NCBI RefSeq assembly: GCF_000308775.1
Contig: NZ_BAGJ01000269.1
Location: 1 to 64,000 of the forward strand
Direction of reading: 5' to 3'
DNA: 64,000 nt
From: Nocardia testacea NBRC 100365
GTDB taxonomy: Bacteria; Actinomycetota; Actinomycetes; Mycobacteriales; Mycobacteriaceae
A program made the translations under genes and the position numbers. Shown here piece by piece: positions 1-64,000 of the stretch (the stretch's first letter is position 1; every line of letters starts with the position of its first letter). Below the pieces are notes generated by a model. The model worked only from the letters and a program-made list of their open reading frames with translations. It was not told where the DNA came from and ran no database searches.

Positions 1-552
1 AGCGTAGATCCGGGTCATCTGCTCGATATTGCCGATACCGTCCTTGAACCCGATCAGGTTCGGGCAGCGATCGGCGAGTTCGGCGACGGCGGCTTCGGAG
101 TAGGCCGCGTTGGCGCGCGAGTAGATGATGACGCCGAGATCGGTGGCCGCACAGACCTGCCGCACATGATCGACCAGACCCTCCTGGCTCGCCTCCGTGA
201 GGTAGGGCGGCAGCAGCAGGATGCCGCTCGCGCCGACGCGCTCCGCGGCGCGCGCCATCTCGACCGCGGTCGCGGTGCCGTACCCGGCGGGGGCGATCAC
301 CGGCAGCCCTTCCGGCGCTTCCCGCACCGCGGCGGTGACCACCTGTTCGACCTCGGCCGGGGTGAGCGAGAAGAACTCGCCGGTGCCGCCCGCGGCGAAC
401 AGGCCGGACGCGTCGTACTGACCGAGCCAGCCGATGTTGTCCCGGTAGGCGGCCTCGTCGAACGAACCGTCGGCGCGCAGGTGCGTGACCGGGAAGGACA
501 GAAGGCCGGAGCCCAGCTTCCGGGCGATTTCCTGGGGAGGGGCAGTGGTCAT
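1..552 (-). CDS. kdgD: 5-dehydro-4-deoxyglucarate dehydratase (C-terminus off window)
   Basis: The first 184 codons of a DapA/KdgD-family TIM-barrel lyase are present and the gene runs off the left edge. The reading includes [10 protein letters not shown] near the N-terminus, the GGTGEFF loop and [10 protein letters not shown], which fit 5-dehydro-4-deoxyglucarate dehydratase better than dihydrodipicolinate synthase. The enzyme decarboxylates and dehydrates the GudD product to 2,5-dioxopentanoate. The ATG at 552 sits next to a divergent LysR gene, and gudD lies just beyond it, so the two catabolic enzymes flank the regulator. A semialdehyde dehydrogenase would be expected beyond the left edge; that is inference. 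Confidence 0.88.
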
Positions 553-606
553 GGCGTGCGACTCCTGTTCGAGGTGACCTGCTGCCCTCACCCTAGGAAC
601 CCCTAT

Positions 607-629
607 GATTCACGTCCAACACTGATTAC
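607..629. promoter_or_regulatory. Candidate LysR operator, copy 1
   Basis: The element reads GATTC, two bases, GTCCAACAC, two bases, ATTAC. It lies between the divergent kdgD and LysR starts. The same arrangement occurs inverted at 1587-1609, before the permease gene. Its shared use in the two intergenic regions of this locus suggests a site bound by the local LysR protein. Confidence 0.6.
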
Positions 630-657
630 ATATCTATCAATACAAGGTCGATATCGG

Positions 658-1590
658 ATGTTCACTCTTATCCAGCTCACCCATTTCGTCGCAGTGGCCG
701 AGGAATTGCACTTCGGCCGGGCGGCGGAACGCCTGCGCATGACCCAGCCGCCACTGAGCCGGCAGATCCAGCTCCTCGAGAAGGAGGTCGGCGCGGAGCT
801 GTTCGACCGTTCCAACCGCACCGTGAAGCTCACCCGCGCCGGCCGCGCCTTCCTGCTCGACGCCCGGCGGCTGCTCCAGCAGGCCGAGCGGGCCACCCTC
901 GCGGTACGCCGGGTCTCGGCCGGCACCGGGGGCGTCCTGCGGCTGGGCTTCACCGGGGCGAGCGTGCACTCCGGGCTGCCACGGGTGCTCGCCGCGGCAC
1001 GAACAGCCCTACCCGATGTCGATGTGGAGTTACGCGAAATGGTGACCATGGACCAGGTGGAGGCCCTGTCGGAGGGAGCCCTCGATCTGGGCATGGTCCG
1101 CCCGCCGATCACCCGGCCGGACCTGACCACCCGCACCTTCGTCCGTGAGGGACTGGTCGCGGCCCTGCCCGCGGACCATCCGCTGGCGGCCGATACGGGG
1201 CCGGTGCCGGTGACCGCGCTGCACGGCGTGGAGATGGTGATGCACGCGCCGGTCGAGGCCCGGTACTTCCACGACCTGATCACCACGGTGCTGCACGCGG
1301 CGGCCGTGATCCCGGTGATCACCCAGTACATGACCCAGATCCACAGCATCCTGGCGCTGGTGAACCTGGGCTGGGGCGTGGCGCTGGTGCCCGAATCGGC
1401 CACCGGCATGCGGTTCGACCACGTGGTCTACCGCCCGCTGGAGGGGGTGCGGACCCGGGTGGAACTGGATCTGGTGTGGCGCCACGGCAACGAGAACCCG
1501 GCCTTCACCCGCCTGATGACGGAACTGGCGGGGGCGGGCGAGAGCATTCCCGCCACTTCCGATACCTTTCCTGTATCGATTCATCCGTAA
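658..1590 (+). CDS. LysR-family transcriptional regulator
   Basis: A 310-residue LysR-type regulator. The N-terminal winged helix-turn-helix (about residues 1-60, with LHFGRAAERL and QPPLSRQIQLLE) is typical, followed by a periplasmic-binding-protein-like effector domain. The ATG at 658 is chosen because the HTH begins immediately after it; an upstream extension would be out of character. It sits divergently from kdgD and upstream of a permease and gudD, so it most likely controls glucarate catabolism. A 23-bp element repeated on both sides of the gene is a plausible binding site. The effector is unknown, though a sugar diacid is the natural guess. Confidence 0.88.
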   Translation: MFTLIQLTHFVAVAEELHFGRAAERLRMTQPPLSRQIQLLEKEVGAELFDRSNRTVKLTRAGRAFLLDARRLLQQAERATLAVRRVSAGTGGVLRLGFTGASVHSGLPRVLAAARTALPDVDVELREMVTMDQVEALSEGALDLGMVRPPITRPDLTTRTFVREGLVAALPADHPLAADTGPVPVTALHGVEMVMHAPVEARYFHDLITTVLHAAAVIPVITQYMTQIHSILALVNLGWGVALVPESATGMRFDHVVYRPLEGVRTRVELDLVWRHGNENPAFTRLMTELAGAGESIPATSDTFPVSIHP

Positions 1591-1609
1591 TTGGTGTTGG
1601 ACCGGAATC
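1587..1609. promoter_or_regulatory. Candidate LysR operator, copy 2 (inverted)
   Basis: Read on the minus strand this is GATTC, two bases, GTCCAACAC, two bases, ATTAC. It matches copy 1 at all 19 defined positions. It overlaps the TAA stop of the LysR gene and precedes the permease-gudD transcription unit. A second short dyad, CGATAC and GTATCG separated by 7 bases, lies just upstream at 1560-1578. Confidence 0.6.
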
Positions 1610-1715
1610 ACCCGAGGTCTTTACATTCAGTGCTTGTGAGGCGAGTCACCCGGCCTCAGACGTATTCCCACGGCACTGCGTAGCGCGGTGGTGGTTCGAC
1701 CGAAAGGAGTGGACG

Positions 1716-3125
1716 ATGTCGTTCACTCGACAGCCGACTGCGGAACTGGAAATGGCCGTGTCGAAGTTCTTTCGACGCGTCGTCCCGCTGTTCATCATCA
1801 TGTTGATCTGCAACCAGATCAACCGCTCGAATATCGGCTACGCCCGCGAATACCTCGAGGCGGATGTCGGTATCGGCGCTGCCGCCTACGGTTTCGGAGC
1901 GGGTGTCTTCTTCATCGCCTACGCCCTGTTCGAGCTACCGAGCAACGTGATGATGGAGAAGTACGGAGCGCGCATCTGGCTCACCCGCATCATGGTCAGC
2001 TGGGGGCTGGTATCGGCCGCCATGATGTTCGTGCAGAACGCGACCATGTTCTACGTGCTGCGCTTCCTGCTCGGCGCGGCCGAGGCCGGATTCTTCCCCG
2101 CGGTCATCTTCTACCTCGCCAAATGGCTGCCGAACAGCCATCGCGGCCGGGCCACGGCGCTTTTCGTCGCCGGGTCCTCGGTCGCCGCCGCGATCTCCGG
2201 CCCACTGTCGGGCCCGCTGCTCTCCCTCGACGACGCCCTCGGCCTGCACGGCTGGCAGTGGATGTTCGGTATCGAGGGCACGGTATCGGTGGTCGTGGGC
2301 ATCATCGCCTTCTTCTTCCTCGACTCCCATATCAAGCACGCGAAATGGCTGACCGAGGGTGAGAAGAAAGCCCTCGTCGACACCATTTCCGCCGAGGAGA
2401 TCGACAAGGCCGCCCATTCCGGGGTCGCGCACCGGGCGTCCCGATGGCGGATGCTGCTGGATCCGAAACTGATCCTCTTCTGCTGGATCTATTTCGCCAT
2501 CCAGTTGTCCATCTACGCGAACACCTTCTGGCTGCCCTCGATCATCCGCCGGATCGACGGCCTGAACGATATAACGGTCGGCCTGCTGTCCTCGCTGCCC
2601 TGGATCTGCGCGGTGGGCGCCATGTACGCCTCGGCACGCGTCGGTGACCGCACCGGCAACCGCCGGCCGCTGCTCATCGTCGCGCTGCTCACCGCGGCGG
2701 TCGGCACCTACCTGGCCGCCATCGCGTCGCCGTGGCTCGCCCTGGTCTTCCTGTGCATCGCCGCCATGGGCTTCAAGAGCGCCAGCCCGCTGTTCTGGTC
2801 CATTCCCCAGTCCGGGCTGCATCCGCTGGTCCTCGCCCCCGCCATCGCCATCATCAATTCGCTCGGCAATCTCGGCGGTTTCGTGGCGCCGTACGGCTTC
2901 GGCCTGATCAAATCGGCCACCGATGAGGTCACCTGGGGTCTCTACGCGCTCGCCGCCGCTTCCGTGCTCGCCGCCGCTTCGGTTCTGCTCGTCCGCAGGT
3001 CGAACGGAGCGAACAGCGACACCGCGGCCCCGGCCGCCGCGGGAACCCTCCCCGAACCCGGGTCGCTCGACGCGCCCGCCCACCCCGCCACCGCCGCGGT
3101 CACCACTCTGGAGAAGCGTTCATGA
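1716..3125 (+). CDS. MFS transporter, anion:cation symporter type (glucarate permease-like)
   Basis: A 469-residue polytopic protein of the major facilitator superfamily, with the [11 protein letters not shown] motif in the first helix that marks the anion:cation symporter family (GudP, GarP, phthalate and tartrate permeases). The ATG at 1716 follows a good Shine-Dalgarno (GAAAGGAG). Its stop overlaps the gudD start in an ATGA junction, so the two genes are translationally coupled. Uptake of glucarate or galactarate is inferred from this coupling and from kdgD nearby; the family also carries other carboxylates. Confidence 0.85.
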
Positions 3126-4462
3126 CCACCCGCACCCCCCGCGTCGCCGAGATGCGTGTCGTGCCCCTCGCCGGCCACGACAGCATGCTGCTCAATCTCA
3201 GCGGCGCGCACGCCCCCTACTTCACCCGCAATCTCGTGATCCTCACCGATTCCGACGGTCGCACCGGGGTCGGCGAGGTGCCCGGTGGCGAGCGGATCCG
3301 CGCCACGCTCACCGAGGCCCGGGATCTGGTGATCGGCCGCGGCGTCGGCGAATACCACGCCGTGCTGACCGATATCCGGCGCACCTTCGCCGCCCGCGAT
3401 GAGGGCGGGCGGGGAAACCAGACCTTCGATCTGCGGGTCACGGTGCACGCGGTGACCGCGGTCGAATCGGCCCTGCTCGACCTGCTCGGACAGTATCTGG
3501 AGGTGCCGGTCGCCGCCCTGCTCGGCGAGGGTGTGCAGCGGGACCGGGTGCCCGCACTCGGTTATCTCTTCTTCATCGGCGACCGCGGCCGCACCGATCT
3601 CCCCTACCGGTCGGGTACCGACGAACCGGCGGACGCCGACGAGTGGATGCGACTGCGCCATGAGGAGGCACTCTCCCCGGAGTCGGTGGTGGCCCTGGCA
3701 AGGGCCGCGCGGGCGCGCTACGGCTTCCGCGATTTCAAGCTCAAGGGCGGTGTCCTGCGGGGGCCCGAGGAGGCCGCCGCGGTGCGTGCCCTGGCCGAGG
3801 AGTTCCCGGATGCCCGGATAACCCTCGACCCCAACGGCGGCTGGCTGCTGCGCGAAGCGGTGCCGCTGTGCCGGGAACTCACCGATGTCCTCGCCTACGC
3901 CGAGGACCCGGTCGGCCCGGAGGGGTCGTTCTCCGGCCGGGAGGTGATGGCCGAGTTCAAACGGGCCACCGGCCTGCCGACGGCGACCAATATGATCGCC
4001 ACCGATTGGCGCGAGCTCGGGCACACCGTCCGGACCGGGGCGGTCGATATCCCGCTGGCCGATCCGCATTTCTGGACCATGGCGGGCTCGGTGCGCGTCG
4101 CGCAGCTCTGCGACGCCTGGGGCCTGACCTGGGGTTCGCATTCGAATAATCACTTCGATGTCTCGCTGGCCATGTTCACCCAGGTCGCGGCGGCGGCGCC
4201 CGGAGAGATCACAGCCATCGACACGCACTGGATCTGGCAGGACGGCCAGCGCATCACCCATGATCCCTACCGGATCGTCGACGGTGAACTGGCCCTTCCG
4301 CAGCGTCCCGGTCTCGGTATCGATCTGGACGAGGAGCGGGTGGCCGCCGCACACGAGCTCTACCAGCGGGAAGGGCTGGGCGAGCGCAACGACGCGGCGA
4401 CCATGCAGTACCTGATCCCCGGCTGGCAGTTCGACAGCAAGCGTCCCGCGCTCAGCCGCTGA
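3122..4462 (+). CDS. gudD: Glucarate dehydratase
   Basis: A 446-residue enolase-superfamily enzyme that dehydrates D-glucarate (and often L-idarate) to 5-dehydro-4-deoxyglucarate. Visible landmarks are [15 protein letters not shown] near the N-terminus, the KLK catalytic motif near residues 206-208, metal ligands in DPNGGW (about 237) and EDP (about 260), and the general-acid region SHSNNHF near residue 339. These positions agree with the E. coli enzyme. It is coupled to the upstream permease and followed by a strong hairpin. Together with kdgD it gives two steps of the glucarate to 2-oxoglutarate route. Confidence 0.93.
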
Positions 4463-4469
4463 GGTTCTC

Positions 4470-4500
4470 CGGGCCGGCTCCCCGGGCGGGAGCCGGCCCG
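4470..4500 (+). terminator. Terminator hairpin after gudD
   Basis: A perfect 13-bp stem with a 5-base loop lies 7 bases after the gudD stop and is followed by TTCTGTT. It probably ends the permease-gudD transcript. Confidence 0.75.
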
Positions 4501-4628
4501 TTCTGTTGCGCTCCCCGTAGAAAAAACCGAGGTTCACCATGCGGCCGCTCGCGACCGGTCGGGTCACCGAATCGGTCATATCCGTCCGACTCCGGTCCCC
4601 GGCGGCCCAGCCCTTGCGTCCCAGAAAC

Positions 4629-4647
4629 AGGGATAGTTAGTATCCCT
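4629..4647. promoter_or_regulatory. Perfect dyad immediately upstream of the Rrf2 start
   Basis: AGGGATA and TATCCCT are separated by GTTAG and end 3 bases before the ATG at 4651. Binding here would block initiation, as expected of an autoregulated repressor. A related TATCCC half-site occurs at 5192-5197, before the following oxidoreductase gene. Confidence 0.65.
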
Positions 4648-4650
4648 TTT

Positions 4651-5124
4651 ATGAAGATGGGCGAGGGCGTCGAGTGGAGCCTGCACTGCTGTGTCACGCT
4701 GGCCTGGCTCGACGACCGGTGGCCGGTACCGATCGCCCGGCTGGCTGCCTGGTTCGACCTGCCGGTGGAGTATCTGAAGAAGCGGCTGCAGGCGCTGGTC
4801 CGCGCCGGAATCCTCACCTCCACCCCGGGCGTGCGCGGCGGTTTCGGCCTGGCCCGGCCGCCGGAACGGATCACCCTGCTCGATGTGGTCACCGCCGTGG
4901 AAGGCGGGGTGGACCCCTTCCGGTGCACCGAGATCCGGCAGCGCGGCGGCAGCGGTCACAGCGGCGGCGCGGAGTTCACCCGGCCATGCGGTATCTCACT
5001 GGCCATGCGCCGCGCGGAACTGGCGTGGCGGCGCGAACTCGCCGCCCAGACCATCGCCGACCTCGCCGCCGGCGCCCCGGCCACGTCGGCGGAGCGTACC
5101 CGGCGCGAGTTCGCGAACCCCTGA
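4651..5124 (+). CDS. Rrf2-family transcriptional regulator
   Basis: A 157-residue Rrf2-type winged-helix protein. The reading MGEGVEWSLHCC, LPVEYLKKRLQALVRAGIL and GVRGGFGLARPPERITLLDVV follows the family pattern of HTH then wing. Two cysteines (in EPFRCTE-like and RPCG contexts) remain, but not the compact three-Cys cluster of IscR, so an iron-sulfur sensor role is doubtful. There is no Shine-Dalgarno and a perfect dyad abuts the start, suggesting autoregulation. It lies 98 bp before an FAD oxidoreductase gene on the same strand, which is its likely target. Confidence 0.85.
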   Translation: MKMGEGVEWSLHCCVTLAWLDDRWPVPIARLAAWFDLPVEYLKKRLQALVRAGILTSTPGVRGGFGLARPPERITLLDVVTAVEGGVDPFRCTEIRQRGGSGHSGGAEFTRPCGISLAMRRAELAWRRELAAQTIADLAAGAPATSAERTRREFANP

Positions 5125-5222
5125 TCTCGCGGCGGGCCCGGCCTCACCTCCCGGCGCCGGACCGCCGCAGCCGTTCAATAGAGACGTTTTATATCCCCAA
5201 TAGATGACGTCAGGAGAATGAC

Positions 5223-6431
5223 ATGTCCGGAATCGTGGTGCTGGGCGGCGGTTTCGCCGGGGTGTGGGGCGCCGCGGGCGCGGTCCGGCTCGCCCGCGCG
5301 GCAGGACGAGACCTGCCCGTCACCCTCATCGACCCCGGCGACGATCTGGTGATCCGGCCACGCCTATACCAGGCCGAACCCGACCGCATGCGGATCTCGC
5401 TGGATCGCATCCTCGGGCCGGTCGGAGTCCGGCGGATCGCGGGTACCGCGACCGCCGTGCATACCGCACACCGGACCGTGACCGTGGTCGGGCGAGACGG
5501 CGAGACAGCGGAGATCCCCTGGGAGAGACTGATCCTCGCCACCGGTAGCCGGCTCGTCCGGCCCGGTGTGCCGGGCGCCGAGCTGCTGCACAATGTGGAC
5601 ACCCTCCCGGCCGCCGCCGCACTGGATTCGCATCTGCACCGGCTGCCGGACCTGCCGCCGGGTGCGGGGCGCTACACCGCCGTGATCGTCGGCGCGGGCT
5701 TCACCGGGCTCGAGATCGCCACCGAACTGGTGGACCGGCTCGGTGCGCTCGCCACACCCGAGCCGATCCGCGTCGTGCTGGTGGAGCGGGCCGATACGGT
5801 CGGGCCCGAACTCGGCCCCGGCCCCCGGCCGCAGATCCGAGCGGCCCTGGCGAGCCTCGGAGTCGAACAATATCTGGGTGTCGGCCTGAGCGCGGTGGAA
5901 CCCGACGGGGTCGTACTGTCCGACGGCACCCGTATCGCGGCGCGGACGGTGGTGTGGACCGCCGGGGTACAGGCGAGTCCGCTCACCGCCGGGATCCCCG
6001 CCGACCGGGACCGGCTGGGCCGGTTGGCGGTGGACGAGCAGCTACGGGTACGCGGAGTTCCCGGCGTGTACGCGGCCGGGGATACCGCGGCCGCGGACGC
6101 CGAGCCGGGACACCCGGTACTGCAGTGCTGCCAGCACGCACTGCAACTCGGGAAGTTCGCGGGCCACAACGCCGCCGCCGATCTGTTCGGGCTCCCGGCC
6201 GTACCGTTCGCGCCGGCGCCCTACGTCACCTGCCTGGATCTCGGCCCGGCCGGCGCGATTTTCACCAACGGCTGGGACCGCCGCGTGGTCGCGACCGGCG
6301 CGAGCGCCAAGGAGCGCAAGCGGAAAGTGAACGAGTGGTGGATCTATCCGCCCACCGACGACCCCGGCGAACTGCTCCGGCAGGCCGACCACCGCTTCTC
6401 GGTACGCGATATCCCCACCCCGGGCCTCTGA
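5223..6431 (+). CDS. NAD(P)/FAD-dependent oxidoreductase (type II NADH dehydrogenase-like)
   Basis: A 402-residue flavoprotein with two Rossmann motifs: GGGFAGVWGA at the N-terminus for FAD and VIVGAGFTGLEIATEL near residue 160 for the nucleotide. A GVYAAGDTA motif near residue 283 closes the FAD site. The architecture fits NDH-2-like disulfide-independent oxidoreductases. The C-terminus lacks an obvious amphipathic membrane anchor, so quinone reduction is uncertain. A GGAG Shine-Dalgarno precedes the ATG. It is probably under control of the Rrf2 gene upstream. Confidence 0.82.
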   Translation: MSGIVVLGGGFAGVWGAAGAVRLARAAGRDLPVTLIDPGDDLVIRPRLYQAEPDRMRISLDRILGPVGVRRIAGTATAVHTAHRTVTVVGRDGETAEIPWERLILATGSRLVRPGVPGAELLHNVDTLPAAAALDSHLHRLPDLPPGAGRYTAVIVGAGFTGLEIATELVDRLGALATPEPIRVVLVERADTVGPELGPGPRPQIRAALASLGVEQYLGVGLSAVEPDGVVLSDGTRIAARTVVWTAGVQASPLTAGIPADRDRLGRLAVDEQLRVRGVPGVYAAGDTAAADAEPGHPVLQCCQHALQLGKFAGHNAAADLFGLPAVPFAPAPYVTCLDLGPAGAIFTNGWDRRVVATGASAKERKRKVNEWWIYPPTDDPGELLRQADHRFSVRDIPTPGL

Positions 6432-6516
6432 ACCGCGTCACGAGCCGCCCCTTGCCGTACCGCCACACCTCACGTCGCCGCTGCACCACATCAGCCACTG
6501 CACCACGTCGCGCGGG

Positions 6517-6804
6517 TGCGTCGCGTCATGCCGGTGCATCGCGGTTCGACAGGGCATCGCACTTCGCGGGTGCGTCGCACTTCGCGGGTGCGTCGCACTT
6601 CGCGGGTGCGTCGCGGTTCGGCAGTGCGTCGCGGTTCGCCGGTGCGTCGTGGTTTGGCAGTGCGTCGCGGTTCGGCAGTGCGTCGCGGTTCGGCAGTGCG
6701 TCGCGGTTCGCCGGTGCGTCGTGGTTTGGCAGTGCGTCGCGGTTCGGCAGTGCGTCGCGGTTCGGCAGTGCGTCGCGGTTCGGCAGTGCGTCGCTGTGCG
6801 CCGG
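6517..6804. repeat. 18-bp tandem repeat array, 16 units
   Basis: Sixteen contiguous 18-bp units with consensus TGCGTCGCGGTTCGGCAG fill the gap between two convergent genes. Four consecutive units (6625-6696) are copied exactly as the next four (6697-6768), giving a 72-bp higher-order duplication. The unit length is a multiple of three and contains no stops, so all frames stay open across it; those long open frames are not taken as genes. Flanking bases (6432-6516 and 6805-6937) hold degenerate versions or nothing recognisable. Confidence 0.9.
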
Positions 6805-6937
6805 TGCATGGCGGGTTCGACGGCGCATCCCGGTTCGACGGTGTGGAGGCCGGGGGTGGTTGTTCGAGCCGGGCCACGTGCATCCGAGACCGTGGAGACT
6901 CGATCCGGTCCCGCGGACGCCGGCCGGGCGCGGTTGC

Positions 6938-8137
6938 TCAACCGGCCGGAACCAGCTGTTTCCCGGGAGCCGGCGCCGCGGGCAGATGCGACCGGGAGTG
7001 CCGGGCTATCACCGCGGTCCCCGACAGCGCCACCAGTACCAGCCCGCCGAGCAGCACCGGGTAGTCGGCCGCCGGGCCGAGCAGGCTGAGCAGTGATGGC
7101 AAAAGGAACCCGAGGTAGGCCAGGGCGTAGTAGGCGCCGGTGAGCGCGGCCAGTTCCTCCGGCGCCGCCAGCCGCTGCACTTCGAGCAGGCCGGAGACCA
7201 GCGCGATCCCGTACGCGCATCCCAGGGCGAGCGCGGCGACCAGGGCCACGACGGGTGAACGGACCAGCGCGGCCAGCGCGCCGACCACCAGCCCGGCCGA
7301 CATGACCGACATGGCCACCGCCACCGCCCGCGCGCTGGTGGTGCGGTCCAGCCGTTTGGCGAGCGGCTGGACCAGTACGCCGACCGTGAGGGTGGCGACG
7401 GTGACAGTGGTCGAATACAGCAGGCCCCACCGCCCGACGCGGTCGCCGACGAGCTGCGGCATCACCGCGTAGGCCACGCCGGCGGAACCGAAGATCCACG
7501 GCGCCATCGGCACGACCACCCGCCGGAACCGCGGATGTCGCAGACCGGAGAAGCGTCCGGGCGTCCCCGTCCCCGCCGGCACCGTCTCCGGCGCCCGCAG
7601 CACCGCGGGCAACACCGCGGCGGCGAGCAGCGCGTGCACGATATACGGCAGCACCATCGGCGCCGGACCCCACTGGGCGAGCACGCCCGCGACGCCCGCG
7701 CCGAAACCGAAGCCGAGCGTGAGCCACAGCGCGGCCCGGCGGGCGCCGGTCGCCGGGCCGTGGCCGGCGCGGACAGCGAGTTCGCTGGTCCAGGTGGTGC
7801 CCACCGCCATGGCCACGGCCACCCCGAAACCGGTGATCAACCGGCCGATCGCGATCCAGCCGACACCGAACACCCCGGCTGCCAGGAGCGGACTGGCCGC
7901 CAGGGAGGCCACGACCCCCGCGACGGCCACCGGGCGCCGCCCGAACCGCGCGGAGAGCGCACCGCTGAGCAGCAGGCCCGGCACCAGACCGAGAACGTAG
8001 GCACCGAGCAGCACGTTGACCAGCAGCGGGGAGTAACCCTGGTCGCGGTACATCACCAGCAGCGGCGTGAATTGATTACCGCCCCAGGCGCAGACGAAGA
8101 TCGCCCCCACCGCCGCATGCCATGAGCCCTGCCTCAT
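6938..8137 (-). CDS. MFS transporter
   Basis: A 399-residue major facilitator with about twelve hydrophobic segments. The loop-2 motif appears as GALSARFGRRPVAV near residue 65. The substrate cannot be told from the sequence; drug or metabolite export is the usual role for this size. The start overlaps the stop of the upstream GntR gene in an ATGA junction, so the two are co-translated and the GntR protein probably regulates the transporter. Confidence 0.82.
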   Translation of the reverse strand: MRQGSWHAAVGAIFVCAWGGNQFTPLLVMYRDQGYSPLLVNVLLGAYVLGLVPGLLLSGALSARFGRRPVAVAGVVASLAASPLLAAGVFGVGWIAIGRLITGFGVAVAMAVGTTWTSELAVRAGHGPATGARRAALWLTLGFGFGAGVAGVLAQWGPAPMVLPYIVHALLAAAVLPAVLRAPETVPAGTGTPGRFSGLRHPRFRRVVVPMAPWIFGSAGVAYAVMPQLVGDRVGRWGLLYSTTVTVATLTVGVLVQPLAKRLDRTTSARAVAVAMSVMSAGLVVGALAALVRSPVVALVAALALGCAYGIALVSGLLEVQRLAAPEELAALTGAYYALAYLGFLLPSLLSLLGPAADYPVLLGGLVLVALSGTAVIARHSRSHLPAAPAPGKQLVPAG

Positions 8138-8790
8138 CGCCGGTGGGTCCCGTCCAGGTGTGCGCGCAGGGCGGTGGTGAAGGCCGCCGCGTCGCCCGAT
8201 TCGATGACGGCGACCAGTTCCTCGTGCTGTCGCAGTACGACCGGGATCAGGTCGGGCACCGGGCCGAGCGCGGCCACGTTCATCCGGCGCTGCCGATCGG
8301 CCAGCCCGGTGTAGAAGCGGGTCAGCAGGGCGTTACCGCCTGCCTCGACCAGGGTGCGATGGAAGAGTTCGTCCGCCTCGGCGAAGGCCGCGAGATCACC
8401 GGTCTCGGCGTGCCCGCGCTGGACCGCGAGTGCGGCGCGCAGGCGGCCGATCGCGGCGGGCACCCGCTCCGGAGTGCGGAGCAGACGGCGGACCGCCGCG
8501 GTTTCGACAGCCTCCCTGGCATCCAGCACATCCTCGGCCTCGCCCGGCGGTACCGGGGCGACGATGGCGCCGCGTTTGGGCACCAGGGTCAGCAGTTCCT
8601 CGGCCTGCAGCCGCACGAACGCCTCCCGGACCGGAGTGCGGCTCAGTCCCAGCCGGCCGGCGATCTCGGTCTCGCTGAAGAGATGGCCGCCCGGCAGCTC
8701 ACCGGACAGGACCAGTTCCTTGGTGAGCCGGTAGGCCCGGTCCGCTGCACTCTGCCCGGGCGTTTCGGCCGGGTTCGACGATGTCCGCAC
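8134..8790 (-). CDS. GntR-family regulator, FadR/FCD subfamily
   Basis: A 218-residue regulator. The N-terminal winged helix (FSETEIAGRLGLSRTPVREAFVRLQ, read in two parts, about residues 38-62) is classic GntR; the C-terminal FCD domain shows AEADELFHRTLVEAGGN with the metal-binding Asp and His. It is the first gene of a two-gene unit with the MFS transporter. A palindromic element lies 28 bp upstream of the start. Confidence 0.88.
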   Translation of the reverse strand: MRTSSNPAETPGQSAADRAYRLTKELVLSGELPGGHLFSETEIAGRLGLSRTPVREAFVRLQAEELLTLVPKRGAIVAPVPPGEAEDVLDAREAVETAAVRRLLRTPERVPAAIGRLRAALAVQRGHAETGDLAAFAEADELFHRTLVEAGGNALLTRFYTGLADRQRRMNVAALGPVPDLIPVVLRQHEELVAVIESGDAAAFTTALRAHLDGTHRR

Positions 8791-8817
8791 GCAACCACTC
8801 TAGTGCATAGATACAAG

Positions 8818-8829
8818 CTTGCATGCAAG
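8818..8829. promoter_or_regulatory. Palindrome upstream of the GntR gene
   Basis: CTTGCATGCAAG is a perfect 12-bp palindrome, followed by further GCATGC repeats to 8834. Its place just ahead of the GntR start and near the divergent thioesterase gene suits a GntR operator. Confidence 0.5.
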
Positions 8830-8935
8830 CATGCATTCGTCCGCCCGCCGGGCCAAGTCCTCCGGTTCCGGCGGTACGGTCGGGACAGAGATCGAACAGA
8901 CGGCGCGCCGCCGCCCCGGACGAACGGACAACGAT

Positions 8936-9730
8936 GTGAGCGAGGCCTTCTACCTGCCCGATCCCACGGACCCGCAGTGGTTCGTCTCCACCGAGCTCAC
9001 GCGCGGTCCGTGGTCGCCCGACGCCCAGCACGCCGGTCCCCCCTCCGCGCTGCTCGGCCATGTGATCGAACGGTGCGAACCCCGCCCGGGTTTCCAGGTG
9101 GGCCGCGTCGCCGTGGAGATCCTCGGACCCGTCCCCCTGGTCCCGCTCGCCGCGCAGGCCCGCCTAGTACGCCCGGGACGCAGTGTCGAACTGATCGAGG
9201 CGACGCTGTCCACCGACCGCGGTCCGGTGATGCGGGCCGCCGCGTGGCGATTCAAACTCGCCGAGCCCGAACTCGAGATTCCCGAACACCTGCTGCCGAC
9301 CGGGGCGCGCCCCGGCCCCGACCAGACGCCCGCTCCCGAACCGTTCCCCTCCAGTCAGCCCGCGGGATTCCACACCGGTATCGAATACCGCTACGTCACC
9401 GGCTCGTTCCGGGAACCCGGCCCGGCGGTGTGCTGGATCCGGCTGAAGTACCCGATCGTCGCCGGTACCACCCCCAGCCCGCTGGAACGCACCCTGGCCG
9501 CGGCGGATTCCGGCAACGGGGTCAGCGCGGTCCTCGACTGGGACCGCTACCTGTTCATCAACACCGATCTGACCGTCACCCTGCATCGTCAGCCGGCCGG
9601 CGAATGGGTCTGCCTCGACGCCGTCACCCATCCGCAGCCGCACGGTATCGGCTTGGCCGAGTCCGCCCTGTTCGACGAGAAGGGCCCGCTGGGCCGCAGC
9701 ACCCAGACCTTGTTCCTCGGCCCACGCTGA
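8936..9730 (+). CDS. Acyl-CoA thioesterase family protein (double hotdog)
   Basis: A 264-residue protein resembling the actinobacterial thioesterase family with two hotdog folds. PDAQHAGPPSALLGHVIER matches the N-terminal hotdog, and DPVTH-like VCLDAVTHPQPHGIGLAESALFDE (read in two parts) matches the C-terminal one. It would hydrolyse acyl-CoA, with chain length unknown. The GTG at 8936 is used because homology begins there; a longer N-terminus from 8819 is possible. It is divergent from the GntR/MFS pair. Confidence 0.75.
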   Translation: MSEAFYLPDPTDPQWFVSTELTRGPWSPDAQHAGPPSALLGHVIERCEPRPGFQVGRVAVEILGPVPLVPLAAQARLVRPGRSVELIEATLSTDRGPVMRAAAWRFKLAEPELEIPEHLLPTGARPGPDQTPAPEPFPSSQPAGFHTGIEYRYVTGSFREPGPAVCWIRLKYPIVAGTTPSPLERTLAAADSGNGVSAVLDWDRYLFINTDLTVTLHRQPAGEWVCLDAVTHPQPHGIGLAESALFDEKGPLGRSTQTLFLGPR

Positions 9731-9841
9731 CCGGGTCGAGCCCGGCGACCAGGGACTGCGCCGCCGGCGAACTCTTCGCGAAAGCCGTCGATCAGGGAGC
9801 CCGCGGCGCTCTCGCCCGGCACCTGCTCGGCGGGGGCCTGC

Positions 9842-10462
9842 TCAGCGGGCCGGGCCCGGCCCGGTTCGGGTATAGCCGCCCGCCCGGTCGCCGAACTCCC
9901 GGCGCACGGCAGCGTTCACCCGGTCGGTGTCGCCGGTCGCGAGCAGATCGATGAGCGCGCCACGCAATACCGCCAGCACCCGGGTGCGCTCGGCGCAGCC
10001 CTCCGCGCTGTCCCGGACGCGCGCGGGCTGGGCCGCGGCCAGCACCTCCAGCCAGTCCTCGACGGTTTCCCGGGCGAAGTCTGCCCACGGGCCCGCCGGT
10101 TCCACCAGCGAGCGAACATAGCCCTCCAGCCACAAAGTGAGCAGGGCGCGGCGCGACGGTTCGGCCAACCAGCCCCACAGTACGGCGGCGACCCGGTGCA
10201 GCCGATCCTCCGTCTGCCCGGACGCGGGAGTCCGGACAGTGGACAGCAGGGCGAGTTCCTCGGCCCGGGCCCGGGCGAGCAGCGCGCGCACCAGACCGTC
10301 CTTGCTGCCGAACAGGTAGAGCAGGACCCGCGGGCTGGTCCCGATGGCCGCCGCGAGCGGGCGCAGCGACATCTCACCCAAACCGTGGGCCAGCGCATAG
10401 CGATAGGCCGCTTCGAGCAGTTCGGCCTGCCGTGCCGAGGGGGTTGCGTCCGAGTCCACCAT
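9842..10462 (-). CDS. TetR-family transcriptional regulator
   Basis: A 206-residue TetR protein. The HTH covers about residues 10-55 (RQAELLEAAYRYALAHGL, then MSLRPLAAAIGTSPRVLLYLFGSK in two parts), and the ligand domain follows. It is divergent from a GNAT gene now interrupted by a stop, with a perfect 12-bp-arm inverted repeat between them that likely serves both promoters. Confidence 0.88.
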   Translation of the reverse strand: MVDSDATPSARQAELLEAAYRYALAHGLGEMSLRPLAAAIGTSPRVLLYLFGSKDGLVRALLARARAEELALLSTVRTPASGQTEDRLHRVAAVLWGWLAEPSRRALLTLWLEGYVRSLVEPAGPWADFARETVEDWLEVLAAAQPARVRDSAEGCAERTRVLAVLRGALIDLLATGDTDRVNAAVRREFGDRAGGYTRTGPGPAR

Positions 10463-10475
10463 GCGTGCATTCTGA

Positions 10476-10503
10476 CACCACTGAAACAGTCGTTTCAGTG
10501 GTG
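10476..10503. promoter_or_regulatory. Perfect TetR-type operator
   Basis: Arms CACCACTGAAAC and GTTTCAGTGGTG are exact reverse complements separated by AGTC. The site lies 13 bp from the TetR start and 31 bp from the GNAT start, so binding would control both directions. Confidence 0.8.
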
Positions 10504-10534
10504 GGCATCCGGTATCGCATCAGGAGGAACGACC

Positions 10535-11047
10535 ATGACCCGAACAGCCGCCGAACCGGCACGCGACCTCGCGATCCGCGCGCTCGGCCGGCCGGGCGAT
10601 CTGGGCTGGGCGGTGCAGGCACACGGTGAGCTCTATGCCGCCGAATTCGGCTGGGACATCTCCTTCGAAGCACTCGTGGCCGAGATAGTCGCCGAATACG
10701 CGACCGCCCCCGATCCCGCCCGTGCGGCCGGCTGGATCGCGACGCTCGACGGCGAACGGGTGGGGTGCGTGCTCTGTGTGCGCGGCGATACCGACGACAC
10801 CGCGAAGCTGCGTATCCTGCTGGTCCATCCGAAGGCCCGCGGCCACGGCCTGGGCAACCGGCTGGTCGCCACCTGACTGGACTTCGCGCGCGCCCGCGGC
10901 TACCGCCGGATCACCCTGTGGACCAACAGCGTGCTCACCTCGGCCCGCCGGATCTACCTGGCCGCCGGCTTCGAACTCGACGACGAACACCCCCACCACA
11001 GTTTCGGCCGGGACCTGATGGGACAGCACTGGTCCCGGCCGCTCTAG
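10535..11047 (+). pseudogene. GNAT N-acetyltransferase interrupted by an in-frame TGA
   Basis: The frame from the ATG at 10535 encodes an N-terminal GNAT half ending KLRILLVHPKARGHGLGNRLVAT (in two parts, the acetyl-CoA binding loop). Codon 114 is TGA (10874-10876). The same frame then continues with LDFARARGYRRITLWTN and IYLAAGFELDDEHPHHSFG, the normal C-terminal half, to TAG at 11045. A full product would be 170 residues. Relatives usually carry Cys or another residue here, so a single base change explains it. The gene keeps a Shine-Dalgarno (AGGAGG) and operator, so the loss looks recent. Confidence 0.82.
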
Positions 11048-11103
11048 CCCCCCCCCGGCTGTTCGCACACCCCGGCCCTCACCCCGCTCCCGGGACTACC
11101 CAC

Positions 11104-11520
11104 TCACCCCGGGGCGCGCGGGGTGAGCGCGACGACCGGCACGACGCGGCCCGCGGTGCGCTCGTACTCGGCCAGTGCGGGCAGGATCGCGACCATCTCG
11201 AGGTGCAGGCGATCGCGTTCGGGCCCGGCGTCGATCACCTGGGCATCGGCCTCGAAGAGCTCGGCGCCCACCTGCACGGTCACCGTCGGATGCGCGCACA
11301 GATTGTGGTACCAGGCCGGGTTCCGGGGCGCCCCGGCATTGGAGGCGACGATCACCAGCCGATCCCCGTCACGCAGATACATCACCGGTTTCGTATGTGG
11401 TAGGCCGGATTTCGCGCCGATCGTGGTGAGCAGAAGCAGATCGTAGCCCGCGAAGGGCCCGCCGACGCGTCCCTCGCCGGCACGGAATTCCTCGATGACC
11501 TCGTCGTCCCAGGCCGCCAT
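11104..11520 (-). CDS. Deazaflavin (F420)-dependent nitroreductase family protein
   Basis: A 138-residue split-barrel protein of the Ddn/F420 reductase family found in mycobacteria and nocardiae. Typical stretches are LLLLTTIGAKSGLPHTKPVMYL, read in two parts, then VIVASNAGAPRNPAWYHNL and HPTVTVQVG. Members use reduced F420 to reduce quinones, nitroimidazoles or other small molecules; the natural substrate is unknown. The ATG at 11520 follows GGAGGA at 7 bases, better than the GTG two codons upstream. Confidence 0.85.
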   Translation of the reverse strand: MAAWDDEVIEEFRAGEGRVGGPFAGYDLLLLTTIGAKSGLPHTKPVMYLRDGDRLVIVASNAGAPRNPAWYHNLCAHPTVTVQVGAELFEADAQVIDAGPERDRLHLEMVAILPALAEYERTAGRVVPVVALTPRAPG

Positions 11521-11568
11521 GTGCACGTCCTCCGCGTCCGAACCGCACCCCGCCGTTCAGCGGTGCGC

Positions 11569-11883
11569 TCATACCGGGGCGGGGATCGGTTTACCCAGCA
11601 CCCGGTTCAACCAGAATGCCCCGCGCAACCCGTGGAAAACAGCCATGACGAGTGCCCCGATACTCAGTGCCGCGAATCCGGCCCACGGATGCGCCCCGAG
11701 ATGGGCCGCGTATCCGAGCAGTGCCGCCATGACGAAGCCGAGCACTCCCGCGACCGCGTTCCGCACCGGCGCGTTTCCGGTGACATTCGGGAACTCCTCG
11801 CCCATCATCCCTTTCGCGAAATGCGGGAACGCGTTCGCGCCCAGCACGCCTGCCGCGAACCCTGTTACCACTGTCGGCCACAT
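11569..11883 (-). CDS. Small membrane protein of unknown function
   Basis: A 104-residue hydrophobic protein with about three membrane segments and a conserved-looking ANAFPHFAKGMMGEEFP motif after the first helix. I do not recognise a named family with certainty. The ATG at 11883 follows GAGGTG. Two copies of a 28-bp operator sit between this gene and the divergent TetR gene at 12014, so it is probably the repressor's target. Confidence 0.65.
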   Translation of the reverse strand: MWPTVVTGFAAGVLGANAFPHFAKGMMGEEFPNVTGNAPVRNAVAGVLGFVMAALLGYAAHLGAHPWAGFAALSIGALVMAVFHGLRGAFWLNRVLGKPIPAPV

Positions 11884-11894
11884 CGAACCCACCT

Positions 11895-11922
11895 CATTCG
11901 GTCAACGCTTGTAGTCCGAAAG
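11895..11922. promoter_or_regulatory. TetR operator copy 1 (imperfect)
   Basis: CATTCGGTCAAC, four bases, then GTAGTCCGAAAG. The left arm is identical to that of copy 2 and the right arm is a degraded version. It lies directly before the small membrane protein start, 42 bp from copy 2, about four helical turns. Confidence 0.65.
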
Positions 11923-11936
11923 TAGCAGTTGGCGCG

Positions 11937-11964
11937 CATTCGGTCAACACTCGTTGTCCGAATG
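11937..11964. promoter_or_regulatory. TetR operator copy 2
   Basis: CATTCGGTCAAC and GTTGTCCGAATG pair at 11 of 12 positions around a 4-base spacer. It lies 49 bp before the TetR start at 12014. Confidence 0.72.
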
Positions 11965-12013
11965 CAGGCGGTCACGGCCCAGGACACAACCGGGCGGGCC
12001 CTAGGCTGGTCGG

Positions 12014-12595
12014 GTGTCCGAAACCCAGCCGACCCGAGCCGAACAGCGGCGGCGCACCCAGGAACGCATTCTGCGGGCGGCCACCCGCCTGTTCGCCGAA
12101 TCCGGCTACGAGCGCACCACCATCCGCGCCGTCGCGGCCGCGGCGGAGACCGATCCCAGCCTGGTCATGCGTTATTTCGGGTCGAAAGAGGAACTGTTCG
12201 CCAGGGTCGCGGTCCCCGAACCCGACGCCCCGATCAGCGGCACCCCGGAACAAGCGGCCGAACAACTGCTCGCCGCACTGGCGGCGAAGATCGACGGCGA
12301 ACCCGACAGCGCGACCCTGGCCGCCGTCCGCACCATGCTCACCCATTCGGATACCGCGCAGAGCGTGCGCGCGGCGATGACCGCCCGGCAGCGGCAGGCC
12401 GCCGGGCACCTCGAACCCCACGACGCGGACCTGCGCGCGGGCTTGATCGGAGCGCTCACCCTCGGGGTCGTCATCAGCCGGCAACTATTGCGGCTGGACG
12501 CGGTCGCCGATGCCCCCGCCGACCGGATCATCGAACTGTTGCGCCCGGCCGTCCACGAGATCGCCCACGGCGGCCCACGACCCGCCCGCCCCTGA
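12014..12595 (+). CDS. TetR-family transcriptional regulator
   Basis: A 193-residue TetR protein. RTQERILRAATRLFAESGY and TTIRAVAAAAETDPSLVMRYF (two parts) form the HTH at about residues 14-58; the C-terminal domain resembles the TetR_C_33 type. The GTG at 12014 is used because only a few residues precede the HTH. It is divergent from the small membrane protein gene with paired operators between. Confidence 0.86.
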   Translation: MSETQPTRAEQRRRTQERILRAATRLFAESGYERTTIRAVAAAAETDPSLVMRYFGSKEELFARVAVPEPDAPISGTPEQAAEQLLAALAAKIDGEPDSATLAAVRTMLTHSDTAQSVRAAMTARQRQAAGHLEPHDADLRAGLIGALTLGVVISRQLLRLDAVADAPADRIIELLRPAVHEIAHGGPRPARP

Positions 12596-12693
12596 TCGGA
12601 TTCGCGGGAGACGCGTTCGCTCCGGACGGCGACGCACGACCCGCTGTGCCACCGAACGCGGCCGGGCCGACGGCCGCGGTGATCACCGGTCGG

Positions 12694-13635
12694 CTACCAG
12701 GATTCGATCAGCGGAACCGCGTGCTGCTGTCGCTGCCATTCCGCGGTGAGGCGACCGAGCCGGGCCGCGGCGGCGATGCCACGGACGCCCGCGACCCGGT
12801 CACCGCGTATCTCCAGGATCACCACACCCACGACCCGGTCCGCGAGGGTGGCCACCATGGCCGGGCAGCCGTTCACCACAGCCGCATGGATGGCGGGCGA
12901 ACCGCCGGCGAGCCGGCGCTTGGCCGGAGACGGCGCGAAACCGGCTCGCAGCGCCGCGGCGATCCGTTGCGGGGTCGGGTATCGGATCGGTTTCCCGGAC
13001 GACCGCAGCCCGGCGCCGTCGGAGATGCCGGTGGCGTCGTCGGTCAGCAGCGCGACCAACTGTTCGGTCCGCCCCGAGGACGCGGCAGCGACGAACGCCT
13101 CGACGATGCGGCGGGCGGAGGCGGGGTCGATATCGGAGATATGGCCGGCGGCGGCGATCCGGCGTCGGGCCCGATGGGCGTGCTGCTGGCTCCCGGACTC
13201 GGTGATGCCGAGGAACTCGGCGATCTCGGCGTGGCTGTATGCGAATGCCTCGCGCAGCACGTAGACGGCCCGCTCGACCGGTGCCAGCCGTTCCATGAGC
13301 GTCAGTACCGCCAGTGTCACCGATTCGCGCTGTTCGACGGTATCGGCCGGGCCCAGCATCGGGTCGCCGTCGAGGAGAGGTTCGGGCATCCAGGTGCCGA
13401 CCGCCCGTTCGCGCCGCATCTGCGCCGAACGCAACCGGTCGAGCGCCAGATTGGTGACGATCTTGGTCAGCCAAGCCTCGGGCACTTCGATGTACTCCCG
13501 GTCGGCGGCCTGCCACCGCAGGAAGGCATCCTGCACCGTGTCCTCGGCGTCGGCGGCCGAGCCGAGCAGCCGATAGGCGAGCGAGGCCAGCCTGTTCCGG
13601 CTGGCCTCGAATCGCGCCACGGTGGCAGTGTCCAC
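12694..13635 (-). CDS. sigJ: ECF41-type RNA polymerase sigma factor SigJ
   Basis: A 313-residue extracytoplasmic-function sigma factor. Region 2 (LASLAYRLLGSAADAEDTVQDAFLRW, in two parts) and region 4 (YSHAEIAEFLGITESGSQQHAHRAR, in two parts) are followed by a SnoaL-like C-terminal domain of about 120 residues, the mark of ECF41. The linker motif WMPEPLL near residue 95 is present. In this group the fused domain replaces an anti-sigma factor. The GTG at 13635 lies 10 bp after the oxidoreductase stop, so the two form an operon, as is usual for ECF41. Confidence 0.9.
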   Translation of the reverse strand: MDTATVARFEASRNRLASLAYRLLGSAADAEDTVQDAFLRWQAADREYIEVPEAWLTKIVTNLALDRLRSAQMRRERAVGTWMPEPLLDGDPMLGPADTVEQRESVTLAVLTLMERLAPVERAVYVLREAFAYSHAEIAEFLGITESGSQQHAHRARRRIAAAGHISDIDPASARRIVEAFVAAASSGRTEQLVALLTDDATGISDGAGLRSSGKPIRYPTPQRIAAALRAGFAPSPAKRRLAGGSPAIHAAVVNGCPAMVATLADRVVGVVILEIRGDRVAGVRGIAAAARLGRLTAEWQRQQHAVPLIESW

Positions 13636-13645
13636 GGGCAGGACT

Positions 13646-14836
13646 CTATCCTGCGACCAGAACGGCCGAGGGCACTCCCGTGGCCGCCGCACGGTACCGG
13701 TGACTCCGCTTCCCGAAGGTCGGGTGGCCGATGGCCCAGCCGCTGGTCGCCACGATCGCCGCCTTGACCCACGCCGCCGGCCGGCCGCACAGTGCCCCGG
13801 ACTTCGCGCCGGCGTCACCGTCGACCAGCTGGAAGATCCCGTCCTTGCGGCCGAGGCCGATGTGGTTGCCGACATAGCTCAGCGCGGTCGTCTCGACCTG
13901 GCGCGCGGTCCGATCTCCGATGATCGCGGACGTCGCCTGCATACCGGTGAATCCCGCCGAAGCGCACGACATCGGCAGTGGCCGGCCGTTGTCACCGATG
14001 ACGAAAGCGCTGTCACCCGCCACGTAGACATCGGGGTGCGAGACCGACCGCATCTGACGGTCGACTCTGATCTGCCCGCCTGCCACCACTTCGAGGCCGC
14101 TGGCGGCGGCAATCGGGTGGACGGCGAAACCGGCGGTCCACACGGTCGCGTCGGATGCGAACACGGTGCCGTCGGCGGCGACCGCCGCCGCCTCCTCGAC
14201 CCGTTCGATGGTGGTGTGCTCGTGGATCGTGATTCCGAACCGGTCGAATGCGCGGAGCAGGTGACGGCGGGCCTTCGGCCCCAGCCACCCGCCCAGCTCA
14301 CCGCCGGTGACGAGCTCGACCCGCAGCCCCGGCCGGGATTCGGCGATCTCGGTGGCGGCCTCGATCGCGGTCAGGTTGCCGCCGACCACCAGCACCCTCC
14401 CGTCCGCGCCCAGTTCGTCCAGGCGAGAGCGCAGGCGCAATGCGGACGGCCGCGTGGCCACGTGGAAAGCGTGTTCGGCGACACCGGCGACGCCATGCTC
14501 GGCGGCGGTGCTCCCGAGTGCGTACAGAAGGGTGTCGTAGGCGAGCCGGTCGGTGCCCGCGGCATCGGCGACGGTGACGTCCCGGCGCTCGACGTCGATA
14601 CCGGTCACCCGCGCGATTCGCAGCCGGATACCGGTGCCCGCGAACACCTCCGCCAGCGGCCGGTGCGGGAGATCCCGCCCGGCGGCGAGCTGATGCAGGC
14701 GCAACCGCTCCACGAAATCGGGTTCGGCGTTGACGACGGTGATCTCGAAATCATCGGAATGCAGTTGACGGGCCAGGTATCCGGCGCAGAAGGCTCCGGC
14801 GTATCCGGCCCCGAGGACGACGATGCGATGCGGCAT
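13646..14836 (-). CDS. NAD(P)/FAD-dependent oxidoreductase linked to SigJ
   Basis: A 396-residue flavoprotein with GAGYAGAFCA at the N-terminus, VVGGNLTAIEAATEIAE near residue 155 and VYVAGDSA near residue 270. It resembles NDH-2-like or ferredoxin-reductase-like oxidoreductases. ECF41 sigma factors are commonly encoded beside oxidoreductases or carboxymuconolactone decarboxylases, and the sigma factor usually drives this neighbour's promoter. The ATG at 14836 has AGGAG upstream. Confidence 0.84.
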   Translation of the reverse strand: MPHRIVVLGAGYAGAFCAGYLARQLHSDDFEITVVNAEPDFVERLRLHQLAAGRDLPHRPLAEVFAGTGIRLRIARVTGIDVERRDVTVADAAGTDRLAYDTLLYALGSTAAEHGVAGVAEHAFHVATRPSALRLRSRLDELGADGRVLVVGGNLTAIEAATEIAESRPGLRVELVTGGELGGWLGPKARRHLLRAFDRFGITIHEHTTIERVEEAAAVAADGTVFASDATVWTAGFAVHPIAAASGLEVVAGGQIRVDRQMRSVSHPDVYVAGDSAFVIGDNGRPLPMSCASAGFTGMQATSAIIGDRTARQVETTALSYVGNHIGLGRKDGIFQLVDGDAGAKSGALCGRPAAWVKAAIVATSGWAIGHPTFGKRSHRYRAAATGVPSAVLVAG

Positions 14837-14947
14837 GGTTCGCTCCTGTCTGGTTCGCGTGCTTCCTGAACGAGACGGCTTCCGCGTTCCTGACAACATC
14901 GAGTGGTGATGTGGATCACTATCCTCGGCCCGGGCGTGCTCCACTAC

Positions 14948-14981
14948 GCGGACAGCCCCGGCCGGCACCGGGGCTGTCCGC
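14948..14981 (-). terminator. Terminator hairpin after the aldolase gene
   Basis: A perfect 14-bp stem with a CCGGCA loop lies about 45 bp past the stop of the meta-cleavage operon and likely ends that transcript. It also separates it from the SigJ operon promoter. Confidence 0.72.
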
Positions 14982-15025
14982 TGTCCGGCCGCGGCGGCGC
15001 GGTCACCCGAGCCGCCGCGGACCGG

Positions 15026-16072
15026 TCAGGCAGGCTGTTGTTCGGCCTTCTGCTCGGCCAGCATGGTGAGCGCGATATCGACGATCATGTCCTCCTGACC
15101 GCCCACCAACCGCCGCCGGCCCGCCTCCATCAGCAGGGTCCGGACATCGATCCCGTACCGCTCACTGGCGGCCTCGGCATGCCGCAGGAAGCTGGAGTAC
15201 ACCCCGGCGTAGCCGAGTGTGAGGGTTTCCCGGTCCACCCGCACCGGGCGGTCCTGCAACGGCCGGACCAGATCGTCGGCGGCGTCCTGCAGCGCGAACA
15301 CATCACACCCGTGCTTCCAGCCCAGCACATCGGCGACGGCCACGAACGCTTCGATCGGCGTATTGCCCGCGCCCGCACCGTGACCGGCCAGCGAGGCATC
15401 GACCCGGGTGACCCCGTTCTCCACGGCCACCACCGAATTCGCCACCGACAGCGACAGATTCTCGTGGGCGTGGATACCGAGTTCGGTCGCCGGGTCGAGC
15501 ACATCGCGGTATGCCAGGATGCGGTCGCGCACACCGTTCATGGTGAGGCGGCCGCCGGAATCGGTGACGTAGACGCAGTGCGCGCCGTAGCTCTCCATGA
15601 GCTTGGCCTGCGCGGCCAGCTGGGCCGGTTCGGCCATATGGCTCATCATCAGGAAGCCGGAAACGTCCATTCCGATCTCCCGCGCGGTGGCGATGTGCTG
15701 GGCGGCGACATCGGCCTCCGTGCAATGGGTGGCCACTCGCACCGAGCGCACGCCCAGGCCCCAGGCCCGCCGCAGATCCTCGGCGGTACCCACACCGGGC
15801 AGCAGCAGGCTGGTCAGCCGCGCGTTCTTCAGATTCGCGGCGGCGGCCTCGAGCCAGGTCCAGTCGCTGTGCGAGCCGGGACCGTAGTTCACCGAACCGC
15901 CGGCCAGACCGTCCCCGTGCGCGACCTCGATGGCGTCGACACCGGCGGCATCGAGCGCGGCCACGATCCTGCCGACGTTCTCCGGGGTGATCCGGTGCCG
16001 GATGGCGTGCATTCCGTCGCGCAGGGTCACATCCTGGACGAAAACGGTCGGCACGGCGTCGGGCTCGCTCAT
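15026..16072 (-). CDS. dmpG: 4-hydroxy-2-oxovalerate aldolase
   Basis: A 348-residue DmpG/BphI/HsaF-type class II aldolase that splits 4-hydroxy-2-oxo acids to pyruvate and an aldehyde. The reading [13 protein letters not shown] gives the catalytic Arg-Asp and metal Asp; [15 protein letters not shown] supplies the HxH metal site. It works as a channelling complex with the acylating aldehyde dehydrogenase encoded 79 bp upstream. The ATG at 16072 has AGGTG upstream and is preferred over a longer start. Confidence 0.93.
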
Positions 16073-16151
16073 CGGGCACCTACTTTCTCTATTGGGCATG
16101 GGCGGGGGCCTGCGTGGTCACGCTGCGCTACCACCTCCGGGCCTGACCCGC

Positions 16152-17114
16152 TCATGCCGCCTGCTGGATGTTCTGCGCGATGCGCTCGGCGACCTGCAAT
16201 CCGGCCGAGGTCATGATGTCGAGATTGCCGGCGTAGGCGGGCAGGTAGTGGGCCGCGCCCTCGACCTCGAGGAACACCGACACCCGGTGGGTCGGGAAGG
16301 AGTCGTTGTCCTTGGCGAGCAGCGTGTGCACCGGCTGGTCCGAGGGGATCGCGTCGATCTGCACTTCCTGCTTGAGCCGGTAGCCGGGCACGTAGGCCGC
16401 CACATCGTCGACCATCTTCGCCACCGAGGCCTTGATCTGCTCGTGCGAATCCGTGTCGGGGGCGGTGACCAGGCAGAAGACCGTATCGCGCATGATCAGC
16501 GGCGGTTCGGCCGGATTCAGGATGATCACCGCTTTGCCGCGTTCCGCCCCGCCCACGGTTTCGATGGCGTGCGCGGTGGTCTCGGTGAACTCGTCGATAT
16601 TGGCGCGGGTGCCGGGCCCGGCGGATTTCGAGGCGATGGAGGCCACGATCTCGGCATAGGGTACCGGCACCACCCGGGAGACCGCGGCCACGATCGGGAT
16701 GGTGGCCTGGCCACCACAGGTCACCATGTTCACGTTCGGCGCGGCGAGATGTTCCTCGAGGTTCACCGGCGGCACCACGAACGGGCCGATGGCCGCGGGG
16801 GTGAGGTCGATCAGGCGTTTACCCAGCGGCGCCAGCCGCTCGTGGTTCTGCTTGTGCGCCTTGGCCGAGGTGGCGTCGAAGACGATGTCGATCTCGTCGA
16901 AATTCGGCAGCGCGATCAGGCCCTCCACGCCCTCGTGGGTGGTGGGCACCTTCAACCGGGCGGCCCGGGCGAGTCCGTCGGATTCCGGGTCGATACCGAC
17001 CATGGCGCCCATCTCCAGGAATCGGGAATGGCGCAGCACTTTGATCATCAGGTCGGTGCCGATATTGCCCGAACCGATGATCGCGACCTTGGTACGCGTG
17101 TTGTTGTCACTCAC
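16152..17114 (-). CDS. Acetaldehyde (or propanal) dehydrogenase, acylating
   Basis: A 320-residue DmpF/BphJ/HsaG-type enzyme that oxidises the aldolase's aldehyde to acyl-CoA with NAD and Co[15 protein letters not shown] is the NAD-binding turn; [15 protein letters not shown] contains the catalytic Cys (about residue 132). It starts inside the stop of the hydratase gene (ATGA). HsaG prefers propanal and DmpF acetaldehyde; I cannot tell which from sequence alone. Confidence 0.93.
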
Positions 17115-17959
17115 TGGGAGACCTCCGAAGCGGTGGTGAACGAAGCCGTGACCGTCCCGAGGCCGGAGATGGCGGCGGTGACGGTGGCGCCGGGGTGCAG
17201 CGGCCGCATCGGGCCGAGCGCGCCGGAGAGGATCACCTGCCCGGCCCGCAGCGGCTCACCGAAGGTGCGGGCCTGCCGGGCGAGCCAGGACAGGGCGTTG
17301 AGCGGGTCGCCGAGGCAGGCGGCGCCATTACCGGTCGACACTTCCTCCCCGTCGATACGCATGCTCATGGTGACGTCGACGGGCTCGAAGTCGTCTAGGG
17401 TCCGGCGCTCGGTGCCGAGCACGTAGAGACCACTCGACGCATTGTCGGCCACGGTGTCGGCGAAGGAGATGTTCCAGTCGGTGATCCGGCTGTCCACGAT
17501 CTCCAGCGCGGCCACCGCTTCGGCCACCGCCGCGCGGCACTGGTCGATATCGAGCGGTCCCTCGGCGAGGTCTTCGCCCAGGATGAACGCGATCTCGGCC
17601 TCGGCCCGCGGCTGCAACAGCCGGTCGATCGGGATCACCTCGCCGTCCGAATACGCCATATCGGAGAACAGGACCCCGAAATCGGGCTGGTCCACGCCCA
17701 GCTGCTGCTGGACGGCCTGCGAGGTCGCGCCGATCTTGCGGCCGACCACCGTGACCTCCGGGGAGACCCGGGCGGCGTTGAACCGCTCCTGGATCCGGTA
17801 GGCGGTGGCGACATCGTCCGGGCTGATCAACCCCTCCCGCAGCGGGGCACAGGTCCGGCGCGTCTGCGCGGCGGTGATCAGGCGTTGCGCGGCACGGGCG
17901 ACGATCGACTCGTCTACGCCGGGCCCGCTGTCGCTGATGCTGTCGACAGTGGTGGCCAC
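17111..17959 (-). CDS. 2-keto-4-pentenoate hydratase family protein
   Basis: About 282 residues of the fumarylacetoacetase-like hydratase family (MhpD/DmpE/HsaE), which adds water to 2-hydroxypenta-2,4-dienoate. [31 protein letters not shown] and the final [12 protein letters not shown] are characteristic. The start is one of two adjacent GTG codons after GGAGGT; the second is used here. It heads the three-gene lower meta-cleavage operon opposite an IclR gene. No ring-cleavage dioxygenase or upstream hydrolase is present in the window. Confidence 0.88.
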
Positions 17960-18030
17960 CACGACCTCCGTTCTCCTCTTCGTCGGGGTGTGACCAGTGC
18001 ACACCCTCGGAGCGGGTCTGAACAGTAATG

Positions 18031-18049
18031 TGGTCCACTGACTGGACCA
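18031..18049. promoter_or_regulatory. IclR operator candidate
   Basis: TGGTCCA and TGGACCA are exact reverse complements separated by CTGAC. The site lies between the divergent hydratase operon and the IclR gene, 22 bp before the latter's ATG. Confidence 0.7.
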
Positions 18050-18070
18050 GTCTCACCAGAAGGGCCGCCC

Positions 18071-18841
18071 ATGCCGGAACACCGCCTCGACGAGCGCTCT
18101 GTGCTGGGCCGGGCGCTGCTCATCCTGGAGGCGTTCGGAGTGGAGGACCAGGCCGTCGGACTGTCCGAACTGGCCCGCCGCACCGAGCTCCCGAAGGCCA
18201 CCGTGCACCGGATGTGCCGCGACCTGGTGACCGCGCGCCTGCTGAGTTCCTCACCGGAGGGCTATCGGCTCGGGCGCGGACTGTTCGAGCTGGGCATGCG
18301 GGCGGCCACCGAGCGCACACTGCTCGAGGTCGCCGTCCCCTTTCTCCAGGACCTCTTCGCCCGCACCCGCGAAACCGTGCACTTCGGTGTCCGCGACGGC
18401 GACGAGGTCGTCTATATCAGCAAGATCGGCGGCCACCGGCAGGCCCGCGCCCCGTCCCGGATCGGCGGCCGGATGCCGCTGTACTGCACCGCGATCGGCA
18501 AGGCGCTGCTCGCCCACTCCGGTCCCGAGACGATCGACCGAATCCTGGCCGGCCCGCTGACCAGACGCACCCCGCGCACCGTGGTCGCCCCCGGACTGCT
18601 CCGGGCGCAACTGAGCCAGATCGTCGAGACCGGACTGGCCTACGAACACGAGGAGTCGGCACTCGGAATCGTATGCGTCGCCGCCCCCGTGCTCAGCGCC
18701 GACGAACAACCGCTGGCGGCGATCTCGGTGACCGGTCCGGTGACCCGCTTCCACCCCGAGGCGCACACTGCGCCGGTACGGGCCGCCGCTACGGGGATAG
18801 CGTCCATCCTGGCCCGCCGCGCGGCGAACCCGAACGGGTAG
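18071..18841 (+). CDS. IclR-family transcriptional regulator
   Basis: A 256-residue IclR regulator. The N-terminal HTH (GLSELARRTELPKATVHRMCRDLV, in two parts, about residues 33-56) and the effector domain (TAIGKALLAH, GLAYEHEESALGIVCVAAPV) are clear. It is divergent from the hydratase-dehydrogenase-aldolase operon with a dyad between, so it is the likely regulator, responding to an aromatic intermediate. Confidence 0.9.
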   Translation: MPEHRLDERSVLGRALLILEAFGVEDQAVGLSELARRTELPKATVHRMCRDLVTARLLSSSPEGYRLGRGLFELGMRAATERTLLEVAVPFLQDLFARTRETVHFGVRDGDEVVYISKIGGHRQARAPSRIGGRMPLYCTAIGKALLAHSGPETIDRILAGPLTRRTPRTVVAPGLLRAQLSQIVETGLAYEHEESALGIVCVAAPVLSADEQPLAAISVTGPVTRFHPEAHTAPVRAAATGIASILARRAANPNG

Positions 18842-18850
18842 ACCGCGCGA

Positions 18851-19495
18851 CTATCGTGGCATGACCGTACCGCTGCCTCCACTCGGTCTGATTCCGAGGA
18901 CCTGCACGGTCGTACTGGGCCCGTGATGGAACGCCCCCTCGGCGATATCGCGGTCGACCTCCCGGCAGTGCTCCAGCCGCAGCCCGCTCAGGTCGCGGCG
19001 GAACTCCTCCAAGGTGGGCATCCCGTCCGCCACCGGCGGCCCCCCGACCCCGGGCCGATCGAGGTGCCGAGGCGTATAGGCCTCGAGTACGAACACACCG
19101 CCGGGTCGCAGCGCGCGCACACACGCCGCGTGCACGCCCGGCCGCAACGCCGACGGCAGATGGCCCCAGATGGAGACGATCCCCGCCCAGCGCCGCTCGC
19201 CCATATCCAGCTCGGTGATGTCGGCGACCACGGTCTCGATCCGCACCCCGTGACGCGCGGCCAGGTCACGGGCATTCGCCAGCCCCACTTCCGACAGGTC
19301 CACGGCCGTCACGGAGTGTCCGCGCCCGGCCAGGTACACCGCATTGCGCCCCTCCCCCTCCGCCAGGCACAAAACCGGCCCCTCGGGTATCCGATCCGCC
19401 ACTTCCCGCAGATAGTCGTTGGGTTCGGTGCCGTAGGAGGTGAACGGCTGCGCGTACCGCTCGTTCCACATCTCGGCCGCTCCGGGCATAGTCAT
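18851..19495 (-). CDS. Class I SAM-dependent methyltransferase (TehB-like)
   Basis: A 214-residue methyltransferase. YGTEPNDYLREVADRIP and VLCLAEGEGRNAVYLAGRGH give motif I of the TehB/thiopurine-type fold; the SAM-binding loop is AEGEGR rather than the common GxGxG. The ATG at 19495 has AGGAG 5 bases upstream. It is divergent from a MerR gene with a MerR-type promoter between, so it may be controlled by it. The substrate is unknown. Confidence 0.8.
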   Translation of the reverse strand: MTMPGAAEMWNERYAQPFTSYGTEPNDYLREVADRIPEGPVLCLAEGEGRNAVYLAGRGHSVTAVDLSEVGLANARDLAARHGVRIETVVADITELDMGERRWAGIVSIWGHLPSALRPGVHAACVRALRPGGVFVLEAYTPRHLDRPGVGGPPVADGMPTLEEFRRDLSGLRLEHCREVDRDIAEGAFHHGPSTTVQVLGIRPSGGSGTVMPR

Positions 19496-19514
19496 CGTCA
19501 CTCCTGTCTCCGTG

Positions 19515-19540
19515 CTTGACGTTCGAGCCCAGACTGCAAG
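19515..19540. promoter_or_regulatory. MerR-type dyad and promoter
   Basis: CTTGACGT, ten bases, ACTGCAAG pair at 6 of 8 positions. TTGACG can serve as -35 and TTAATG at 19541 as -10 with a 19-bp spacer, the long spacing MerR proteins act on. It lies just before the MerR start. Confidence 0.55.
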
Positions 19541-19551
19541 TTAATGTGAAC

Positions 19552-20043
19552 ATGAAGTCAACCCCCGATACCGCGCCGCCGAGTTCCGAACCCACCTGTT
19601 CCATCGGCGAACTGGCCGCCCGTTTCGGCCTGGCCGCCCACGTCCTGCGCCACTGGGAGAGCGTCGGCCTGCTCACCCCCGCGACCAGGGTCGGCGGCCG
19701 CCGCCGCTACACGCAGTCGCATATCGCGCGGGTCGCGTTGATCCTGCACAGCAAGCAGGTCGGCCTGAGCCTGGCCCGCACGCGCGAGCTCCTCGACGCC
19801 TGCGACGGCCCCGGCCGCCGCCGCGTCCTCCGATCACATCTGGCCGAACTCGACGAACAGCTCGCCCGGATCCGCACCTCGAAAGACCTGATCGGCCACG
19901 TACTCACCTGCCGCTACGAGGATTTCACCGAATGCCCCCGCTTCCGCTCGGAAATCCTCGCCACCGCGGGGATCGCTGCGACCGGGGCTTCCCGGGATCG
20001 GCCGGCCGCGTCAGGACCGGCAGCGCCTCGACATAGCGGGTGA
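19552..20043 (+). CDS. MerR-family transcriptional regulator
   Basis: A 163-residue MerR protein. CSIGELAARFGLAAHVLRHWESVGLL (two parts) and GGRRRYTQSHIARV are the DNA-binding domain (about residues 15-60); a dimerisation helix follows, and the C-terminal tail has CRYEDFTECPRF with two cysteines. The ATG at 19552 is chosen because the HTH starts soon after. Metal or thiol sensing is possible but unproven. Confidence 0.86.
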   Translation: MKSTPDTAPPSSEPTCSIGELAARFGLAAHVLRHWESVGLLTPATRVGGRRRYTQSHIARVALILHSKQVGLSLARTRELLDACDGPGRRRVLRSHLAELDEQLARIRTSKDLIGHVLTCRYEDFTECPRFRSEILATAGIAATGASRDRPAASGPAAPRHSG

Positions 20044-20077
20044 CTATTATAAGGGTGGGCCGGGGGTGGAGGTGACG

Positions 20078-21361
20078 ATGTCTACTCGCGCGTGGATCCG
20101 CTGGCTGCTCCTGCACGGTGTGGCTCGGGCCTATCTGCTCTGGTCGGCGCGTCGCGGCGATCCCCTCGCCCAGATCGTCTTCGGCCCGGATCGCTCGCTC
20201 GGCGCTTCGCCGTTCATCGAGGAGATCCGGCAGCGGGGCCGGCTACCGAAGCTGTCGGGAGTACATGTCACCGCGGACTACGAACTGTGCCGTCTCATCT
20301 TGCGAGACAATCGCTTCGGTGTGGCCTCACCCGGCCATCCGGCCATTCCGAAGCCCATCCGGTGGGTGCTGGCGAAGACGGACCGAGAACTTCCCGACCT
20401 CACCGAGCCGCCCTCCATGCTGGCGACCGACCCACCGGAACACAGCCGGTATCGACGCCTGGTCGGGCGCGCGTTCGGCCCCGGCGCGATCGGCGCCCTG
20501 GAGCAACGGGCCGTGGCGGTAACCGAGGACCTACTCGATCGCCTGGAATCGAAGCCGCGGCCGGACCTGATCGAGGACTTCGCCACCCGGGTGCCCGTCG
20601 CGATCATCGCCGAGATCCTCGGACTTCCCGACGATATGCATTCGACCATGCTGAAGTGGGGTTTCAACAGTGCGCCGTTGGTCGACCGCGCCCTGACCTG
20701 GACCACCTATCGCCGGGCCACCGACGAGCTGGCAGCTGTCAAGCAGTACTTCGACCAGCGCATCGACCAGCTCGCCGCGGAACCTTCCGACGACCTGCTC
20801 ACGGTGCTGGCGACCAGTGGTGAGCTCACCCGGCGTGAGCAGATAGCCAATGCGGCCCTACTGCTCGACGCCGGATTCCTGACCACGGTGAACCTGCTCG
20901 GCAATGGGATCGTGCTGCTGACGAGTCATCCCGATCAACTGGAACTACTCAGGGCGCAAGCGGATCTGTGGCCGGGCGCGATCGAGGAAATCCTGCGCTA
21001 CGACTGCCCCGTGCGGATGACCGCCCGGGTCGCCAACTGTGATATCGACATCGCCGATCAGCACGTCGCGCGCGGTTCCCTGGTTCTGCTGTCCCTGGCG
21101 GGCGCGAACCACGATCCCCGCGTCTTCCCCGATCCCGAACAGTTCGACGTGACGCGGGCCAACGCCGCGGACCACCTCGCGTTCAGCAGTGGAGTACACG
21201 GCTGCCTGGGGTTCCGGCTCGCTCGCATGGAAGGCGTCATTGCGCTGCGCACACTCTTCGAGCGATACCCGGAGCTGCGCTTGGACGGTCCGCCGATCCC
21301 ACGGCGCCTGGTGAACCTGCACGCCTACCGCTCCATGCCCGCCGTACTCACCGCCGCCTAG
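20078..21361 (+). CDS. Cytochrome P450
   Basis: A 427-residue soluble bacterial P450. The haem loop reads FSSGVHGCLGFRLARME with Cys near residue 376. The K-helix has EEILR (intact EXXR) and the I-helix AGFLTT with the oxygen-activating threonine. It would hydroxylate a small hydrophobic molecule using ferredoxin and reductase encoded elsewhere. The ATG at 20078 follows GGAGG; TATTAT at 20044 may be its -10. It lies beside the MFS/MarR and acyl carrier protein genes, so it could modify a local metabolite. Confidence 0.92.
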   Translation: MSTRAWIRWLLLHGVARAYLLWSARRGDPLAQIVFGPDRSLGASPFIEEIRQRGRLPKLSGVHVTADYELCRLILRDNRFGVASPGHPAIPKPIRWVLAKTDRELPDLTEPPSMLATDPPEHSRYRRLVGRAFGPGAIGALEQRAVAVTEDLLDRLESKPRPDLIEDFATRVPVAIIAEILGLPDDMHSTMLKWGFNSAPLVDRALTWTTYRRATDELAAVKQYFDQRIDQLAAEPSDDLLTVLATSGELTRREQIANAALLLDAGFLTTVNLLGNGIVLLTSHPDQLELLRAQADLWPGAIEEILRYDCPVRMTARVANCDIDIADQHVARGSLVLLSLAGANHDPRVFPDPEQFDVTRANAADHLAFSSGVHGCLGFRLARMEGVIALRTLFERYPELRLDGPPIPRRLVNLHAYRSMPAVLTAA

Positions 21362-21376
21362 ATGTACCGACGGTGA

Positions 21377-21408
21377 ACATCGGTGAGCTCAGACATCGGT
21401 GAGCTCAG
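21377..21408. repeat. 16-bp direct repeat, two copies
   Basis: ACATCGGTGAGCTCAG occurs twice in perfect tandem between the convergent P450 and MFS genes; the second copy overlaps the MFS stop codon. Confidence 0.8.
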
Positions 21409-22589
21409 ACACCGACGAGCGCATCCTCCCGGACGCCCGTCCGGACTGCGCGGCGTTCCAGCAGATCCGCGGTCACCGCCAGTCCGATCGCGACGACCAC
21501 GAGCGCCACCCCCACCCAGTTCGGTGCGGTGTATCCGAACCCGGCCGCGATGACCGCGCCGCCGAGCCAGGCGGCGATCGCGTTGCCCAGATTGAAGGCG
21601 CCGATATTGACGGCCGAGGCCAGGGTGGGCGCACCGGCGGCATGGTCGAGCACCCGCTTCTGGAGCGGCGGTACGGTCGCGAATCCCAGTGCGCCGATCA
21701 GTACCACCGTAATGGCGGCGGCGATCTTGTTGTGGGCGGTGACCGTGAACAGTGCCAGCACCACCGCGAGCCCGCCGAGCGAGAGGTAGAGCATCGGCAT
21801 CAGATGCCGGTCGGCGAATCTGCCACCGATCAGGTTGCCCGCGAAGAAACCCAGGCCGAACAGCACCAGCAGCCAGGTGACCGAGTTCTCTGCGTAGCCG
21901 GTGACCTCGGTCATCATCGGCGCCAGATAGGTGATGGCGGCGAATACGCCGCCGAAGCCGAGCACTGTCATGGCCATCGCGAGCAGGACTTGCGGGTTAC
22001 CGAAGACGGCGAGTTCGGTACGCAGCCGGGCCTCGCGCGGTGCGGGCGTCTCGGGGATCAGCGCGGCGACGCCGAGCAGGCCGACCAGGCCGACCAGGGC
22101 CACGAACAGGAAAGTGAGCCGCCAGCCGAAATGCTGGCCGAGCATAGTACCCAGCGGTACGCCGAGCACGGTGGCGACGGTCAATCCGGTGAACATGATC
22201 GCGATGGCCCCGGCCCGGCGTGCCGGAGCGACCAGGGTGCCCGCGACGACCGCGCCGATGCCGAAGAACGCTCCGTGGGCGAGCGAGGCGACGATCCGGC
22301 CGGCCACCATGATGGCGAAGGTCGGCGCGACAGCGGACACGATATTGCCCACGACGAGAAGTATCAGCATCGCGAGCAGCATGCGCTTGCGGGCGATCCG
22401 GGTGCCGAGGCCGGTCATCAGCGGCGCGCCGGCCACGACGCCCAGGGCGTATCCGGTGACCAGTAGTCCGGCCGTGGGTATCGACACGCCGTAGGTGCCG
22501 GCGATATCGGGGAGCAGCCCGACGACGACGAACTCGGTGGTGCCTATCCCGAAAGCCCCGAGGGTGAGGGCGAGTAGGGCGAGCGGCAT
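21405..22589 (-). CDS. MFS transporter, DHA1/AraJ type
   Basis: A 394-residue twelve-helix major facilitator. FGIGTTEFVVVGLLPDIA in helix 1 is the signature of the AraJ/YdhP sugar and drug efflux branch. It is divergent from a MarR gene (22722) that probably represses it. The ATG at 22589 is used because the signature begins at once. The substrate is unknown; arabinose-like sugars, antibiotics or a product of the neighbouring genes are all possible. Confidence 0.86.
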   Translation of the reverse strand: MPLALLALTLGAFGIGTTEFVVVGLLPDIAGTYGVSIPTAGLLVTGYALGVVAGAPLMTGLGTRIARKRMLLAMLILLVVGNIVSAVAPTFAIMVAGRIVASLAHGAFFGIGAVVAGTLVAPARRAGAIAIMFTGLTVATVLGVPLGTMLGQHFGWRLTFLFVALVGLVGLLGVAALIPETPAPREARLRTELAVFGNPQVLLAMAMTVLGFGGVFAAITYLAPMMTEVTGYAENSVTWLLVLFGLGFFAGNLIGGRFADRHLMPMLYLSLGGLAVVLALFTVTAHNKIAAAITVVLIGALGFATVPPLQKRVLDHAAGAPTLASAVNIGAFNLGNAIAAWLGGAVIAAGFGYTAPNWVGVALVVVAIGLAVTADLLERRAVRTGVREDALVGV

Positions 22590-22642
22590 GACCTGTGCCT
22601 CCACTTGACATTGCGCACGAGAATTACAAGCGTCGACAATAA

Positions 22643-22664
22643 TTGCATACGCGTTTAGTTGCAA
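22643..22664. promoter_or_regulatory. Possible MarR operator
   Basis: TTGCA and TGCAA flank a 12-base centre in the AT-richer gap between the divergent MFS and MarR genes. The arms are short, so this is tentative. Confidence 0.35.
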
Positions 22665-22721
22665 GCGCGGGCTATCTCGGAGGTCATCTATCCTGGGAAC
22701 GACCCCGAAAGAAGGAACACG

Positions 22722-23213
22722 ATGACTGCGGACCCAGCGCTGACCGGCCTGGCCGACGGGTGGTACGCCCTCTCCCTGCTGCACGACCGGATCGAGGCGT
22801 GCATAGAGCGGGCTCTGCAGGCCGGGCACCAGCTGAGCGTGCGCGAATACTCGTTGCTGGTGGTGCTGAGCCGGCAGCACGACGGCGTGGGCGGACATCT
22901 ACGGATGAACCAGGTCGCCGACGCGGTCGTACTGAGTCAGAGCGCCACCACCCGCCTCGTCACCCGGTTGGAGGATCGCGGGCTGCTGCAGCGATATCTG
23001 TGCCCGGACGATCGCCGGGGTATCTACACCGATGTCACCCCGGCGGGTATAGACCTGCTGGAACACGCCCGGCCCACCCACGACTCCGCGCTGTCGGGCG
23101 CCCTGGGGCAAGCGGCCGCCGATCCGGAACTCGCGCCGCTCGTGGCGGCGGTCGAGGCGTTGAACACCTCGTCGGCGCGCAGCGCGGGAAGCCGGGCATA
23201 TCGCTCGGCCTGA
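22722..23213 (+). CDS. MarR-family transcriptional regulator
   Basis: A 163-residue MarR protein. LSVREYSLLVVLSRQ, MNQVADAVVLSQSATTRLVTRLEDRGLL (two parts) and CPDDRRGIYTDVTPAG form the winged HTH. GAAGGA precedes the ATG. It is divergent from the AraJ-type exporter, the common repressor-pump arrangement. Confidence 0.87.
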   Translation: MTADPALTGLADGWYALSLLHDRIEACIERALQAGHQLSVREYSLLVVLSRQHDGVGGHLRMNQVADAVVLSQSATTRLVTRLEDRGLLQRYLCPDDRRGIYTDVTPAGIDLLEHARPTHDSALSGALGQAAADPELAPLVAAVEALNTSSARSAGSRAYRSA

Positions 23214-23250
23214 GCCCCCATCAAACATCGAACCGCTGGGCGCGGCGTTC

Positions 23251-24543
23251 TCATCCGGCGCTTCCGAGCCGGGCCATCACATTGTCGGTGAGCCACCGCA
23301 CCTCGTCGTCGCTCATCGCCGTCGCCGCATACCCGACGCTCAGGTCGAGACCACCCAGCCACTGGTTGGCGATCACGAACAGCGACGGTCCGAACATATC
23401 GAGCGATACGGCCCTGGTGACGTCCTCGAGCGTGAAGGCGCCGTAGTCGGCCCGCAGGCCGGACTCGCCGACCGTGGTCACGGCGAGGCCGTCCACACGC
23501 CCGTTGCTCCGGATCGTCGGGCGGACCTCGCGCCGATACACCTCCCATTCGGGGAATTTCATGATCGAGGCGGACGCCGGGTCCCTGGCCAGCGCCGCGA
23601 TCAGCTTGAACGAGGCGTCACGCGCGGTTGCCCAGAAGTCATCGGTGATGGAGTGCGCGGTACGCAGGATGTCGACGTAGCAACCGTAGGTCTCGGGCGG
23701 CAGCGCGAGGCTACCGAGGCGGCGGAGGTCGACCGTGGTCAAGACGGTCATCGCGTCGAGCCGGTAGCGCTCGCGGACGGCAAGCAGGAAGGCCGCCGTC
23801 ACGGCACCGTGCAGCGTCGTTCTGTTGCTCCTGACGGCCTCCTCGAGTGCTGCCGTCGCGGTGGACCCGAGGTGCCGCGCCAGGACTCGCGTTTCTTTCC
23901 GCCGATCGGGTACCGGCCGCACGGGTAAGCGGATGGCCGGGGTGTAGGTGGTCGTTTTGCCACTGCCGGACGGGTGGGGCAGGCCGGTTTCGAGCGGCGG
24001 GGGCAGGGCACTGTGGACCGGCGGTTTCGCCGCCGACCCGGCCGGGTCGGCGAGGAATTCCAGTAGCTGGCGCGCGAGCATATGGGCCGACCGGGCATCG
24101 AGCGTCGCGTGGTCGGCGCAGATGACGATGTGGCCGAGGTCGGCGTCCGGCGACTGCCGCACCAGCGTTATCCGCAGCCGGGGATGGTTGCCCTTCGGGA
24201 TCGGCGTGCGGATATCGGAGGCCATAACCTTTCGCCACGCGTCCGGGTCGGGGTCGTCGAGCACCCGCAAGGGGATCTGCGTGGTGCCGTCGGTATCGAA
24301 CCACGGCCGGCGACGGGCGAACGGCGGCAGGCGCCGCCAGATGATCTCGCCGTAGCGGATATGCGCGCGCAGAATGGGATGCTGGGTCTGTAGCCAGGCC
24401 AGCGCCTGCCGCACCAGCGCCGGATCGAGGCGGCCGCGCACATGCAGGACCAGCATGGCGATCAGCCCGCCACGGGCGTGCAAATGGTTGAGCAATTGCT
24501 CCTTTTCGCCCAACGGTCGTGTTTCGGCCACGCCGCCCTCCAT
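23251..24543 (-). CDS. Condensation-fold acyltransferase (PapA/NRPS C-domain superfamily)
   Basis: A 430-residue stand-alone protein of the CoA-dependent acyltransferase/condensation superfamily. The catalytic motif reads ADHATLDARSA (HxxxD, His about residue 145). The second landmark resembles the DFGW region only weakly (ADYGAFTLEDV near residue 380). It lacks a phosphopantetheine or adenylation domain of its own, but an acyl carrier protein gene is divergent 67 bp away and an acyl-activating enzyme lies beyond it. It would transfer an acyl group to an alcohol or amine. A GTG at 24531 after GGAGGG is an alternative start. Confidence 0.72.
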   Translation of the reverse strand: MEGGVAETRPLGEKEQLLNHLHARGGLIAMLVLHVRGRLDPALVRQALAWLQTQHPILRAHIRYGEIIWRRLPPFARRRPWFDTDGTTQIPLRVLDDPDPDAWRKVMASDIRTPIPKGNHPRLRITLVRQSPDADLGHIVICADHATLDARSAHMLARQLLEFLADPAGSAAKPPVHSALPPPLETGLPHPSGSGKTTTYTPAIRLPVRPVPDRRKETRVLARHLGSTATAALEEAVRSNRTTLHGAVTAAFLLAVRERYRLDAMTVLTTVDLRRLGSLALPPETYGCYVDILRTAHSITDDFWATARDASFKLIAALARDPASASIMKFPEWEVYRREVRPTIRSNGRVDGLAVTTVGESGLRADYGAFTLEDVTRAVSLDMFGPSLFVIANQWLGGLDLSVGYAATAMSDDEVRWLTDNVMARLGSAG

Positions 24544-24569
24544 CTTTTCGCGTATTTCCGGTCGCGACG

Positions 24570-24594
24570 ATATTGGCTAATATGTGGACTACAT
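24570..24594. promoter_or_regulatory. Dyads in the bidirectional promoter of the acyltransferase and ACP genes
   Basis: ATATT, four bases, AATAT at 24570-24583 is followed by ATGT, five bases, ACAT at 24582-24594. They sit in the only gap between the two divergent genes and could coordinate them. Confidence 0.4.
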
Positions 24595-24610
24595 AAAGGG
24601 GGCGCCAGCG

Positions 24611-24865
24611 ATGAACGATATCGAACAACCGATAGTCGATTATATCTCCGCCATGGTGGCCGAAACCGGCGGACCACCGGTCGATCGCGATACCCGGCTG
24701 CTCGAGGCCGGATTGCTGGACTCGATCCAACTGGCACGACTGGTGCAATTCCTCGAGGAGCGATTCGAGATCAGCATTCCGGATACGGAGATACGGGCGG
24801 AATTGTTCGAATCACCCGCGAGGACGGCGGCCTATGTTTCGCAGCGAGCGGCCGCGCCCGCCTGA
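24611..24865 (+). CDS. Acyl carrier protein
   Basis: An 84-residue stand-alone carrier protein. LLEAGLLDSIQLARLVQFLEE places the phosphopantetheine serine at about residue 38 (DSI instead of the usual DSL). The acidic helix and FEISIPDTEI helix 3 region fit. The ATG at 24611 follows AGGGGG. Its 3' end overlaps the ligase gene on the other strand by 34 bp. It probably receives an acyl chain from that ligase and hands it to the condensation-fold protein. Confidence 0.85.
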   Translation: MNDIEQPIVDYISAMVAETGGPPVDRDTRLLEAGLLDSIQLARLVQFLEERFEISIPDTEIRAELFESPARTAAYVSQRAAAPA

Positions 24866-26322
24866 AATTCGCACAGCCGCGCGCGGAGCACCTTGCCGGC
24901 CGGACTGCGCGGCAGTGCGTCGACGAACGCGATCTCGGCCGGCACCTTCTGCACCGAGAGCCTTTTCCGGGCATAACGGATCAACTCGCCGGCCGACACG
25001 TCGGCATCTGCGACCACGAACGCGATCAGCCGTTGGCCGGTACGCCGATCCGGGAGACCCGCCACCGCGGCTTCGGCGACAGCCGGCGAGGTCATGAGCA
25101 TCTCCTCCACCTCGATGGGGTCGATCTTGTAACCGGATACCTCGATCAGCAGCTTGCTGCGGCCACGGATGAAGATACGACCCTCGTCGTCGAGCGAGGC
25201 GAGATCACCGGTCCTGAACCAGCCCTCGTCGAACGCCTGGGCGTTGGCCACCTCGTCGCCCACATAACCCCGCATGAGCGAGGACGATCGAATCTCCATC
25301 TCGCCGACCGCGGGTCCGTATGCGGTATCCAGCGCGATGATGCGGGCCGTGGCGTCGCCCGCCGGCCTGCCCACCGAGTCCCAGGTCGAATCGGGATCGA
25401 CGGAGTCGTTGTGCGAGAACATGCTCGCCTCGGTGGAGCCGTAATCCTGGCGAAGTGTGACACCGAGGCGTTCGCTCACCGCTTCGAAGACCGGTCGCTT
25501 CAGGGCGGCGCCGCCCGAGAAGGCCAGGCGCAGCCCGAGTTCGTCACCGCCGGCCTGCCCGGCGATGATCTCGTACATTGCCGGAACTGCGCCCATGAAG
25601 GTGACGCGCTCGCCGGCCATGGTGTCGAGCAGTTTCCGGCGCGACAGCGGCAGCGGCAGGGGGTCGCTCCAGTAAAGCGTCGTCGCGCCGCCGGCGACGG
25701 CTTGCGTAGCGCCCAGCAGGAAGCCCATCGCGAAGTTGCCCGGCAGCATGTCGAGGACGATATCGTCGGGCCGGATGTCCCAGGCCGTGCTGGCTCGTTC
25801 GCTGTCGGCGACGAGCTCGGCATGGGTGTGCGGCACCACCTTGGGCAACCCGGTGGAGCCGGACGAGAAGAGGTAGAGCGCCGTCGTGTCACCCGGCAGG
25901 TCCGGCAGCCGAGCCGTCGCATTTCTTTCGGGCAGCGCACTCGTCAGGAAGAGAGGGGAATCGGGAGCCGCATCCGCGATCAGCATCTCGGCAGTGGCGG
26001 CAAGGCCGGGACTCGCGATAACGGCCTCCGGTCCGGTCTTTCGCGCGCACGCGGCGAGTTCGGATCGCGTGGCCGTCTCGCTGAGCGGCATCGCGATGGC
26101 ACCGAGGGCGAAGAGCGCATGGGCGGTGACGAAGAGATCGGGTGAGTTCGGAATCAGCAGCCCCACGGGATCGCCGCGCTCGATACCGTGCTCCCGCAAG
26201 CCGGCGGCGAGCCGGCCGATCCGCTCGACCAGAGCGGCGTAGGGGGTGAATACGCCGCCCTGCCGCAATCCGCTGGTGATCGGTGCCCGCGCTGTCGGCG
26301 CGAGCAGCCTGTCGTAGATCAT
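24832..26322 (-). CDS. AMP-forming acyl-CoA/acyl-ACP ligase
   Basis: A 496-residue ANL-superfamily adenylating enzyme. LFSSGSTGLPKVVPHTH is the P-loop-like A3 motif, DYGSTEASM A5, GWFRTGDLA A7 and PRSPAGKVLR the A10 lysine. It activates a carboxylic acid as acyl-AMP and passes it to CoA or, given the convergent carrier protein gene, to ACP. The substrate pocket cannot be read with confidence. It lies downstream of a LysR gene on the same strand (57 bp). Confidence 0.85.
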   Translation of the reverse strand: MIYDRLLAPTARAPITSGLRQGGVFTPYAALVERIGRLAAGLREHGIERGDPVGLLIPNSPDLFVTAHALFALGAIAMPLSETATRSELAACARKTGPEAVIASPGLAATAEMLIADAAPDSPLFLTSALPERNATARLPDLPGDTTALYLFSSGSTGLPKVVPHTHAELVADSERASTAWDIRPDDIVLDMLPGNFAMGFLLGATQAVAGGATTLYWSDPLPLPLSRRKLLDTMAGERVTFMGAVPAMYEIIAGQAGGDELGLRLAFSGGAALKRPVFEAVSERLGVTLRQDYGSTEASMFSHNDSVDPDSTWDSVGRPAGDATARIIALDTAYGPAVGEMEIRSSSLMRGYVGDEVANAQAFDEGWFRTGDLASLDDEGRIFIRGRSKLLIEVSGYKIDPIEVEEMLMTSPAVAEAAVAGLPDRRTGQRLIAFVVADADVSAGELIRYARKRLSVQKVPAEIAFVDALPRSPAGKVLRARLCEFQAGAAARCET

Positions 26323-26379
26323 CCCTACTCCGCGGGGCCGGTTCCCCCTGCCCGTAACGATAGGAGCGGGCTACGGCAT

Positions 26380-27276
26380 CTACAAGGCGCCGGCGATCTC
26401 GATACAGCATTCGACGAACGCTCGCACCACCGGATCCGGTTCCGACTCCGCCTTCCACACGACCCCCACCCGGCTCGGCGCCACGCCGGTCACCGGCCGG
26501 TACGTGATACCGGGCCGGGCATAGAACCGGGCGCTCGATTCCGGGGCCAGCGCGATCCCGTATCCGTTCGCGATCGCGCTCAGCCATTCGTCGGGCTGGT
26601 CGGTCACCGCGCCGATCCGCGGCGCCCGCCCGGTGCGTTCGTCCACTCCGAGCCAGTAGTCACGCCAGCCACCGGTTTCGGCCGGGGCCGCGACGAACGG
26701 TTCGTCGAGCAGGTCCGCGAAATCGATCGATTCCCGGCTCGCCAGCGGGTGCCCCGAGGCCAGGGCGACCCAGCGCGGTTCGCTGAACAGTTCCCGCACC
26801 CGCAGCCGGTCCTGTCCGGGGAACGGGAGCCGGAGCACAGCGATATCCACCTCGCCGTCGGCGAGGCCTCCGGTCGGGTCGCCCCAGGACGCCTGCCGCA
26901 TATCCACCCGCCAGCCGGGTCGCCGGCGGGCGAACTCGGCGATGATCCGCGGGGTGGCCTCGTTGGCGGCGCTGGCGAGGAAGCCGACCCGCAACACCCG
27001 TGCCGCGCGGCCCGCCGCCTGCCGGGTTTCCCGGAGCGCGAGATCCCATTCCCCCAGCAGCGCCGGTACCCGCCCGGCCAGCGCCTCACCGGCCGGGGTG
27101 AGCGCCATCCCCGCCCGCGAACGGGCGAAGAGTTCGACGCCGAGCAGGTTCTCCAGCTGCCTGATCTGCTTGGTCAGCGCCGGCTGCGAGACGAAGAGCC
27201 GCGCGGCGGCGCGGGTCAGATTCCCCTCCGCCGCCACCGCCGCGAAGTAGCGGAGCAACCGGGTGTCCACATCCAT
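26380..27276 (-). CDS. LysR-family transcriptional regulator
   Basis: A 298-residue LysR protein. LLRYFAAVAAEGNLTRAAARL and QPALTKQIRQLENLLGVELF are the HTH; the effector domain follows. It precedes the acyl ligase gene on the same strand and is divergent from a DoxX-like gene at 27432, so either may be its target. Confidence 0.87.
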   Translation of the reverse strand: MDVDTRLLRYFAAVAAEGNLTRAAARLFVSQPALTKQIRQLENLLGVELFARSRAGMALTPAGEALAGRVPALLGEWDLALRETRQAAGRAARVLRVGFLASAANEATPRIIAEFARRRPGWRVDMRQASWGDPTGGLADGEVDIAVLRLPFPGQDRLRVRELFSEPRWVALASGHPLASRESIDFADLLDEPFVAAPAETGGWRDYWLGVDERTGRAPRIGAVTDQPDEWLSAIANGYGIALAPESSARFYARPGITYRPVTGVAPSRVGVVWKAESEPDPVVRAFVECCIEIAGAL

Positions 27277-27431
27277 TCCGCCAGGTTATGGATGCAGGTA
27301 TTGGCGGGTTTCGGCAGGGCCCGCAAAGCTGGATTCCACAGCCGGCGCAGCCCTTCGGGCCGGGCGTCACGCCTGGCACCCGATGCCGCGGGGCACGCCG
27401 GATACATCCCTACGAACAGAAAGTCACTCCC

Positions 27432-27782
27432 GTGCACACCACCTACCTCGTCGTCGCCTTGGTCACCGTCGTGGCCAACGCAGGCATTGCCCTGGCCGAT
27501 TTCGTCCGGGCGCCATTCGTCCTGGCGAACTCCGCCGAGGTCGGCGTACCGTCCGGCTGGGTGCCGTGGCTGGGCGCGCTCAAACTCACCGGTGCGGCCG
27601 GCGTCCTGCTCGGCCTGCTCGGCCTGGAACCGCTGGGGTTCGCCGCGGCGGTCGGTCTGGTGCTGTTCTTCGCGGGCGCCCTGATCACACACCTGCGGGC
27701 GCGCGTCTACTACAACATCGCCTTCCCGGGCGCCTACTTCGCGCTCGCCCTGGCGACCGCCGCTCTCCCGGTCGCGCACTAG
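27432..27782 (+). CDS. DoxX-like small membrane protein
   Basis: A 116-residue protein with four hydrophobic helices. FVLANSAEVGVPSGWVPWLGALKLTGAAGVLLGLLG (read in parts) fits the DoxX-like family of integral membrane proteins, whose biochemical role is poorly defined. The GTG at 27432 begins the first helix. It is divergent from a LysR gene. The 211 bp to the next gene hold only the TetR operator. Confidence 0.75.
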   Translation: MHTTYLVVALVTVVANAGIALADFVRAPFVLANSAEVGVPSGWVPWLGALKLTGAAGVLLGLLGLEPLGFAAAVGLVLFFAGALITHLRARVYYNIAFPGAYFALALATAALPVAH

Positions 27783-27951
27783 CGCGCCGATAAGCCGACA
27801 CGGTCCGGAGCAAACGCCCCACGAAACGGCCGCCCCCGGACACCCGCCGCGGCCCCGATCCGACGACCGGCCGAGGTATCGCCAGAACAGCGACGCGGAC
27901 TGCTCCAGAAAACGTTGCGGACCAGCAGAACACAGATCCGCTGACAAGTGT

Positions 27952-27982
27952 CATTGAAATATTTTATTGACATTTTTCAATG
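27952..27982. promoter_or_regulatory. Perfect TetR operator before the NorD/NorQ operon regulator
   Basis: CATTGAAA and TTTCAATG are exact reverse complements around a 15-base AT-rich centre. It ends 11 bp before the TetR ATG at 27994 and probably overlaps the promoter. The half-site resembles that of the TetR operator at 33692 (TTTCAAT). Confidence 0.75.
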
Positions 27983-27993
27983 AATGTCCGCTA

Positions 27994-28611
27994 ATGGAAC
28001 GGGTGAACGCGCCGACGGAAAAGCCCAGGGGCCGGGAAGCCCAACGCCTCGAAACCCGGAGACGAGTGTTCGACGCCGCTGTCGCGGAGTTCCGGCGCAC
28101 CGGGACCGCCGGCGCCGATGTCGGTGCCATCATCGAGGCCGCCGGCGTCGCCCGCGGCACCTTCTACTTCCACTTCCCCAGCAAGGAACACGTCCTGCTG
28201 GAACTGGAGCGGCGCGAGGAAGCCCGGGTGGCCGGGGAGTTCGCCCGCTTCGTGGCGGCACCGCACGATCTGCCGGGCGCTCTGGCGAAAGCGGTCCGGC
28301 TGGTGCTCTCGGTGGAACGGCGAGTCGGCGCGCTGCTGTTCAAAGACGTCCTCGGATTGCACTTCACCCCGACCCGCCCGCCGGACGACGAATGGACCGA
28401 TCACCCGCTGATCGTGCAGGTGGTCGAGGAAATCACGCGAGCGCGCGAAGCGGGCGAGGCCGCCGCCGAGATCGATCCCTTCCACAGCGCGGTGTTCTTC
28501 CTCCTCGGTCTCTACGCCCTGCTGACCACCACCAGCGATTCCAGGTCGGTGCGCGCCGCCATGCTCGACAACTACGTCTCCACCGCACTGCGCGGTATGG
28601 AACCCCGATGA
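27994..28611 (+). CDS. TetR-family transcriptional regulator
   Basis: A 205-residue TetR protein. RLETRRRVFDAAVAEFRRTGT and ADVGAIIEAAGVARGTFYFHFPSKE (two parts) are the HTH. No Shine-Dalgarno precedes the ATG at 27994. It lies 61 bp upstream of, and on the same strand as, the operon of small membrane proteins and the NorD/NorQ-like pair, so it is probably the regulator and possibly the first gene of that unit. Confidence 0.86.
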   Translation: MERVNAPTEKPRGREAQRLETRRRVFDAAVAEFRRTGTAGADVGAIIEAAGVARGTFYFHFPSKEHVLLELERREEARVAGEFARFVAAPHDLPGALAKAVRLVLSVERRVGALLFKDVLGLHFTPTRPPDDEWTDHPLIVQVVEEITRAREAGEAAAEIDPFHSAVFFLLGLYALLTTTSDSRSVRAAMLDNYVSTALRGMEPR

Positions 28612-28672
28612 CCCGCGACCGCGGGCCGTCACCGCACACCGCGTCCAGCGGAACCGACCCACGGAGGTCAAC

Positions 28673-28771
28673 ATGTGGCAGGACATCGTTCGGCTGATCG
28701 CCGGCTGGGGCGCGATGGGCGCCGTGATCGGCTTCTGGTACTGGGTCATGCGCAACATCGGGACGTTCTGA
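28673..28771 (+). CDS. 32-residue single-span membrane peptide
   Basis: The short frame reads MWQDIVRLIAGWGAMG followed by AVIGFWYWVMRNIGTF. It has a GGAGG Shine-Dalgarno at a good distance and one membrane helix (about residues 5-26) rich in Gly and Trp. It begins the operon with the von Willebrand and AAA+ genes. I do not recognise a family; small accessory subunits of membrane metalloenzymes have this size and form, which is only an analogy. Confidence 0.7.
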   Translation: MWQDIVRLIAGWGAMGAVIGFWYWVMRNIGTF

Positions 28772-28793
28772 AACGCTCGGCGCCGGATCGACG

Positions 28794-30332
28794 GTGACCA
28801 TCGTGCACCCCAGCCCCTCCCTCTCCGCCGCGTCGCTGGAGCGCGGTTGCGCCCTGACAGCCGTGGCATTCTCCGAGCGGCGGCGCCACGGCGCGCGACT
28901 GGTCGCCGGGGAGCGCCGGGCGTTCGGCCTGGACCCCTCCCGCACGCTCGTGCAGGTGCCCTACCCGCCGCCACCGGATTGGACCCGTCGCACACTGACC
29001 TGCGGAATCGCCCTGCAATGCGCACCCTCCAAGGACCGTGTCGCCCGGTACCGGCTTCACGAGCTGTCCCCGCGCGAGCTCGCGAGTGTGGCGGTGGTGG
29101 AGGGCGGCGTCGCGATGGGCTGGATCGCGGTCCGGTTCCCGGGGCTGATCCCCGAACTGCGCCGGGTCCTCCCCGAACTCGAAGCCGCCGATCCCGAGAC
29201 CGACGGCCCGCAAATCCTCGACCGGGCGGTCGCGCTGGCCCGCTCCCGGCAGACCCCGCCGCCCCACCCACTGCTGGGCGACCCACCGCTTACCGTCCCG
29301 GCGCGGGGCCGTATGGCGGTGGCGCTGCGGCGGATGTACGGCCGGATGCCGTGGACGAGCCCGCGCACCGACTCCTATCGGGCCATGTCGGTGCCGGTCG
29401 GCGGGGAGGGCGGGGTCCGCAATCCCAACCTGCCGCCGCCGAGCCGGCCGGAGGACGACGAGATCGAGATCCGTCCCGATCGGCGCCCGGGTATCCCGTA
29501 TCCCGAATGGAACCTGTGGACCAAACGTTTCCGGCCCGACCACGTCGCAGTCCTCGAACGCCGGCAGCCGCCGCTCGGCCGTACTCCGGCACCGGTGGCG
29601 GTGGATGTGCGGCGCTGGTTCCGCCAGCCCACCCATCGCGCGCTCATCGGCGGCCGCGAGGACGGCGTCGACCTGGATATCGACCGCTATATCGGCCACT
29701 TCGTGGACCTGCGCACGGGTACCGCCGCCCAGCCCAGGGTCTTCCGGGACCTGGTGCCCGCCGCGCGCGATGTGGCCACCGCCGTGCTGCTCGACGGCAG
29801 TTCCTCACTCGGTGTGCACCAGGGTCGGACCTTCGCCCTGGAACTGGCGTGCGCGGACGCGCTGTCGGACGCCATGGCCGCGGCCGCACAGCAGCACGGG
29901 ATCTTCGTGTTCACCGGTAACACCCGCCATCGCGTGGAGGTGCGCTGTCTGAAGGATTTCGACGAACCGCGCTTCGTCCACCCCGGCGGCCTGGGCCTGC
30001 GGGCCGGCGGTTACACCCGCCTGGGCGCCCCGCTGCGACACCTGACCAGGCGTTTGCTCGACCGGCCCGCCGGACGCCGGTTGCTCATCGTGATCGGCGA
30101 CGGCCTGATCTCCGACGAAGGGTACGAGGGCCGATACGCCTGGGCCGATGTCGCGCACGCGGTCGAGGAAGCCGACGAGGCCGGGGTCGCGGTCTATTAC
30201 CTCGGTGTCGGCCCCGTCCGGGTCGACCCGCTGCCCGTGGTGTTCGGGCAGCGCCGATCGCAGCGCATCCACCGGGTCGAGGAGCTGCCCCGGGTCCTCG
30301 CCCATGTGCACCGCGAATTGGTCGCCATGTGA
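28794..30332 (+). CDS. NorD/CbbO-like von Willebrand factor A protein
   Basis: A 512-residue protein with a C-terminal VWA domain from about residue 330. The metal-ion-dependent adhesion site is DGSSS at residues 334-338, with the TRLGAP threonine near 409 and IGDG near 435. The preceding YPEWN-W-KRFRPDHVAVLER stretch is typical of NorD/CbbO proteins, which pair with NorQ/CbbQ ATPases to activate NO reductase or Rubisco. It lies between a membrane peptide and the AAA+ gene. At 512 residues it is shorter than many NorD proteins. The GTG at 28794 is one of several possible starts. Confidence 0.82.
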   Translation: MTIVHPSPSLSAASLERGCALTAVAFSERRRHGARLVAGERRAFGLDPSRTLVQVPYPPPPDWTRRTLTCGIALQCAPSKDRVARYRLHELSPRELASVAVVEGGVAMGWIAVRFPGLIPELRRVLPELEAADPETDGPQILDRAVALARSRQTPPPHPLLGDPPLTVPARGRMAVALRRMYGRMPWTSPRTDSYRAMSVPVGGEGGVRNPNLPPPSRPEDDEIEIRPDRRPGIPYPEWNLWTKRFRPDHVAVLERRQPPLGRTPAPVAVDVRRWFRQPTHRALIGGREDGVDLDIDRYIGHFVDLRTGTAAQPRVFRDLVPAARDVATAVLLDGSSSLGVHQGRTFALELACADALSDAMAAAAQQHGIFVFTGNTRHRVEVRCLKDFDEPRFVHPGGLGLRAGGYTRLGAPLRHLTRRLLDRPAGRRLLIVIGDGLISDEGYEGRYAWADVAHAVEEADEAGVAVYYLGVGPVRVDPLPVVFGQRRSQRIHRVEELPRVLAHVHRELVAM

Positions 30333-30409
30333 CGGCGCCATGGGCGAAGCCGCTCCGGGCACGACCGAACGCGGAACACACCCCCGCCGCCGGGCATCGA
30401 GAGGTCAGG

Positions 30410-31237
30410 ATGAATACCGAATACCACCCCGCCACCGGTCACGAGATCGCACTGTTCGAGAAGGCGTACCGGCGCCGCGTCCCGGTGATGCTCACGGGCC
30501 CGACCGGGTGCGGTAAGACCCGGTTCGTCGAGCATATGGGCAGGTTGCTGGATCGTCCGGTGGTCACCATCAGCTGCCATGATGATCTGACCAGTTCCGA
30601 TCTGGTGGGCCGGTTCCTGGTCACCGGCGGCGATGTGGTCTGGCAGGACGGGCCGCTCACCCGCGCCGTGAAGGCCGGGGCGATCTGTTACCTGGACGAG
30701 GTGGTCGAGGCACGGCACGATTCGCTGGCGATCCTGCACTCGCTCACCGATCACCGCCGCGCGCTCTATCTCGACCGCGCCGACGAAGTCGTGCCGGCGC
30801 CGGAGTCGTTCATGCTGGTCTGTTCCTACAACCCGGCCTATCGCAGTTCACTGAAGGAGCTGAAACCGTCCTTCCGGCAGCGGTTCGTGACGCTGGCAAT
30901 GGATTACCTCGACGCGGATCGCGAAGCCGCGGTGGTGGTCGCCGAGACCGGGGTCGAGCCACCGGTGGCCCGGCAGCTGGTCGGGTGCGCGCGCGTCATC
31001 CGCCAAGCCGACGAGATGTTCCATTTCGAACCACCGTCCACCCGGGTGCTGGTGACCACCGGACATCTGATCGCGGCGGGCGCGGACCTGCGGGAAGCCG
31101 CCCAAGCATGCATTCTGGCGCCGCTGAGCAGCAACGGCGCCCTCCACGAAGGTCTGCGTGAGATCGCGGCGGCCGCGCTGGCCGCCGCGGAAACCTCTTC
31201 CGCGCAGCGGGTTCCAGAAGGAGGACCACGACCGTGA
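30410..31237 (+). CDS. NorQ/CbbQ-like MoxR-type AAA+ ATPase
   Basis: A 275-residue AAA+ ATPase. Walker A is GPTGCGKT (residues 30-37), Walker B YLDEV (94-98), and SCHDDLTSSDLVGRFL with DGPLTRAVKAGAICYLDE (in parts) is nearly diagnostic of the NirQ/NorQ/CbbQ branch. SYNPAYRSSLKELKPSFRQRF is the sensor region. The ring works with a VWA partner to remodel a metalloenzyme, and that partner is encoded just upstream. The ATG follows GAGAGG. Its TGA overlaps the GTG of the next gene (GTGA). Confidence 0.92.
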   Translation: MNTEYHPATGHEIALFEKAYRRRVPVMLTGPTGCGKTRFVEHMGRLLDRPVVTISCHDDLTSSDLVGRFLVTGGDVVWQDGPLTRAVKAGAICYLDEVVEARHDSLAILHSLTDHRRALYLDRADEVVPAPESFMLVCSYNPAYRSSLKELKPSFRQRFVTLAMDYLDADREAAVVVAETGVEPPVARQLVGCARVIRQADEMFHFEPPSTRVLVTTGHLIAAGADLREAAQACILAPLSSNGALHEGLREIAAAALAAAETSSAQRVPEGGPRP

Positions 31238-31353
31238 ACGAACAGGATCGCCGGCGCCGGCGCGCGCTGATCGCCGTCCAGGTCTTCGCCTACGGATTTC
31301 TCCTGGCGATGTTCCTCATCCAACTGCACATGTACACGATCCGGGATTGGTAG
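31234..31353 (+). CDS. 39-residue single-span membrane peptide
   Basis: This short frame starts at a GTG overlapping the NorQ-like stop and ends with TAG 8 bp before the next gene. It reads MNEQDRRRRRALIAV, then a helix QVFAYGFLLAMFLIQLHMY, ending TIRDW. A basic N-terminus before the helix suggests the N-terminus stays in the cytoplasm. AAGGAGG lies just upstream. Tight coupling on both sides supports it as a real gene of the complex. Confidence 0.72.
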   Translation: MNEQDRRRRRALIAVQVFAYGFLLAMFLIQLHMYTIRDW

Positions 31354-31361
31354 GAGCCGTC

Positions 31362-32081
31362 GTGAAACTCTCCGCTGTCCCGCTGCCGTGGCGCACATCC
31401 ACGCCGAAACCCGGCGACTCCTACGACCTCCATCACGACGAATCCCGCCGCGCCCAGCGCGCGGCCGACCGGTGGCTCACCGTGGGCACCCTGCTGATGG
31501 GCACCCTGGTCCTCGGCATCGTCGGCCTGCCGATCTTCCTGCGCGGGGTGTGGTTACAGCGCAGAGCGCAGGAGTCCGGGCTGTCGGTACGTCCGATCAT
31601 CGTCACGCTGATCGGCTACCTGGTCATCCTGGACGCCGCGCTCAACAGCCTGGGCTGGGCCCTGGACCTCGTCGCCAACCACACCCTGATCAACCGGGTG
31701 ATCCTCACCGCCTGGGGCAATTTCTTCGACGCCGGCTACTTCTGGCACTACAACGAGCTGTGGATCGGTGGTTCGGGCGCGCCCGGCGAGAAGGGCTGGG
31801 AAGTCGCCCTGATGCTCACCGTGTTCCCGATGCGCATCGCCGCGGCGATCGCCTTCCTGCAGATGAAGCGGTGGGGACACCAGTGGATGATCGTCACCTG
31901 CTGGTTCGGGCTGGTGATCTGGATCGGTTACACGTTCAACATGACCATGTACGCCGATGTGCGCTACGACGGGGTCGTGCTGCCGGTGATCGGCTGGTGG
32001 CTCTACGACATCTTCTACATCACGCCGTTCCTGGCGATCCCCTATCTGCACACGGTCAACCGCGAGATCTTCTCCGACTGA
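31362..32081 (+). CDS. Polytopic membrane protein of unknown function in NorD/NorQ operon
   Basis: A 239-residue protein with five or six likely membrane helices (about 38-62, 78-102, 112-128, 146-168, 174-196, 204-229). Possible metal-site residues cluster near the membrane: NFFDAGYFWHYNELW (about 120-134), the Glu/His of GWEVAL and RWGHQW, and DIFYITPFLAIPYLH. I do not recognise a family; it is not a NorB-like oxidase. Its place after a NorQ/NorD-type pair suggests it may be the catalytic or core subunit those proteins act on. Confidence 0.7.
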   Translation: MKLSAVPLPWRTSTPKPGDSYDLHHDESRRAQRAADRWLTVGTLLMGTLVLGIVGLPIFLRGVWLQRRAQESGLSVRPIIVTLIGYLVILDAALNSLGWALDLVANHTLINRVILTAWGNFFDAGYFWHYNELWIGGSGAPGEKGWEVALMLTVFPMRIAAAIAFLQMKRWGHQWMIVTCWFGLVIWIGYTFNMTMYADVRYDGVVLPVIGWWLYDIFYITPFLAIPYLHTVNREIFSD

Positions 32082-32120
32082 CCGCGGCCGCAATCGCCTC
32101 CCTCTTCCGAAGGACTCCGC

Positions 32121-32555
32121 ATGAGCAAGAACCCCGCCCCCGCAGGCGATCCGGAGAAGGACGAACTGCCCCTGGGCACCACCGCGCCGTACGCGCGGAT
32201 GCACCGGTGGTTGCGGCGCGGTATCTTCGTCTGCCTGTTCGCGCTGGTCATCGAGGGCGCGTTCACGGTGCCGGCGCTGGCGCTGTGGTACGGCTGGCCG
32301 ACCCTGTCGTTCACCGAGATCTGCAGTGAACTGATGAAGGTCAGATACTCCGACGACACCCTCGAATGCGCGCATCCGTATCCGCTGTCCGGACCGCCCT
32401 TCGGCGGGCCACCCGAGGCGGCCGGCCAGCGGACCGCGCGCGACGATTGGAGTATCCAGCCGAAACCGGGCTGGGACCGGATCGGTTTCCGGGAGCTGGT
32501 CCGGATCCACGAGGACCGGCTGGCACGGGAAGCCGCGGCGCCCCCACCACGCTGA
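32121..32555 (+). CDS. Single-span membrane protein of unknown function in NorD/NorQ operon
   Basis: A 144-residue protein with one helix (about residues 34-58, [20 protein letters not shown]) and a C-terminal domain holding two cysteines (C68 and C83) and several His and Trp. The last part carries an amphipathic [15 protein letters not shown] helix. It ends the operon, 13 bp before a strong hairpin. No family is recognised. With the 239-residue protein and the two peptides it may form one membrane complex. Confidence 0.7.
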
Positions 32556-32567
32556 GGATCCCACGCC

Positions 32568-32598
32568 CGTGTGCCCGGCGATACCCGCCGGGCACACG
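32568..32598. terminator. Strong hairpin between convergent genes
   Basis: A perfect 13-bp stem (CGTGTGCCCGGCG and its complement) with an ATACC loop lies between the end of the NorD/NorQ operon and the dehydrogenase gene on the other strand. It could terminate in both directions. Confidence 0.75.
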
Positions 32599-32670
32599 TG
32601 TGTCCGGCCCCGCTCGGGCCGGGGCCTCCGACCGGCCGCGCCGGATCATCCGGGCTGCCGGCTCGCGGGA

Positions 32671-33525
32671 TCAGGAGTACTTGTAGAACCCCTCTCCGGT
32701 GGCCACACCGAGCTTGCCCTTGTCGATGTAGTTCTCCTTCAACCAGCGGGCGAGACCTTCGGTTTCGGCACTGCTGCTCAGGATGTTGTAGGGCGTGGTG
32801 AGCCCGATGACGTCGAGGATCCGGAACGGGCCCATGGGCGCTCCGGTGGCGATCCGCCAGGTCTTGTCCACCGCCTCGGGTTCTGCGTAGTCGCCGGCGG
32901 CGAGTTCGATCGCGGCGTTCAGGAACGGCACCAGCAGCGAGTTCAGGACGTAACCCGACTTCTCCTTGTGCACCTCGATCGGCACCATGCCGATGGCGGC
33001 GGCGAACTCGACCACCGCGCCGAACACCGCGGGATCGGTCCGGTCGGTGCCCATGACCTCCGCGGTGTTGAACTTCCACACCTGGTTGGCGAAGTGCAGG
33101 GCCAGAAACCGGTCCGGGCGGCCGGTGAAATCGGCCATATCGCTGGGCAGCAGGGTCGAGGAGTTGGTCGCGAATATGGTCCGTTCGGGAGCCAGCTCGC
33201 CCAGCTTCCGGTAGGTCTGCCGTTTGATGTCGAGCACCTCGGGCACCGCTTCGATAACCAGATCGGCCTCGGCGACCGCGGCGCCGAGATCGGTGGTCAG
33301 GCCGATACCCGCGCGGGTCTGCTCGGTGAGCTCATCGGTCGCGCCCATCACTTCGTCGCGATAGGTGGCGGCGAGCCCGGTGAAACGCTCGCGCGCCGCG
33401 TCGAGTGCCTTGTCGTCGATGTCGTATGCCTGGACGCGGTATCCGTGGTACGCGGTCTGGAAGGCGATCTGGGAACCGAGCACCCCGGTGCCCAGTACCG
33501 TCACCGCGCGGATCTCGAGGGCCAT
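32671..33525 (-). CDS. 3-hydroxyacyl-CoA dehydrogenase
   Basis: A 284-residue NAD-dependent enzyme of the 3-hydroxybutyryl-CoA dehydrogenase family. TVLGTGVLGSQIAFQTAYHGY is the NAD-binding motif, ATNSSTLLPSDMA holds the catalytic Ser/Asn region, LALHFANQVWKFNTAEVM the catalytic His, and GPFRILDVIGL the C-terminal domain. It oxidises 3-hydroxyacyl-CoA in beta-oxidation or the reverse. The TetR gene at 33740 is divergent from it, with a perfect operator between. Confidence 0.9.
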   Translation of the reverse strand: MALEIRAVTVLGTGVLGSQIAFQTAYHGYRVQAYDIDDKALDAARERFTGLAATYRDEVMGATDELTEQTRAGIGLTTDLGAAVAEADLVIEAVPEVLDIKRQTYRKLGELAPERTIFATNSSTLLPSDMADFTGRPDRFLALHFANQVWKFNTAEVMGTDRTDPAVFGAVVEFAAAIGMVPIEVHKEKSGYVLNSLLVPFLNAAIELAAGDYAEPEAVDKTWRIATGAPMGPFRILDVIGLTTPYNILSSSAETEGLARWLKENYIDKGKLGVATGEGFYKYS

Positions 33526-33691
33526 CGTCTTCTCCTTGTCGATCGATCGTGGGCGTATCGGGCAACCGGAGCCGACTACCGGAACCAGTACAACAGGGGC
33601 GGCCCGTCGCGGTGGGTGCGTGGCCCGCGCCTCCGTTTGCGATCGGATAACGCCTGAGGGCCAGTGCGCCCACCAGCATTTTCAAACAGTA

Positions 33692-33710
33692 TTTCAATCA
33701 ATGATTGAAA
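33692..33710. promoter_or_regulatory. Perfect TetR operator
   Basis: TTTCAATCA and TGATTGAAA flank a single central A, an exact 19-bp dyad. It is 29 bp before the TetR ATG and 166 bp before the divergent dehydrogenase start. Confidence 0.78.
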
Positions 33711-33739
33711 ACCGTCGGGCGCAATGGTTCACTGGCCGC

Positions 33740-34318
33740 ATGCCCCAGCGAGTCTCGGCCGCGACCCGCGAACGCCTGCTCACGGCCGCCGAACGACTGC
33801 TGCTCACCGAGCGCTACGACGACGTTTCGGTACGCCGCATCTGCACCGAGGCCGGGGCCAACCCCGCCGCCGTCCACTACCACTTCGGATCCAAGGAAGC
33901 CCTGGTGGCGGCCCTGCTCGAGGAGCGCCTCGGGGCACTGTGGGCCGACCGCCTCACCGCGGTCACCGCCGCCGCCGGACCCGTGGCCGATCTGGTCGAC
34001 GCGGTGCTCACCCCGTTCACCGATCTGGCAGCCGACCCGCTGGGCCGGCTGCACCTGCGTCTGCTCGCGCAATGCGTGATCGACCGGCAGGTCGGCCCGT
34101 GGCAGCAGCAGTGGTTCCGGATCGATTCGTGGGCCGGTCTGCTACCCGAGGTGGGCGAATGGGAGAGCCGGCGCCGCTGGATGCTCGCGTTCGACCTCAT
34201 CATCATGCGATTCGGCCGCGCCGCCGCCGAGGACCGGGCGCTGAGCCCACAGACCGTGGCCACTCTGCGCGCTTTCGTCGTGGCCGGGCTGACCGCACCG
34301 ACAGGAGACATATCGTGA
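33740..34318 (+). CDS. TetR-family transcriptional regulator
   Basis: A 192-residue TetR protein. RERLLTAAERLLLTERYDD and VSVRRICTEAGANPAAVHYHFGSKE (two parts) are the HTH. Its TGA overlaps the GTG of the downstream old yellow enzyme gene (GTGA), so they are co-translated. The operator upstream suggests it represses itself, the flavoenzyme and perhaps the divergent dehydrogenase. Confidence 0.88.
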   Translation: MPQRVSAATRERLLTAAERLLLTERYDDVSVRRICTEAGANPAAVHYHFGSKEALVAALLEERLGALWADRLTAVTAAAGPVADLVDAVLTPFTDLAADPLGRLHLRLLAQCVIDRQVGPWQQQWFRIDSWAGLLPEVGEWESRRRWMLAFDLIIMRFGRAAAEDRALSPQTVATLRAFVVAGLTAPTGDIS

Positions 34319-35520
34319 CCGATGTATTCGCCCCCGCCCCACTGGGGCCACTCACCCTGCGCAACCGGGTGATCAAGGCCGCGACCTTCGAAGGTCGCAC
34401 ACCGGACGCGCTGGTCACCGACGATCTGGTCGAATTCCATCGGGAGGTCGCGGCGGGCGGCGTCGGCATGACGACTGTCGCCTACTGCGCGGTCGCGCCC
34501 GGCGGCCGCACCGACCGCCACCAGATCTACATGCGCCCCGAGGCGGTGCCGGGCCTGCGCCGGCTCACCGATGCCGTGCACGCCGAGGGCGCGGCGGCCA
34601 GTGCGCAGATCGGCCATGCCGGGCCGGTGGCCAATTCCGCGTCCAATCGCCTTCCCGCGCTGGCGCCGAGCCGGATGTTCAGCCCACTCGGCATGAGCCC
34701 GATGAAAGTTCCCGACGCGGCCGAAATCCACGACCTGGTCACCGCCCACGCCGACGCGGCGCTGCTGGCGATCGAGTCCGGATTCGACGCGGTGGAAATA
34801 CATTTCGGGCACAACTACCTGGTGAGTTCATTCCTGAGCCCACTGCTGAACCGGCGCAAGGACCGCTACGGCGGCCCGCTGGAGAACCGGGCCCGGCTGG
34901 CCCGCGATATCGCCCGCCGGGTGCGCGAGGCGGTCGGTGACCGGATCGCGGTGACCGCGAAGTTGAATATGGACGACGGCGTCCGCGGCGGCCTGACTCT
35001 GCCGGAATCGTTGCAGGTGGCCGCGTGGCTGGAGGCCGACGGCGCGCTCGACGCGCTGGAACTGACGGCGGGCAGCTCCCTGCTGAACCCGATGCTGCTG
35101 TTCCACGGCGCCGCGCCGCGCCGCGAGTTCGCGAAAACACTCCCGGGGCCGGCCCGCTGGGGCTTCCGCCTGGTCGGCAAGGCATTCCTGCGCGAGTACC
35201 CGTACGAGAAGGCATACCTGCTCGAACGCGCCCGGCAGTTCCGCCGGGAGCTCACCATGCCGCTGGTGCTGCTGGGCGGTATCACCGACCGGGAGTCGAT
35301 GGATCTGGCGATGACGGAGGGGTTCGATTTCGTCGCCATGGGCCGGGCCCTGCTGCGGGAGCCGGATCTGTTGCGCCGCATTCGATCCGACGCGAGCACC
35401 GAATCCGCCTGCGTGCACTGCAACGAGTGCATGCCGACCATCTACAGCGGCACCCGGTGCGTACTGCGACTCGATCAGCTCGCGTCCACCGTCGCGGAGA
35501 AGCCGGCCGACGGCGAATAG
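34315..35520 (+). CDS. NADH:flavin oxidoreductase (old yellow enzyme family)
   Basis: A 401-residue FMN TIM-barrel enzyme. LGPLTLRNRVIKAATFEG, QIGHAGP and DAVEIHFGHNYLVSSFLSPLLNRR (two parts, with the catalytic HxxN-like His) are typical. The C-terminal part has a CVHCNEC cluster and a further Cys in GTRC, as in 2,4-dienoyl-CoA reductase-type members that hold a 4Fe-4S centre, but the second flavin domain is absent. It likely reduces enones or enoyl-CoA esters. Translation is coupled to the TetR gene. Confidence 0.88.
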   Translation: MTDVFAPAPLGPLTLRNRVIKAATFEGRTPDALVTDDLVEFHREVAAGGVGMTTVAYCAVAPGGRTDRHQIYMRPEAVPGLRRLTDAVHAEGAAASAQIGHAGPVANSASNRLPALAPSRMFSPLGMSPMKVPDAAEIHDLVTAHADAALLAIESGFDAVEIHFGHNYLVSSFLSPLLNRRKDRYGGPLENRARLARDIARRVREAVGDRIAVTAKLNMDDGVRGGLTLPESLQVAAWLEADGALDALELTAGSSLLNPMLLFHGAAPRREFAKTLPGPARWGFRLVGKAFLREYPYEKAYLLERARQFRRELTMPLVLLGGITDRESMDLAMTEGFDFVAMGRALLREPDLLRRIRSDASTESACVHCNECMPTIYSGTRCVLRLDQLASTVAEKPADGE

Positions 35521-35697
35521 GCGCCGCACGGGACGCGGAAGTCACAGTTCACGATATTCGTCAGCCCCAATTAACGAACACCTATTGAATGCGCCGTTGT
35601 TTAACGGTACGGTCTAGGCATCAGAGCAAAGCCGCACTCCCCCAGTGCGACTGCTTCCGCCACCGCCCCCGGGCGGCGCTACGACCGAGGACGAATC

Positions 35698-36096
35698 ATG
35701 CACCGAACCGCACGCACCCGCCGACTCGCCGTCCGGATCGCGGCCACCGCCGCGATCGCCCTGGCCCCGCTGGCACTCACCGCCGCACCCGCTCTCGCCG
35801 ACAACCAAGCGCCCGTGGTCACCGATGACACCACCGAGGTCCAGGACGTGAGCCGCCCCGGCCGGCACGGTCACGGCTACGGCGATCGCGGGTGGCACGG
35901 CCGCAACGACCACAGCTGGAACGGCCGGCACGACAACCCGATCGACTGGAACCGCGGCCGCAACCGCCACGACCGCGGCTGGGATCACGGCCGGCACAAC
36001 GACTGGGACCGCGGCTGGGATCACGGCCACCACCGTCCCGGTTTCGGTCTGCCCTTCCCGCGGATCTTCCTGCCCGGTACCGGCAGCGCCTTCTGA
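35698..36096 (+). CDS. Secreted His/Asp/Arg/Trp-rich protein
   Basis: A 132-residue protein with a clear signal peptide (cleavage expected after PALA, residue 34). The mature part is unusual: about 25 His/Asp/Arg-rich residues in repeats such as RGWHGRNDH, RGWDHGRHND and RGWDHGHH, then a short hydrophobic tail. Divalent metal binding is a fair guess from composition, not proven. It stands alone between the old yellow enzyme and gadB genes, in a 177-bp upstream region without other features. Confidence 0.75.
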   Translation: MHRTARTRRLAVRIAATAAIALAPLALTAAPALADNQAPVVTDDTTEVQDVSRPGRHGHGYGDRGWHGRNDHSWNGRHDNPIDWNRGRNRHDRGWDHGRHNDWDRGWDHGHHRPGFGLPFPRIFLPGTGSAF

Positions 36097-36160
36097 TACC
36101 TGAACAACGGCACATCGAACAAGTGTCGATAGACCTCGGGCAGGCCCGGCCCGAGACAGC

Positions 36161-36198
36161 GGAACCGGCCGGCCACGGCGACTGTGCCGGCCGGTTCC
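36161..36198. terminator. Bidirectional hairpin between convergent genes
   Basis: A perfect 13-bp stem (GGAACCGGCCGGC and complement) with a 12-base loop separates the His-rich protein gene from gadB. Confidence 0.7.
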
Positions 36199-36204
36199 AC
36201 TCGA

Positions 36205-37644
36205 TCACGACCCCGCCGGCCGCACTCCCGCGTGATGCGGCCGGATATCGGCCCCGTGCGAGAACGACGCGGCCTCGGCGCCCCGCTGCGGCGCCTGCTG
36301 GGACCGCAACCGCGGCAGTGCCCGTTGCAGCGCCTCGATCAGCAGATCGGCCAGGTCGTGGCTGAAACCGTTGCGGACCACCACGCGCAGGACCGCCAGA
36401 TCCTCCCGATCGGCCGGAAAGGTATAGGCGGGCACCAGCCAGCCCTGTTCGCGCAGCGCCGCCGATACATCGAAGACCGAATACCCCGTCTCGCCCTCGG
36501 CCAGCGTGAATGCGAAAACGGGCAGCTGCCGGCCGTCGGTGATCAGCCGGAACGGGCCCAGCTGCGCGATCCGGTCGGCCAGTGCGGAGGCCACCTCCCG
36601 GCAGTAGCCCTGCACCCGCGCGTAGCCGCGATGCCCCAGCCGCAGGAAGGTGTAGTACTGGGCCACCACCTGCGCGCCGGGCCGGGAGAAGTTGAGCGCG
36701 AAGGTCGGCATCTCCCCGCCGAGATAGTTCACCCGGAAGACCAGCGCGTCCGGTAGCGCGTCGGCGTCCCGCCACAGCACCCAGCCCACGCCCGGATAGA
36801 TCAGCCCGTACTTGTGACCCGAGGTGTTGATCGAGGCGACCCGGGGTTGCCGGAAATCCCATTCCAGCTCGGGATCGCAGAACGGCGCGATCATGGCGCC
36901 GGACGCCCCGTCCACATGCACCGGGATATCCCAGCCGTGCTCGGCCTGCACCCGGTCCAGCGCCGCGCAGATCTCGGCGACCGGTTCGTAGCTGCCGTCG
37001 AATGTGGATCCCAGGATCGCCACCACACCGATCGTATTCTCGTCGCAGCGGGCCGCCGCCTCCTCCGCGGTCAGGTGGAACCGCTCCCCCGACATCGGCA
37101 CCACCCGCGGTTCGACGTCCCAGTACTCGGCGAATTTCTCCCAGCACACCTGCACATTGATCCCCATCACCAGGTTGGGCCGGTCGGTCGGCTGCCCGGC
37201 CGCCCGGCGCCGCAGCTGCCAGCGTCGCTTCATGGCGAGTCCGGCCAGCATGCACGCCTCACTGGAGCCGGTGGTCGAACAACCGACGGCATGGTCGGGG
37301 TCGGCGGCGTGCCACAGATCGGCCAGGATCCGCACACATCGCTGCTCCAGTTCGGCGGTACGCGGGTACTCGTCCTTGTCGATCATGTTCTTGTCGAAGC
37401 ATTCGCTCATCAGCACCTGCGCCGCGGGCTCCATCCAGGTGGTGACGAAAGTGGCAAGGTTGAGCCGGGCGTTGCCGTCGAGCAGCAGTTCGTCGTGCAC
37501 GATCTGGTACGCGGTATCGGCGTCCAGCTCCCGGGCGGGCAGCCGGTTACGGGGCACCTCCAGCGGTTCCCGGGTGAACACCGGATTCACCGAGATATCG
37601 TCCCGGCCGGGACCACCGGGCCGAGACGGATGGGTCAATGCCAT
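36205..37644 (-). CDS. gadB: Glutamate decarboxylase
   Basis: A 479-residue PLP enzyme converting glutamate to GABA and consuming a proton. NTSGHKYGLIYPGVGWVLWRD carries the PLP lysine at about residue 278; HVDGASG supplies the Asp that pairs with the pyridine. FDKNMIDKDEYPRTAELE is a family hallmark. The ATG at 37644 follows GGAGGTCTCC. No glutamate/GABA antiporter gene is nearby, so a full acid-resistance system is not shown here. Confidence 0.94.
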   Translation of the reverse strand: MALTHPSRPGGPGRDDISVNPVFTREPLEVPRNRLPARELDADTAYQIVHDELLLDGNARLNLATFVTTWMEPAAQVLMSECFDKNMIDKDEYPRTAELEQRCVRILADLWHAADPDHAVGCSTTGSSEACMLAGLAMKRRWQLRRRAAGQPTDRPNLVMGINVQVCWEKFAEYWDVEPRVVPMSGERFHLTAEEAAARCDENTIGVVAILGSTFDGSYEPVAEICAALDRVQAEHGWDIPVHVDGASGAMIAPFCDPELEWDFRQPRVASINTSGHKYGLIYPGVGWVLWRDADALPDALVFRVNYLGGEMPTFALNFSRPGAQVVAQYYTFLRLGHRGYARVQGYCREVASALADRIAQLGPFRLITDGRQLPVFAFTLAEGETGYSVFDVSAALREQGWLVPAYTFPADREDLAVLRVVVRNGFSHDLADLLIEALQRALPRLRSQQAPQRGAEAASFSHGADIRPHHAGVRPAGS

Positions 37645-37985
37645 GGAGACCTCCACCAGCATTCGGACCGGACGGGACACCGCCCGGACAGGCGGCGATC
37701 CCGAGTATCGCCCGGCGAACGGCTGCCGCGGCGCACGGCGGGCCGCCCCGGCGGGTCGGGGCCCGCGCCCTGCTGCCGCGAGGTTCGCGGAGATAGGGTC
37801 CCGCGGCGCGATCGGGCGGGGGCGACCACTCCGCATCTGGGCGGGATTCGCCCCGGCACCGCACCGCGCGGGCTACGCTCGGCCGATCGGTCCGCATGCC
37901 GGCCGCTGTGCCCGGCATCGCCGAATCGTGGCGCGTTCCCCCTGGTCACACATCCACACATCCGCATCACCAGAGGAGGAGACCC

Positions 37986-38411
37986 GTGAAATCCGTCAAC
38001 GCGTACCTCATGTTCAACGGCAACGCCGAGGAAGCGTTCACCTTCTACCAGTCGGTGTTCGGTGGCGAACTGCAGCTGATCCGGTTCGGCGATATGGGCG
38101 AGGGCGCGAACCTGCCGGAGGAGGCCAAGGACCTGGTGGCGCATACGGCGCTGCCGCTGGCCGGGGCCGGCCAGATCCTGATGGGCTCGGACTGTCCGCC
38201 CGGCCAGACCGTCGACATTCCGCAACGACCGAACTTCACCGTATGTCTCGAGGTCGGCGACCGCGACGAAGCCGAGCGAGTGTTCGCCGCGCTGAGCGAG
38301 GGCGGGTCGGTGGATATGCATCTCGCCGAGACGGAATGGACCGAACTGTTCGGCATGCTCACCGACAAGTTCTCCATTCCGTGGATGATCGACTACAACT
38401 CGTCGCAGTAG
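37986..38411 (+). CDS. VOC-family protein (PhnB-like)
   Basis: A 141-residue protein of the vicinal-oxygen-chelate fold, PhnB-like branch. NAYLMFNGNAEEAFTFYQSVFGGEL and the C-terminal FGMLTDKFSIPWMIDY are characteristic. The start is a GTG after GAGGAG. The function of this branch is usually unassigned; it shares no clear operon with the next gene, though only 15 bp separates them. Confidence 0.86.
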   Translation: MKSVNAYLMFNGNAEEAFTFYQSVFGGELQLIRFGDMGEGANLPEEAKDLVAHTALPLAGAGQILMGSDCPPGQTVDIPQRPNFTVCLEVGDRDEAERVFAALSEGGSVDMHLAETEWTELFGMLTDKFSIPWMIDYNSSQ

Positions 38412-38426
38412 CCGTAGACCTCACCC

Positions 38427-40067
38427 ATGGGCACCGGGCGACCCGAGGCGCCGACGGCCCGATCCGGTTCCGGAACGGTGCTGGCCGTGCTGTGCGCGGG
38501 ACAGTTCCTCATGGCTCTGGACAGCTCGGTGATGAACGTATCCATGTCGACCGTGGCGCAGGACCTCGGCACGACCATCACCGGTATCCAGACCGCCATA
38601 ACCCTCTACACGCTGGTGATGGCGTCCCTGATGATCACCGGCGGGAAGGTCGGCGCGATAGTCGGCCGGCGGCGCGTCTTCGGGATCGGCCTGGTCGTAT
38701 ATGGACTGGGGTCGTTCGTCACCGGTCTCGCGCCGAATCTCGCCGTCCTACTGGTGGGCTGGTCGCTGCTCGAGGGGATCGGCGCGGCATTGATCATGCC
38801 GGCGATCGTGGCCCTGGTGGCGGCGAATATCCCGGCCGAACGCCGGACCGCCGCCTACGGTCTGGTCGCGGCGGCGGCCGCCGCGGCGATCGCGGTGGGC
38901 CCGCTGCTGGGCGGCGCGGTGACGACCTACGCCTCCTGGCGGCTCGTCTTCTTCGGCGAGGTGGTCGTGGTCGCGCTGATCCTGCTGCTGTTGCGCACGA
39001 TGAAGGACACGGCCGCCGAACAGGCCCACCTCGACTACCTCGGTTCGGCGCTGTCGATAGGCGGCCTGGCCATGATCGTGTACGGCGTACTCCGCTCGAG
39101 CGAATGGGGCTGGGTCCAGGAGCGGCCCGGCGCCCCGGCCGTGTTCGGCCTGTCACCGGTGATCTGGCTGCTACTCGGCGGGCTGCTCGTCCTCTATCTA
39201 CTCCGCGAGCGGCTGGCGGTATGCGTACGGACGGGACGGGAACCGCTCTTCGACCCGGAACTGCTGGGCAACCGGCAGCTCACCGGCGGTCTGGGCATGT
39301 TCTTCGCCCAGTTCGCGGTGCAGGCCGGGGTGTTCTTCACCGTTCCGCTGTTCCTCTCGGTGGTCCTCCAGCTCAGTGCGCTCGGAACCGGCGCCCGTCT
39401 GCTGCCGCTGTCGGTCGCGTTGATCGTGACGGCTGTCGGCATCCCGAAACTCGCACCTCGCGTGGGTCCGCGGCGCGTGGTCCGGCTGGGGCTGCTGTCC
39501 ATGACCGTCGGGATCCTGCTGCTGGCGGGCGGGATGGACCCCGGGGCGGACGCGCGCGTGGTCGCGGTCCCGATGCTGCTGATGGGCGCGGGCCTGGGTG
39601 CGCTGGCCTCACAACTGGGCGCGGTGACCGTCTCCGCGGTGCCCGAATCACGCAGTGCCGAGGTCGGTGGGTTGCAGAACACCGCCACCTACCTCGGCGC
39701 GTCGCTCGGCACCGCGCTGATCGGCTCCATCCTGATCGCCACCCTGACCTCGTCGGTCATCGATGAGATCGAGAACGATCCCGCCGTGCCCGCCGCCGTC
39801 CAGCAACAGGCCACCACCGAGTTGGCCGCCGGCGTCCCGTTCCTGTCCGACACCCAGTTGCGCGACGCGCTCACCGCCGCCGGGGTGGACGGACCCACCA
39901 CCGACTCGGTCGTCGCGGTCAATTCCGCGGCCCGCCTGGACGCGCTGCACACGGCGTTCGCGGCGACGGCACTGCTGGCCGTCCTCGCGCTGTTCGTTAC
40001 CCGGCGGCTACCCGAACGGCCCCTTGCCCCGGGGGGTGACGACACCGGACCATCCGTTTCCGGATGA
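38427..40067 (+). CDS. DHA2-family MFS drug exporter
   Basis: A 546-residue fourteen-helix EmrB/QacA-type proton antiporter. LCAGQFLMALDSSVMNVSM (the D1 helix) and GGKVGAIVGRRRVFGIGL (loop 2-3) are typical. It would pump a hydrophobic drug or metabolite outward. It starts 15 bp after the VOC gene, so co-transcription is possible; no regulator lies beside it. Confidence 0.88.
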   Translation: MGTGRPEAPTARSGSGTVLAVLCAGQFLMALDSSVMNVSMSTVAQDLGTTITGIQTAITLYTLVMASLMITGGKVGAIVGRRRVFGIGLVVYGLGSFVTGLAPNLAVLLVGWSLLEGIGAALIMPAIVALVAANIPAERRTAAYGLVAAAAAAAIAVGPLLGGAVTTYASWRLVFFGEVVVVALILLLLRTMKDTAAEQAHLDYLGSALSIGGLAMIVYGVLRSSEWGWVQERPGAPAVFGLSPVIWLLLGGLLVLYLLRERLAVCVRTGREPLFDPELLGNRQLTGGLGMFFAQFAVQAGVFFTVPLFLSVVLQLSALGTGARLLPLSVALIVTAVGIPKLAPRVGPRRVVRLGLLSMTVGILLLAGGMDPGADARVVAVPMLLMGAGLGALASQLGAVTVSAVPESRSAEVGGLQNTATYLGASLGTALIGSILIATLTSSVIDEIENDPAVPAAVQQQATTELAAGVPFLSDTQLRDALTAAGVDGPTTDSVVAVNSAARLDALHTAFAATALLAVLALFVTRRLPERPLAPGGDDTGPSVSG

Positions 40068-40145
40068 CTTCGGACCGGGCGCATCACTCACCCGACCGCC
40101 TACGGATGAAGAGTCGGCGGCCGGCGATCCGGACAGGCCCGCCGC

Positions 40146-40200
40146 CAACCGGCCGATCGGCCGGTTGTCCGAGCCAACCGGCCGATCAGCTCGGACAACC
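40146..40200. terminator. Overlapping inverted repeats between convergent genes
   Basis: A perfect 22-bp palindrome (40146-40167) overlaps the left arm of a second stem, GGTTGTCCGAG at 40163-40173 with CTCGGACAACC at 40190-40200. Only one of the two can form at a time. It lies between the exporter and the lipid kinase genes and is most simply a two-way terminator. Confidence 0.6.
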
Positions 40201-40257
40201 GCCGAGTGTCGAGCGAACCGCGGCGCGCGCAGGCAGGGACCCGTTATCTCGGACCGC

Positions 40258-41838
40258 TCAGCGGAAACGGAACACATCGGGCAGCCACGGAGCCCGCCGG
40301 TGATGGGGGCGGCTGCGATCGGCCCACAGCGGATTCGACTCGTCGCGCCGGTACACCGTGAGCTGGCCCGCCACCGAGAAGCGCAGATGGGTGGCGCTGC
40401 CGAACACTTCACCGTCGGCCGCCAGCGATTCGGCCCGGGGTAGGTACACGAACAGCTCCGACAGTTGCCGCTCCCCGTAGACCCGGCTGTGCCCGATGGC
40501 GGCGAGCAGCAGCGCCACCACCGCGCGGGTGCGGGACCAGCGCAGATCGGCGCGCAACCAGCGCACGTCGAGCAATCCGGAATCGAGCCGGTCCCGGAAC
40601 GCCGGTACGGCGCCGTGCGGGTGGTAGGGCCCGTTGCCGACGAAGAGGAACCACACCCGCTGCCAGTGGTCGTCGAGGTAGATCTCGATCGGCTCGGCCC
40701 GGCGCAGGGTGACCACGAGCGCCGCCGCGAACGCGGGCCACTTACCCCACCGCGACTGCCATTTCTCGCGCAACCGGACCAGATCCGGGTAGGAGCCGAG
40801 GCTGAAGGTGTTGATCAGGTGCCGGGTCCGCATCTCGGTCGCGTCACCGTACTGGACACCGGCGATATCGACCGCGACGGCCTCCCCGACACCGGTCGCG
40901 TCGACAACCTCGAGCAGATCGTAGACACCGAGATCCCGGGCGAAATGATTGAGCGTGCCGGTCGGGATCACCACCAGCGGCAACCCACGGCGCAGGGCGA
41001 CGGCGGCCACCGCGGCGACGGTCCCGTCACCACCGGCCACCCCGACGGCCGCGACCGGCTCCTGCTGCGCGGCAATGGCCTGTTCGAGGAGTTCGGCGCA
41101 GTCGATATCGGGCTGGGTGCGCAATACGGCCGCCGCCGGCAGGGCCGCGGCGATATCGTCTGTGGGGTCGTAGTTGGCGTCGCCGGAGACCGGGTTCACC
41201 ATGACGACGAGCCCTTTGCCTTCGGCGAGCACCGGCGCCTCGCGGACCAGCCGGGCCCGGGCCTCGTCGGATTCGCGCACCGGCCACCAGCGCCGGGTGG
41301 CCAATGCGATCCCCGAACCCACGGCGGCACCGACGAGGACATCCGAACCCCAGTGCACTCCCGTGTGCACCCGGGAATAGGCGACCGCCGAGGCCAGCGG
41401 CGCCACGGCCAGCGCGGTGCGCGGGCTCTCCATCGCGACCGCCGTCGCGAAGGCCGCGGCGCTGGCGCTGTGCCCGGACGGGAACGACGACGAGGACGGG
41501 GCGGGCGAGAGCCGGCGGTACTCGGGCATCAGTTCCGCGGCCGGGCGGCGGCGCGCGAAAATCGGCTTGAGCACGATATTGGCCACGAAGCTGGCGCCGG
41601 CCACCGAGACCACCCCGCGCAATGCCGCCCGCCGTGTGGCCCCCTGACGGACGGCCAGCAGCCCCGCGCAGGCCATCCACAGCACACTGTGGTCGGCGCT
41701 GCCGGTCAGTCGTAGCAATCCCGAGTCCAGCCGGGAGGCGGGCAGGTCCGACACCGCGCCCCCCACCGCGCGATCGACTCGTCCGATCTTCTGGAACCTC
41801 CGGCGCGCCCAACCACTCACTCGCCCGACACTACCCAT
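40258..41838 (-). CDS. PAP2 phosphatase-diacylglycerol kinase fusion
   Basis: A 526-residue two-domain protein. The N-terminal PAP2 part holds KPIFARRRP, SFPSGHSASAAAFA and SRVHTGVHWGSDVLVG, the three phosphatase motifs. The C-terminal half is a DgkB-type lipid kinase with GVAGGDGTVAAVA and VIPTGTLNHFARDLG. The pair of activities suggests turnover of phosphatidic acid or polyprenyl phosphates. Such fusions are common in actinobacteria. Confidence 0.9.
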   Translation of the reverse strand: MGSVGRVSGWARRRFQKIGRVDRAVGGAVSDLPASRLDSGLLRLTGSADHSVLWMACAGLLAVRQGATRRAALRGVVSVAGASFVANIVLKPIFARRRPAAELMPEYRRLSPAPSSSSFPSGHSASAAAFATAVAMESPRTALAVAPLASAVAYSRVHTGVHWGSDVLVGAAVGSGIALATRRWWPVRESDEARARLVREAPVLAEGKGLVVMVNPVSGDANYDPTDDIAAALPAAAVLRTQPDIDCAELLEQAIAAQQEPVAAVGVAGGDGTVAAVAAVALRRGLPLVVIPTGTLNHFARDLGVYDLLEVVDATGVGEAVAVDIAGVQYGDATEMRTRHLINTFSLGSYPDLVRLREKWQSRWGKWPAFAAALVVTLRRAEPIEIYLDDHWQRVWFLFVGNGPYHPHGAVPAFRDRLDSGLLDVRWLRADLRWSRTRAVVALLLAAIGHSRVYGERQLSELFVYLPRAESLAADGEVFGSATHLRFSVAGQLTVYRRDESNPLWADRSRPHHRRAPWLPDVFRFR

Positions 41839-41871
41839 CGCCGCGGCCGGGCGGCGAACGACAGGGCGCGG

Positions 41872-41905
41872 GACACCGGCCCCGGCCGCTCCGCTACCCG
41901 GTGTC
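41872..41905 (-). terminator. Hairpin at the end of msrA
   Basis: GACACCGG and CCGGTGTC, 8-bp arms with an 18-base loop, directly after the msrA stop. Moderate strength. Confidence 0.4.
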
Positions 41906-42420
41906 TACCGGGCGGTGGTCTGCCGCCGCGGCAGCTTCCACCCCGGTCGCGGGAAGTGGCAGGTGTAGCCGTTCGGGAAGTGCTGCAGATAATCCTGGTG
42001 CTCCGGTTCGGCCTCCCAGAATTCCTGGGCGGGCGTCACCTCGGTGACGACCTTGCCCGGCCACAGTCCCGAATCCTCGACATCGACGATGGTGGCCAGC
42101 GCCTCCCGCTTCTGCTCGTCGTCGACGTAGAAGATCTCCGAGCGGTAGCTGCTGCCGATATCGTTGCCCTGCCGATCCTTGGTGGTCGGATCGTGGATCT
42201 GGAAGAAGAACTCCAGCAGCGCCCGGTAGTCGGTCTGCGCCGGGTCGTACACGATCTCCACGGCCTCCGCGTGCCCCGGATGGTTGCGGTATGTGGGGTG
42301 ATCGTTGCGCCCGCCGGTGTAGCCGACGCGCGTCGATACGACCCCCGGCTGCTTACGGATCAGCTCCTGCATACCCCAGAAGCACCCACCGGCCAGGATC
42401 GCCTTGCGCGTTTCGGTCAC
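41905..42420 (-). CDS. msrA: Peptide-methionine (S)-S-oxide reductase
   Basis: A 171-residue Msr[10 protein letters not shown] carries the catalytic Cys at residue 13, and [17 protein letters not shown] and HDPT are the family motifs. It repairs oxidised methionine using thioredoxin. AGGAGGAAGC precedes the ATG. Confidence 0.95.
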
Positions 42421-42510
42421 GCTTCCTCCTCAGTCCTGTGCTTTCCCTGCCCCGGGTACAACCCGCGATCGGAGCCGGAAAGTCCCGTTCCCCAGCCGAC
42501 CGGCACATGG

Positions 42511-43323
42511 TCAGTCACGGTGCGCGGTCACCAGCAGATACTCCCATTCCATCCGGCCGTTGCCCAGATCGTGCGCGGCGCCGAGATGGGCCAGGTCCCG
42601 ATCCAGTTGCGCGGCCCGTTCCGGCTCGCCGGCGAGCGTTTTGTACACGGTGACCAGGGGACCGTAGTTGGCCTTGAAGAAGTCGCGGAAGGCCGCGCCG
42701 TCGGCGAAACACTCGACGGCGGCGCGCTCGCGGCGCAGCGTCAGGCCGGTCACCCGGTCTCCGAGCAGCTCCGTGACATGTGCTTCGTCGCCCCACAGGG
42801 GCGGCGGCTGCGCACCGGGCGGCGGGGTGGGGGCGTACGGCTTCATGACGGCGAACATCCGGCCGATGAACCCTTCGGGCGTCCAGTTGATCAGCCCGAT
42901 GGACCCGCCCGTCCGGGTGACCCGGATCAGTTCGTCGGCAGCCGTCCGGTGGAAGGGGGCGAACATCACTCCGACGCAGGAGAGGACGGCGTCGAAGGCG
43001 CCGGAGTCGTAGGGCAGGGCTTCGGCGTCGGCCTGTTCCCAGGTGAGCTCGACGCCCGCCGCGGCGGCATTGCGGCGGCCGGCCTCGAAGAGTTCGGGGG
43101 TGAGGTCACTGGCGACGACCTCGGCGCCCGCCCGGGCCGCCGGTATCGCCGCGTTCCCGGCTCCGGCGGCGATATCCAGCACCCGCTGCCCGGGTCCGAT
43201 ACCGCAGGCGGCGACCAGCCTCCTACCGAGTCCGGGAATCACATCGGCGGCCACCCGGGGGTAGTCGCCGGAGGCCCACATCGCTCTGTGCTTGCTCTTG
43301 AGATCGGGCGCGAACTGCGTCAT
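42511..43323 (-). CDS. Class I SAM-dependent methyltransferase
   Basis: A 270-residue methyltransferase of the UbiE/Methyltransf_11 type. RVLDIAAGAGNAAIPAARAG is motif I and ALPYDSGAFDAVLSCVGVMFAP motif II-like. It resembles actinobacterial proteins of unknown substrate. AGGAGC lies before the ATG. The 357-bp gap on its upstream side, 43324-43680, holds nothing I recognise beyond GC-rich sequence. Confidence 0.85.
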   Translation of the reverse strand: MTQFAPDLKSKHRAMWASGDYPRVAADVIPGLGRRLVAACGIGPGQRVLDIAAGAGNAAIPAARAGAEVVASDLTPELFEAGRRNAAAAGVELTWEQADAEALPYDSGAFDAVLSCVGVMFAPFHRTAADELIRVTRTGGSIGLINWTPEGFIGRMFAVMKPYAPTPPPGAQPPPLWGDEAHVTELLGDRVTGLTLRRERAAVECFADGAAFRDFFKANYGPLVTVYKTLAGEPERAAQLDRDLAHLGAAHDLGNGRMEWEYLLVTAHRD

Positions 43324-43680
43324 CGTCTGCTCCTCGGGTCGATCGGAACCTGGAACCGTTCACGGCAGGTCGCGCCCTCCGGGGAAAACCTCGCGGCCGC
43401 CCTTTCTTGTCGTTTCACCAGCTCGGCCGCGTGCCGAGCTCGTCCTATTGTCTGCCCCGGCGGCCGCGCGCCGCAAACCCCGGTTTCCCGGTCCACCCCC
43501 GGGGACGTCACCGAAGAAGGCGGGCCGGGCGCGGCGCCACCGGCTTCACGCGGTCCCGGTAGGACCCCGGCCGCCGCGACCGCTATCGGCGGACGCGTGT
43601 GCGCCTCGCCGTGCGGCAACGGTCCCCGGTTCGCACCGGTCGCCACCGCGCACATACTGTGCGCCGAATAGCCTTGTGGC

Positions 43681-44145
43681 CTAGGCAGTTTCCTCGTAGC
43701 GGATGTCGTAGCGGGCCGCGATCGGATTGACCTTCGCCGGGTCGAGCGCACCCTCGGTGAACACTGCGGGTCCCGCTTCGAAGAGATCCTCCAGATAGCA
43801 TTCCCAGCCACCCGGGGAGGAGATCTGCAGCAGCCGGGGCGGCGGGTCGGAGACCGCGCGCAACGCGTGCGGGACCCCGTGTGGCAACAGGACGAACATA
43901 CCCGTGGTCACGGTGAGCGATCGGTCGGCGAAGTCGACGCCGAGTCCCCCGTCCAGCACATAGATACATTCGTCGGCGACGTGATGGGTGTGGCGCGGGA
44001 TATCGCGCACGAGCGTCACCTCCAGCAGCGAAAACCTGCCCTCGGTATCACCGGTCAGCGCTTTCACGGCGAATGCCGGCGGTAGCGGCACCCGGCCCGG
44101 GCGCACCTCGTGCGGCGCCAGCACTCGAAAACGATCCTCCGACAT
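43681..44145 (-). CDS. Cupin-domain protein
   Basis: A 154-residue single-cupin protein. PRHTHHVADECIYVLDGGLGVDF gives the first metal motif (two His and Glu) and VLLPHGVPHALRA the second. The activity is unknown. The start at 44145 has GAGGTGGGAG upstream. It is divergent from a TetR gene with an operator between them, so it is probably that repressor's target. Confidence 0.82.
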   Translation of the reverse strand: MSEDRFRVLAPHEVRPGRVPLPPAFAVKALTGDTEGRFSLLEVTLVRDIPRHTHHVADECIYVLDGGLGVDFADRSLTVTTGMFVLLPHGVPHALRAVSDPPPRLLQISSPGGWECYLEDLFEAGPAVFTEGALDPAKVNPIAARYDIRYEETA

Positions 44146-44170
44146 GGACTCCCACCTCTCGCGGAGATAC

Positions 44171-44191
44171 AATCGGAAGCGGATTCCGATT
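44171..44191. promoter_or_regulatory. Perfect TetR operator
   Basis: AATCGGAA and TTCCGATT are exact reverse complements separated by GCGGA, between the divergent cupin and TetR genes. Confidence 0.75.
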
Positions 44192-44220
44192 CCGTTTAGT
44201 TGGCCACGAGAGGAACTCGG

Positions 44221-44787
44221 TTGTCAAGACCCACCCCCCGGCGGACCCCGCGCGCCGATGCCGCCCGCAACCGGGATCGCATCCTCGCCACCGCGCGCAC
44301 CCTGTTCGCCGAACACGGAAGCGGCGTACAGCTTCCCGAGATCGCGCGCGCGGCCGGCGTCGGCATCGGCACCGTCTACCGCCACTTCCCCACCCACGGT
44401 GATCTGGTCGAAGCGGCTGCCGCACAGCGGTTCGCCGAGATCGAGAGTTTCGCCCGCGACTGCCTGATCAGCGCGCCACCGGGGAGCGCGCTCGGCCGTT
44501 ATCTGCATCACGTAGGGGAGATCCTGGCGGCCGACCGCGGCCTGTCCGCCGCCATCGAATCCACTCGGCGTTCGACCGGCAGCGAGCCCCGGGGCGAGGC
44601 CCGCGCCGGTCTCGAAGCCGTGCTCGGCGAGGTCATCGAACTCGACCGGGCCGCGGGCACCGTGCGCGCCGACTGCACAGTGGCCGATGTCTACATGATC
44701 GTGGGTGCCCTTTCGGCAACCATTCGCACGGCCGCCGGTGACTGGCGCAGACTCCTGACCATAGTGCTCGACGGGCTGCGCCCATAG
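44221..44787 (+). CDS. TetR-family transcriptional regulator
   Basis: A 188-residue TetR protein. RNRDRILATARTLFAEHGSG and QLPEIARAAGVGIGTVYRHFP (about residues 15-55) are the HTH. The TTG at 44221 follows AGAGGA at 6 bases; another TTG at 44200 is possible. It is divergent from the cupin gene. The next 285 bp show no gene I can support. Confidence 0.86.
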   Translation: MSRPTPRRTPRADAARNRDRILATARTLFAEHGSGVQLPEIARAAGVGIGTVYRHFPTHGDLVEAAAAQRFAEIESFARDCLISAPPGSALGRYLHHVGEILAADRGLSAAIESTRRSTGSEPRGEARAGLEAVLGEVIELDRAAGTVRADCTVADVYMIVGALSATIRTAAGDWRRLLTIVLDGLRP

Positions 44788-45073
44788 AGCTCGACGGCCT
44801 GCGCGCACAGCGCGATACCGCACTCGCATGGCAGACAACGGACGACGACCGTACAGTTCTCCGGGACCGCGGGCGGGCCGCCACGCAGCCGAGGCCGTCC
44901 ATCGCGTCCACATCTCCGGCCGTCGGCTCGCTTTACCCCGCCGCCACTGTGGTCAAACACAATGCGCCACAGAGTAATTGGTACCCGCCTCCAGTAGGGT
45001 GCTACATCGTGCCGAGATGACGGGCCGGCCGCTCGGAAGGTCTCGGCATATCGCGACCAGTCTGGAGTCACCC

Positions 45074-46327
45074 TTGAGCACGCCACCACCCGATACCCAT
45101 ACCGCACCCCATGCCGGCCACGGCTCCCCCTTCGCCGACGCCGGACCCCGCATCCCGCTCTACGCACCCGAATTCGCCGAAGACCCGCACCGGGTGTTCC
45201 GGCAGATGCGCCGGGAACATCGGGCGATGGTGCCGGTGGATCTGGCTCCCGATGTCCCCGCGACCCTGGTGATCGACCACCAGAGCGCGGTCCGCATCCT
45301 CAACGATCACGAGCACTTCCCCGCCGACCCGCGCGCCTGGCAGCAGAGCATGCCCGCCGACTGCCCCGTACTACCGATCATGGAATGGCGGCCGATCGCG
45401 GCGCGCAGCACCGGAATCGACCAGCAGCGTTATCGGGAGGCGAATGTCACGGCCTTGGCCGAGATCGATCTGCATGCCATCCGCGCCGCGGTCGAAGAGA
45501 TCGCGGTACCGCTGATCAGTGCCTTCTGCCAGACCGGGCGAGCAGATCTGCTGATGCAGTATGCCTTCCCGCTGGCCTTCGAGGTCTGCAACACCCTGCT
45601 CGGCTGCCCACCCGATATCGGCCGGCGAGTCGCGGCCGGTATGGCCGCGATGTTCGAAGGCGTGGACGCCGAGGAGGGCAACCGGATGATCGGCGCGGCC
45701 CTGGCCGAATTGGTGGCCCTCAAACGCACCGAGCCGGGTAACGATGTCACCTCGCTCCTGCTCGGCCATCCCGCCGAGCTGGACGAGGTGGAGATGATCC
45801 ATCAGGTGACGAGCCATTACGGCGCGGGTATCGAATTGCAGCAGAATCTCATCGCCAACACGCTGCTGCTCATTCTCACCGACGACCGTTTCGGCGGAAA
45901 CGTCCTCGGCGGCAGCCTCTCCACCCGCGACGCCCTGGACGAGGTGTTGTTCGACAACCCGCCCATGGCCAACTTCCTCATCACCTACCCACGGCAACCC
46001 ATCCTCGTCGACGACGTCTGGCTACCCGCCCACCAACCCGTCGTCATCAGCATCGCCGCCTGCAACCACGACCCCTCCATCCGCGCCGACGACCACCGCG
46101 GCAACCGCTCCCACCTCTCGTGGGGCCTGGGACAGCGCAATTGCCCGGCGCAGACGCTGGCCTACCTGGTGGCCCAGGACGCCATCGACCAACTGCTGGA
46201 CGCGCTTCCCGAACTCGAGATCGACCTGCCACCCGAGGGCCCCGCCTGGCGCCCCGGCCCATTCCACCGTTCCCTGACGGCGCTCCCGGTGAAGTTCCCG
46301 CCGTCACCCCCGTTCACCTTCCGCTGA
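45074..46327 (+). CDS. Cytochrome P450, atypical (no EXXR arginine), copy 1
   Basis: A 417-residue P450. The haem loop reads SWGLGQRNCPAQTLAY with Cys 357, so the usual Phe is Trp and CxG is CPA. The K-helix is ALDEVLFDNPP, where the invariant EXXR arginine is Phe. The I-helix reads GAGIELQQNL, lacking the usual threonine. The TTG start is supported because GGAGTCA and the same TTG-AGC occur in copy 2. It may still bind haem, as known for CYP157 proteins without EXXR. Its redox partner and substrate are unknown. Confidence 0.88.
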   Translation: MSTPPPDTHTAPHAGHGSPFADAGPRIPLYAPEFAEDPHRVFRQMRREHRAMVPVDLAPDVPATLVIDHQSAVRILNDHEHFPADPRAWQQSMPADCPVLPIMEWRPIAARSTGIDQQRYREANVTALAEIDLHAIRAAVEEIAVPLISAFCQTGRADLLMQYAFPLAFEVCNTLLGCPPDIGRRVAAGMAAMFEGVDAEEGNRMIGAALAELVALKRTEPGNDVTSLLLGHPAELDEVEMIHQVTSHYGAGIELQQNLIANTLLLILTDDRFGGNVLGGSLSTRDALDEVLFDNPPMANFLITYPRQPILVDDVWLPAHQPVVISIAACNHDPSIRADDHRGNRSHLSWGLGQRNCPAQTLAYLVAQDAIDQLLDALPELEIDLPPEGPAWRPGPFHRSLTALPVKFPPSPPFTFR

Positions 46328-46579
46328 TATCCCGGCCGGCCGACCGAGCGAACCGGCAGGTTCCCACCGGCCCCGCCGGTACCGGCCAGGCGGAACAGCA
46401 CGACCGGGCGCGGTCCGCGGAGCCCGCGGTCAGCACAGCGTGACGCGATGTCGTACATGCGCAAAGAGAATCGACCGCAACATATTCGACGATCCGGTCA
46501 CGTATCGTGCCCGCGGGCCGGAACGACGGGGCCCGCCCCCGGGGCCGTCGTCGACCACTGCGAAACCTACGGAGTCATA

Positions 46580-47830
46580 TTGAGCACCTCACACCCCGAT
46601 ACCCATGCCGCCGCCCGCACCGTGCACGGCTCGCCCTTCGCCGACGGGGGTCCGCGCATCCCCCTCTACTCGGCCGAATTCGCCGAGAATCCGCACCGGG
46701 TGTTCCAGCAGATGCGCCGCGAACACCGCTCGATGGTGCCCGTGGACCTCGCGCCCGACGTCCCCGCGACCCTGGTCATCGACCATCGGACCGCTGTCCA
46801 CATTCTCAACGATCACGAGCACTTCCCCGCCGACCCCCGGGCCTGGCAGCAGAGCATGCCCGCCGACTGCCCCGTACTGCCGATCATGGAATGGCGGCCG
46901 GTTCCCGCCCGGAGCACCGGAATCGACCAGCAGCGTTACCGATCGGCGAATGTGTCCGCGCTCGCCGAGGTCGATCTGCACGGACTCCGCGCGGCGGTGG
47001 AGCAGATCGCGACCCCGCTGATCAACTCCTTCTGCGAGACCGGCCGGGCCGATCTGCTGATGCAGTACACCTTCCCGCTGGCATTCGGGGTCTGCAATAC
47101 CCTGCTCGGCTGCCCGTCCGAGATCGGACAGCAGGTCGCCGCGGGGATTGCCGCCATGTTCGAGGGGATCGACGCCGGGGCCGGCAATCAGATGATCAAT
47201 GCGGCACTGGCCGAGCTGGTCGCGCTCAAACGGACCGAACCCGGTGACGATGTCACCTCACGACTGCTCCAGCACCCGGCCGAACTGGACGAGGACGAGA
47301 TGGTCCATCAGCTGGCGGGTATGTACGGTGCGGTGATCGAATTGCAGCAGAACCTCGTGGCGAACGCCCTGCTGCTCATCCTCACCGAGGAACGTTTCGG
47401 CGGAAACGTCCTCGGCGGCAGCCTCTCCACCCGCGACGCCCTGGACGAAGCGCTGTTCGACAACCCGCCCATGGCCAACTTCCTCATCACCTACCCACGG
47501 CAACCCATCCTCATCGACGACGTCTGGCTACCCGCCCACCAACCCGTCGTCATCAGCATCGCCGCCTGCAACCACGACCCCTCCATCCGCGCCGACGACC
47601 ACCGCGGCAACCGCTCCCACCTCTCCTGGGGCCTGGGACAGCGGACCTGCCCCGCGCAGACCCCGGCCTACCTGGTGGCCCAGGACGCCATCGACCTGCT
47701 GCTGGACGCGCTTCCCGAACTCGAACTGGACGCACCAGAGGGGCCCACCTGGCGACCGGGCCCCTTCCACCGGTCCCTCACCGCGCTGCCGGTGAAATTC
47801 CCCCCGTCACCGCCGATCTTCGCCGGGTGA
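46580..47830 (+). CDS. Cytochrome P450, atypical (no EXXR arginine), copy 2
   Basis: A 416-residue tandem paralogue of copy 1, alike along its whole length. The haem loop is SWGLGQRTCPAQTPAY; the K-helix is ALDEALFDNPP and the I-helix GAVIELQQNL, so both canonical residues are again absent. The TTG start follows GGAGTCATA. A 250-bp stretch ending near the haem loop is almost identical in the two genes. Its last 24 bp overlap the 3' end of the gene on the other strand. The 251 bp between the copies hold no gene. Confidence 0.88.
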   Translation: MSTSHPDTHAAARTVHGSPFADGGPRIPLYSAEFAENPHRVFQQMRREHRSMVPVDLAPDVPATLVIDHRTAVHILNDHEHFPADPRAWQQSMPADCPVLPIMEWRPVPARSTGIDQQRYRSANVSALAEVDLHGLRAAVEQIATPLINSFCETGRADLLMQYTFPLAFGVCNTLLGCPSEIGQQVAAGIAAMFEGIDAGAGNQMINAALAELVALKRTEPGDDVTSRLLQHPAELDEDEMVHQLAGMYGAVIELQQNLVANALLLILTEERFGGNVLGGSLSTRDALDEALFDNPPMANFLITYPRQPILIDDVWLPAHQPVVISIAACNHDPSIRADDHRGNRSHLSWGLGQRTCPAQTPAYLVAQDAIDLLLDALPELELDAPEGPTWRPGPFHRSLTALPVKFPPSPPIFAG

Positions 47831-48274
47831 CGCGGACGCGTCTCCGCGCCGGGCGCCGCGATGCGGACCCTCGATGGTCCGCCCGGCGCGCGCCCAGACA
47901 CTCTCGATATCGAAACGGTCGGCCTGCCACGAGTCGGTGACGACGCGGACCCGGCCCCGCCAGGCCCGCATGATCCTGGCATGTACCGGCCACCGCACGA
48001 AGCGCCGCATATCCCGCTCGCTGTCCCATACGGAGATGGAACCGCCGCGCAGCTGCGCCGGGCGACCCCACAGCCACATTCCGACCGCACCCTGCAGTAC
48101 CGGCCAGGTCTCGCCCAGATCGAGCCCCTCCCGGTAGATCTGGCGGACATCCGGCTCCGAGGTCGCCAGGAAATCGGTCACGCTGACGAACACCGCCCCG
48201 GCGGAGTCGGCACCGGGGCCCGGCTTCCACGGCATCAGCACTGTGCCTTCGGAGAACGGCGACGTAGCGGTCAT
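47807..48274 (-). CDS. Hypothetical protein, possibly CrtA-like alpha/beta barrel
   Basis: A 155-residue protein reading FVSVTDFLATSEPDVRQIY, GAVGMWLWGRPAQLRGGSISVW and MRRFVRWPVHARIMRAWRG. The pattern of a strand-rich start, WxW core and an RRFV-x-WPxHxxIM helix faintly resembles the spheroidene monooxygenase/dimeric barrel group. I do not assign a function. It converges on the second P450 with a 24-bp overlap. An AT-rich region of nested inverted repeats lies upstream. Confidence 0.6.
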   Translation of the reverse strand: MTATSPFSEGTVLMPWKPGPGADSAGAVFVSVTDFLATSEPDVRQIYREGLDLGETWPVLQGAVGMWLWGRPAQLRGGSISVWDSERDMRRFVRWPVHARIMRAWRGRVRVVTDSWQADRFDIESVWARAGRTIEGPHRGARRGDASASPGEDRR

Positions 48275-48309
48275 CCGCCGACTCGCACGGTGCCGGGACC
48301 GACGAACGT

Positions 48310-48357
48310 ATTGGTAAACATTTGCCTACCATATGCAGATGCCTACCAATTAGGCAA
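48310..48357. promoter_or_regulatory. Nested inverted repeats in an AT-rich operator region
   Basis: ATTGGTA (48310-48316) pairs with TACCAAT (48344-48350) and TTGCCTA (48322-48328) with TAGGCAA (48351-48357), while GCCTACCA is repeated directly (48324, 48341). It lies upstream of the gene at 48274 and within the 414-bp gap to 48689, the rest of which shows nothing I recognise. Confidence 0.55.
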
Positions 48358-48688
48358 GGTGTACGGCACACGGCACACAGGACACGGAGGTTCTCAACTC
48401 ACCCCGACCCACCGGCGCGGCGGCGTACCGTCCGCCTCACCGCACGACCGGACGGCCACCGGCGCCGCGTGCCGGCGGCTCGCGGCAGGTGCGACAGCCG
48501 AAACCCCTTCCGCGGCGGTCGATCCGGCCCCGGCCCACGCGGCCGGCCCCGACCGATTCGGAGAATCACCGCCACCGGTCCGAAATCTGCACTCCCGGTG
48601 ACATTTTCGTACACCCGGCTAACACGGATGCGGACGCGGCGATACGAGAGGCAATGGGTTCCGAACCCGCACACCGAAGGAGAGCGCT

Positions 48689-49027
48689 GTGAAATCGACC
48701 GTACGATACCTGTTCACCGGCGCGGCAGCGGTCGCGGCACTGACCTTCGCCGGCGCACCGCAGGCCATGGCCTATCCGGTCGGCCCGTGGGGAGTAGAGG
48801 GTCCGTGCACCGGACTCCAGCCGAACCAGTGCCCGTGGAGCCCCTCCGAGGACGGCCTCACCTGGTCGTACAAGGGCCACTCCTCGCACTACGACAAGAC
48901 CGGCGGTTACGTCTGCAACACCAATCAGTGGGAGCCGCTGCGCACCGCGTACTGCAACACGGTGATGACCCTGGTCCGCGCGCTGCCGCCGATGCCGATC
49001 GGCGAGGTACTCGGCGGGCAGAGCTGA
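48689..49027 (+). CDS. Small secreted protein with four cysteines
   Basis: A 112-residue protein with a signal peptide (cleavage likely after AMA, residue 28). The mature 84 residues have four Cys, likely two disulfides, and a WSPSEDGLTWSYKGHSS segment. AAGGAG precedes the GTG start. No family is recognised; similar small exported proteins are common in Nocardia and mycobacteria. Confidence 0.72.
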   Translation: MKSTVRYLFTGAAAVAALTFAGAPQAMAYPVGPWGVEGPCTGLQPNQCPWSPSEDGLTWSYKGHSSHYDKTGGYVCNTNQWEPLRTAYCNTVMTLVRALPPMPIGEVLGGQS

Positions 49028-49171
49028 TCCGTCCCCTCGCGGAAGCGGCGTCGTCCACCGCGCCGCCGGATGGCCGGAACGGCGCCGCCATCGACGAACA
49101 CGAGCCCGCGGCCGACGAATCACCGAATCCGCGAGTCGCCGGGCTTCCACCGGCTCCCGGTACGTCCGTAG

Positions 49172-49558
49172 CTAGTGTGCCGCGAGCACACCACCGACCC
49201 CGGTGCGGCCGGCCGGGGTCCCCACGAATTCGACGGTCACTCGCGACCGGACCTCGTCCCCGAACACGGACACGATCGCGTCGGTCACTCCGGAAATCAG
49301 ACGCGACACCAGCTCCGGCCCGTCCGCCCGCTCGAACGCGGCTTCCTTGATGCCGAAGGTTACGCTCGGCGACGACTTCGTCACCGGCACACCGCCGATC
49401 GCCCAGCGGCCGTCGGGGAGGCCGATCAACCGGATGTCCACGATCTCCCGGGCCCATTCGCCGTAGACCTCGACGACCGCGTCGGTCAGTTCTTCGATCA
49501 GCCCGGCCTCCCGGCCGGCGAGGTCGCGTTCCAGGACATGCACAGTCAGATGCGGCAT
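49172..49558 (-). CDS. Tautomerase-family protein
   Basis: A 128-residue protein starting PHLTVHVLERDL, so Pro 1 of the mature chain can act as the catalytic base of 4-oxalocrotonate tautomerase-like enzymes. Two repeated beta-alpha-beta halves are visible (LTDAVVEVYG and ISGVTDAIVSVFG), like the fused tautomerases. The substrate is unknown. It is divergent from a MarR gene. Confidence 0.78.
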   Translation of the reverse strand: MPHLTVHVLERDLAGREAGLIEELTDAVVEVYGEWAREIVDIRLIGLPDGRWAIGGVPVTKSSPSVTFGIKEAAFERADGPELVSRLISGVTDAIVSVFGDEVRSRVTVEFVGTPAGRTGVGGVLAAH

Positions 49559-49594
49559 CGGCGCCCCTTAGGATGGATTCGAGAACAAAGAATA

Positions 49595-49606
49595 TTTGTA
49601 AACAAA
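49595..49606. promoter_or_regulatory. Short dyad before the MarR gene
   Basis: TTTGT and ACAAA flank AA in the AT-rich gap between the tautomerase and MarR genes. The arms are short and the assignment tentative. Confidence 0.35.
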
Positions 49607-49626
49607 GGTAAATCGGAGGTTGTCAC

Positions 49627-50103
49627 GTGTCAACACCCGACTCCGCGGACGACACCGTCCGGGAACTGCTGCTGCTGATGCCGCGCCTGGTCGGCCGAGC
49701 GAAACGGATGCGTCCGCCGCCGGAACTGCAGTCGTTAGACCTGGCCCCCAGGCATCTCTCGCTGCTGTCATTGCTTCTGCTGGACGGCCCGCAAACCGTC
49801 TCGCAACTGGCCGACCGGCTCGGCGTCGCACCGACGACGGTGAGCCTCATCGTGAGCGATCTGAGTCGTAAGGGAGTACTGGTCCGCCGCGAGGACGACG
49901 CCGATCGCCGGCGTCGCATCATCGATATCGCCACCACGAGCAGACCGGCCATCTCGCAGTGGCTCTCCCCCGGCGCACACGCGTGGCGCGCGGCGCTCGG
50001 CCCGTTGACCTCCGCGCAGCGGCGCATGATCGTCGACACCCTGCTGGCCTATGAGACCGCGATCGCGGAGGCCACCGGCGAACCCGGCTCCGCCGCACCG
50101 TGA
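49627..50103 (+). CDS. MarR-family transcriptional regulator
   Basis: A 158-residue MarR protein. LAPRHLSLLSLLLLDGPQTVSQLADRLGVAPTTVSLIV (in parts) and DADRRRRIIDIA are the winged HTH. The GTG at 49627 follows GGAGGT. It is divergent from the tautomerase gene. Confidence 0.84.
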   Translation: MSTPDSADDTVRELLLLMPRLVGRAKRMRPPPELQSLDLAPRHLSLLSLLLLDGPQTVSQLADRLGVAPTTVSLIVSDLSRKGVLVRREDDADRRRRIIDIATTSRPAISQWLSPGAHAWRAALGPLTSAQRRMIVDTLLAYETAIAEATGEPGSAAP

Positions 50104-50176
50104 ACGGCGGTGATCGTGTGCACTCGCGCGGCGGCACTCGCACCGATCCCGGTCGGCGCCGCCTATATTGGGCGAA

Positions 50177-50686
50177 GTGCCCCTAGTCCGAACTGCGCTC
50201 GACCGGGTCCCCGAACCGTATCGTTCCCAGCTCCTCCGCAACCGTGAACTGCTGAAGTTCGCCGTGGTCGGTGCGATCACCTGGTTCATCGACACCGGTA
50301 TCGTGTACGCGCTGAAGTTCACCGTGCTGAGCGACAAACCGCTGACCGCGCGCGCGATCGGAGTGCTCTTCGCGACGATCGTGTCCTATGTCCTCAGCCG
50401 CGAGTGGTCCTTCCGGACCCGCGGCGGGCGCCAGCGCCGGCACGAAGCCGCCCTGTTCTTCGGTATCAGCGCACTGGGTATCGGCGTGACCCTTGTGCCG
50501 CAGGCCATCTCGCTCTACGTCCTGGGCATGCGGGTCCCGGAGGTGAGTCCGGCGGTGCAGGCGGCCGCGAATTTCGTGAGCGGCCAGATCCTCGGTGTGC
50601 TGCTCGCGATGGCGTTCCGGTTCTGGGCCTTCCGGCGTTTCGTGTTCCCGAGCGAGCGGGAGCAGCAGGCTCCGGTACCCCACTGA
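50177..50686 (+). CDS. GtrA-family membrane protein
   Basis: A 169-residue protein with four membrane helices. LLKFAVVGAITWFIDTGIVYAL and SYVLSREWSFR-RRGG-type loops are the GtrA/DPMS signature. The family flips or helps synthesise lipid-linked sugars for cell-wall glycans. The start is uncertain; a TTG 9 bases upstream is possible. Confidence 0.8.
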   Translation: MPLVRTALDRVPEPYRSQLLRNRELLKFAVVGAITWFIDTGIVYALKFTVLSDKPLTARAIGVLFATIVSYVLSREWSFRTRGGRQRRHEAALFFGISALGIGVTLVPQAISLYVLGMRVPEVSPAVQAAANFVSGQILGVLLAMAFRFWAFRRFVFPSEREQQAPVPH

Positions 50687-50793
50687 GGCACCCACCGGCC
50701 GGCGAGCGGGCCGATCCCGCCACCGGCCGCGCCCGGTCCGCTTGACGGGACGCGAGCCCCCGGGCGAGACTCGGCCGTCGGAAGGATGGACCT

Positions 50794-51702
50794 ATGGGGT
50801 CGATGGTGTTCGCGGTCGCCCTGCCGCTCGCACTCGGAATCGTCATGTTCGGTCTGGGCCTGACCCTCACCGTCGATGACTTCGCCCGGGTGGCGCGCTT
50901 TCCCAAGGCGGCGCTGATCGCGTTGACGTGTCAGCTGATCGTGCTGCCCGCCCTCTGCTTCGGCCTGGTGCGACTGTTCGGCCTCGACGGGGCGCTCGCG
51001 GTGGGCATGATGCTGCTGGCCGCCTCACCCGGCGGTACGTCGGCGAATCTGTTCAGCCATATCGCCGGTGGCAATGTCGCGCTGAACATCACGCTGACCG
51101 CGGTGAATTCCGTGCTCGCCGTCTTCACGCTGCCGATCGTGGTAGGGCTGTCCTATTCGGTGTTCCTGGACGACGGCACCGGCATCGGTCTGCAACCCGG
51201 CAAGTTCCTCCAGGTATTCGCGCTGGTTCTCGTCCCGGTGGCGCTCGGGATGACGGTGCGCCGGCTGTTCGCCACCTGGGCGCTGCGGATGCACACCACC
51301 GTGAAGATCGCCGCGGCGGTGGTGCTGGCGCTGGTGGTCGTCGCGGCACTGGTCTCGGAGTTCGACGCCTTCACCGAACATGTCGGGCAGCTGGGCGCCA
51401 TCGCCCTGCTGCTGTGCGGATGCAGCCTGCTCATCGGTTATGCGGTGCCACGTGCGTTCGGGGTGGAACAGGCGGATGCGATCGCCGCGGGTATGGAGAT
51501 CGGCGTGCACAACGCGGCCCTGGCAATCACCATCGCGGTGACCGTCCTGGGCAACGAGACCATGGCCGTTCCCGGTGCGGTGTACGGATTCCTCATGAAC
51601 ATCCCCGCGGCCCTCGCCACCTTCCTGTTCGCCCGTTCCCGCCGCTCCGGCCCGGCTCCGGCCCGGCCTACTCGGGCTGTGCCCTCACCCCCGGCCGGGT
51701 GA
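50794..51702 (+). CDS. BASS-family (bile acid:sodium symporter-like) transporter
   Basis: A 302-residue protein with nine or ten helices. FGLGLTLTVDDFARVARFPKA, AASPGGTSANLFSHIAGGNVALNITLTAVNS (parts) and GMEIGVHNAALAITI give the two crossover motifs of the BASS family. It probably takes up an organic anion with sodium. Its last 18 bp overlap the MarR gene on the other strand. Confidence 0.88.
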   Translation: MGSMVFAVALPLALGIVMFGLGLTLTVDDFARVARFPKAALIALTCQLIVLPALCFGLVRLFGLDGALAVGMMLLAASPGGTSANLFSHIAGGNVALNITLTAVNSVLAVFTLPIVVGLSYSVFLDDGTGIGLQPGKFLQVFALVLVPVALGMTVRRLFATWALRMHTTVKIAAAVVLALVVVAALVSEFDAFTEHVGQLGAIALLLCGCSLLIGYAVPRAFGVEQADAIAAGMEIGVHNAALAITIAVTVLGNETMAVPGAVYGFLMNIPAALATFLFARSRRSGPAPARPTRAVPSPPAG

Positions 51703-52155
51703 GCTCGCGTCGTCCGGCGGGTCCGGGAACGCCGCGACGGCCGAATCGAGCGCGTCCAGCAGTTCGGCCAACCGCGCCCGGCCGTCGCTGCCGAGGGCGT
51801 CGAGAACGAGACCGTTGAGCACTTGGTAGGTCTCCTGCGCCCGGCCGACGCTCTCGGTCCCGCGGGCAGTGAGGAACAGGGCGACCGCGCGGGGATCCTG
51901 GTCGCTCGCCCGCCGCTCGACGAGACCGGCGCCGCGCAAGCGCCCTATCGCGGTGACCACGGCGGATTCGCCGAGCCGTAGGCGCCGGGCGATATCACGC
52001 TGGGAGCAGCCCGGATCGTCGGCGACCACGGCAAGGATGCCGGCCTGTGCCGTGGTGACACCGGCGCTGTCGATCAGCAACTGGTCGGACTTCTTGCGCA
52101 GCGAATGAGCCACCTGCTGGATCCGGCCCATCAGTCGGTACGGGTCCCTTGCCAT
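51685..52155 (-). CDS. MarR-family transcriptional regulator
   Basis: A 156-residue MarR protein. LLIDSAGVTTAQAGILAVVADDPGCSQRDIARRLRLGESAVVTAIGRL (read in parts) and RASDQDPRAVALFLTARG are the winged HTH. It is divergent from an amidohydrolase gene with a dyad between. Confidence 0.86.
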   Translation of the reverse strand: MARDPYRLMGRIQQVAHSLRKKSDQLLIDSAGVTTAQAGILAVVADDPGCSQRDIARRLRLGESAVVTAIGRLRGAGLVERRASDQDPRAVALFLTARGTESVGRAQETYQVLNGLVLDALGSDGRARLAELLDALDSAVAAFPDPPDDASSPGRG

Positions 52156-52170
52156 CCTGCCCGCCTCTCA

Positions 52171-52190
52171 ATACTTTGATAGTGAAGTAT
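52171..52190. promoter_or_regulatory. MarR operator candidate
   Basis: ATACTT and AAGTAT are exact reverse complements around 8 bases, midway between the divergent MarR and amidohydrolase starts. Confidence 0.6.
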
Positions 52191-52211
52191 ATCCGTCGGA
52201 AGGAGCCGTCC

Positions 52212-53051
52212 ATGGGTGCGATCGACGTCTGGGCCCAGCAGGTGGGGCCGCGCATGGCCCGCGAGCCCTGGCTGGCCACCCTGCTGCGCTGGACCGGCAA
52301 GGAGGCCGCCGATATGGTGCCCGGTATCGACCGGACGCTCGCGCGGATGGACGCGGCGGGAGTGGATCTCGCGCTGCTCTCGGCCTGGTACGGACCCAGC
52401 GGCCCGCTGATCACCAACGACGAGGTGCGGGCCACTGTCGAACATGCGCCCACCAGATTCCGCGGCCTGCTCGGAGTCGACCTCCGCGATCCGGTGGGCG
52501 CCGCCCGGACCGTCCGCGAGCTGGCCGGCGACGTCTTCGTGGGCGTGCGGGTCGTGCCCTGGTTGTGGGAGCTGCCGCCGGACCACCGGCTCTACTACCC
52601 CGTCTACACCGCCTGCGCCGAAGCGGGCATACCGCTGTGCACCCAGATCGGGCACACCGGACCGCTGAAGACCTCCGAGACCGGCCGGCTCATCCCCTAC
52701 CTGGAGCGGGTCCTGCTCGATTTCCCGGAACTGGTGGTGGTGGGTGGCCATGTCGGATTCCCGTGGCTCGACGAAGTCGTCACGCTCACGGTCAAATTCC
52801 CGAACTTCTACGTCGACACCTCCGCGTACGCGCTCGACCGGCTACCCGCGGCGTTCCTCGACTACGCCCGGACCGTGGGTCGTCGCCGCGTCATGTTCGG
52901 CACGAACTGGCCGATGATCGATCCGGTCCGGGCCCTGCGCGACCTGGCGGGCCTGGGCTGGGACGAGGAGCTGCGGGCCGATTTCCTCGCGGGCACCGCC
53001 CGACGGGTGTTCCGCCTCCCCGACCCCCCGGCCACGCAGGACGAGTCGTGA
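52212..53051 (+). CDS. Amidohydrolase-family protein (amidohydrolase 2)
   Basis: A 279-residue TIM-barrel protein of the amidohydrolase 2/decarboxylase group. Supporting stretches are GVRVVPWLWELPPDHRLYYPVY, IGHTGP, VVVGGHVGFPWLDEV and MFGTNWPMIDP. The N-terminal HxH seen in many members is absent; the start reads MGAIDVWAQQ. It is divergent from a MarR gene. The next open frame overlaps its stop (GTGA), and that frame is degraded. Confidence 0.82.
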   Translation: MGAIDVWAQQVGPRMAREPWLATLLRWTGKEAADMVPGIDRTLARMDAAGVDLALLSAWYGPSGPLITNDEVRATVEHAPTRFRGLLGVDLRDPVGAARTVRELAGDVFVGVRVVPWLWELPPDHRLYYPVYTACAEAGIPLCTQIGHTGPLKTSETGRLIPYLERVLLDFPELVVVGGHVGFPWLDEVVTLTVKFPNFYVDTSAYALDRLPAAFLDYARTVGRRRVMFGTNWPMIDPVRALRDLAGLGWDEELRADFLAGTARRVFRLPDPPATQDES

Positions 53052-53262
53052 CCACGGTCGAGCCGGGCCGCGCCGAGATCACCCGCGAGCACGCTCCCAC
53101 GCTCACCCGGCAGCACAAGTCGTTCCACGCGGGGGCCTCGACGCGATCGCCGATACGGCCGGTGGCTACGCGGCCCCGTCGGACCGGGTGGCGACCGGTC
53201 GCCGGACCCTGATCCGCCTGGAAGACCGTGCCGATCGCCGAGCGTCGGCGCTACCGGCGTAG
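53048..53262 (+). pseudogene. Small frameshifted gene after the amidohydrolase
   Basis: A GTG overlapping the amidohydrolase stop opens a frame MTTVEPGRAEITREHAP, LTRQHKSFHAG. After a run of five Gs (53131-53135) the sensible reading moves to another frame: LDAIADTAGGYAAPSD, RTLIRLEDRADRRASALPA and a TAG at 53260. One missing G would join them into about 71 residues. The function is unknown. A base error in the assembly would explain it equally well. Confidence 0.5.
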
Positions 53263-53290
53263 GCGCCTCGGCCGCGGGCCCACCGCCGGC

Positions 53291-54125
53291 TCATTCCCGG
53301 GAGGTGAACGGCCCCGCGACGATCCGGCTGCCGGTGATCGACAGATCGGTGTCGAAATCGCATTCGATCACCGCGCTGGTGAACCGGGCCGATCGCTCGT
53401 AGATCTCGGATACGTGGCCGGTCAGCCAATGCGCGATGCCCAGCGATCCGACGCCGGTCACACCCGCGATATGGACGATGACCCGGCCGTCGGCCACCTG
53501 CCGGGCGAGGTAACCGATATCGATCCGGTTCGTACTGTCGGCGCGGAACGGAGAGCCGTACCGGTGCCCGGAGGCCTTGTCGACGAGATACCAGGTGCCG
53601 TCATCGTTCTCGAAGCGCAAGGCCGGGTCGGCGGCGAGCAGTCGGCGCGCCACCGGGGCCGCCTCCGGCTCGCAGATCACCACGGCGTCACCGGCCGGGA
53701 CGTCCTCGGTGTCGGGTTCGATCTCGAAGTGCGTGGAGGCCATGGACAGGCGAGCCAGGTCGACTTCCACCCGCTGCCGAGTCGCCTGGAAGCTCACGTC
53801 GAAGTGCGGATGTTCGCGTTCGTCCTCGTCGTCGGCCGGCCGGGGAATTCCGACGGCCACCGGGCCGACACCGAAGAACGCGCGTTCGGCCGGCGGAGCG
53901 CTCGTCCTGATCTGGCTGATGCGGCCCTTCGTCACCCCGAGGAGTTCCGCGATCTCGGGTGAAACTGAGACCGGCCCGATGGGCTTCCTCGATCGCCTCT
54001 CGGCGAAGTCTCGCCAGCTCGGTGGCCCGTTGCTGGTACAGCGTGATCAGTTCGGTGGCCCGCTGACCACGGCGCACCGGGTCCGGATCGCTACGGACCT
54101 CGTCGAACTCGTTGGCGCCATCCAC
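53291..54125 (-). pseudogene. HTH-containing protein split by a frameshift
   Basis: From a GTG at 54125 the frame reads VDGANEFDEVRSDPDPV, ELARLRREAIEEAHRAGLSFT. It then loses sense, while another frame continues EIAELLGVTKGRISQIRT, SAPPAERAFFGVGPVAVGIP and a 200-residue C-terminal domain to 53291. The join is at GGG 53956-53958, where one extra base breaks a helix-turn-helix in the middle. Length 835 nt is one more than a multiple of three. The C-terminal domain reads WYLVDKASGHRYGSPFRAD and is not recognised. It may be a true pseudogene or a sequencing error. Confidence 0.75.
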
Positions 54126-54219
54126 ACTTGCGAGTTTAGAGAGCCTTGACGGCAAACCGGCAGCGGCCGTAAGGTTGCGTTTATACCCCCTCAACCACCC
54201 AGGGACCGCGTACGGGTCT

Positions 54220-54238
54220 GGTTTATGGGGGATAAACC
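54220..54238. promoter_or_regulatory. Dyad between divergent HTH and small protein genes
   Basis: GGTTTAT and ATAAACC flank GGGGG exactly. A related GTTTATA-CCCCC occurs at 54179-54190. The AT-rich arms stand out in GC-rich DNA and suit an operator or promoter for the two divergent units. Confidence 0.55.
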
Positions 54239-54317
54239 CATGCTCGTCCCTCATGTTCCGCTCTCCGGCCCGAGTTAGACGTCCCTGTTCAATCCAGCGA
54301 ACCTGCGAGGTCAGACC

Positions 54318-54566
54318 ATGCCCGAACAGCGCCCGCCGCTGCCCATCCGGACCACCAACCGCGCCATGGCCGCGACACTGCGGCTCTGGCAGACCACCCG
54401 ATGCACCGACCCGGCGGTCCTCGAACGCATCGCCACCGGACTGCGTGGACTCACCGACGAGTGCCCGCGGGACCGGCACACCCCCGGCGCTCTCCCGGCC
54501 GAGCTACCCCCCGGCGCGATCGCGCGGCACCCGGTCCGGCAGCACCCGGACGATCTCGACGCCTGA
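54318..54566 (+). CDS. Small hypothetical protein
   Basis: An 82-residue protein reading MPEQRPPLPIRTTNRAMAAT, LRLWQTTRCTDPAVLERIA. It is soluble, helical in the middle and proline-rich at the end. GAGGTC precedes the ATG. It lies 25 bp before the Cys-rich protein gene, so they are likely co-transcribed, opposite the HTH gene. No family recognised. Confidence 0.6.
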   Translation: MPEQRPPLPIRTTNRAMAATLRLWQTTRCTDPAVLERIATGLRGLTDECPRDRHTPGALPAELPPGAIARHPVRQHPDDLDA

Positions 54567-54591
54567 CCACCACCAGCCCAGAAAGACAGAC

Positions 54592-55050
54592 ATGCCACAG
54601 CACGGCGAACCGGTGTGCGGATGCCGCATCGCGCCCTGGATCCACACCGGAATGCTCGTACCGAAATCCGCACCCGGGCTCTACTACTGCCCGGAGAAGT
54701 CGTACTGCCTCCACGGCACCCGGCTGCGGCACGGCCGGATCGCGAGCCACTGGCGCAACGTTCCCGGTGAATGCCCCTGGGTGGGAATCACCGTCGTCGA
54801 CACACCGATCTGCGAGTGCGGACGCGGGCCGTGGATCAACCTCCGGCAACTACGAATTTTCCTCCGCGAGAACCTCATCGGCCCGGTCACCGCCGTCGGC
54901 TGCCCGGGATTGTGCCCGGGAACCCTGGTACGGGTCGACGGCGAACGGATAGTCGACCATCCGCGCGACAATCGGACCCGGTGCGCCTGGTCCGGCACGC
55001 GGATCATTCCTCTCGGCACACCCCCGCCACTGTTCCCGCCGACCCGCTGA
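54592..55050 (+). CDS. Cys-rich hypothetical protein
   Basis: A 152-residue protein with about eleven cysteines, including CGC (residues 9-11), YYCPEKSYC, ICECGRG and GCPGLCPG. The spacing suggests one or more zinc or iron-sulfur sites. It has no signal peptide or membrane helix. It follows the 82-residue gene by 25 bp. I do not recognise it. Confidence 0.65.
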   Translation: MPQHGEPVCGCRIAPWIHTGMLVPKSAPGLYYCPEKSYCLHGTRLRHGRIASHWRNVPGECPWVGITVVDTPICECGRGPWINLRQLRIFLRENLIGPVTAVGCPGLCPGTLVRVDGERIVDHPRDNRTRCAWSGTRIIPLGTPPPLFPPTR

Positions 55051-55158
55051 GCCCACCCCGGTGCGGCCCGGGCAGCCGAACGGTCCGTGACAGCGACGGG
55101 CCGCGCGGTACGGGCCCCACTAGTATCGGTCGACAGTCGATCGAAGGAGAACGACCGC

Positions 55159-56160
55159 GTGCGCCGACAGATTCTCAATCAGCCCCAGACCGCTCCCGAG
55201 GAGGCGCTCGAGGGGCTCGCGCTCACCAATCCGACACTCGTCCGCTATGACCGCGCGCGTGGCATCGTCACCCGGGCCACCCCGGCGAAGGACAAGGTCG
55301 GGCTCGTCTCCGGCGGTGGATCCGGCCACGAACCCTTACACGCCGGTTTCGTCGGCCACGGCATGCTCGATGTGGCCGTACCCGGCGCGGTGTTCGCGAG
55401 CCCCACGGCGCTCCAGGTGCACGAGGGCACCGTGGCCGCCGACTCCGGGCGGGGTGTCGTGCAGATCGTGAAGAACTACACCGGCGATGTGCTCAACTTC
55501 GAGATCGCGGGCGAACTGGCCGGTGACGACAACGCCGTCGCCACCGAAACCGTGCTCGTGGACGACGATCTGGCCACGCAGACCGCGGACGACGACGGGC
55601 CGGGCCGCCGCGGTACCGCGGCCGTACTCGCGGTCGAGAAGCTGTGCGGCGCGAGCGCGGAGGCGGGCGCCGATCTGCACGCGGTCGCCGAGATCGGCCG
55701 CCGCGTCGCGCGCAATGCCCGGACGCTCGCCTTCGCGCTCGGCGCCGGTACACACCCCGGTGGAACCGCGCCGGCATTCACACTCGAACCCGGTGAGGTC
55801 GAACTGGGTGTCGGTATCCACGGCGAACGCGGCACCGGACGGGTGCCGTTCGCCGACGCCGATACGCTGGTATCGCGGCTGGTCGACCCGCTGGTCGCCG
55901 AACTCGGCCTGGCCCGCGGGTCCGCGGTCATCGCCCTCGTCAACGGTCTCGGCGGCGCCTACCCCATCGAACTGTCCATCGCGGCGCGCGCGGTGCACCG
56001 GCAACTCGGCGGGCGCGGGATCACCGTCGCCCGGTCGCTGGCCGGCAGCTATGTCACCTCCCTCGATATGGTCGGGATCTCGCTGACCCTGCTGCCCGCG
56101 GACGCGGATCTGCTGCCGCTCTGGGACGCACCCGTCCGCACGCCGGCCCTGACCTGGTGA
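55159..56160 (+). CDS. dhaK: Dihydroxyacetone kinase subunit DhaK
   Basis: A 333-residue DhaK. VSGGGSGHEPLHAGFVG binds the phosphate-acceptor sugar, and GIHGERG holds the His (about residue 221) that forms a hemiaminal with dihydroxyacetone. The GTG at 55159 follows GAAGGAG. dhaL starts 13 bp after its stop. No dhaM or ATP-dependent fusion is present, so the phosphate donor is not shown here. Confidence 0.94.
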   Translation: MRRQILNQPQTAPEEALEGLALTNPTLVRYDRARGIVTRATPAKDKVGLVSGGGSGHEPLHAGFVGHGMLDVAVPGAVFASPTALQVHEGTVAADSGRGVVQIVKNYTGDVLNFEIAGELAGDDNAVATETVLVDDDLATQTADDDGPGRRGTAAVLAVEKLCGASAEAGADLHAVAEIGRRVARNARTLAFALGAGTHPGGTAPAFTLEPGEVELGVGIHGERGTGRVPFADADTLVSRLVDPLVAELGLARGSAVIALVNGLGGAYPIELSIAARAVHRQLGGRGITVARSLAGSYVTSLDMVGISLTLLPADADLLPLWDAPVRTPALTW

Positions 56161-56173
56161 AGGAGCCCTGCTC

Positions 56174-56851
56174 ATGAACAACGACGCACTACCCGCGGGA
56201 TTCGGACAGCGTTGGGTGCACACCATGTTCGACGCTTTTCTCGACCGCACCGAAGCACTCGCCGATCTCGACCGTCGCGCCGGTGACGGCGATTTCGGCG
56301 CCAATATCGCCGCCGCGCTCCGTCGCGCCCGCGAGAACATCGACACCGCGGCCCCCACCTCCTACGCGGACCGGCTGACCGCGGTATCCCGCGGTTTCCT
56401 GGGCACCGGCGGAACCAGTGGACCGCTTTTCGGCATGTTCTTCCGCGAACTCGCCCGCTGCGCAACCGGTGCCGAACCCACCCTGGCGGAGTTCTCCCGC
56501 GGCCTGACCGCCGGTGTGGCCACCGTACAGCGGTACGGGAAAGCGGAGGTGGGGCACAAGACCATGGTCGACGCGCTCGCACCGGCCGCCGAAACCCTCG
56601 CCGGCCGCGTCACCGACAGCGATCCCGTCACAGCACTCACCGCCACCGCCGCCGCGGCGGTGAAGGGCGCGTCCGGCACGGTATCGCTGCTGGCCAAACG
56701 CGGCCGGGCCAGCTACGTCGGCGAGGTGGCGCGCGGCGTGCTCGACCCGGGCGCGGCCGCCGCCGCCCTGATCCTGCAGGCCGCCGCCGCGGCCTGTGCG
56801 GAGCCGCCGGGTGATATCGACACCGGGTGGCTCGACGACGCGACCGCCTGA
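56174..56851 (+). CDS. dhaL: Dihydroxyacetone kinase subunit DhaL
   Basis: A 225-residue DhaL, the nucleotide-binding subunit. LDRRAGDGDFGANI gives the three aspartates (about residues 33, 38 and 40) that bind magnesium-ADP. GTSGPLFGMFF and VGHKTMVDAL follow. It pairs with DhaK to phosphorylate dihydroxyacetone; the phosphate comes from PTS in DhaM systems or from ATP. GGAGC lies before the ATG. Confidence 0.94.
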   Translation: MNNDALPAGFGQRWVHTMFDAFLDRTEALADLDRRAGDGDFGANIAAALRRARENIDTAAPTSYADRLTAVSRGFLGTGGTSGPLFGMFFRELARCATGAEPTLAEFSRGLTAGVATVQRYGKAEVGHKTMVDALAPAAETLAGRVTDSDPVTALTATAAAAVKGASGTVSLLAKRGRASYVGEVARGVLDPGAAAAALILQAAAAACAEPPGDIDTGWLDDATA

Positions 56852-56874
56852 ATCGTCCGGAGGGTACGGACGAT
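56852..56874 (+). terminator. Hairpin after dhaL
   Basis: ATCGTCCG and CGGACGAT, 8-bp arms with a 7-base loop, beginning one base after the dhaL stop. The 252 bp from here to the tRNA hold no gene I can support. Confidence 0.55.
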
Positions 56875-57126
56875 CGGACCCGGCACCGGATCGGCCGGAC
56901 GATCCGAGCCGCGCCCGGTTCATAGGTTCATTCGATAGCAGCGGTGAGCCGATTGCCGATCATGGCGCCACCGGCCGACGACGAACCGCCGGCCCGCGCG
57001 GGTCTGCCGGCGGCTCTGGATGCCCATGCGATGAGCCGGAGTAGGGAAGCATCCCCGACGTGGCGGACCCGATACGAACTCGGCCCCGACCACTCGGACG
57101 AGTCCGCTGATCAGGGCCTGTTTCTG

Positions 57127-57199
57127 CTCCCCCAACTGGACTCGAACCAGTAACCTGCCGATTAACAGTCGGCTGCTCTGCCAATTGAGCTATAGGGGA
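57127..57199 (-). tRNA. tRNA-Asn (GTT)
   Basis: Seventy-three bases fold as a cloverleaf: the TCCCCTA and TGGGGGA acceptor arms pair over seven positions, the anticodon loop reads CTGTTAA with GTT, and the T-arm loop is TTCGAGT. The 3' CCA is not encoded. There is no integrase or duplicated 3' end, so it is not marking an island here. Confidence 0.95.
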
Positions 57200-57399
57200 T
57201 TGCTCGGTGGCCTCGCCCGTACCGGGCTGACCGAGAGGAAACTCTAGCGTATGGGTGGGTGCGCGCCCAAATCGCCGGGTCGAGCATGGATGGGAGGCCG
57301 ATCGGGGGCTCGACCGGCCGCGGGGGACCGGATCGACAGGTGTCGGTGCGGTCGGGCAGGATGGGTCAGCACGGACGACTGGGAGGAGCTCCACCCACA

Positions 57400-57648
57400 A
57401 TGTTGCGGTTGATCATCGGTATCGCTGCCGGTTATGTGCTGGGCAGTAAGGCCGGGCGGGCACGCTATGAGCAGATCAGCGCGAGTGCCCGTGCGGTCGC
57501 GGGGAGTCCGGTGACGCGCAAGCTGGTGCAGGTGAGCAGACAGAAACTGTCGGACAAGTTGAGCACCCGGCCGAAGCTGGAGCCGATGGAGCCGCTCGAC
57601 GAGCGCACCACCGTGATGGTCCCGCACGATCAGCTACGGCGGCGGTAG
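57400..57648 (+). CDS. Small YtxH-like protein
   Basis: An 82-residue protein with one N-terminal helix (LIIGIAAGYVLGSKAGRARY) followed by a basic helical part, as in YtxH-like envelope proteins. Actinobacteria often place such a gene next to dnaG. GGGAGGAG precedes the ATG. It converges with dnaG, whose stop is 12 bp away. Confidence 0.75.
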   Translation: MLRLIIGIAAGYVLGSKAGRARYEQISASARAVAGSPVTRKLVQVSRQKLSDKLSTRPKLEPMEPLDERTTVMVPHDQLRRR

Positions 57649-57660
57649 TTCCCCGCCGGC

Positions 57661-59586
57661 TCAGGCGGCGCCGAATTCGCTGGTGCCCATGGCCTGTTCC
57701 AGCAGGCTCTTGCGGTACTGCTCGAGGGCGACGAGATCGGCGAACAGCGCCATATAGGTCTCCGGTTCGTCGACGGAGGAGACGCGGTGCAGCCGTGATT
57801 TGAGTTCGGCGATCTGCCGGCCGACCAGGGCGGCCTGGGCGTTGGCGAGGACCCCGGTGATGAATCGGGGAATATCACCGGTGGTCTTCACCGGTAGCGG
57901 TTCACTGGCCAGTTCGGAGACCAGCGCGCGCAGCGTGAGGTCATCGGTGTGGTCGCTGATGGCGCTCACCCAGTCCGCACCGGACAGGCCCGCCGACACT
58001 CCCCCGGCTTCGGCCATGAGCGTGCGTACGGCGATGTAGGCCGGGTGGGTGAAGGCGTCGGCCTCGAGGGCGTCGAACGCCGGACCGGCGATCTCCGGAT
58101 ATTGCAGACCGGCGGCGAGGGCCTGGCGCTGGGAGCGCAGCACCGGGTCGCGGGGGTCGGGACGGGCCGCGGGCGGTGTGGGCCCGGACTGCTCACCGCG
58201 GGGTGCCCGGGTGGGCGGGGCGGCCGCCGCGCCGCGCAACTTACGGGCCTCCTCGTCGACCCGGCGGTACACCAGCTGCGGATCCTGCCAGCCGGTCCAT
58301 TCGGCGAGCTGGGTCGCGTAGCGTTTGCGCAGGCCGTGATCCTTGATCTGGGCGACGATGGGCACCGCCCACCGCATCACCTCGACCTGGCTGTCGTAGG
58401 TGAGGGCCCGGGTCCGGCTGTCCTCGCGTTTGGCGATCTCCTGCCGCAGCGCGAAATCGAACAGCGGCTCCCGGCGGGCGACCATATCGCGCAGGGCGGC
58501 GTCACCGGACTGCTGGCGCATCTCGCAGGGGTCCTGGCCGTCGGGCGAGACCACCACGTAGGTCTGCCCCGCGACCTTCTGGTCACCGAGGAATGCCTTG
58601 AGGGCGGCGGCTTGACCGGCGGCGTCGCCGTCGAAGGTGAAGATGATCTCACCGCGCCAGAAATTGTCGTCCATGAGCAGCCGGCGCAGGATCGCCAGAT
58701 GGTCGTCGCCGAAGGCGGTGCCGCAGGCGGCGACTGCGGTCTTGACCCCGGCCAGATGCATGGCCATCACATCGGTGTAGCCCTCGACGACCACAGCCTG
58801 ATGCCCCTTGGCGATCTCCCGTTTGGCGTGCTCGAGACCGAACAGCACCTGAGATTTCTTGTACAGCAGGGTCTCCGGGGTATTGACGTATTTGCCCGGC
58901 ATGGTGTCGTCTTCGAAGAGTTTGCGGGCGCCGAAACCGATCACATCGCCGCCGAGGTTGCGGATCGGCCACAGCAGACGCCGGTGGAACCGGTCGATCG
59001 GGCCGCGCCGGCCCTGGCGGGACAGCCCGGCCGCCTCGAGTTCCTTGAAATCGAAACCCCGGTTCAGCAGGTGCTTGGTGAGCGTGTCCCAGCCGTCGGG
59101 GGCGTAACCGCAGCCGAACTGGGTCCAGGCGGTCTCGTCGAAGTTGCGGTCGGTGAGGTACTTGCGGGCGACCGTGGCATCGGGCCCGCGCAACCGTTCG
59201 ACGTAGAACTCGTGAGCGGCCGCATTCGCCGCCACCAGCCGCGACCGGGTACCGCGGTCGCGCTGGACCGAGGTCCCGCCGCCCTCGTAGTTGATCCGGT
59301 AGCCGATCCGGTCGGCCATCTGCTCCACGGCTTCGACGAAACCGATGTGCTCGATCTTCTGCAGGAAGGCGTACACATCGCCGCCTTCGTTACATCCGAA
59401 ACAGTGGAACAGGCCGTGGTTCGGCCGCACATGGAAGGACGGGGACTTCTCGTCGTGGAAGGGGCACAGCCCCTTCATCGAGTCCGCCCCGCCGCGCTTG
59501 AGCGCCACGTACTCGCCCACCACATCCTCGATCCGGACGCGCTCCCGAATGGCGGTGATATCGCGAGCAGGTATTCGTCCGGTCAC
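57661..59586 (-). CDS. dnaG: DNA primase
   Basis: A 641-residue bacterial primase. The CHC2 zinc finger uses C41, H44, C62 and C65 (CPFHDEKSPSFH, LFHCFGC). The RNA polymerase core has VVVEGYTDVMAMHLAG (toprim Glu) and FTFDGDAAG (Asp pair). The DnaB-binding C-terminal domain follows. It makes RNA primers for replication. The GTG at 59586 precedes TGRIPARDI, the usual N-terminus. Confidence 0.97.
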   Translation of the reverse strand: MTGRIPARDITAIRERVRIEDVVGEYVALKRGGADSMKGLCPFHDEKSPSFHVRPNHGLFHCFGCNEGGDVYAFLQKIEHIGFVEAVEQMADRIGYRINYEGGGTSVQRDRGTRSRLVAANAAAHEFYVERLRGPDATVARKYLTDRNFDETAWTQFGCGYAPDGWDTLTKHLLNRGFDFKELEAAGLSRQGRRGPIDRFHRRLLWPIRNLGGDVIGFGARKLFEDDTMPGKYVNTPETLLYKKSQVLFGLEHAKREIAKGHQAVVVEGYTDVMAMHLAGVKTAVAACGTAFGDDHLAILRRLLMDDNFWRGEIIFTFDGDAAGQAAALKAFLGDQKVAGQTYVVVSPDGQDPCEMRQQSGDAALRDMVARREPLFDFALRQEIAKREDSRTRALTYDSQVEVMRWAVPIVAQIKDHGLRKRYATQLAEWTGWQDPQLVYRRVDEEARKLRGAAAAPPTRAPRGEQSGPTPPAARPDPRDPVLRSQRQALAAGLQYPEIAGPAFDALEADAFTHPAYIAVRTLMAEAGGVSAGLSGADWVSAISDHTDDLTLRALVSELASEPLPVKTTGDIPRFITGVLANAQAALVGRQIAELKSRLHRVSSVDEPETYMALFADLVALEQYRKSLLEQAMGTSEFGAA

Positions 59587-59675
59587 GGGGTCGAGTCTAA
59601 GCGAGCGTCTCCGCGGCGGAACCCGAGCACCCTGACGGCTGCGTGCATACCGCCTTGCCCGGGAAGATGCGGAGC

Positions 59676-59707
59676 CCGTACGTGTGCACCCAGCCGTACA
59701 CGTACGG
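59676..59707. promoter_or_regulatory. Perfect inverted repeat between dgt and dnaG
   Basis: CCGTACGTGT and ACACGTACGG, 10-bp arms around 12 bases, lie in the 192-bp gap after dgt and upstream of dnaG. It may be an operator or terminator. Confidence 0.5.
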
Positions 59708-59778
59708 CGACCGGAGTGAAGAACCGGGGTCACGAGGGCCCCGACCCGACCCGCCGGAGGCGGGGCAAGAAGACACTG

Positions 59779-61029
59779 TCACGAATCGAGGGTGGCGGCG
59801 ATCCGCTCCAGGCGGCTCTCGGTGTAGGAGGCGATCTGGTCGACGATCACCCGGACCCGGGCGCTGTCGTCTGCGGCGGTCTCCCACCAGGGCAGCAGCA
59901 GCGGATCGAGCGCGGCGGGGCCCGTGGCGAGCAGGTGTTCGGCCACGGCGGTGAGCCGGGCGCGCTGTTCGGCCTGCCGCAATTTGTGGTCGGGATCGGA
60001 CATGACGTAGCGCAGCGCGACGGTCTTCAGGACAGCGACCTCGGCGGCGGCCACCGGCGGCACCACCAGGTCGGCGGAGTAGCGGGCGAGCGGACCGGTA
60101 TGGGCCGCTCGCGTCGCCACGACCGCCGCGTTGGCGAACCGGCCGACGAGTTCGCTGGTGAGCCGTTTCAAGGCGACCGAACTGGCGAGGGTGCCGTCGT
60201 AGACGAACACATCCGCGACGACCGGGAGTTCGGACAGCCGCTGCGCGGCGGCCACCAGATCATCGACCGAGAGGCCGCGATGCTGCACATGCCCGAGTTC
60301 GGCCAGCGCGACGCGCTCCACCGGATCGGCCAGGGCGCGCAGATCGATCCGGCCGGCGATGATGCCGTCCTCCACGTCGTGCACCGAGTAGGCCACATCG
60401 TCGGACCAGTCCATCACCTGGCATTCCAGTGCCGGACGCCGATCCGGAGCGCCCTTGCGGACCCAGGACAGCCGATCGGCGTCGGCCTCGTAGGCGCCGA
60501 ATTTGCCACCCGCCTCGGTGCGGTGCCAGGGGTATTTGATCGCGGCGTCGAGTGCGGCGCGGGTGAGGTTGAGCCCGACACTGCCGCCGTAGGAATCGAG
60601 GACCTTCGGTTCGAGCCGGGTGAGAATCCGTAGATTCTGGGCGTTGCCCTCGAACCCACCGAAATCGGTGGCAAAGATATCCAGCGCTTTCTCGCCGTTG
60701 TGACCGTAGGGCGGGTGGCCGATATCGTGCGCCAGACCCGCGAGTTCGGCCAGATCGGGATCACAGCCGAGGCCGTCGGCGATACCGCGGCCGATCTGGG
60801 CGACCTCCAGCGAATGTGTGAGCCGGGTTCGCGGCGTGTCACCGTCGCGGGGACCCATCACCTGGGTCTTGTCGGCGAGGCGCCGTAGCGCGGCAGAGTG
60901 CAGCACGCGCGCACGGTCGCGTGCGAATTCGGTGCGGTGCCCGTTTCCGTGGGCGCCGGCACCGGCGAGGCCGGCCGTTTTGGGCGCCTCGACGACCAGG
61001 CGTTCACGGTCGTGCTCGGTGTAGATCAC
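59779..61029 (-). CDS. dgt: Deoxyguanosinetriphosphate triphosphohydrolase-like protein
   Basis: A 416-residue HD-domain dNTPase. The metal site is H72 (THSLEVAQ), H101-D102 and H105 ([13 protein letters not shown]) and a distal Asp in [12 protein letters not shown]. It removes triphosphate from dNTPs. A GTG at 61029 begins [10 protein letters not shown]. Its place upstream of dnaG is a conserved actinobacterial arrangement. Confidence 0.94.
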
Positions 61030-61094
61030 CGCACCCAGTCTGCCATCGGGCCGTGACCGGCCGGGAGGTCCGGCGGCACCGGCGGGTGAAGGGT

Positions 61095-61790
61095 TCACTG
61101 CCCGGCGGTGTAGTTGAAATCCGCCGAGAAATGGGTGAGCTGATACCAGAGCAGCGCGGCGGTCTCCCGGGCGATACCGTGCGCCTGCGATTCCCGGGTG
61201 TACACCGCGGGACCGGTGCGGGTGGGCGCGGTCCAGGCGTCGAGGCCGGCGTCGCGGGCCATGGTGCGGGTGCGTAGCGAATGCCACGGATCGCTGACCA
61301 GCACCGCGGAGCCGAGTCCGCGTTCCTGCATCGCGGCGGCGACCGCCTCCACACTGCGTAGCGTGTCGGAACCGGTTTCCACCGCGACGATGGCATCCTC
61401 CGGGACCCCCGCCTCCATCAGGTACATCTTCCCCGAGGCGGCCTCGGTGTACAGATCACCCTCCTGCTTGCCGCCGACCGTGATGACCAGGTTCGATACT
61501 CCCTGCCGGTACAGGCTCGCCGCCTGATAGAGGCGGGCCTCGAATACCGACGACGGTGTGCCGGAGTACTGCGCGGCGCCCAGCACCACGATGGCGTCGG
61601 CCGGTGTGTAGTCCTCGATCCGCGCCACCTGCCACACCCGCACGGCGGTACCGCCCACCAGGATCATCCCTACCACCAGGGCGCCGCCCAGCAGCCGCCC
61701 GGCCCAGCGCAGGATCCCGGCACCGATCCCGCGCGCGGCACCGGAATCGGCACGCGAATCCGGTCGGGTACGCACTGGGGTCCATGTCAC
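61095..61790 (-). CDS. YdcF/SanA-like (DUF218) membrane protein
   Basis: A 231-residue protein with one N-terminal helix (about residues 25-50) and a DUF218 domain: [59 protein letters not shown] and [13 protein letters not shown]. SanA in E. coli affects envelope permeability; the exact activity is unknown. The GTG at 61790 is the best start. The 245 bp upstream to 62035 show nothing clear. Confidence 0.86.
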
Positions 61791-62035
61791 GCCACAAGTC
61801 TGCCAGGCAGCTTCCGGGCCCCGGACACCGCGCGAGCCCGAACGCTCCACCCCGCCGTCACCTACGGATTCGATATCGGCACTGGTCACAGCAGTACGGA
61901 GCACTCGGACACGCTGTGCGAGCCAGGAGCTGGACTGTTCGAGGATCCGTTCGGCGGCCGCACGGCCCGCTCTTGGGGCCCGAATCGTTATCAGCGACCC
62001 GCCCGCAGCGGGAAGAAGACCGCCCGCCGCGGACC

Positions 62036-62280
62036 TCACCCGCCCACGCGCAGCGACTCTGCCACGGCCCGGAGACTCTGCCACAGCCCGGAAACCATGC
62101 CGAGCATCTGTTTCTCATACGCACGCACTCCCGCGTGCGGCGCCCCGGGCGGCGCGCCGAGCCGGCGGCACAATTCGGCGGCGTCCCGCAGCGCGACCGC
62201 CACACCGTTGCCCACCAGGATCACGGTGTGGACCGCGTCACCCGGCAGGGTGACCGGGCCGGTCTCCCGGTGCGGTAGTG
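62036..62280 (-). pseudogene. C-terminal remnant of an FAD-dependent monooxygenase
   Basis: About 80 residues read TGPVTLPGDAVHTV, ALRDAAELCRRLG, AYEKQMLGMVSGLW, which match the C-terminal FAD-binding part of PHBH/MhpA-type hydroxylases (GDAxH then ALRDA). No N-terminal Rossmann part is found upstream and the reading has no start near, so only a decayed fragment is left. The 390 bp from here to the cutinase-like gene hold only this remnant and low-information sequence. Confidence 0.7.
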
Positions 62281-62672
62281 GTTGCGCGGTCCGGACCGTC
62301 GTACACCGCCGGCACCGGCGCGATCCGCTCCCCCGCCTCCTCGAACACGCCGCGCGGACCGAGTGCGCGCGGCACACCGGGCGGGCCTCGAAACCACCGT
62401 GAGCGGGTGAATTTCGCGGCACGGCGCCGCCGGACGGTGAATATCCCGTTGATCAGGGCCGAACACCGGTAGATTCGACTTTCGGAACGGGCGTCGATGT
62501 GCTTGGCTATCCCTCGGCGAGATCTGAAGTGCCTCTGATCCATTACTCGGGGACCATGAACTCGCACCCACATGTCACACCACACAGGTGTGGCTTGCCC
62601 GTCGACTGTTTTGGGAATCCTGGGAACAGGTGAACGGCCGGTGGCCGTCTCGGTGAGCACATGGAGCACACG

Positions 62673-63575
62673 ATGTTTTCTCGATGGAAGAGCGCCACCG
62701 CCGGCATGGCGGTAACCCTCGCGTCGGTCCTCGCCCCCGCCGTGGCCACGACCGCCCACGCGGCGCCCGCCAACTGCCCCGACCTGTACGTGGTCGCGAT
62801 TCCGGGCACCTGGGAGACCTCGAAGGCCGAGCCCGGCAAGGGAATGCTCGCCCTGGCCGCCGACGGCCTGCCGGGCAATTCCCACACCGATTACGTCGCC
62901 TACACCGCCACCGCCTTCCCCTGGGAGGGCGAGGTCTACGGTCGCTCCAAGAACGAGGCGGTCGCCGGAGCCCGCGGACTGATCTCCGATGTGGCACGAC
63001 GCTGCGGCAACACCCGATTCGCCTTGCTCGGCTACAGCCAGGGCGCGGACGCCGCCGGCGATCTGGCCTCCGAGATCGGCACCGGGCTCGGCGTGGTACC
63101 CGCGGACCGGGTGGGGCTGGTCGGCCTGATCGCCGACCCCCGCCGCTCCCCCCTCGACAACCTCATCGGCCCGCCGGTGCTGGGCGCCGGGGCCGGCGGC
63201 CCCCGGCTCACCGGCTTCGGGTGGCTCAGCAACCGCACCTACACGTTCTGCGCGGTCGGCGACCTGTACTGCTCGACTCCCGAGGGTGATTTCGCCGCCC
63301 GGATCGCCGGGTTCTTCGCCCAGGTCTCCAACGCCGACCCCACCCAGCTCGGCAACTACCAGACCCTCGGAATGCAGCTGCTCAACGACGCCTTGGCGGC
63401 AGGCGGGCTCGGTCTGCTGCACGACCAGCTCAACAACAACGCCTACGAGGAGCGTAAGAAGCAGGTCGACGATTTCGTGAAGTCCGGTATCCACCAGAGC
63501 TACCCGAGCTACCAGGTGGCCGGTGGCGTCACCACACTGAACTGGCTGCGCCAGAAGCTCATCGAACTGTCCTGA
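62673..63575 (+). CDS. Cutinase-family secreted hydrolase
   Basis: A 300-residue protein with a signal peptide (cleavage near residue 30, TAHAAP). The nucleophile elbow is LLGYSQGADAAG with Ser about 122. Two Cys pairs are likely (NCPD, RRCGN, TFCAVGDLYC). The family comprises cutinases, lipases and phospholipases that act on cell-wall or host lipids. ATG at 62673 follows GGAG at 6 bases; a start at 62661 is possible. Confidence 0.88.
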   Translation: MFSRWKSATAGMAVTLASVLAPAVATTAHAAPANCPDLYVVAIPGTWETSKAEPGKGMLALAADGLPGNSHTDYVAYTATAFPWEGEVYGRSKNEAVAGARGLISDVARRCGNTRFALLGYSQGADAAGDLASEIGTGLGVVPADRVGLVGLIADPRRSPLDNLIGPPVLGAGAGGPRLTGFGWLSNRTYTFCAVGDLYCSTPEGDFAARIAGFFAQVSNADPTQLGNYQTLGMQLLNDALAAGGLGLLHDQLNNNAYEERKKQVDDFVKSGIHQSYPSYQVAGGVTTLNWLRQKLIELS

Positions 63576-63583
63576 GTCAGCCG

Positions 63584-63616
63584 GCTCCCGGCGCCGTCGC
63601 CGCGGTCGCCGGGAGC
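63584..63616 (+). terminator. Hairpin after the cutinase gene
   Basis: GCTCCCGGCG and CGCCGGGAGC, 10-bp arms, begin 9 bases past the stop. Confidence 0.65.
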
Positions 63617-63749
63617 GGTGCGGGTGCGATCCGGACCTTCCTCCGGACGCGCGATCACCATATGTCGATAATCGGTACGGTCCTGAAGTGGGCACGAATC
63701 GATTCGGGCCCGAAGTCCGGGGCTCCCAGCCTCGCTACGTCCCGCACTC

Positions 63750-63938
63750 TCAGCCGCCGGGAGGGTCGAAGCGGATCATTCCCAGCAGCGCGTCTTTCAA
63801 CTCCAGCCCGTCGGTAGGTTTCTTGGCGTACATGTACATGCCCTTCCCACGGGGGTCCTTTTTCTCTTCCTCGGTCGGCGGTCTGAGCTTGTCCCCGTCG
63901 TAGACGAACAGGACACCGGGATCGCGATCTCGTGCCAT
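63750..63938 (-). CDS. Small hypothetical protein
   Basis: A 62-residue protein reading MARDRDPGVLFVYDGDKLRP, PTEEEKKDPRGKGMYMYAKK, PTDGLELKDALLGMIRFDPPGG. It is rich in Lys and Glu for so GC-rich a genome, which argues against a chance frame, and AGGA precedes the ATG. It is not recognised. Only 62 bp of sequence remain beyond it. Confidence 0.6.
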   Translation of the reverse strand: MARDRDPGVLFVYDGDKLRPPTEEEKKDPRGKGMYMYAKKPTDGLELKDALLGMIRFDPPGG

Positions 63939-64000
63939 GAAATCCTGTACGACGCCGGTCCCTATATGGGTCCAGGGTCTGTTCGGTTCCGATCCGCCGT

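Follow-up and report, generated by a model that had tools for sequence, protein, structure and literature searches.

We consider it reasonably likely that a six-gene operon of Nocardia testacea NBRC 100365 encodes a membrane enzyme complex that is matured by its own NorQD-type motor and whose substrates are probably fat- or steroid-like. The operon lies in the window, i.e. the whole stretch of 64,000 nucleotides analysed here, where a TetR gene is followed by six co-directional genes; all seven reading frames are open on the + strand and their spacing ranges from a 4-bp overlap up to 77 bp. Our ORF reading thereby confirms the arrangement described in an earlier sequence-only reading, namely TetR plus six tightly spaced genes:

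27952..27982, no strand: candidate TetR operator, 8-bp arms CATTGAAA/TTTCAATG with a 15-bp spacer, 11 bp upstream of the TetR start, read from the sequence
27994..28611, + strand: TetR-family regulator, 205 aa (PF00440, E 1.2e-12)
28673..28771, + strand: pep32, 32-aa single-span membrane peptide with FWYW and a C-terminal TF (79 matches, 51 distinct sequences aligned)
28794..30332, + strand: NorD-like VWA protein, 512 aa, DxSxS-T-D MIDAS pattern (solved NorD 9qhd_G; PF00092)
30410..31237, + strand: NorQ/CbbQ-like AAA+ ATPase, 275 aa (AAA_5, CbbQ_C, solved NorQ/CbbQ); several start codons are possible and 30410 is our choice
31234..31353, + strand: pep39, 39-aa single-span membrane peptide (97 matches, 74 distinct sequences aligned)
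31362..32081, + strand: M239, polytopic membrane protein of an unnamed family, 239 aa (alignments; AlphaFold2 models)
32121..32555, + strand: M144, single-span protein, 144 aa (105 matches, 88 distinct sequences aligned)

The operator had been called perfect, and its two 8-bp arms (27952-27959 and 27975-27982, 15 bp between them) indeed are; it is, however, only partly conserved among the closest relatives. Since the right arm differs even in the nearest of these (L031 and L032) and palindromes at other loci differ from that of the window, we treat it as a candidate only. Ten genes flanking the operon were scanned in the window; they include a DoxX-like gene, a LysR gene and a 3-hydroxyacyl-CoA dehydrogenase gene, but no P450 and no kinase.

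The assignment of the two cytosolic proteins to the NorQ/NorD type is borne out by profiles and by solved structures. By sequence, the ATPase belongs to the CbbQ/NirQ/NorQ family of AAA+ proteins: its core matches AAA_5 (E 1.2e-35, 122.9 bits against a Pfam cut-off of 22) and its C-terminal domain CbbQ_C (E 8.8e-21, 74.4 bits against 20.6), it matches solved NorQ (9qh4, E 1.3e-73) and CbbQ (6l1q, E 1.4e-69; also 5c3c), and it carries a Walker A motif GPTGCGKT at residue 30 and a Walker B motif CYLDE at residue 93. The VWA protein would be an adaptor of the NorD/CbbO type, judged by its MIDAS pattern and its similarity to proven NorD (9qhd_G, E 6.1e-31, the match covering residues 230-510; 9qh6_G, E 5.4e-30; overall residues about 219-511, the best-matching stretch beginning at residue 219). 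Its C-terminal VWA domain is recognized by PF00092 (E 4.8e-5), and the DxSxS-T-D pattern consists of DGSSS at residue 334, the T of GGYTR at 405 and the D of IGDG at 434. DxSxS occurs, at any position, in all 72 near-full-length VWA homologues, 54 of which have GGYTR without any change.

With the NorQ/NorD system of cytochrome c NO reductase (norCBQDEF) the operon thus shares an ATPase of the same family, a VWA adaptor with MIDAS and a membrane client, here a putative one, encoded alongside. The client of NorQ/NorD is NorCB, however, and that of the operon is not; NorD has 638-646 aa as opposed to 512 aa, with only the VWA residues from about 219 matching it detectably; and in contrast to the nor operon a TetR gene stands in front and membrane genes lie on both sides of the pair. 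The Rubisco activase CbbQ/CbbO has an ATPase of the same family (6l1q and 5c3c), but its client is soluble, and a search of the whole N. testacea genome found no Rubisco large subunit. For Rubisco, this extends to the genome the earlier observation that the operon holds no norB, norC or Rubisco target; its membrane proteins match neither a haem-copper oxidase nor any enzyme family in Pfam at E up to 1. CbbQO is not known to insert metal.

All six genes are present in 72 of the 77 loci that we compared (the best of 334 relatives) and in identical order in 71 of these 72, L063 being the exception; thus the arrangement is not due to chance. The five loci lacking the full set are L089 (contig end), L064, L037, L039 and L057. 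Whether the gene order is conserved in other actinobacteria had been raised as a check, and it does extend beyond Nocardia. The gene set is common to a Nocardia-like genome and many mycobacteria. At L124, in a distant actinobacterium of another class, pep32-like and M144-like ORFs lie together with M239 (40%), VWA (36%) and AAA+ (50%) homologues, while pep39 was not found at this locus; on a Mycobacterium branderi plasmid an 82-aa ORF adjoining M239 apparently combines a span like that of pep32 with one like that of M144 (weak matches, E 0.28 and 0.025). Pairwise distances in 72 units correlate between M239 and M144 (r 0.91), VWA and M239 (r 0.83), TetR and VWA (r 0.76) and TetR and M239 (r 0.73), which is weak support because shared species history is still included.

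The coupling of the pair with M239 is strict. Of 201 genomes of the family, 19 contain a close homologue of the VWA protein, and these are also the 19 that contain M239 (the raw count for M239 is 21, two partial matches in G871 and G885 with E 7e-4 being treated as spurious). M239 lies within 5 kb of the close VWA homologue in 19/19 places and the latter within 5 kb of M239 in 30/31, whereas a gene for an AveC-like protein lies within 5 kb of the close VWA homologue in 0/19. A regular occurrence of NorQ/NorD genes without the membrane genes, named beforehand as evidence against the proposed system, is therefore not what we find. In the opposite direction the link is not strict, as the membrane genes also occur locally without the pair. 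Indeed, five units (L037, L039, L057, the first unit of L178, and L181; L179 and L180 are the genome-collection copies of L037 and L039) contain pep32-pep39-M239-M144 but neither VWA nor AAA+, so these four genes form a separable module. The four genomes that carry such units each have a full unit as well (L055, L058; L178; G923), so that the motor could act in trans, and at L064 (a short MAG contig) and L108 M239 is present and VWA/AAA+ absent; thus the motor is not always encoded beside M239. Among the neighbours in the 77 loci are catabolic genes (raw counts: DAP_DH-like dehydrogenase 31, SDR cluster 20, P450 18, EcKL/APH kinase 11; cluster identities rest on one or two scanned members each), which are common in such genomes generally. 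Among the open-licence literature matches listed, no paper describes the operon as far as titles and the beginnings of abstracts tell.

The membrane ORFs are conserved, small peptides included, yet M239, M144 and the peptides match no Pfam family at E up to 1, and NCBIfam gave a single irrelevant line (pep39, E 0.065). For 65 M239 members (alignment A2, with 122 of 153 M239 sequences eligible after the locus and length filter and 64 kept at <93% identity), Pfam at E up to 10 listed DUF4149 for 10, YWFCY for 8, EBP for 5 and DUF3082 for 3 members, all weakly, and four further families for one member each. The M239 profile A3 found no PDB sequence at E up to 10, and phmmer with the M239 of L124 returned one unrelated line (E 0.16). 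The family search proposed for the 239-residue protein has thus been made and matched no enzyme family. The MadB name lead was followed and yielded nothing. Among the charged, amide and Tyr residues of M239, a diverse ten-sequence alignment shows D36, R77, D91, N95, D102, D123, N131, E143, K144, R158, K169, Y190 and R201 to be invariant, and it has no invariant His or Cys; H107 is nearly invariant, and the conserved Asp/Asn/Glu sit in and between predicted membrane helices. In pep32, R, W, FWYW and TF are invariant (51 distinct sequences), as are two Cys past the span of M144 in 88 distinct sequences of the Nocardia/Mycobacterium group. AlphaFold2 models of the window M239 and a mycobacterial homologue (mean pLDDT 71.3 and 72.3) gave no convincing PDB match with Foldseek (best E 4.0 and 1.7), and the best VIA-align Z scores (7.2 and 7.4) are in the range of unrelated helical bundles; at this pLDDT (71-72), the absence of EBP and AveC from the fold matches listed excludes neither.

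In 27/28 places, a second, distant VWA class (31-36% identity; peptides of at least 35 aa covered) lies within 5 kb of a polytopic AveC-like gene (PF17198), which suggests that polytopic membrane proteins are recurrent companions of NorQD-type motors. The 28 places are not a full census, because about 7 candidates per genome were scored at an E threshold of 1e-20; in the lone place without AveC (G470:C22) the ATPase is only a 53-aa stub and the locus looks decayed. Like the operon, these loci of mycobacteria and Nocardia couple a polytopic membrane protein to a NorQD-type pair, with TetR, also found in the window operon, nearby in 4 of 8 loci read. By profile, however, AveC-like proteins and M239 are different membrane families: PF17198 is not listed for any of the 65 M239 members at E up to 10, and AveC homology of M239 is unsupported by hhalign (probability 0.3-4.5%). 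By eye, a D-x-x-x-N pattern can be seen in both. At L171, genes for two six-span proteins and several with one span come after the AveC-AAA+-VWA genes, a set that presumably resembles a lipid-import (mce) operon. No paper linking MoxR/VWA with AveC is among the open-licence literature matches listed.

What the membrane proteins do can be read in several ways. That they form a metal-containing oxidoreductase, with M239 receiving Fe, Cu or Mn as in NorQD-type maturation, appears rather unlikely to us. NorQ/NorD insert the non-haem FeB of cNOR according to excerpts of PMC13036017 and PMC9976466, the operon pair is their clear homologue, and the conserved D91, N95, D102, D123 and E143 could bind metal. 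In the diverse set, however, no position of M239 is invariantly His or Cys, which does not look like a haem, copper or histidine-rich iron site and leaves this earlier proposal unsupported; no haem, copper or di-iron family is matched, and the excerpt of PMC13036017 describes the related CbbQO pair as an activase. The complex might instead be a transporter, ion channel or sensor that needs NorQD-type remodelling, though we think this quite unlikely. One polytopic protein with single-span subunits, matching no enzyme family, fits a channel or transporter, as does the gene set at L171 if its mce likeness, which we assume, holds. Against this, the clients of the known NorQ/NorD and CbbQ/CbbO pairs are enzymes (PMC13036017, in excerpt), and the second-class VWA paralogues adjoin relatives of AveC, which is itself an enzyme according to an excerpt of PMC13303154. 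A client encoded elsewhere, cNOR or Rubisco, with a coincidental link to the membrane genes, is highly improbable and already disfavoured: the closest solved relatives do serve NOR and Rubisco, but the genome has no Rubisco large subunit, the gene order recurs in 71 of 72 six-gene loci, and the VWA protein is coupled to M239 (19/19 within 5 kb) and not to AveC (0/19).

A more specific reading, which we regard as unlikely, makes M239 a divergent EXPERA-type protein of the EBP sterol isomerase/TMEM97/TM6SF superfamily, with a complex that isomerises or binds a sterol-like compound. Like EBP, TMEM97 and TM6SF2, M239 is small and polytopic with conserved acidic residues (PMC4263179, in excerpt, for EXPERA); the M239 of L124 matches PF05241 (EBP) marginally at E 0.0015, 5 of 65 closer members have it listed (best E 1.7), and EBP-like genes share a neighbourhood with AveC-AAA+-VWA genes in G220 and G537. 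However, the L124 score of 19.3 bits is below the cut-off of 25.7 and the window M239 has no match. A bacterial-EBP profile searched with 1,125 decoys did place the L124 M239 at the top, yet its E value was 0.16, a decoy had 0.2, and the 40 best rows contained no further M239; in the reverse HMM search, started from M239, the best EBP came 92nd, hhalign gives a probability of at most 0.24%, and no EBP chain is among the fold matches listed for the M239 models. Profile comparisons in both directions being unsupportive of homology, EXPERA is a weak lead.

We return to an enzyme complex with a dedicated motor, which would comprise two modules. M239 would be the likely catalytic or binding core of an integral-membrane complex, with pep32, pep39 and M144 as small single-span subunits, and a cytosolic NorQ-type AAA+ hexamer would drive the NorD-type VWA adaptor. 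If the motor works as NorQD does on cytochrome c NO reductase, the VWA protein would bind the complex with its MIDAS site; a twist of this adaptor, powered by ATP hydrolysis, would then open, assemble or load the complex into its active state, TetR switching the unit on when substrate arrives. Most likely, the client would act within the membrane on a hydrophobic catabolite resembling a steroid, terpenoid or lipid and convert it, with acid/base chemistry on the conserved Asp/Asn/Glu more probable than redox.

Tentatively, we extend this to NorQD-type AAA+/VWA motors as perhaps general activators of polytopic non-redox membrane enzymes of lipid, steroid and polyketide-like metabolism, acting by mechanical remodelling and not by metal insertion, with one class for the four-subunit M239 complex and another for AveC-like relatives of the spirocyclase. 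If true, this would bear on the live question of whether NorQD chiefly inserts metal or generally forces membrane enzymes open, and the chaperones would offer a way to test the M239 and AveC-like families, whose chemistry is little or not known. Those who study AveC-type proteins would have to consider that some relatives may be active only with a partner motor, and mycobacteria and nocardiae would contain a large number of membrane clients of MoxR/VWA motors that have so far gone unrecognised.

Positions 27952-32555 of the window contain a TetR gene and, on the same strand, six further genes. We find that they make up a genuine, conserved unit, apparently not described before, in which a NorQ/NorD-type motor is combined with a new, proposed four-part membrane complex; the motor is of a familiar kind, and the novelty lies in its membrane client. 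The six genes encode a 32-aa peptide (pep32), a VWA protein (512 aa), an AAA+ ATPase (275 aa), a 39-aa peptide (pep39), a 239-aa polytopic protein (M239) and a 144-aa single-span protein (M144). That the second and third of these are a NorQ/NorD-type pair, as the sequence-only reading held, is borne out by the family comparisons. Pfam places the ATPase in the CbbQ/NirQ/NorQ family (AAA_5, E 1.2e-35; CbbQ_C, E 8.8e-21), with NorQ (E 1.3e-73) and CbbQ (E 1.4e-69) among its top solved relatives in a PDB sequence comparison; residues 230-510 of the VWA protein align with solved NorD (E 6.1e-31), and the protein's DxSxS-T-D pattern is complete. The family search proposed for the 239- and 144-residue proteins gave no significant match in Pfam or NCBIfam to any known family, enzyme or other, and the same holds for both peptides. 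The unit and its flanks, annotated with Pfam, are arranged as follows:

24832-27782: genes for an AMP-binding ligase, LysR and a DoxX-like protein
27952-32555: TetR gene and the six co-directional genes
32671-40067: genes for a 3-hydroxyacyl-CoA dehydrogenase, TetR, an FMN oxidoreductase, a PLP decarboxylase, a glyoxalase-like protein and an MFS transporter

One 132-aa ORF in these flanks has no Pfam family.

The best 80 of 334 M239 relatives from a scan of the named-genome collection were retained, representing 77 distinct loci in Nocardia, Mycobacterium and its split genera, Gordonia, Rhodococcus phenolicus and Aldersonia; the closest among the relatives found are those of Nocardia fusca (96% identity) and N. 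rhamnosiphila (95%). All six genes are present in 72 of the 77 loci, and the order pep32-VWA-AAA+-pep39-M144 on a single strand is kept in 71 of these 72. The gene order extends beyond Nocardia. M239 usually lies between pep39 and M144, and a second copy, often directly after TetR, is found in 46 of the 72 units. M239 behaves as an accessory trait of scattered occurrence, with its centre in the window's own family: within the genus 30 of 148 genomes carry it, and across the phylum 9 of 396. When the class of the single distant carrier, G267, was scanned with a profile, that genome alone gave a hit (1 of 249).

Among 201 genomes of the family, motor genes of this type are not regularly found without the membrane genes, since close VWA homologues (E 4e-134 or better) and M239 share the same 19 genomes (leaving out two partial hits to M239 at E 7e-4) and lie within 5 kb of each other in all 19 places; conversely, 30 of 31 M239 copies have this VWA gene inside 5 kb. 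The opposite case does exist: the four membrane genes form tight units lacking VWA and AAA+ in five places (loci L037, identical to L179; L039, identical to L180; L057; the first unit of L178; and L181), which marks pep32-pep39-M239-M144 as the membrane module. The four genomes with such units each also carry a full unit (L055, L058, L178 and genome G923), and this suggests that a single motor could act in trans on several membrane modules.

A second, distant class of VWA protein (31-36% identity to the window's VWA across about residues 170-509) occurs at at least 28 places in 19 of the 201 genomes, a count limited by the threshold of E 1e-20 and by how few candidates were scored in each genome. 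The eight second-class loci inspected contain AAA+ partners and polytopic proteins, and seven of the latter were scanned with Pfam and are AveC_like (E 8e-105 to 1.5e-65); genes of this family (PF17198) adjoin the VWA/AAA+ pairs at L166, L167, L171, L172, L174 and L176. In a PF17198 search of the 201 genomes, an AveC-like gene lay within 5 kb of 27 of the 28 second-class VWA places but of none of the 19 first-class ones, whereas M239 is within that distance of 0 of 28 and 19 of 19, respectively; there are thus two classes of NorQD-type pair, each tied to its own polytopic membrane family. The sole second-class place without AveC (L182 6733-8576, G470:C22) holds a decayed pair with an open VWA gene and a 53-aa ATPase stub. 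A VWA gene lies within 5 kb of 29 of 58 AveC-like genes, the rest having none close by among those listed. The open-licence literature matches listed contain no account of such coupling of two classes to separate families.

Two further observations concern the AveC-like proteins. At L183 8268-9187 and L185 7639-8537, a single-span peptide of 45 or 38 aa comes before a short 261-aa member, a further polytopic protein with a small-peptide partner, and VWA and AAA+ are absent from the stretches read around it. In genomes G220, G537, G896 and G923, a distance of about 86-97 kb separates the M239 unit from an AveC-VWA unit, a hint that both may belong to one catabolic region.

The membrane complex had been read as possibly a metal-containing oxidoreductase, which the alignment of ten diverse M239 members does not support. 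Counting polar types, its invariant residues are D36, R77, D91, N95, D102, D123, N131, E143, K144, R158, K169, Y190 and R201; because no His or Cys is invariant, the pattern speaks against a haem, copper or His-rich iron site, and would be compatible with acid/base chemistry or with ligation by carboxylates. Until a metal is shown, the complex should not be called an oxidoreductase. An identity as a sterol-isomerase-type EXPERA/EBP protein (PF05241) was raised by one distant member (E 0.0015, under the Pfam cut-off), and independent profile tests with decoys gave it no support; nor is M239 AveC by profile. Two AlphaFold2 models of the family (pLDDT 71.3 and 72.3) gave no convincing match to a known fold. 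In the model of the window's M239, the better regions are about residues 21-100 and 141-190, and prediction is poor around D123 and N131, which may reflect either packing against partner subunits or a shallow alignment. Separately, five loci carry genes of an EBP/EXPERA-like bacterial family that shows ADTRY-type motifs:

L166 9872-10663: EBP/EXPERA-like gene close to AveC-AAA+-VWA genes; no Pfam match at E up to 1
L167 11841-12617: EBP/EXPERA-like gene close to AveC-AAA+-VWA genes
L168 9010-9798: EBP/EXPERA-like gene, protein under the Pfam cut-off
L169 8342-9202: EBP/EXPERA-like gene, protein under the Pfam cut-off
L170 8382-9224: EBP/EXPERA-like gene, protein under the Pfam cut-off

Two distant loci carry divergent versions of the unit. 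At L124, in another class of the phylum, a pep32-like ORF, an 83-aa M144-like ORF, M239 (40%), VWA (36%) and AAA+ (50%) are consecutive, and an APH/EcKL-type kinase comes next; nearby are a gene that by eye resembles a P450 and further catabolic-looking genes; pep39 was not found at this locus. On a Mycobacterium branderi plasmid (L108), TetR is found together with a membrane ORF of 35 aa, an 82-aa ORF and M239 (36%), and VWA and AAA+ are absent. The peptide similarities there are weak; the 82-aa ORF (7600-8004, annotated hypothetical) is possibly a pep32-like span fused to an M144-like span. Near this M239 lie genes for an aldehyde dehydrogenase, a GMC oxidoreductase, a mycofactocin-coupled SDR and a Rieske protein.

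NorQD is proposed to remodel cNOR through an ATP-driven twist of NorD, in which the MIDAS site or linker would contact acidic residues on the membrane-bound client (PMC13036017, PMC9976466). By analogy, the conserved MIDAS and ATPase motifs would permit the VWA/AAA+ pair to run the same ATP-driven cycle on the M239 complex. As to its setting, the raw counts of neighbouring genes among the 77 loci are 31 for a DAP_DH-like dehydrogenase, 20 for an SDR cluster (one of two members scanned being over the cut-off for mycofactocin-coupled SDRs), 18 for P450 and 11 for an EcKL/APH kinase, and these neighbours suggest the catabolism of hydrophobic compounds as the context of the unit.
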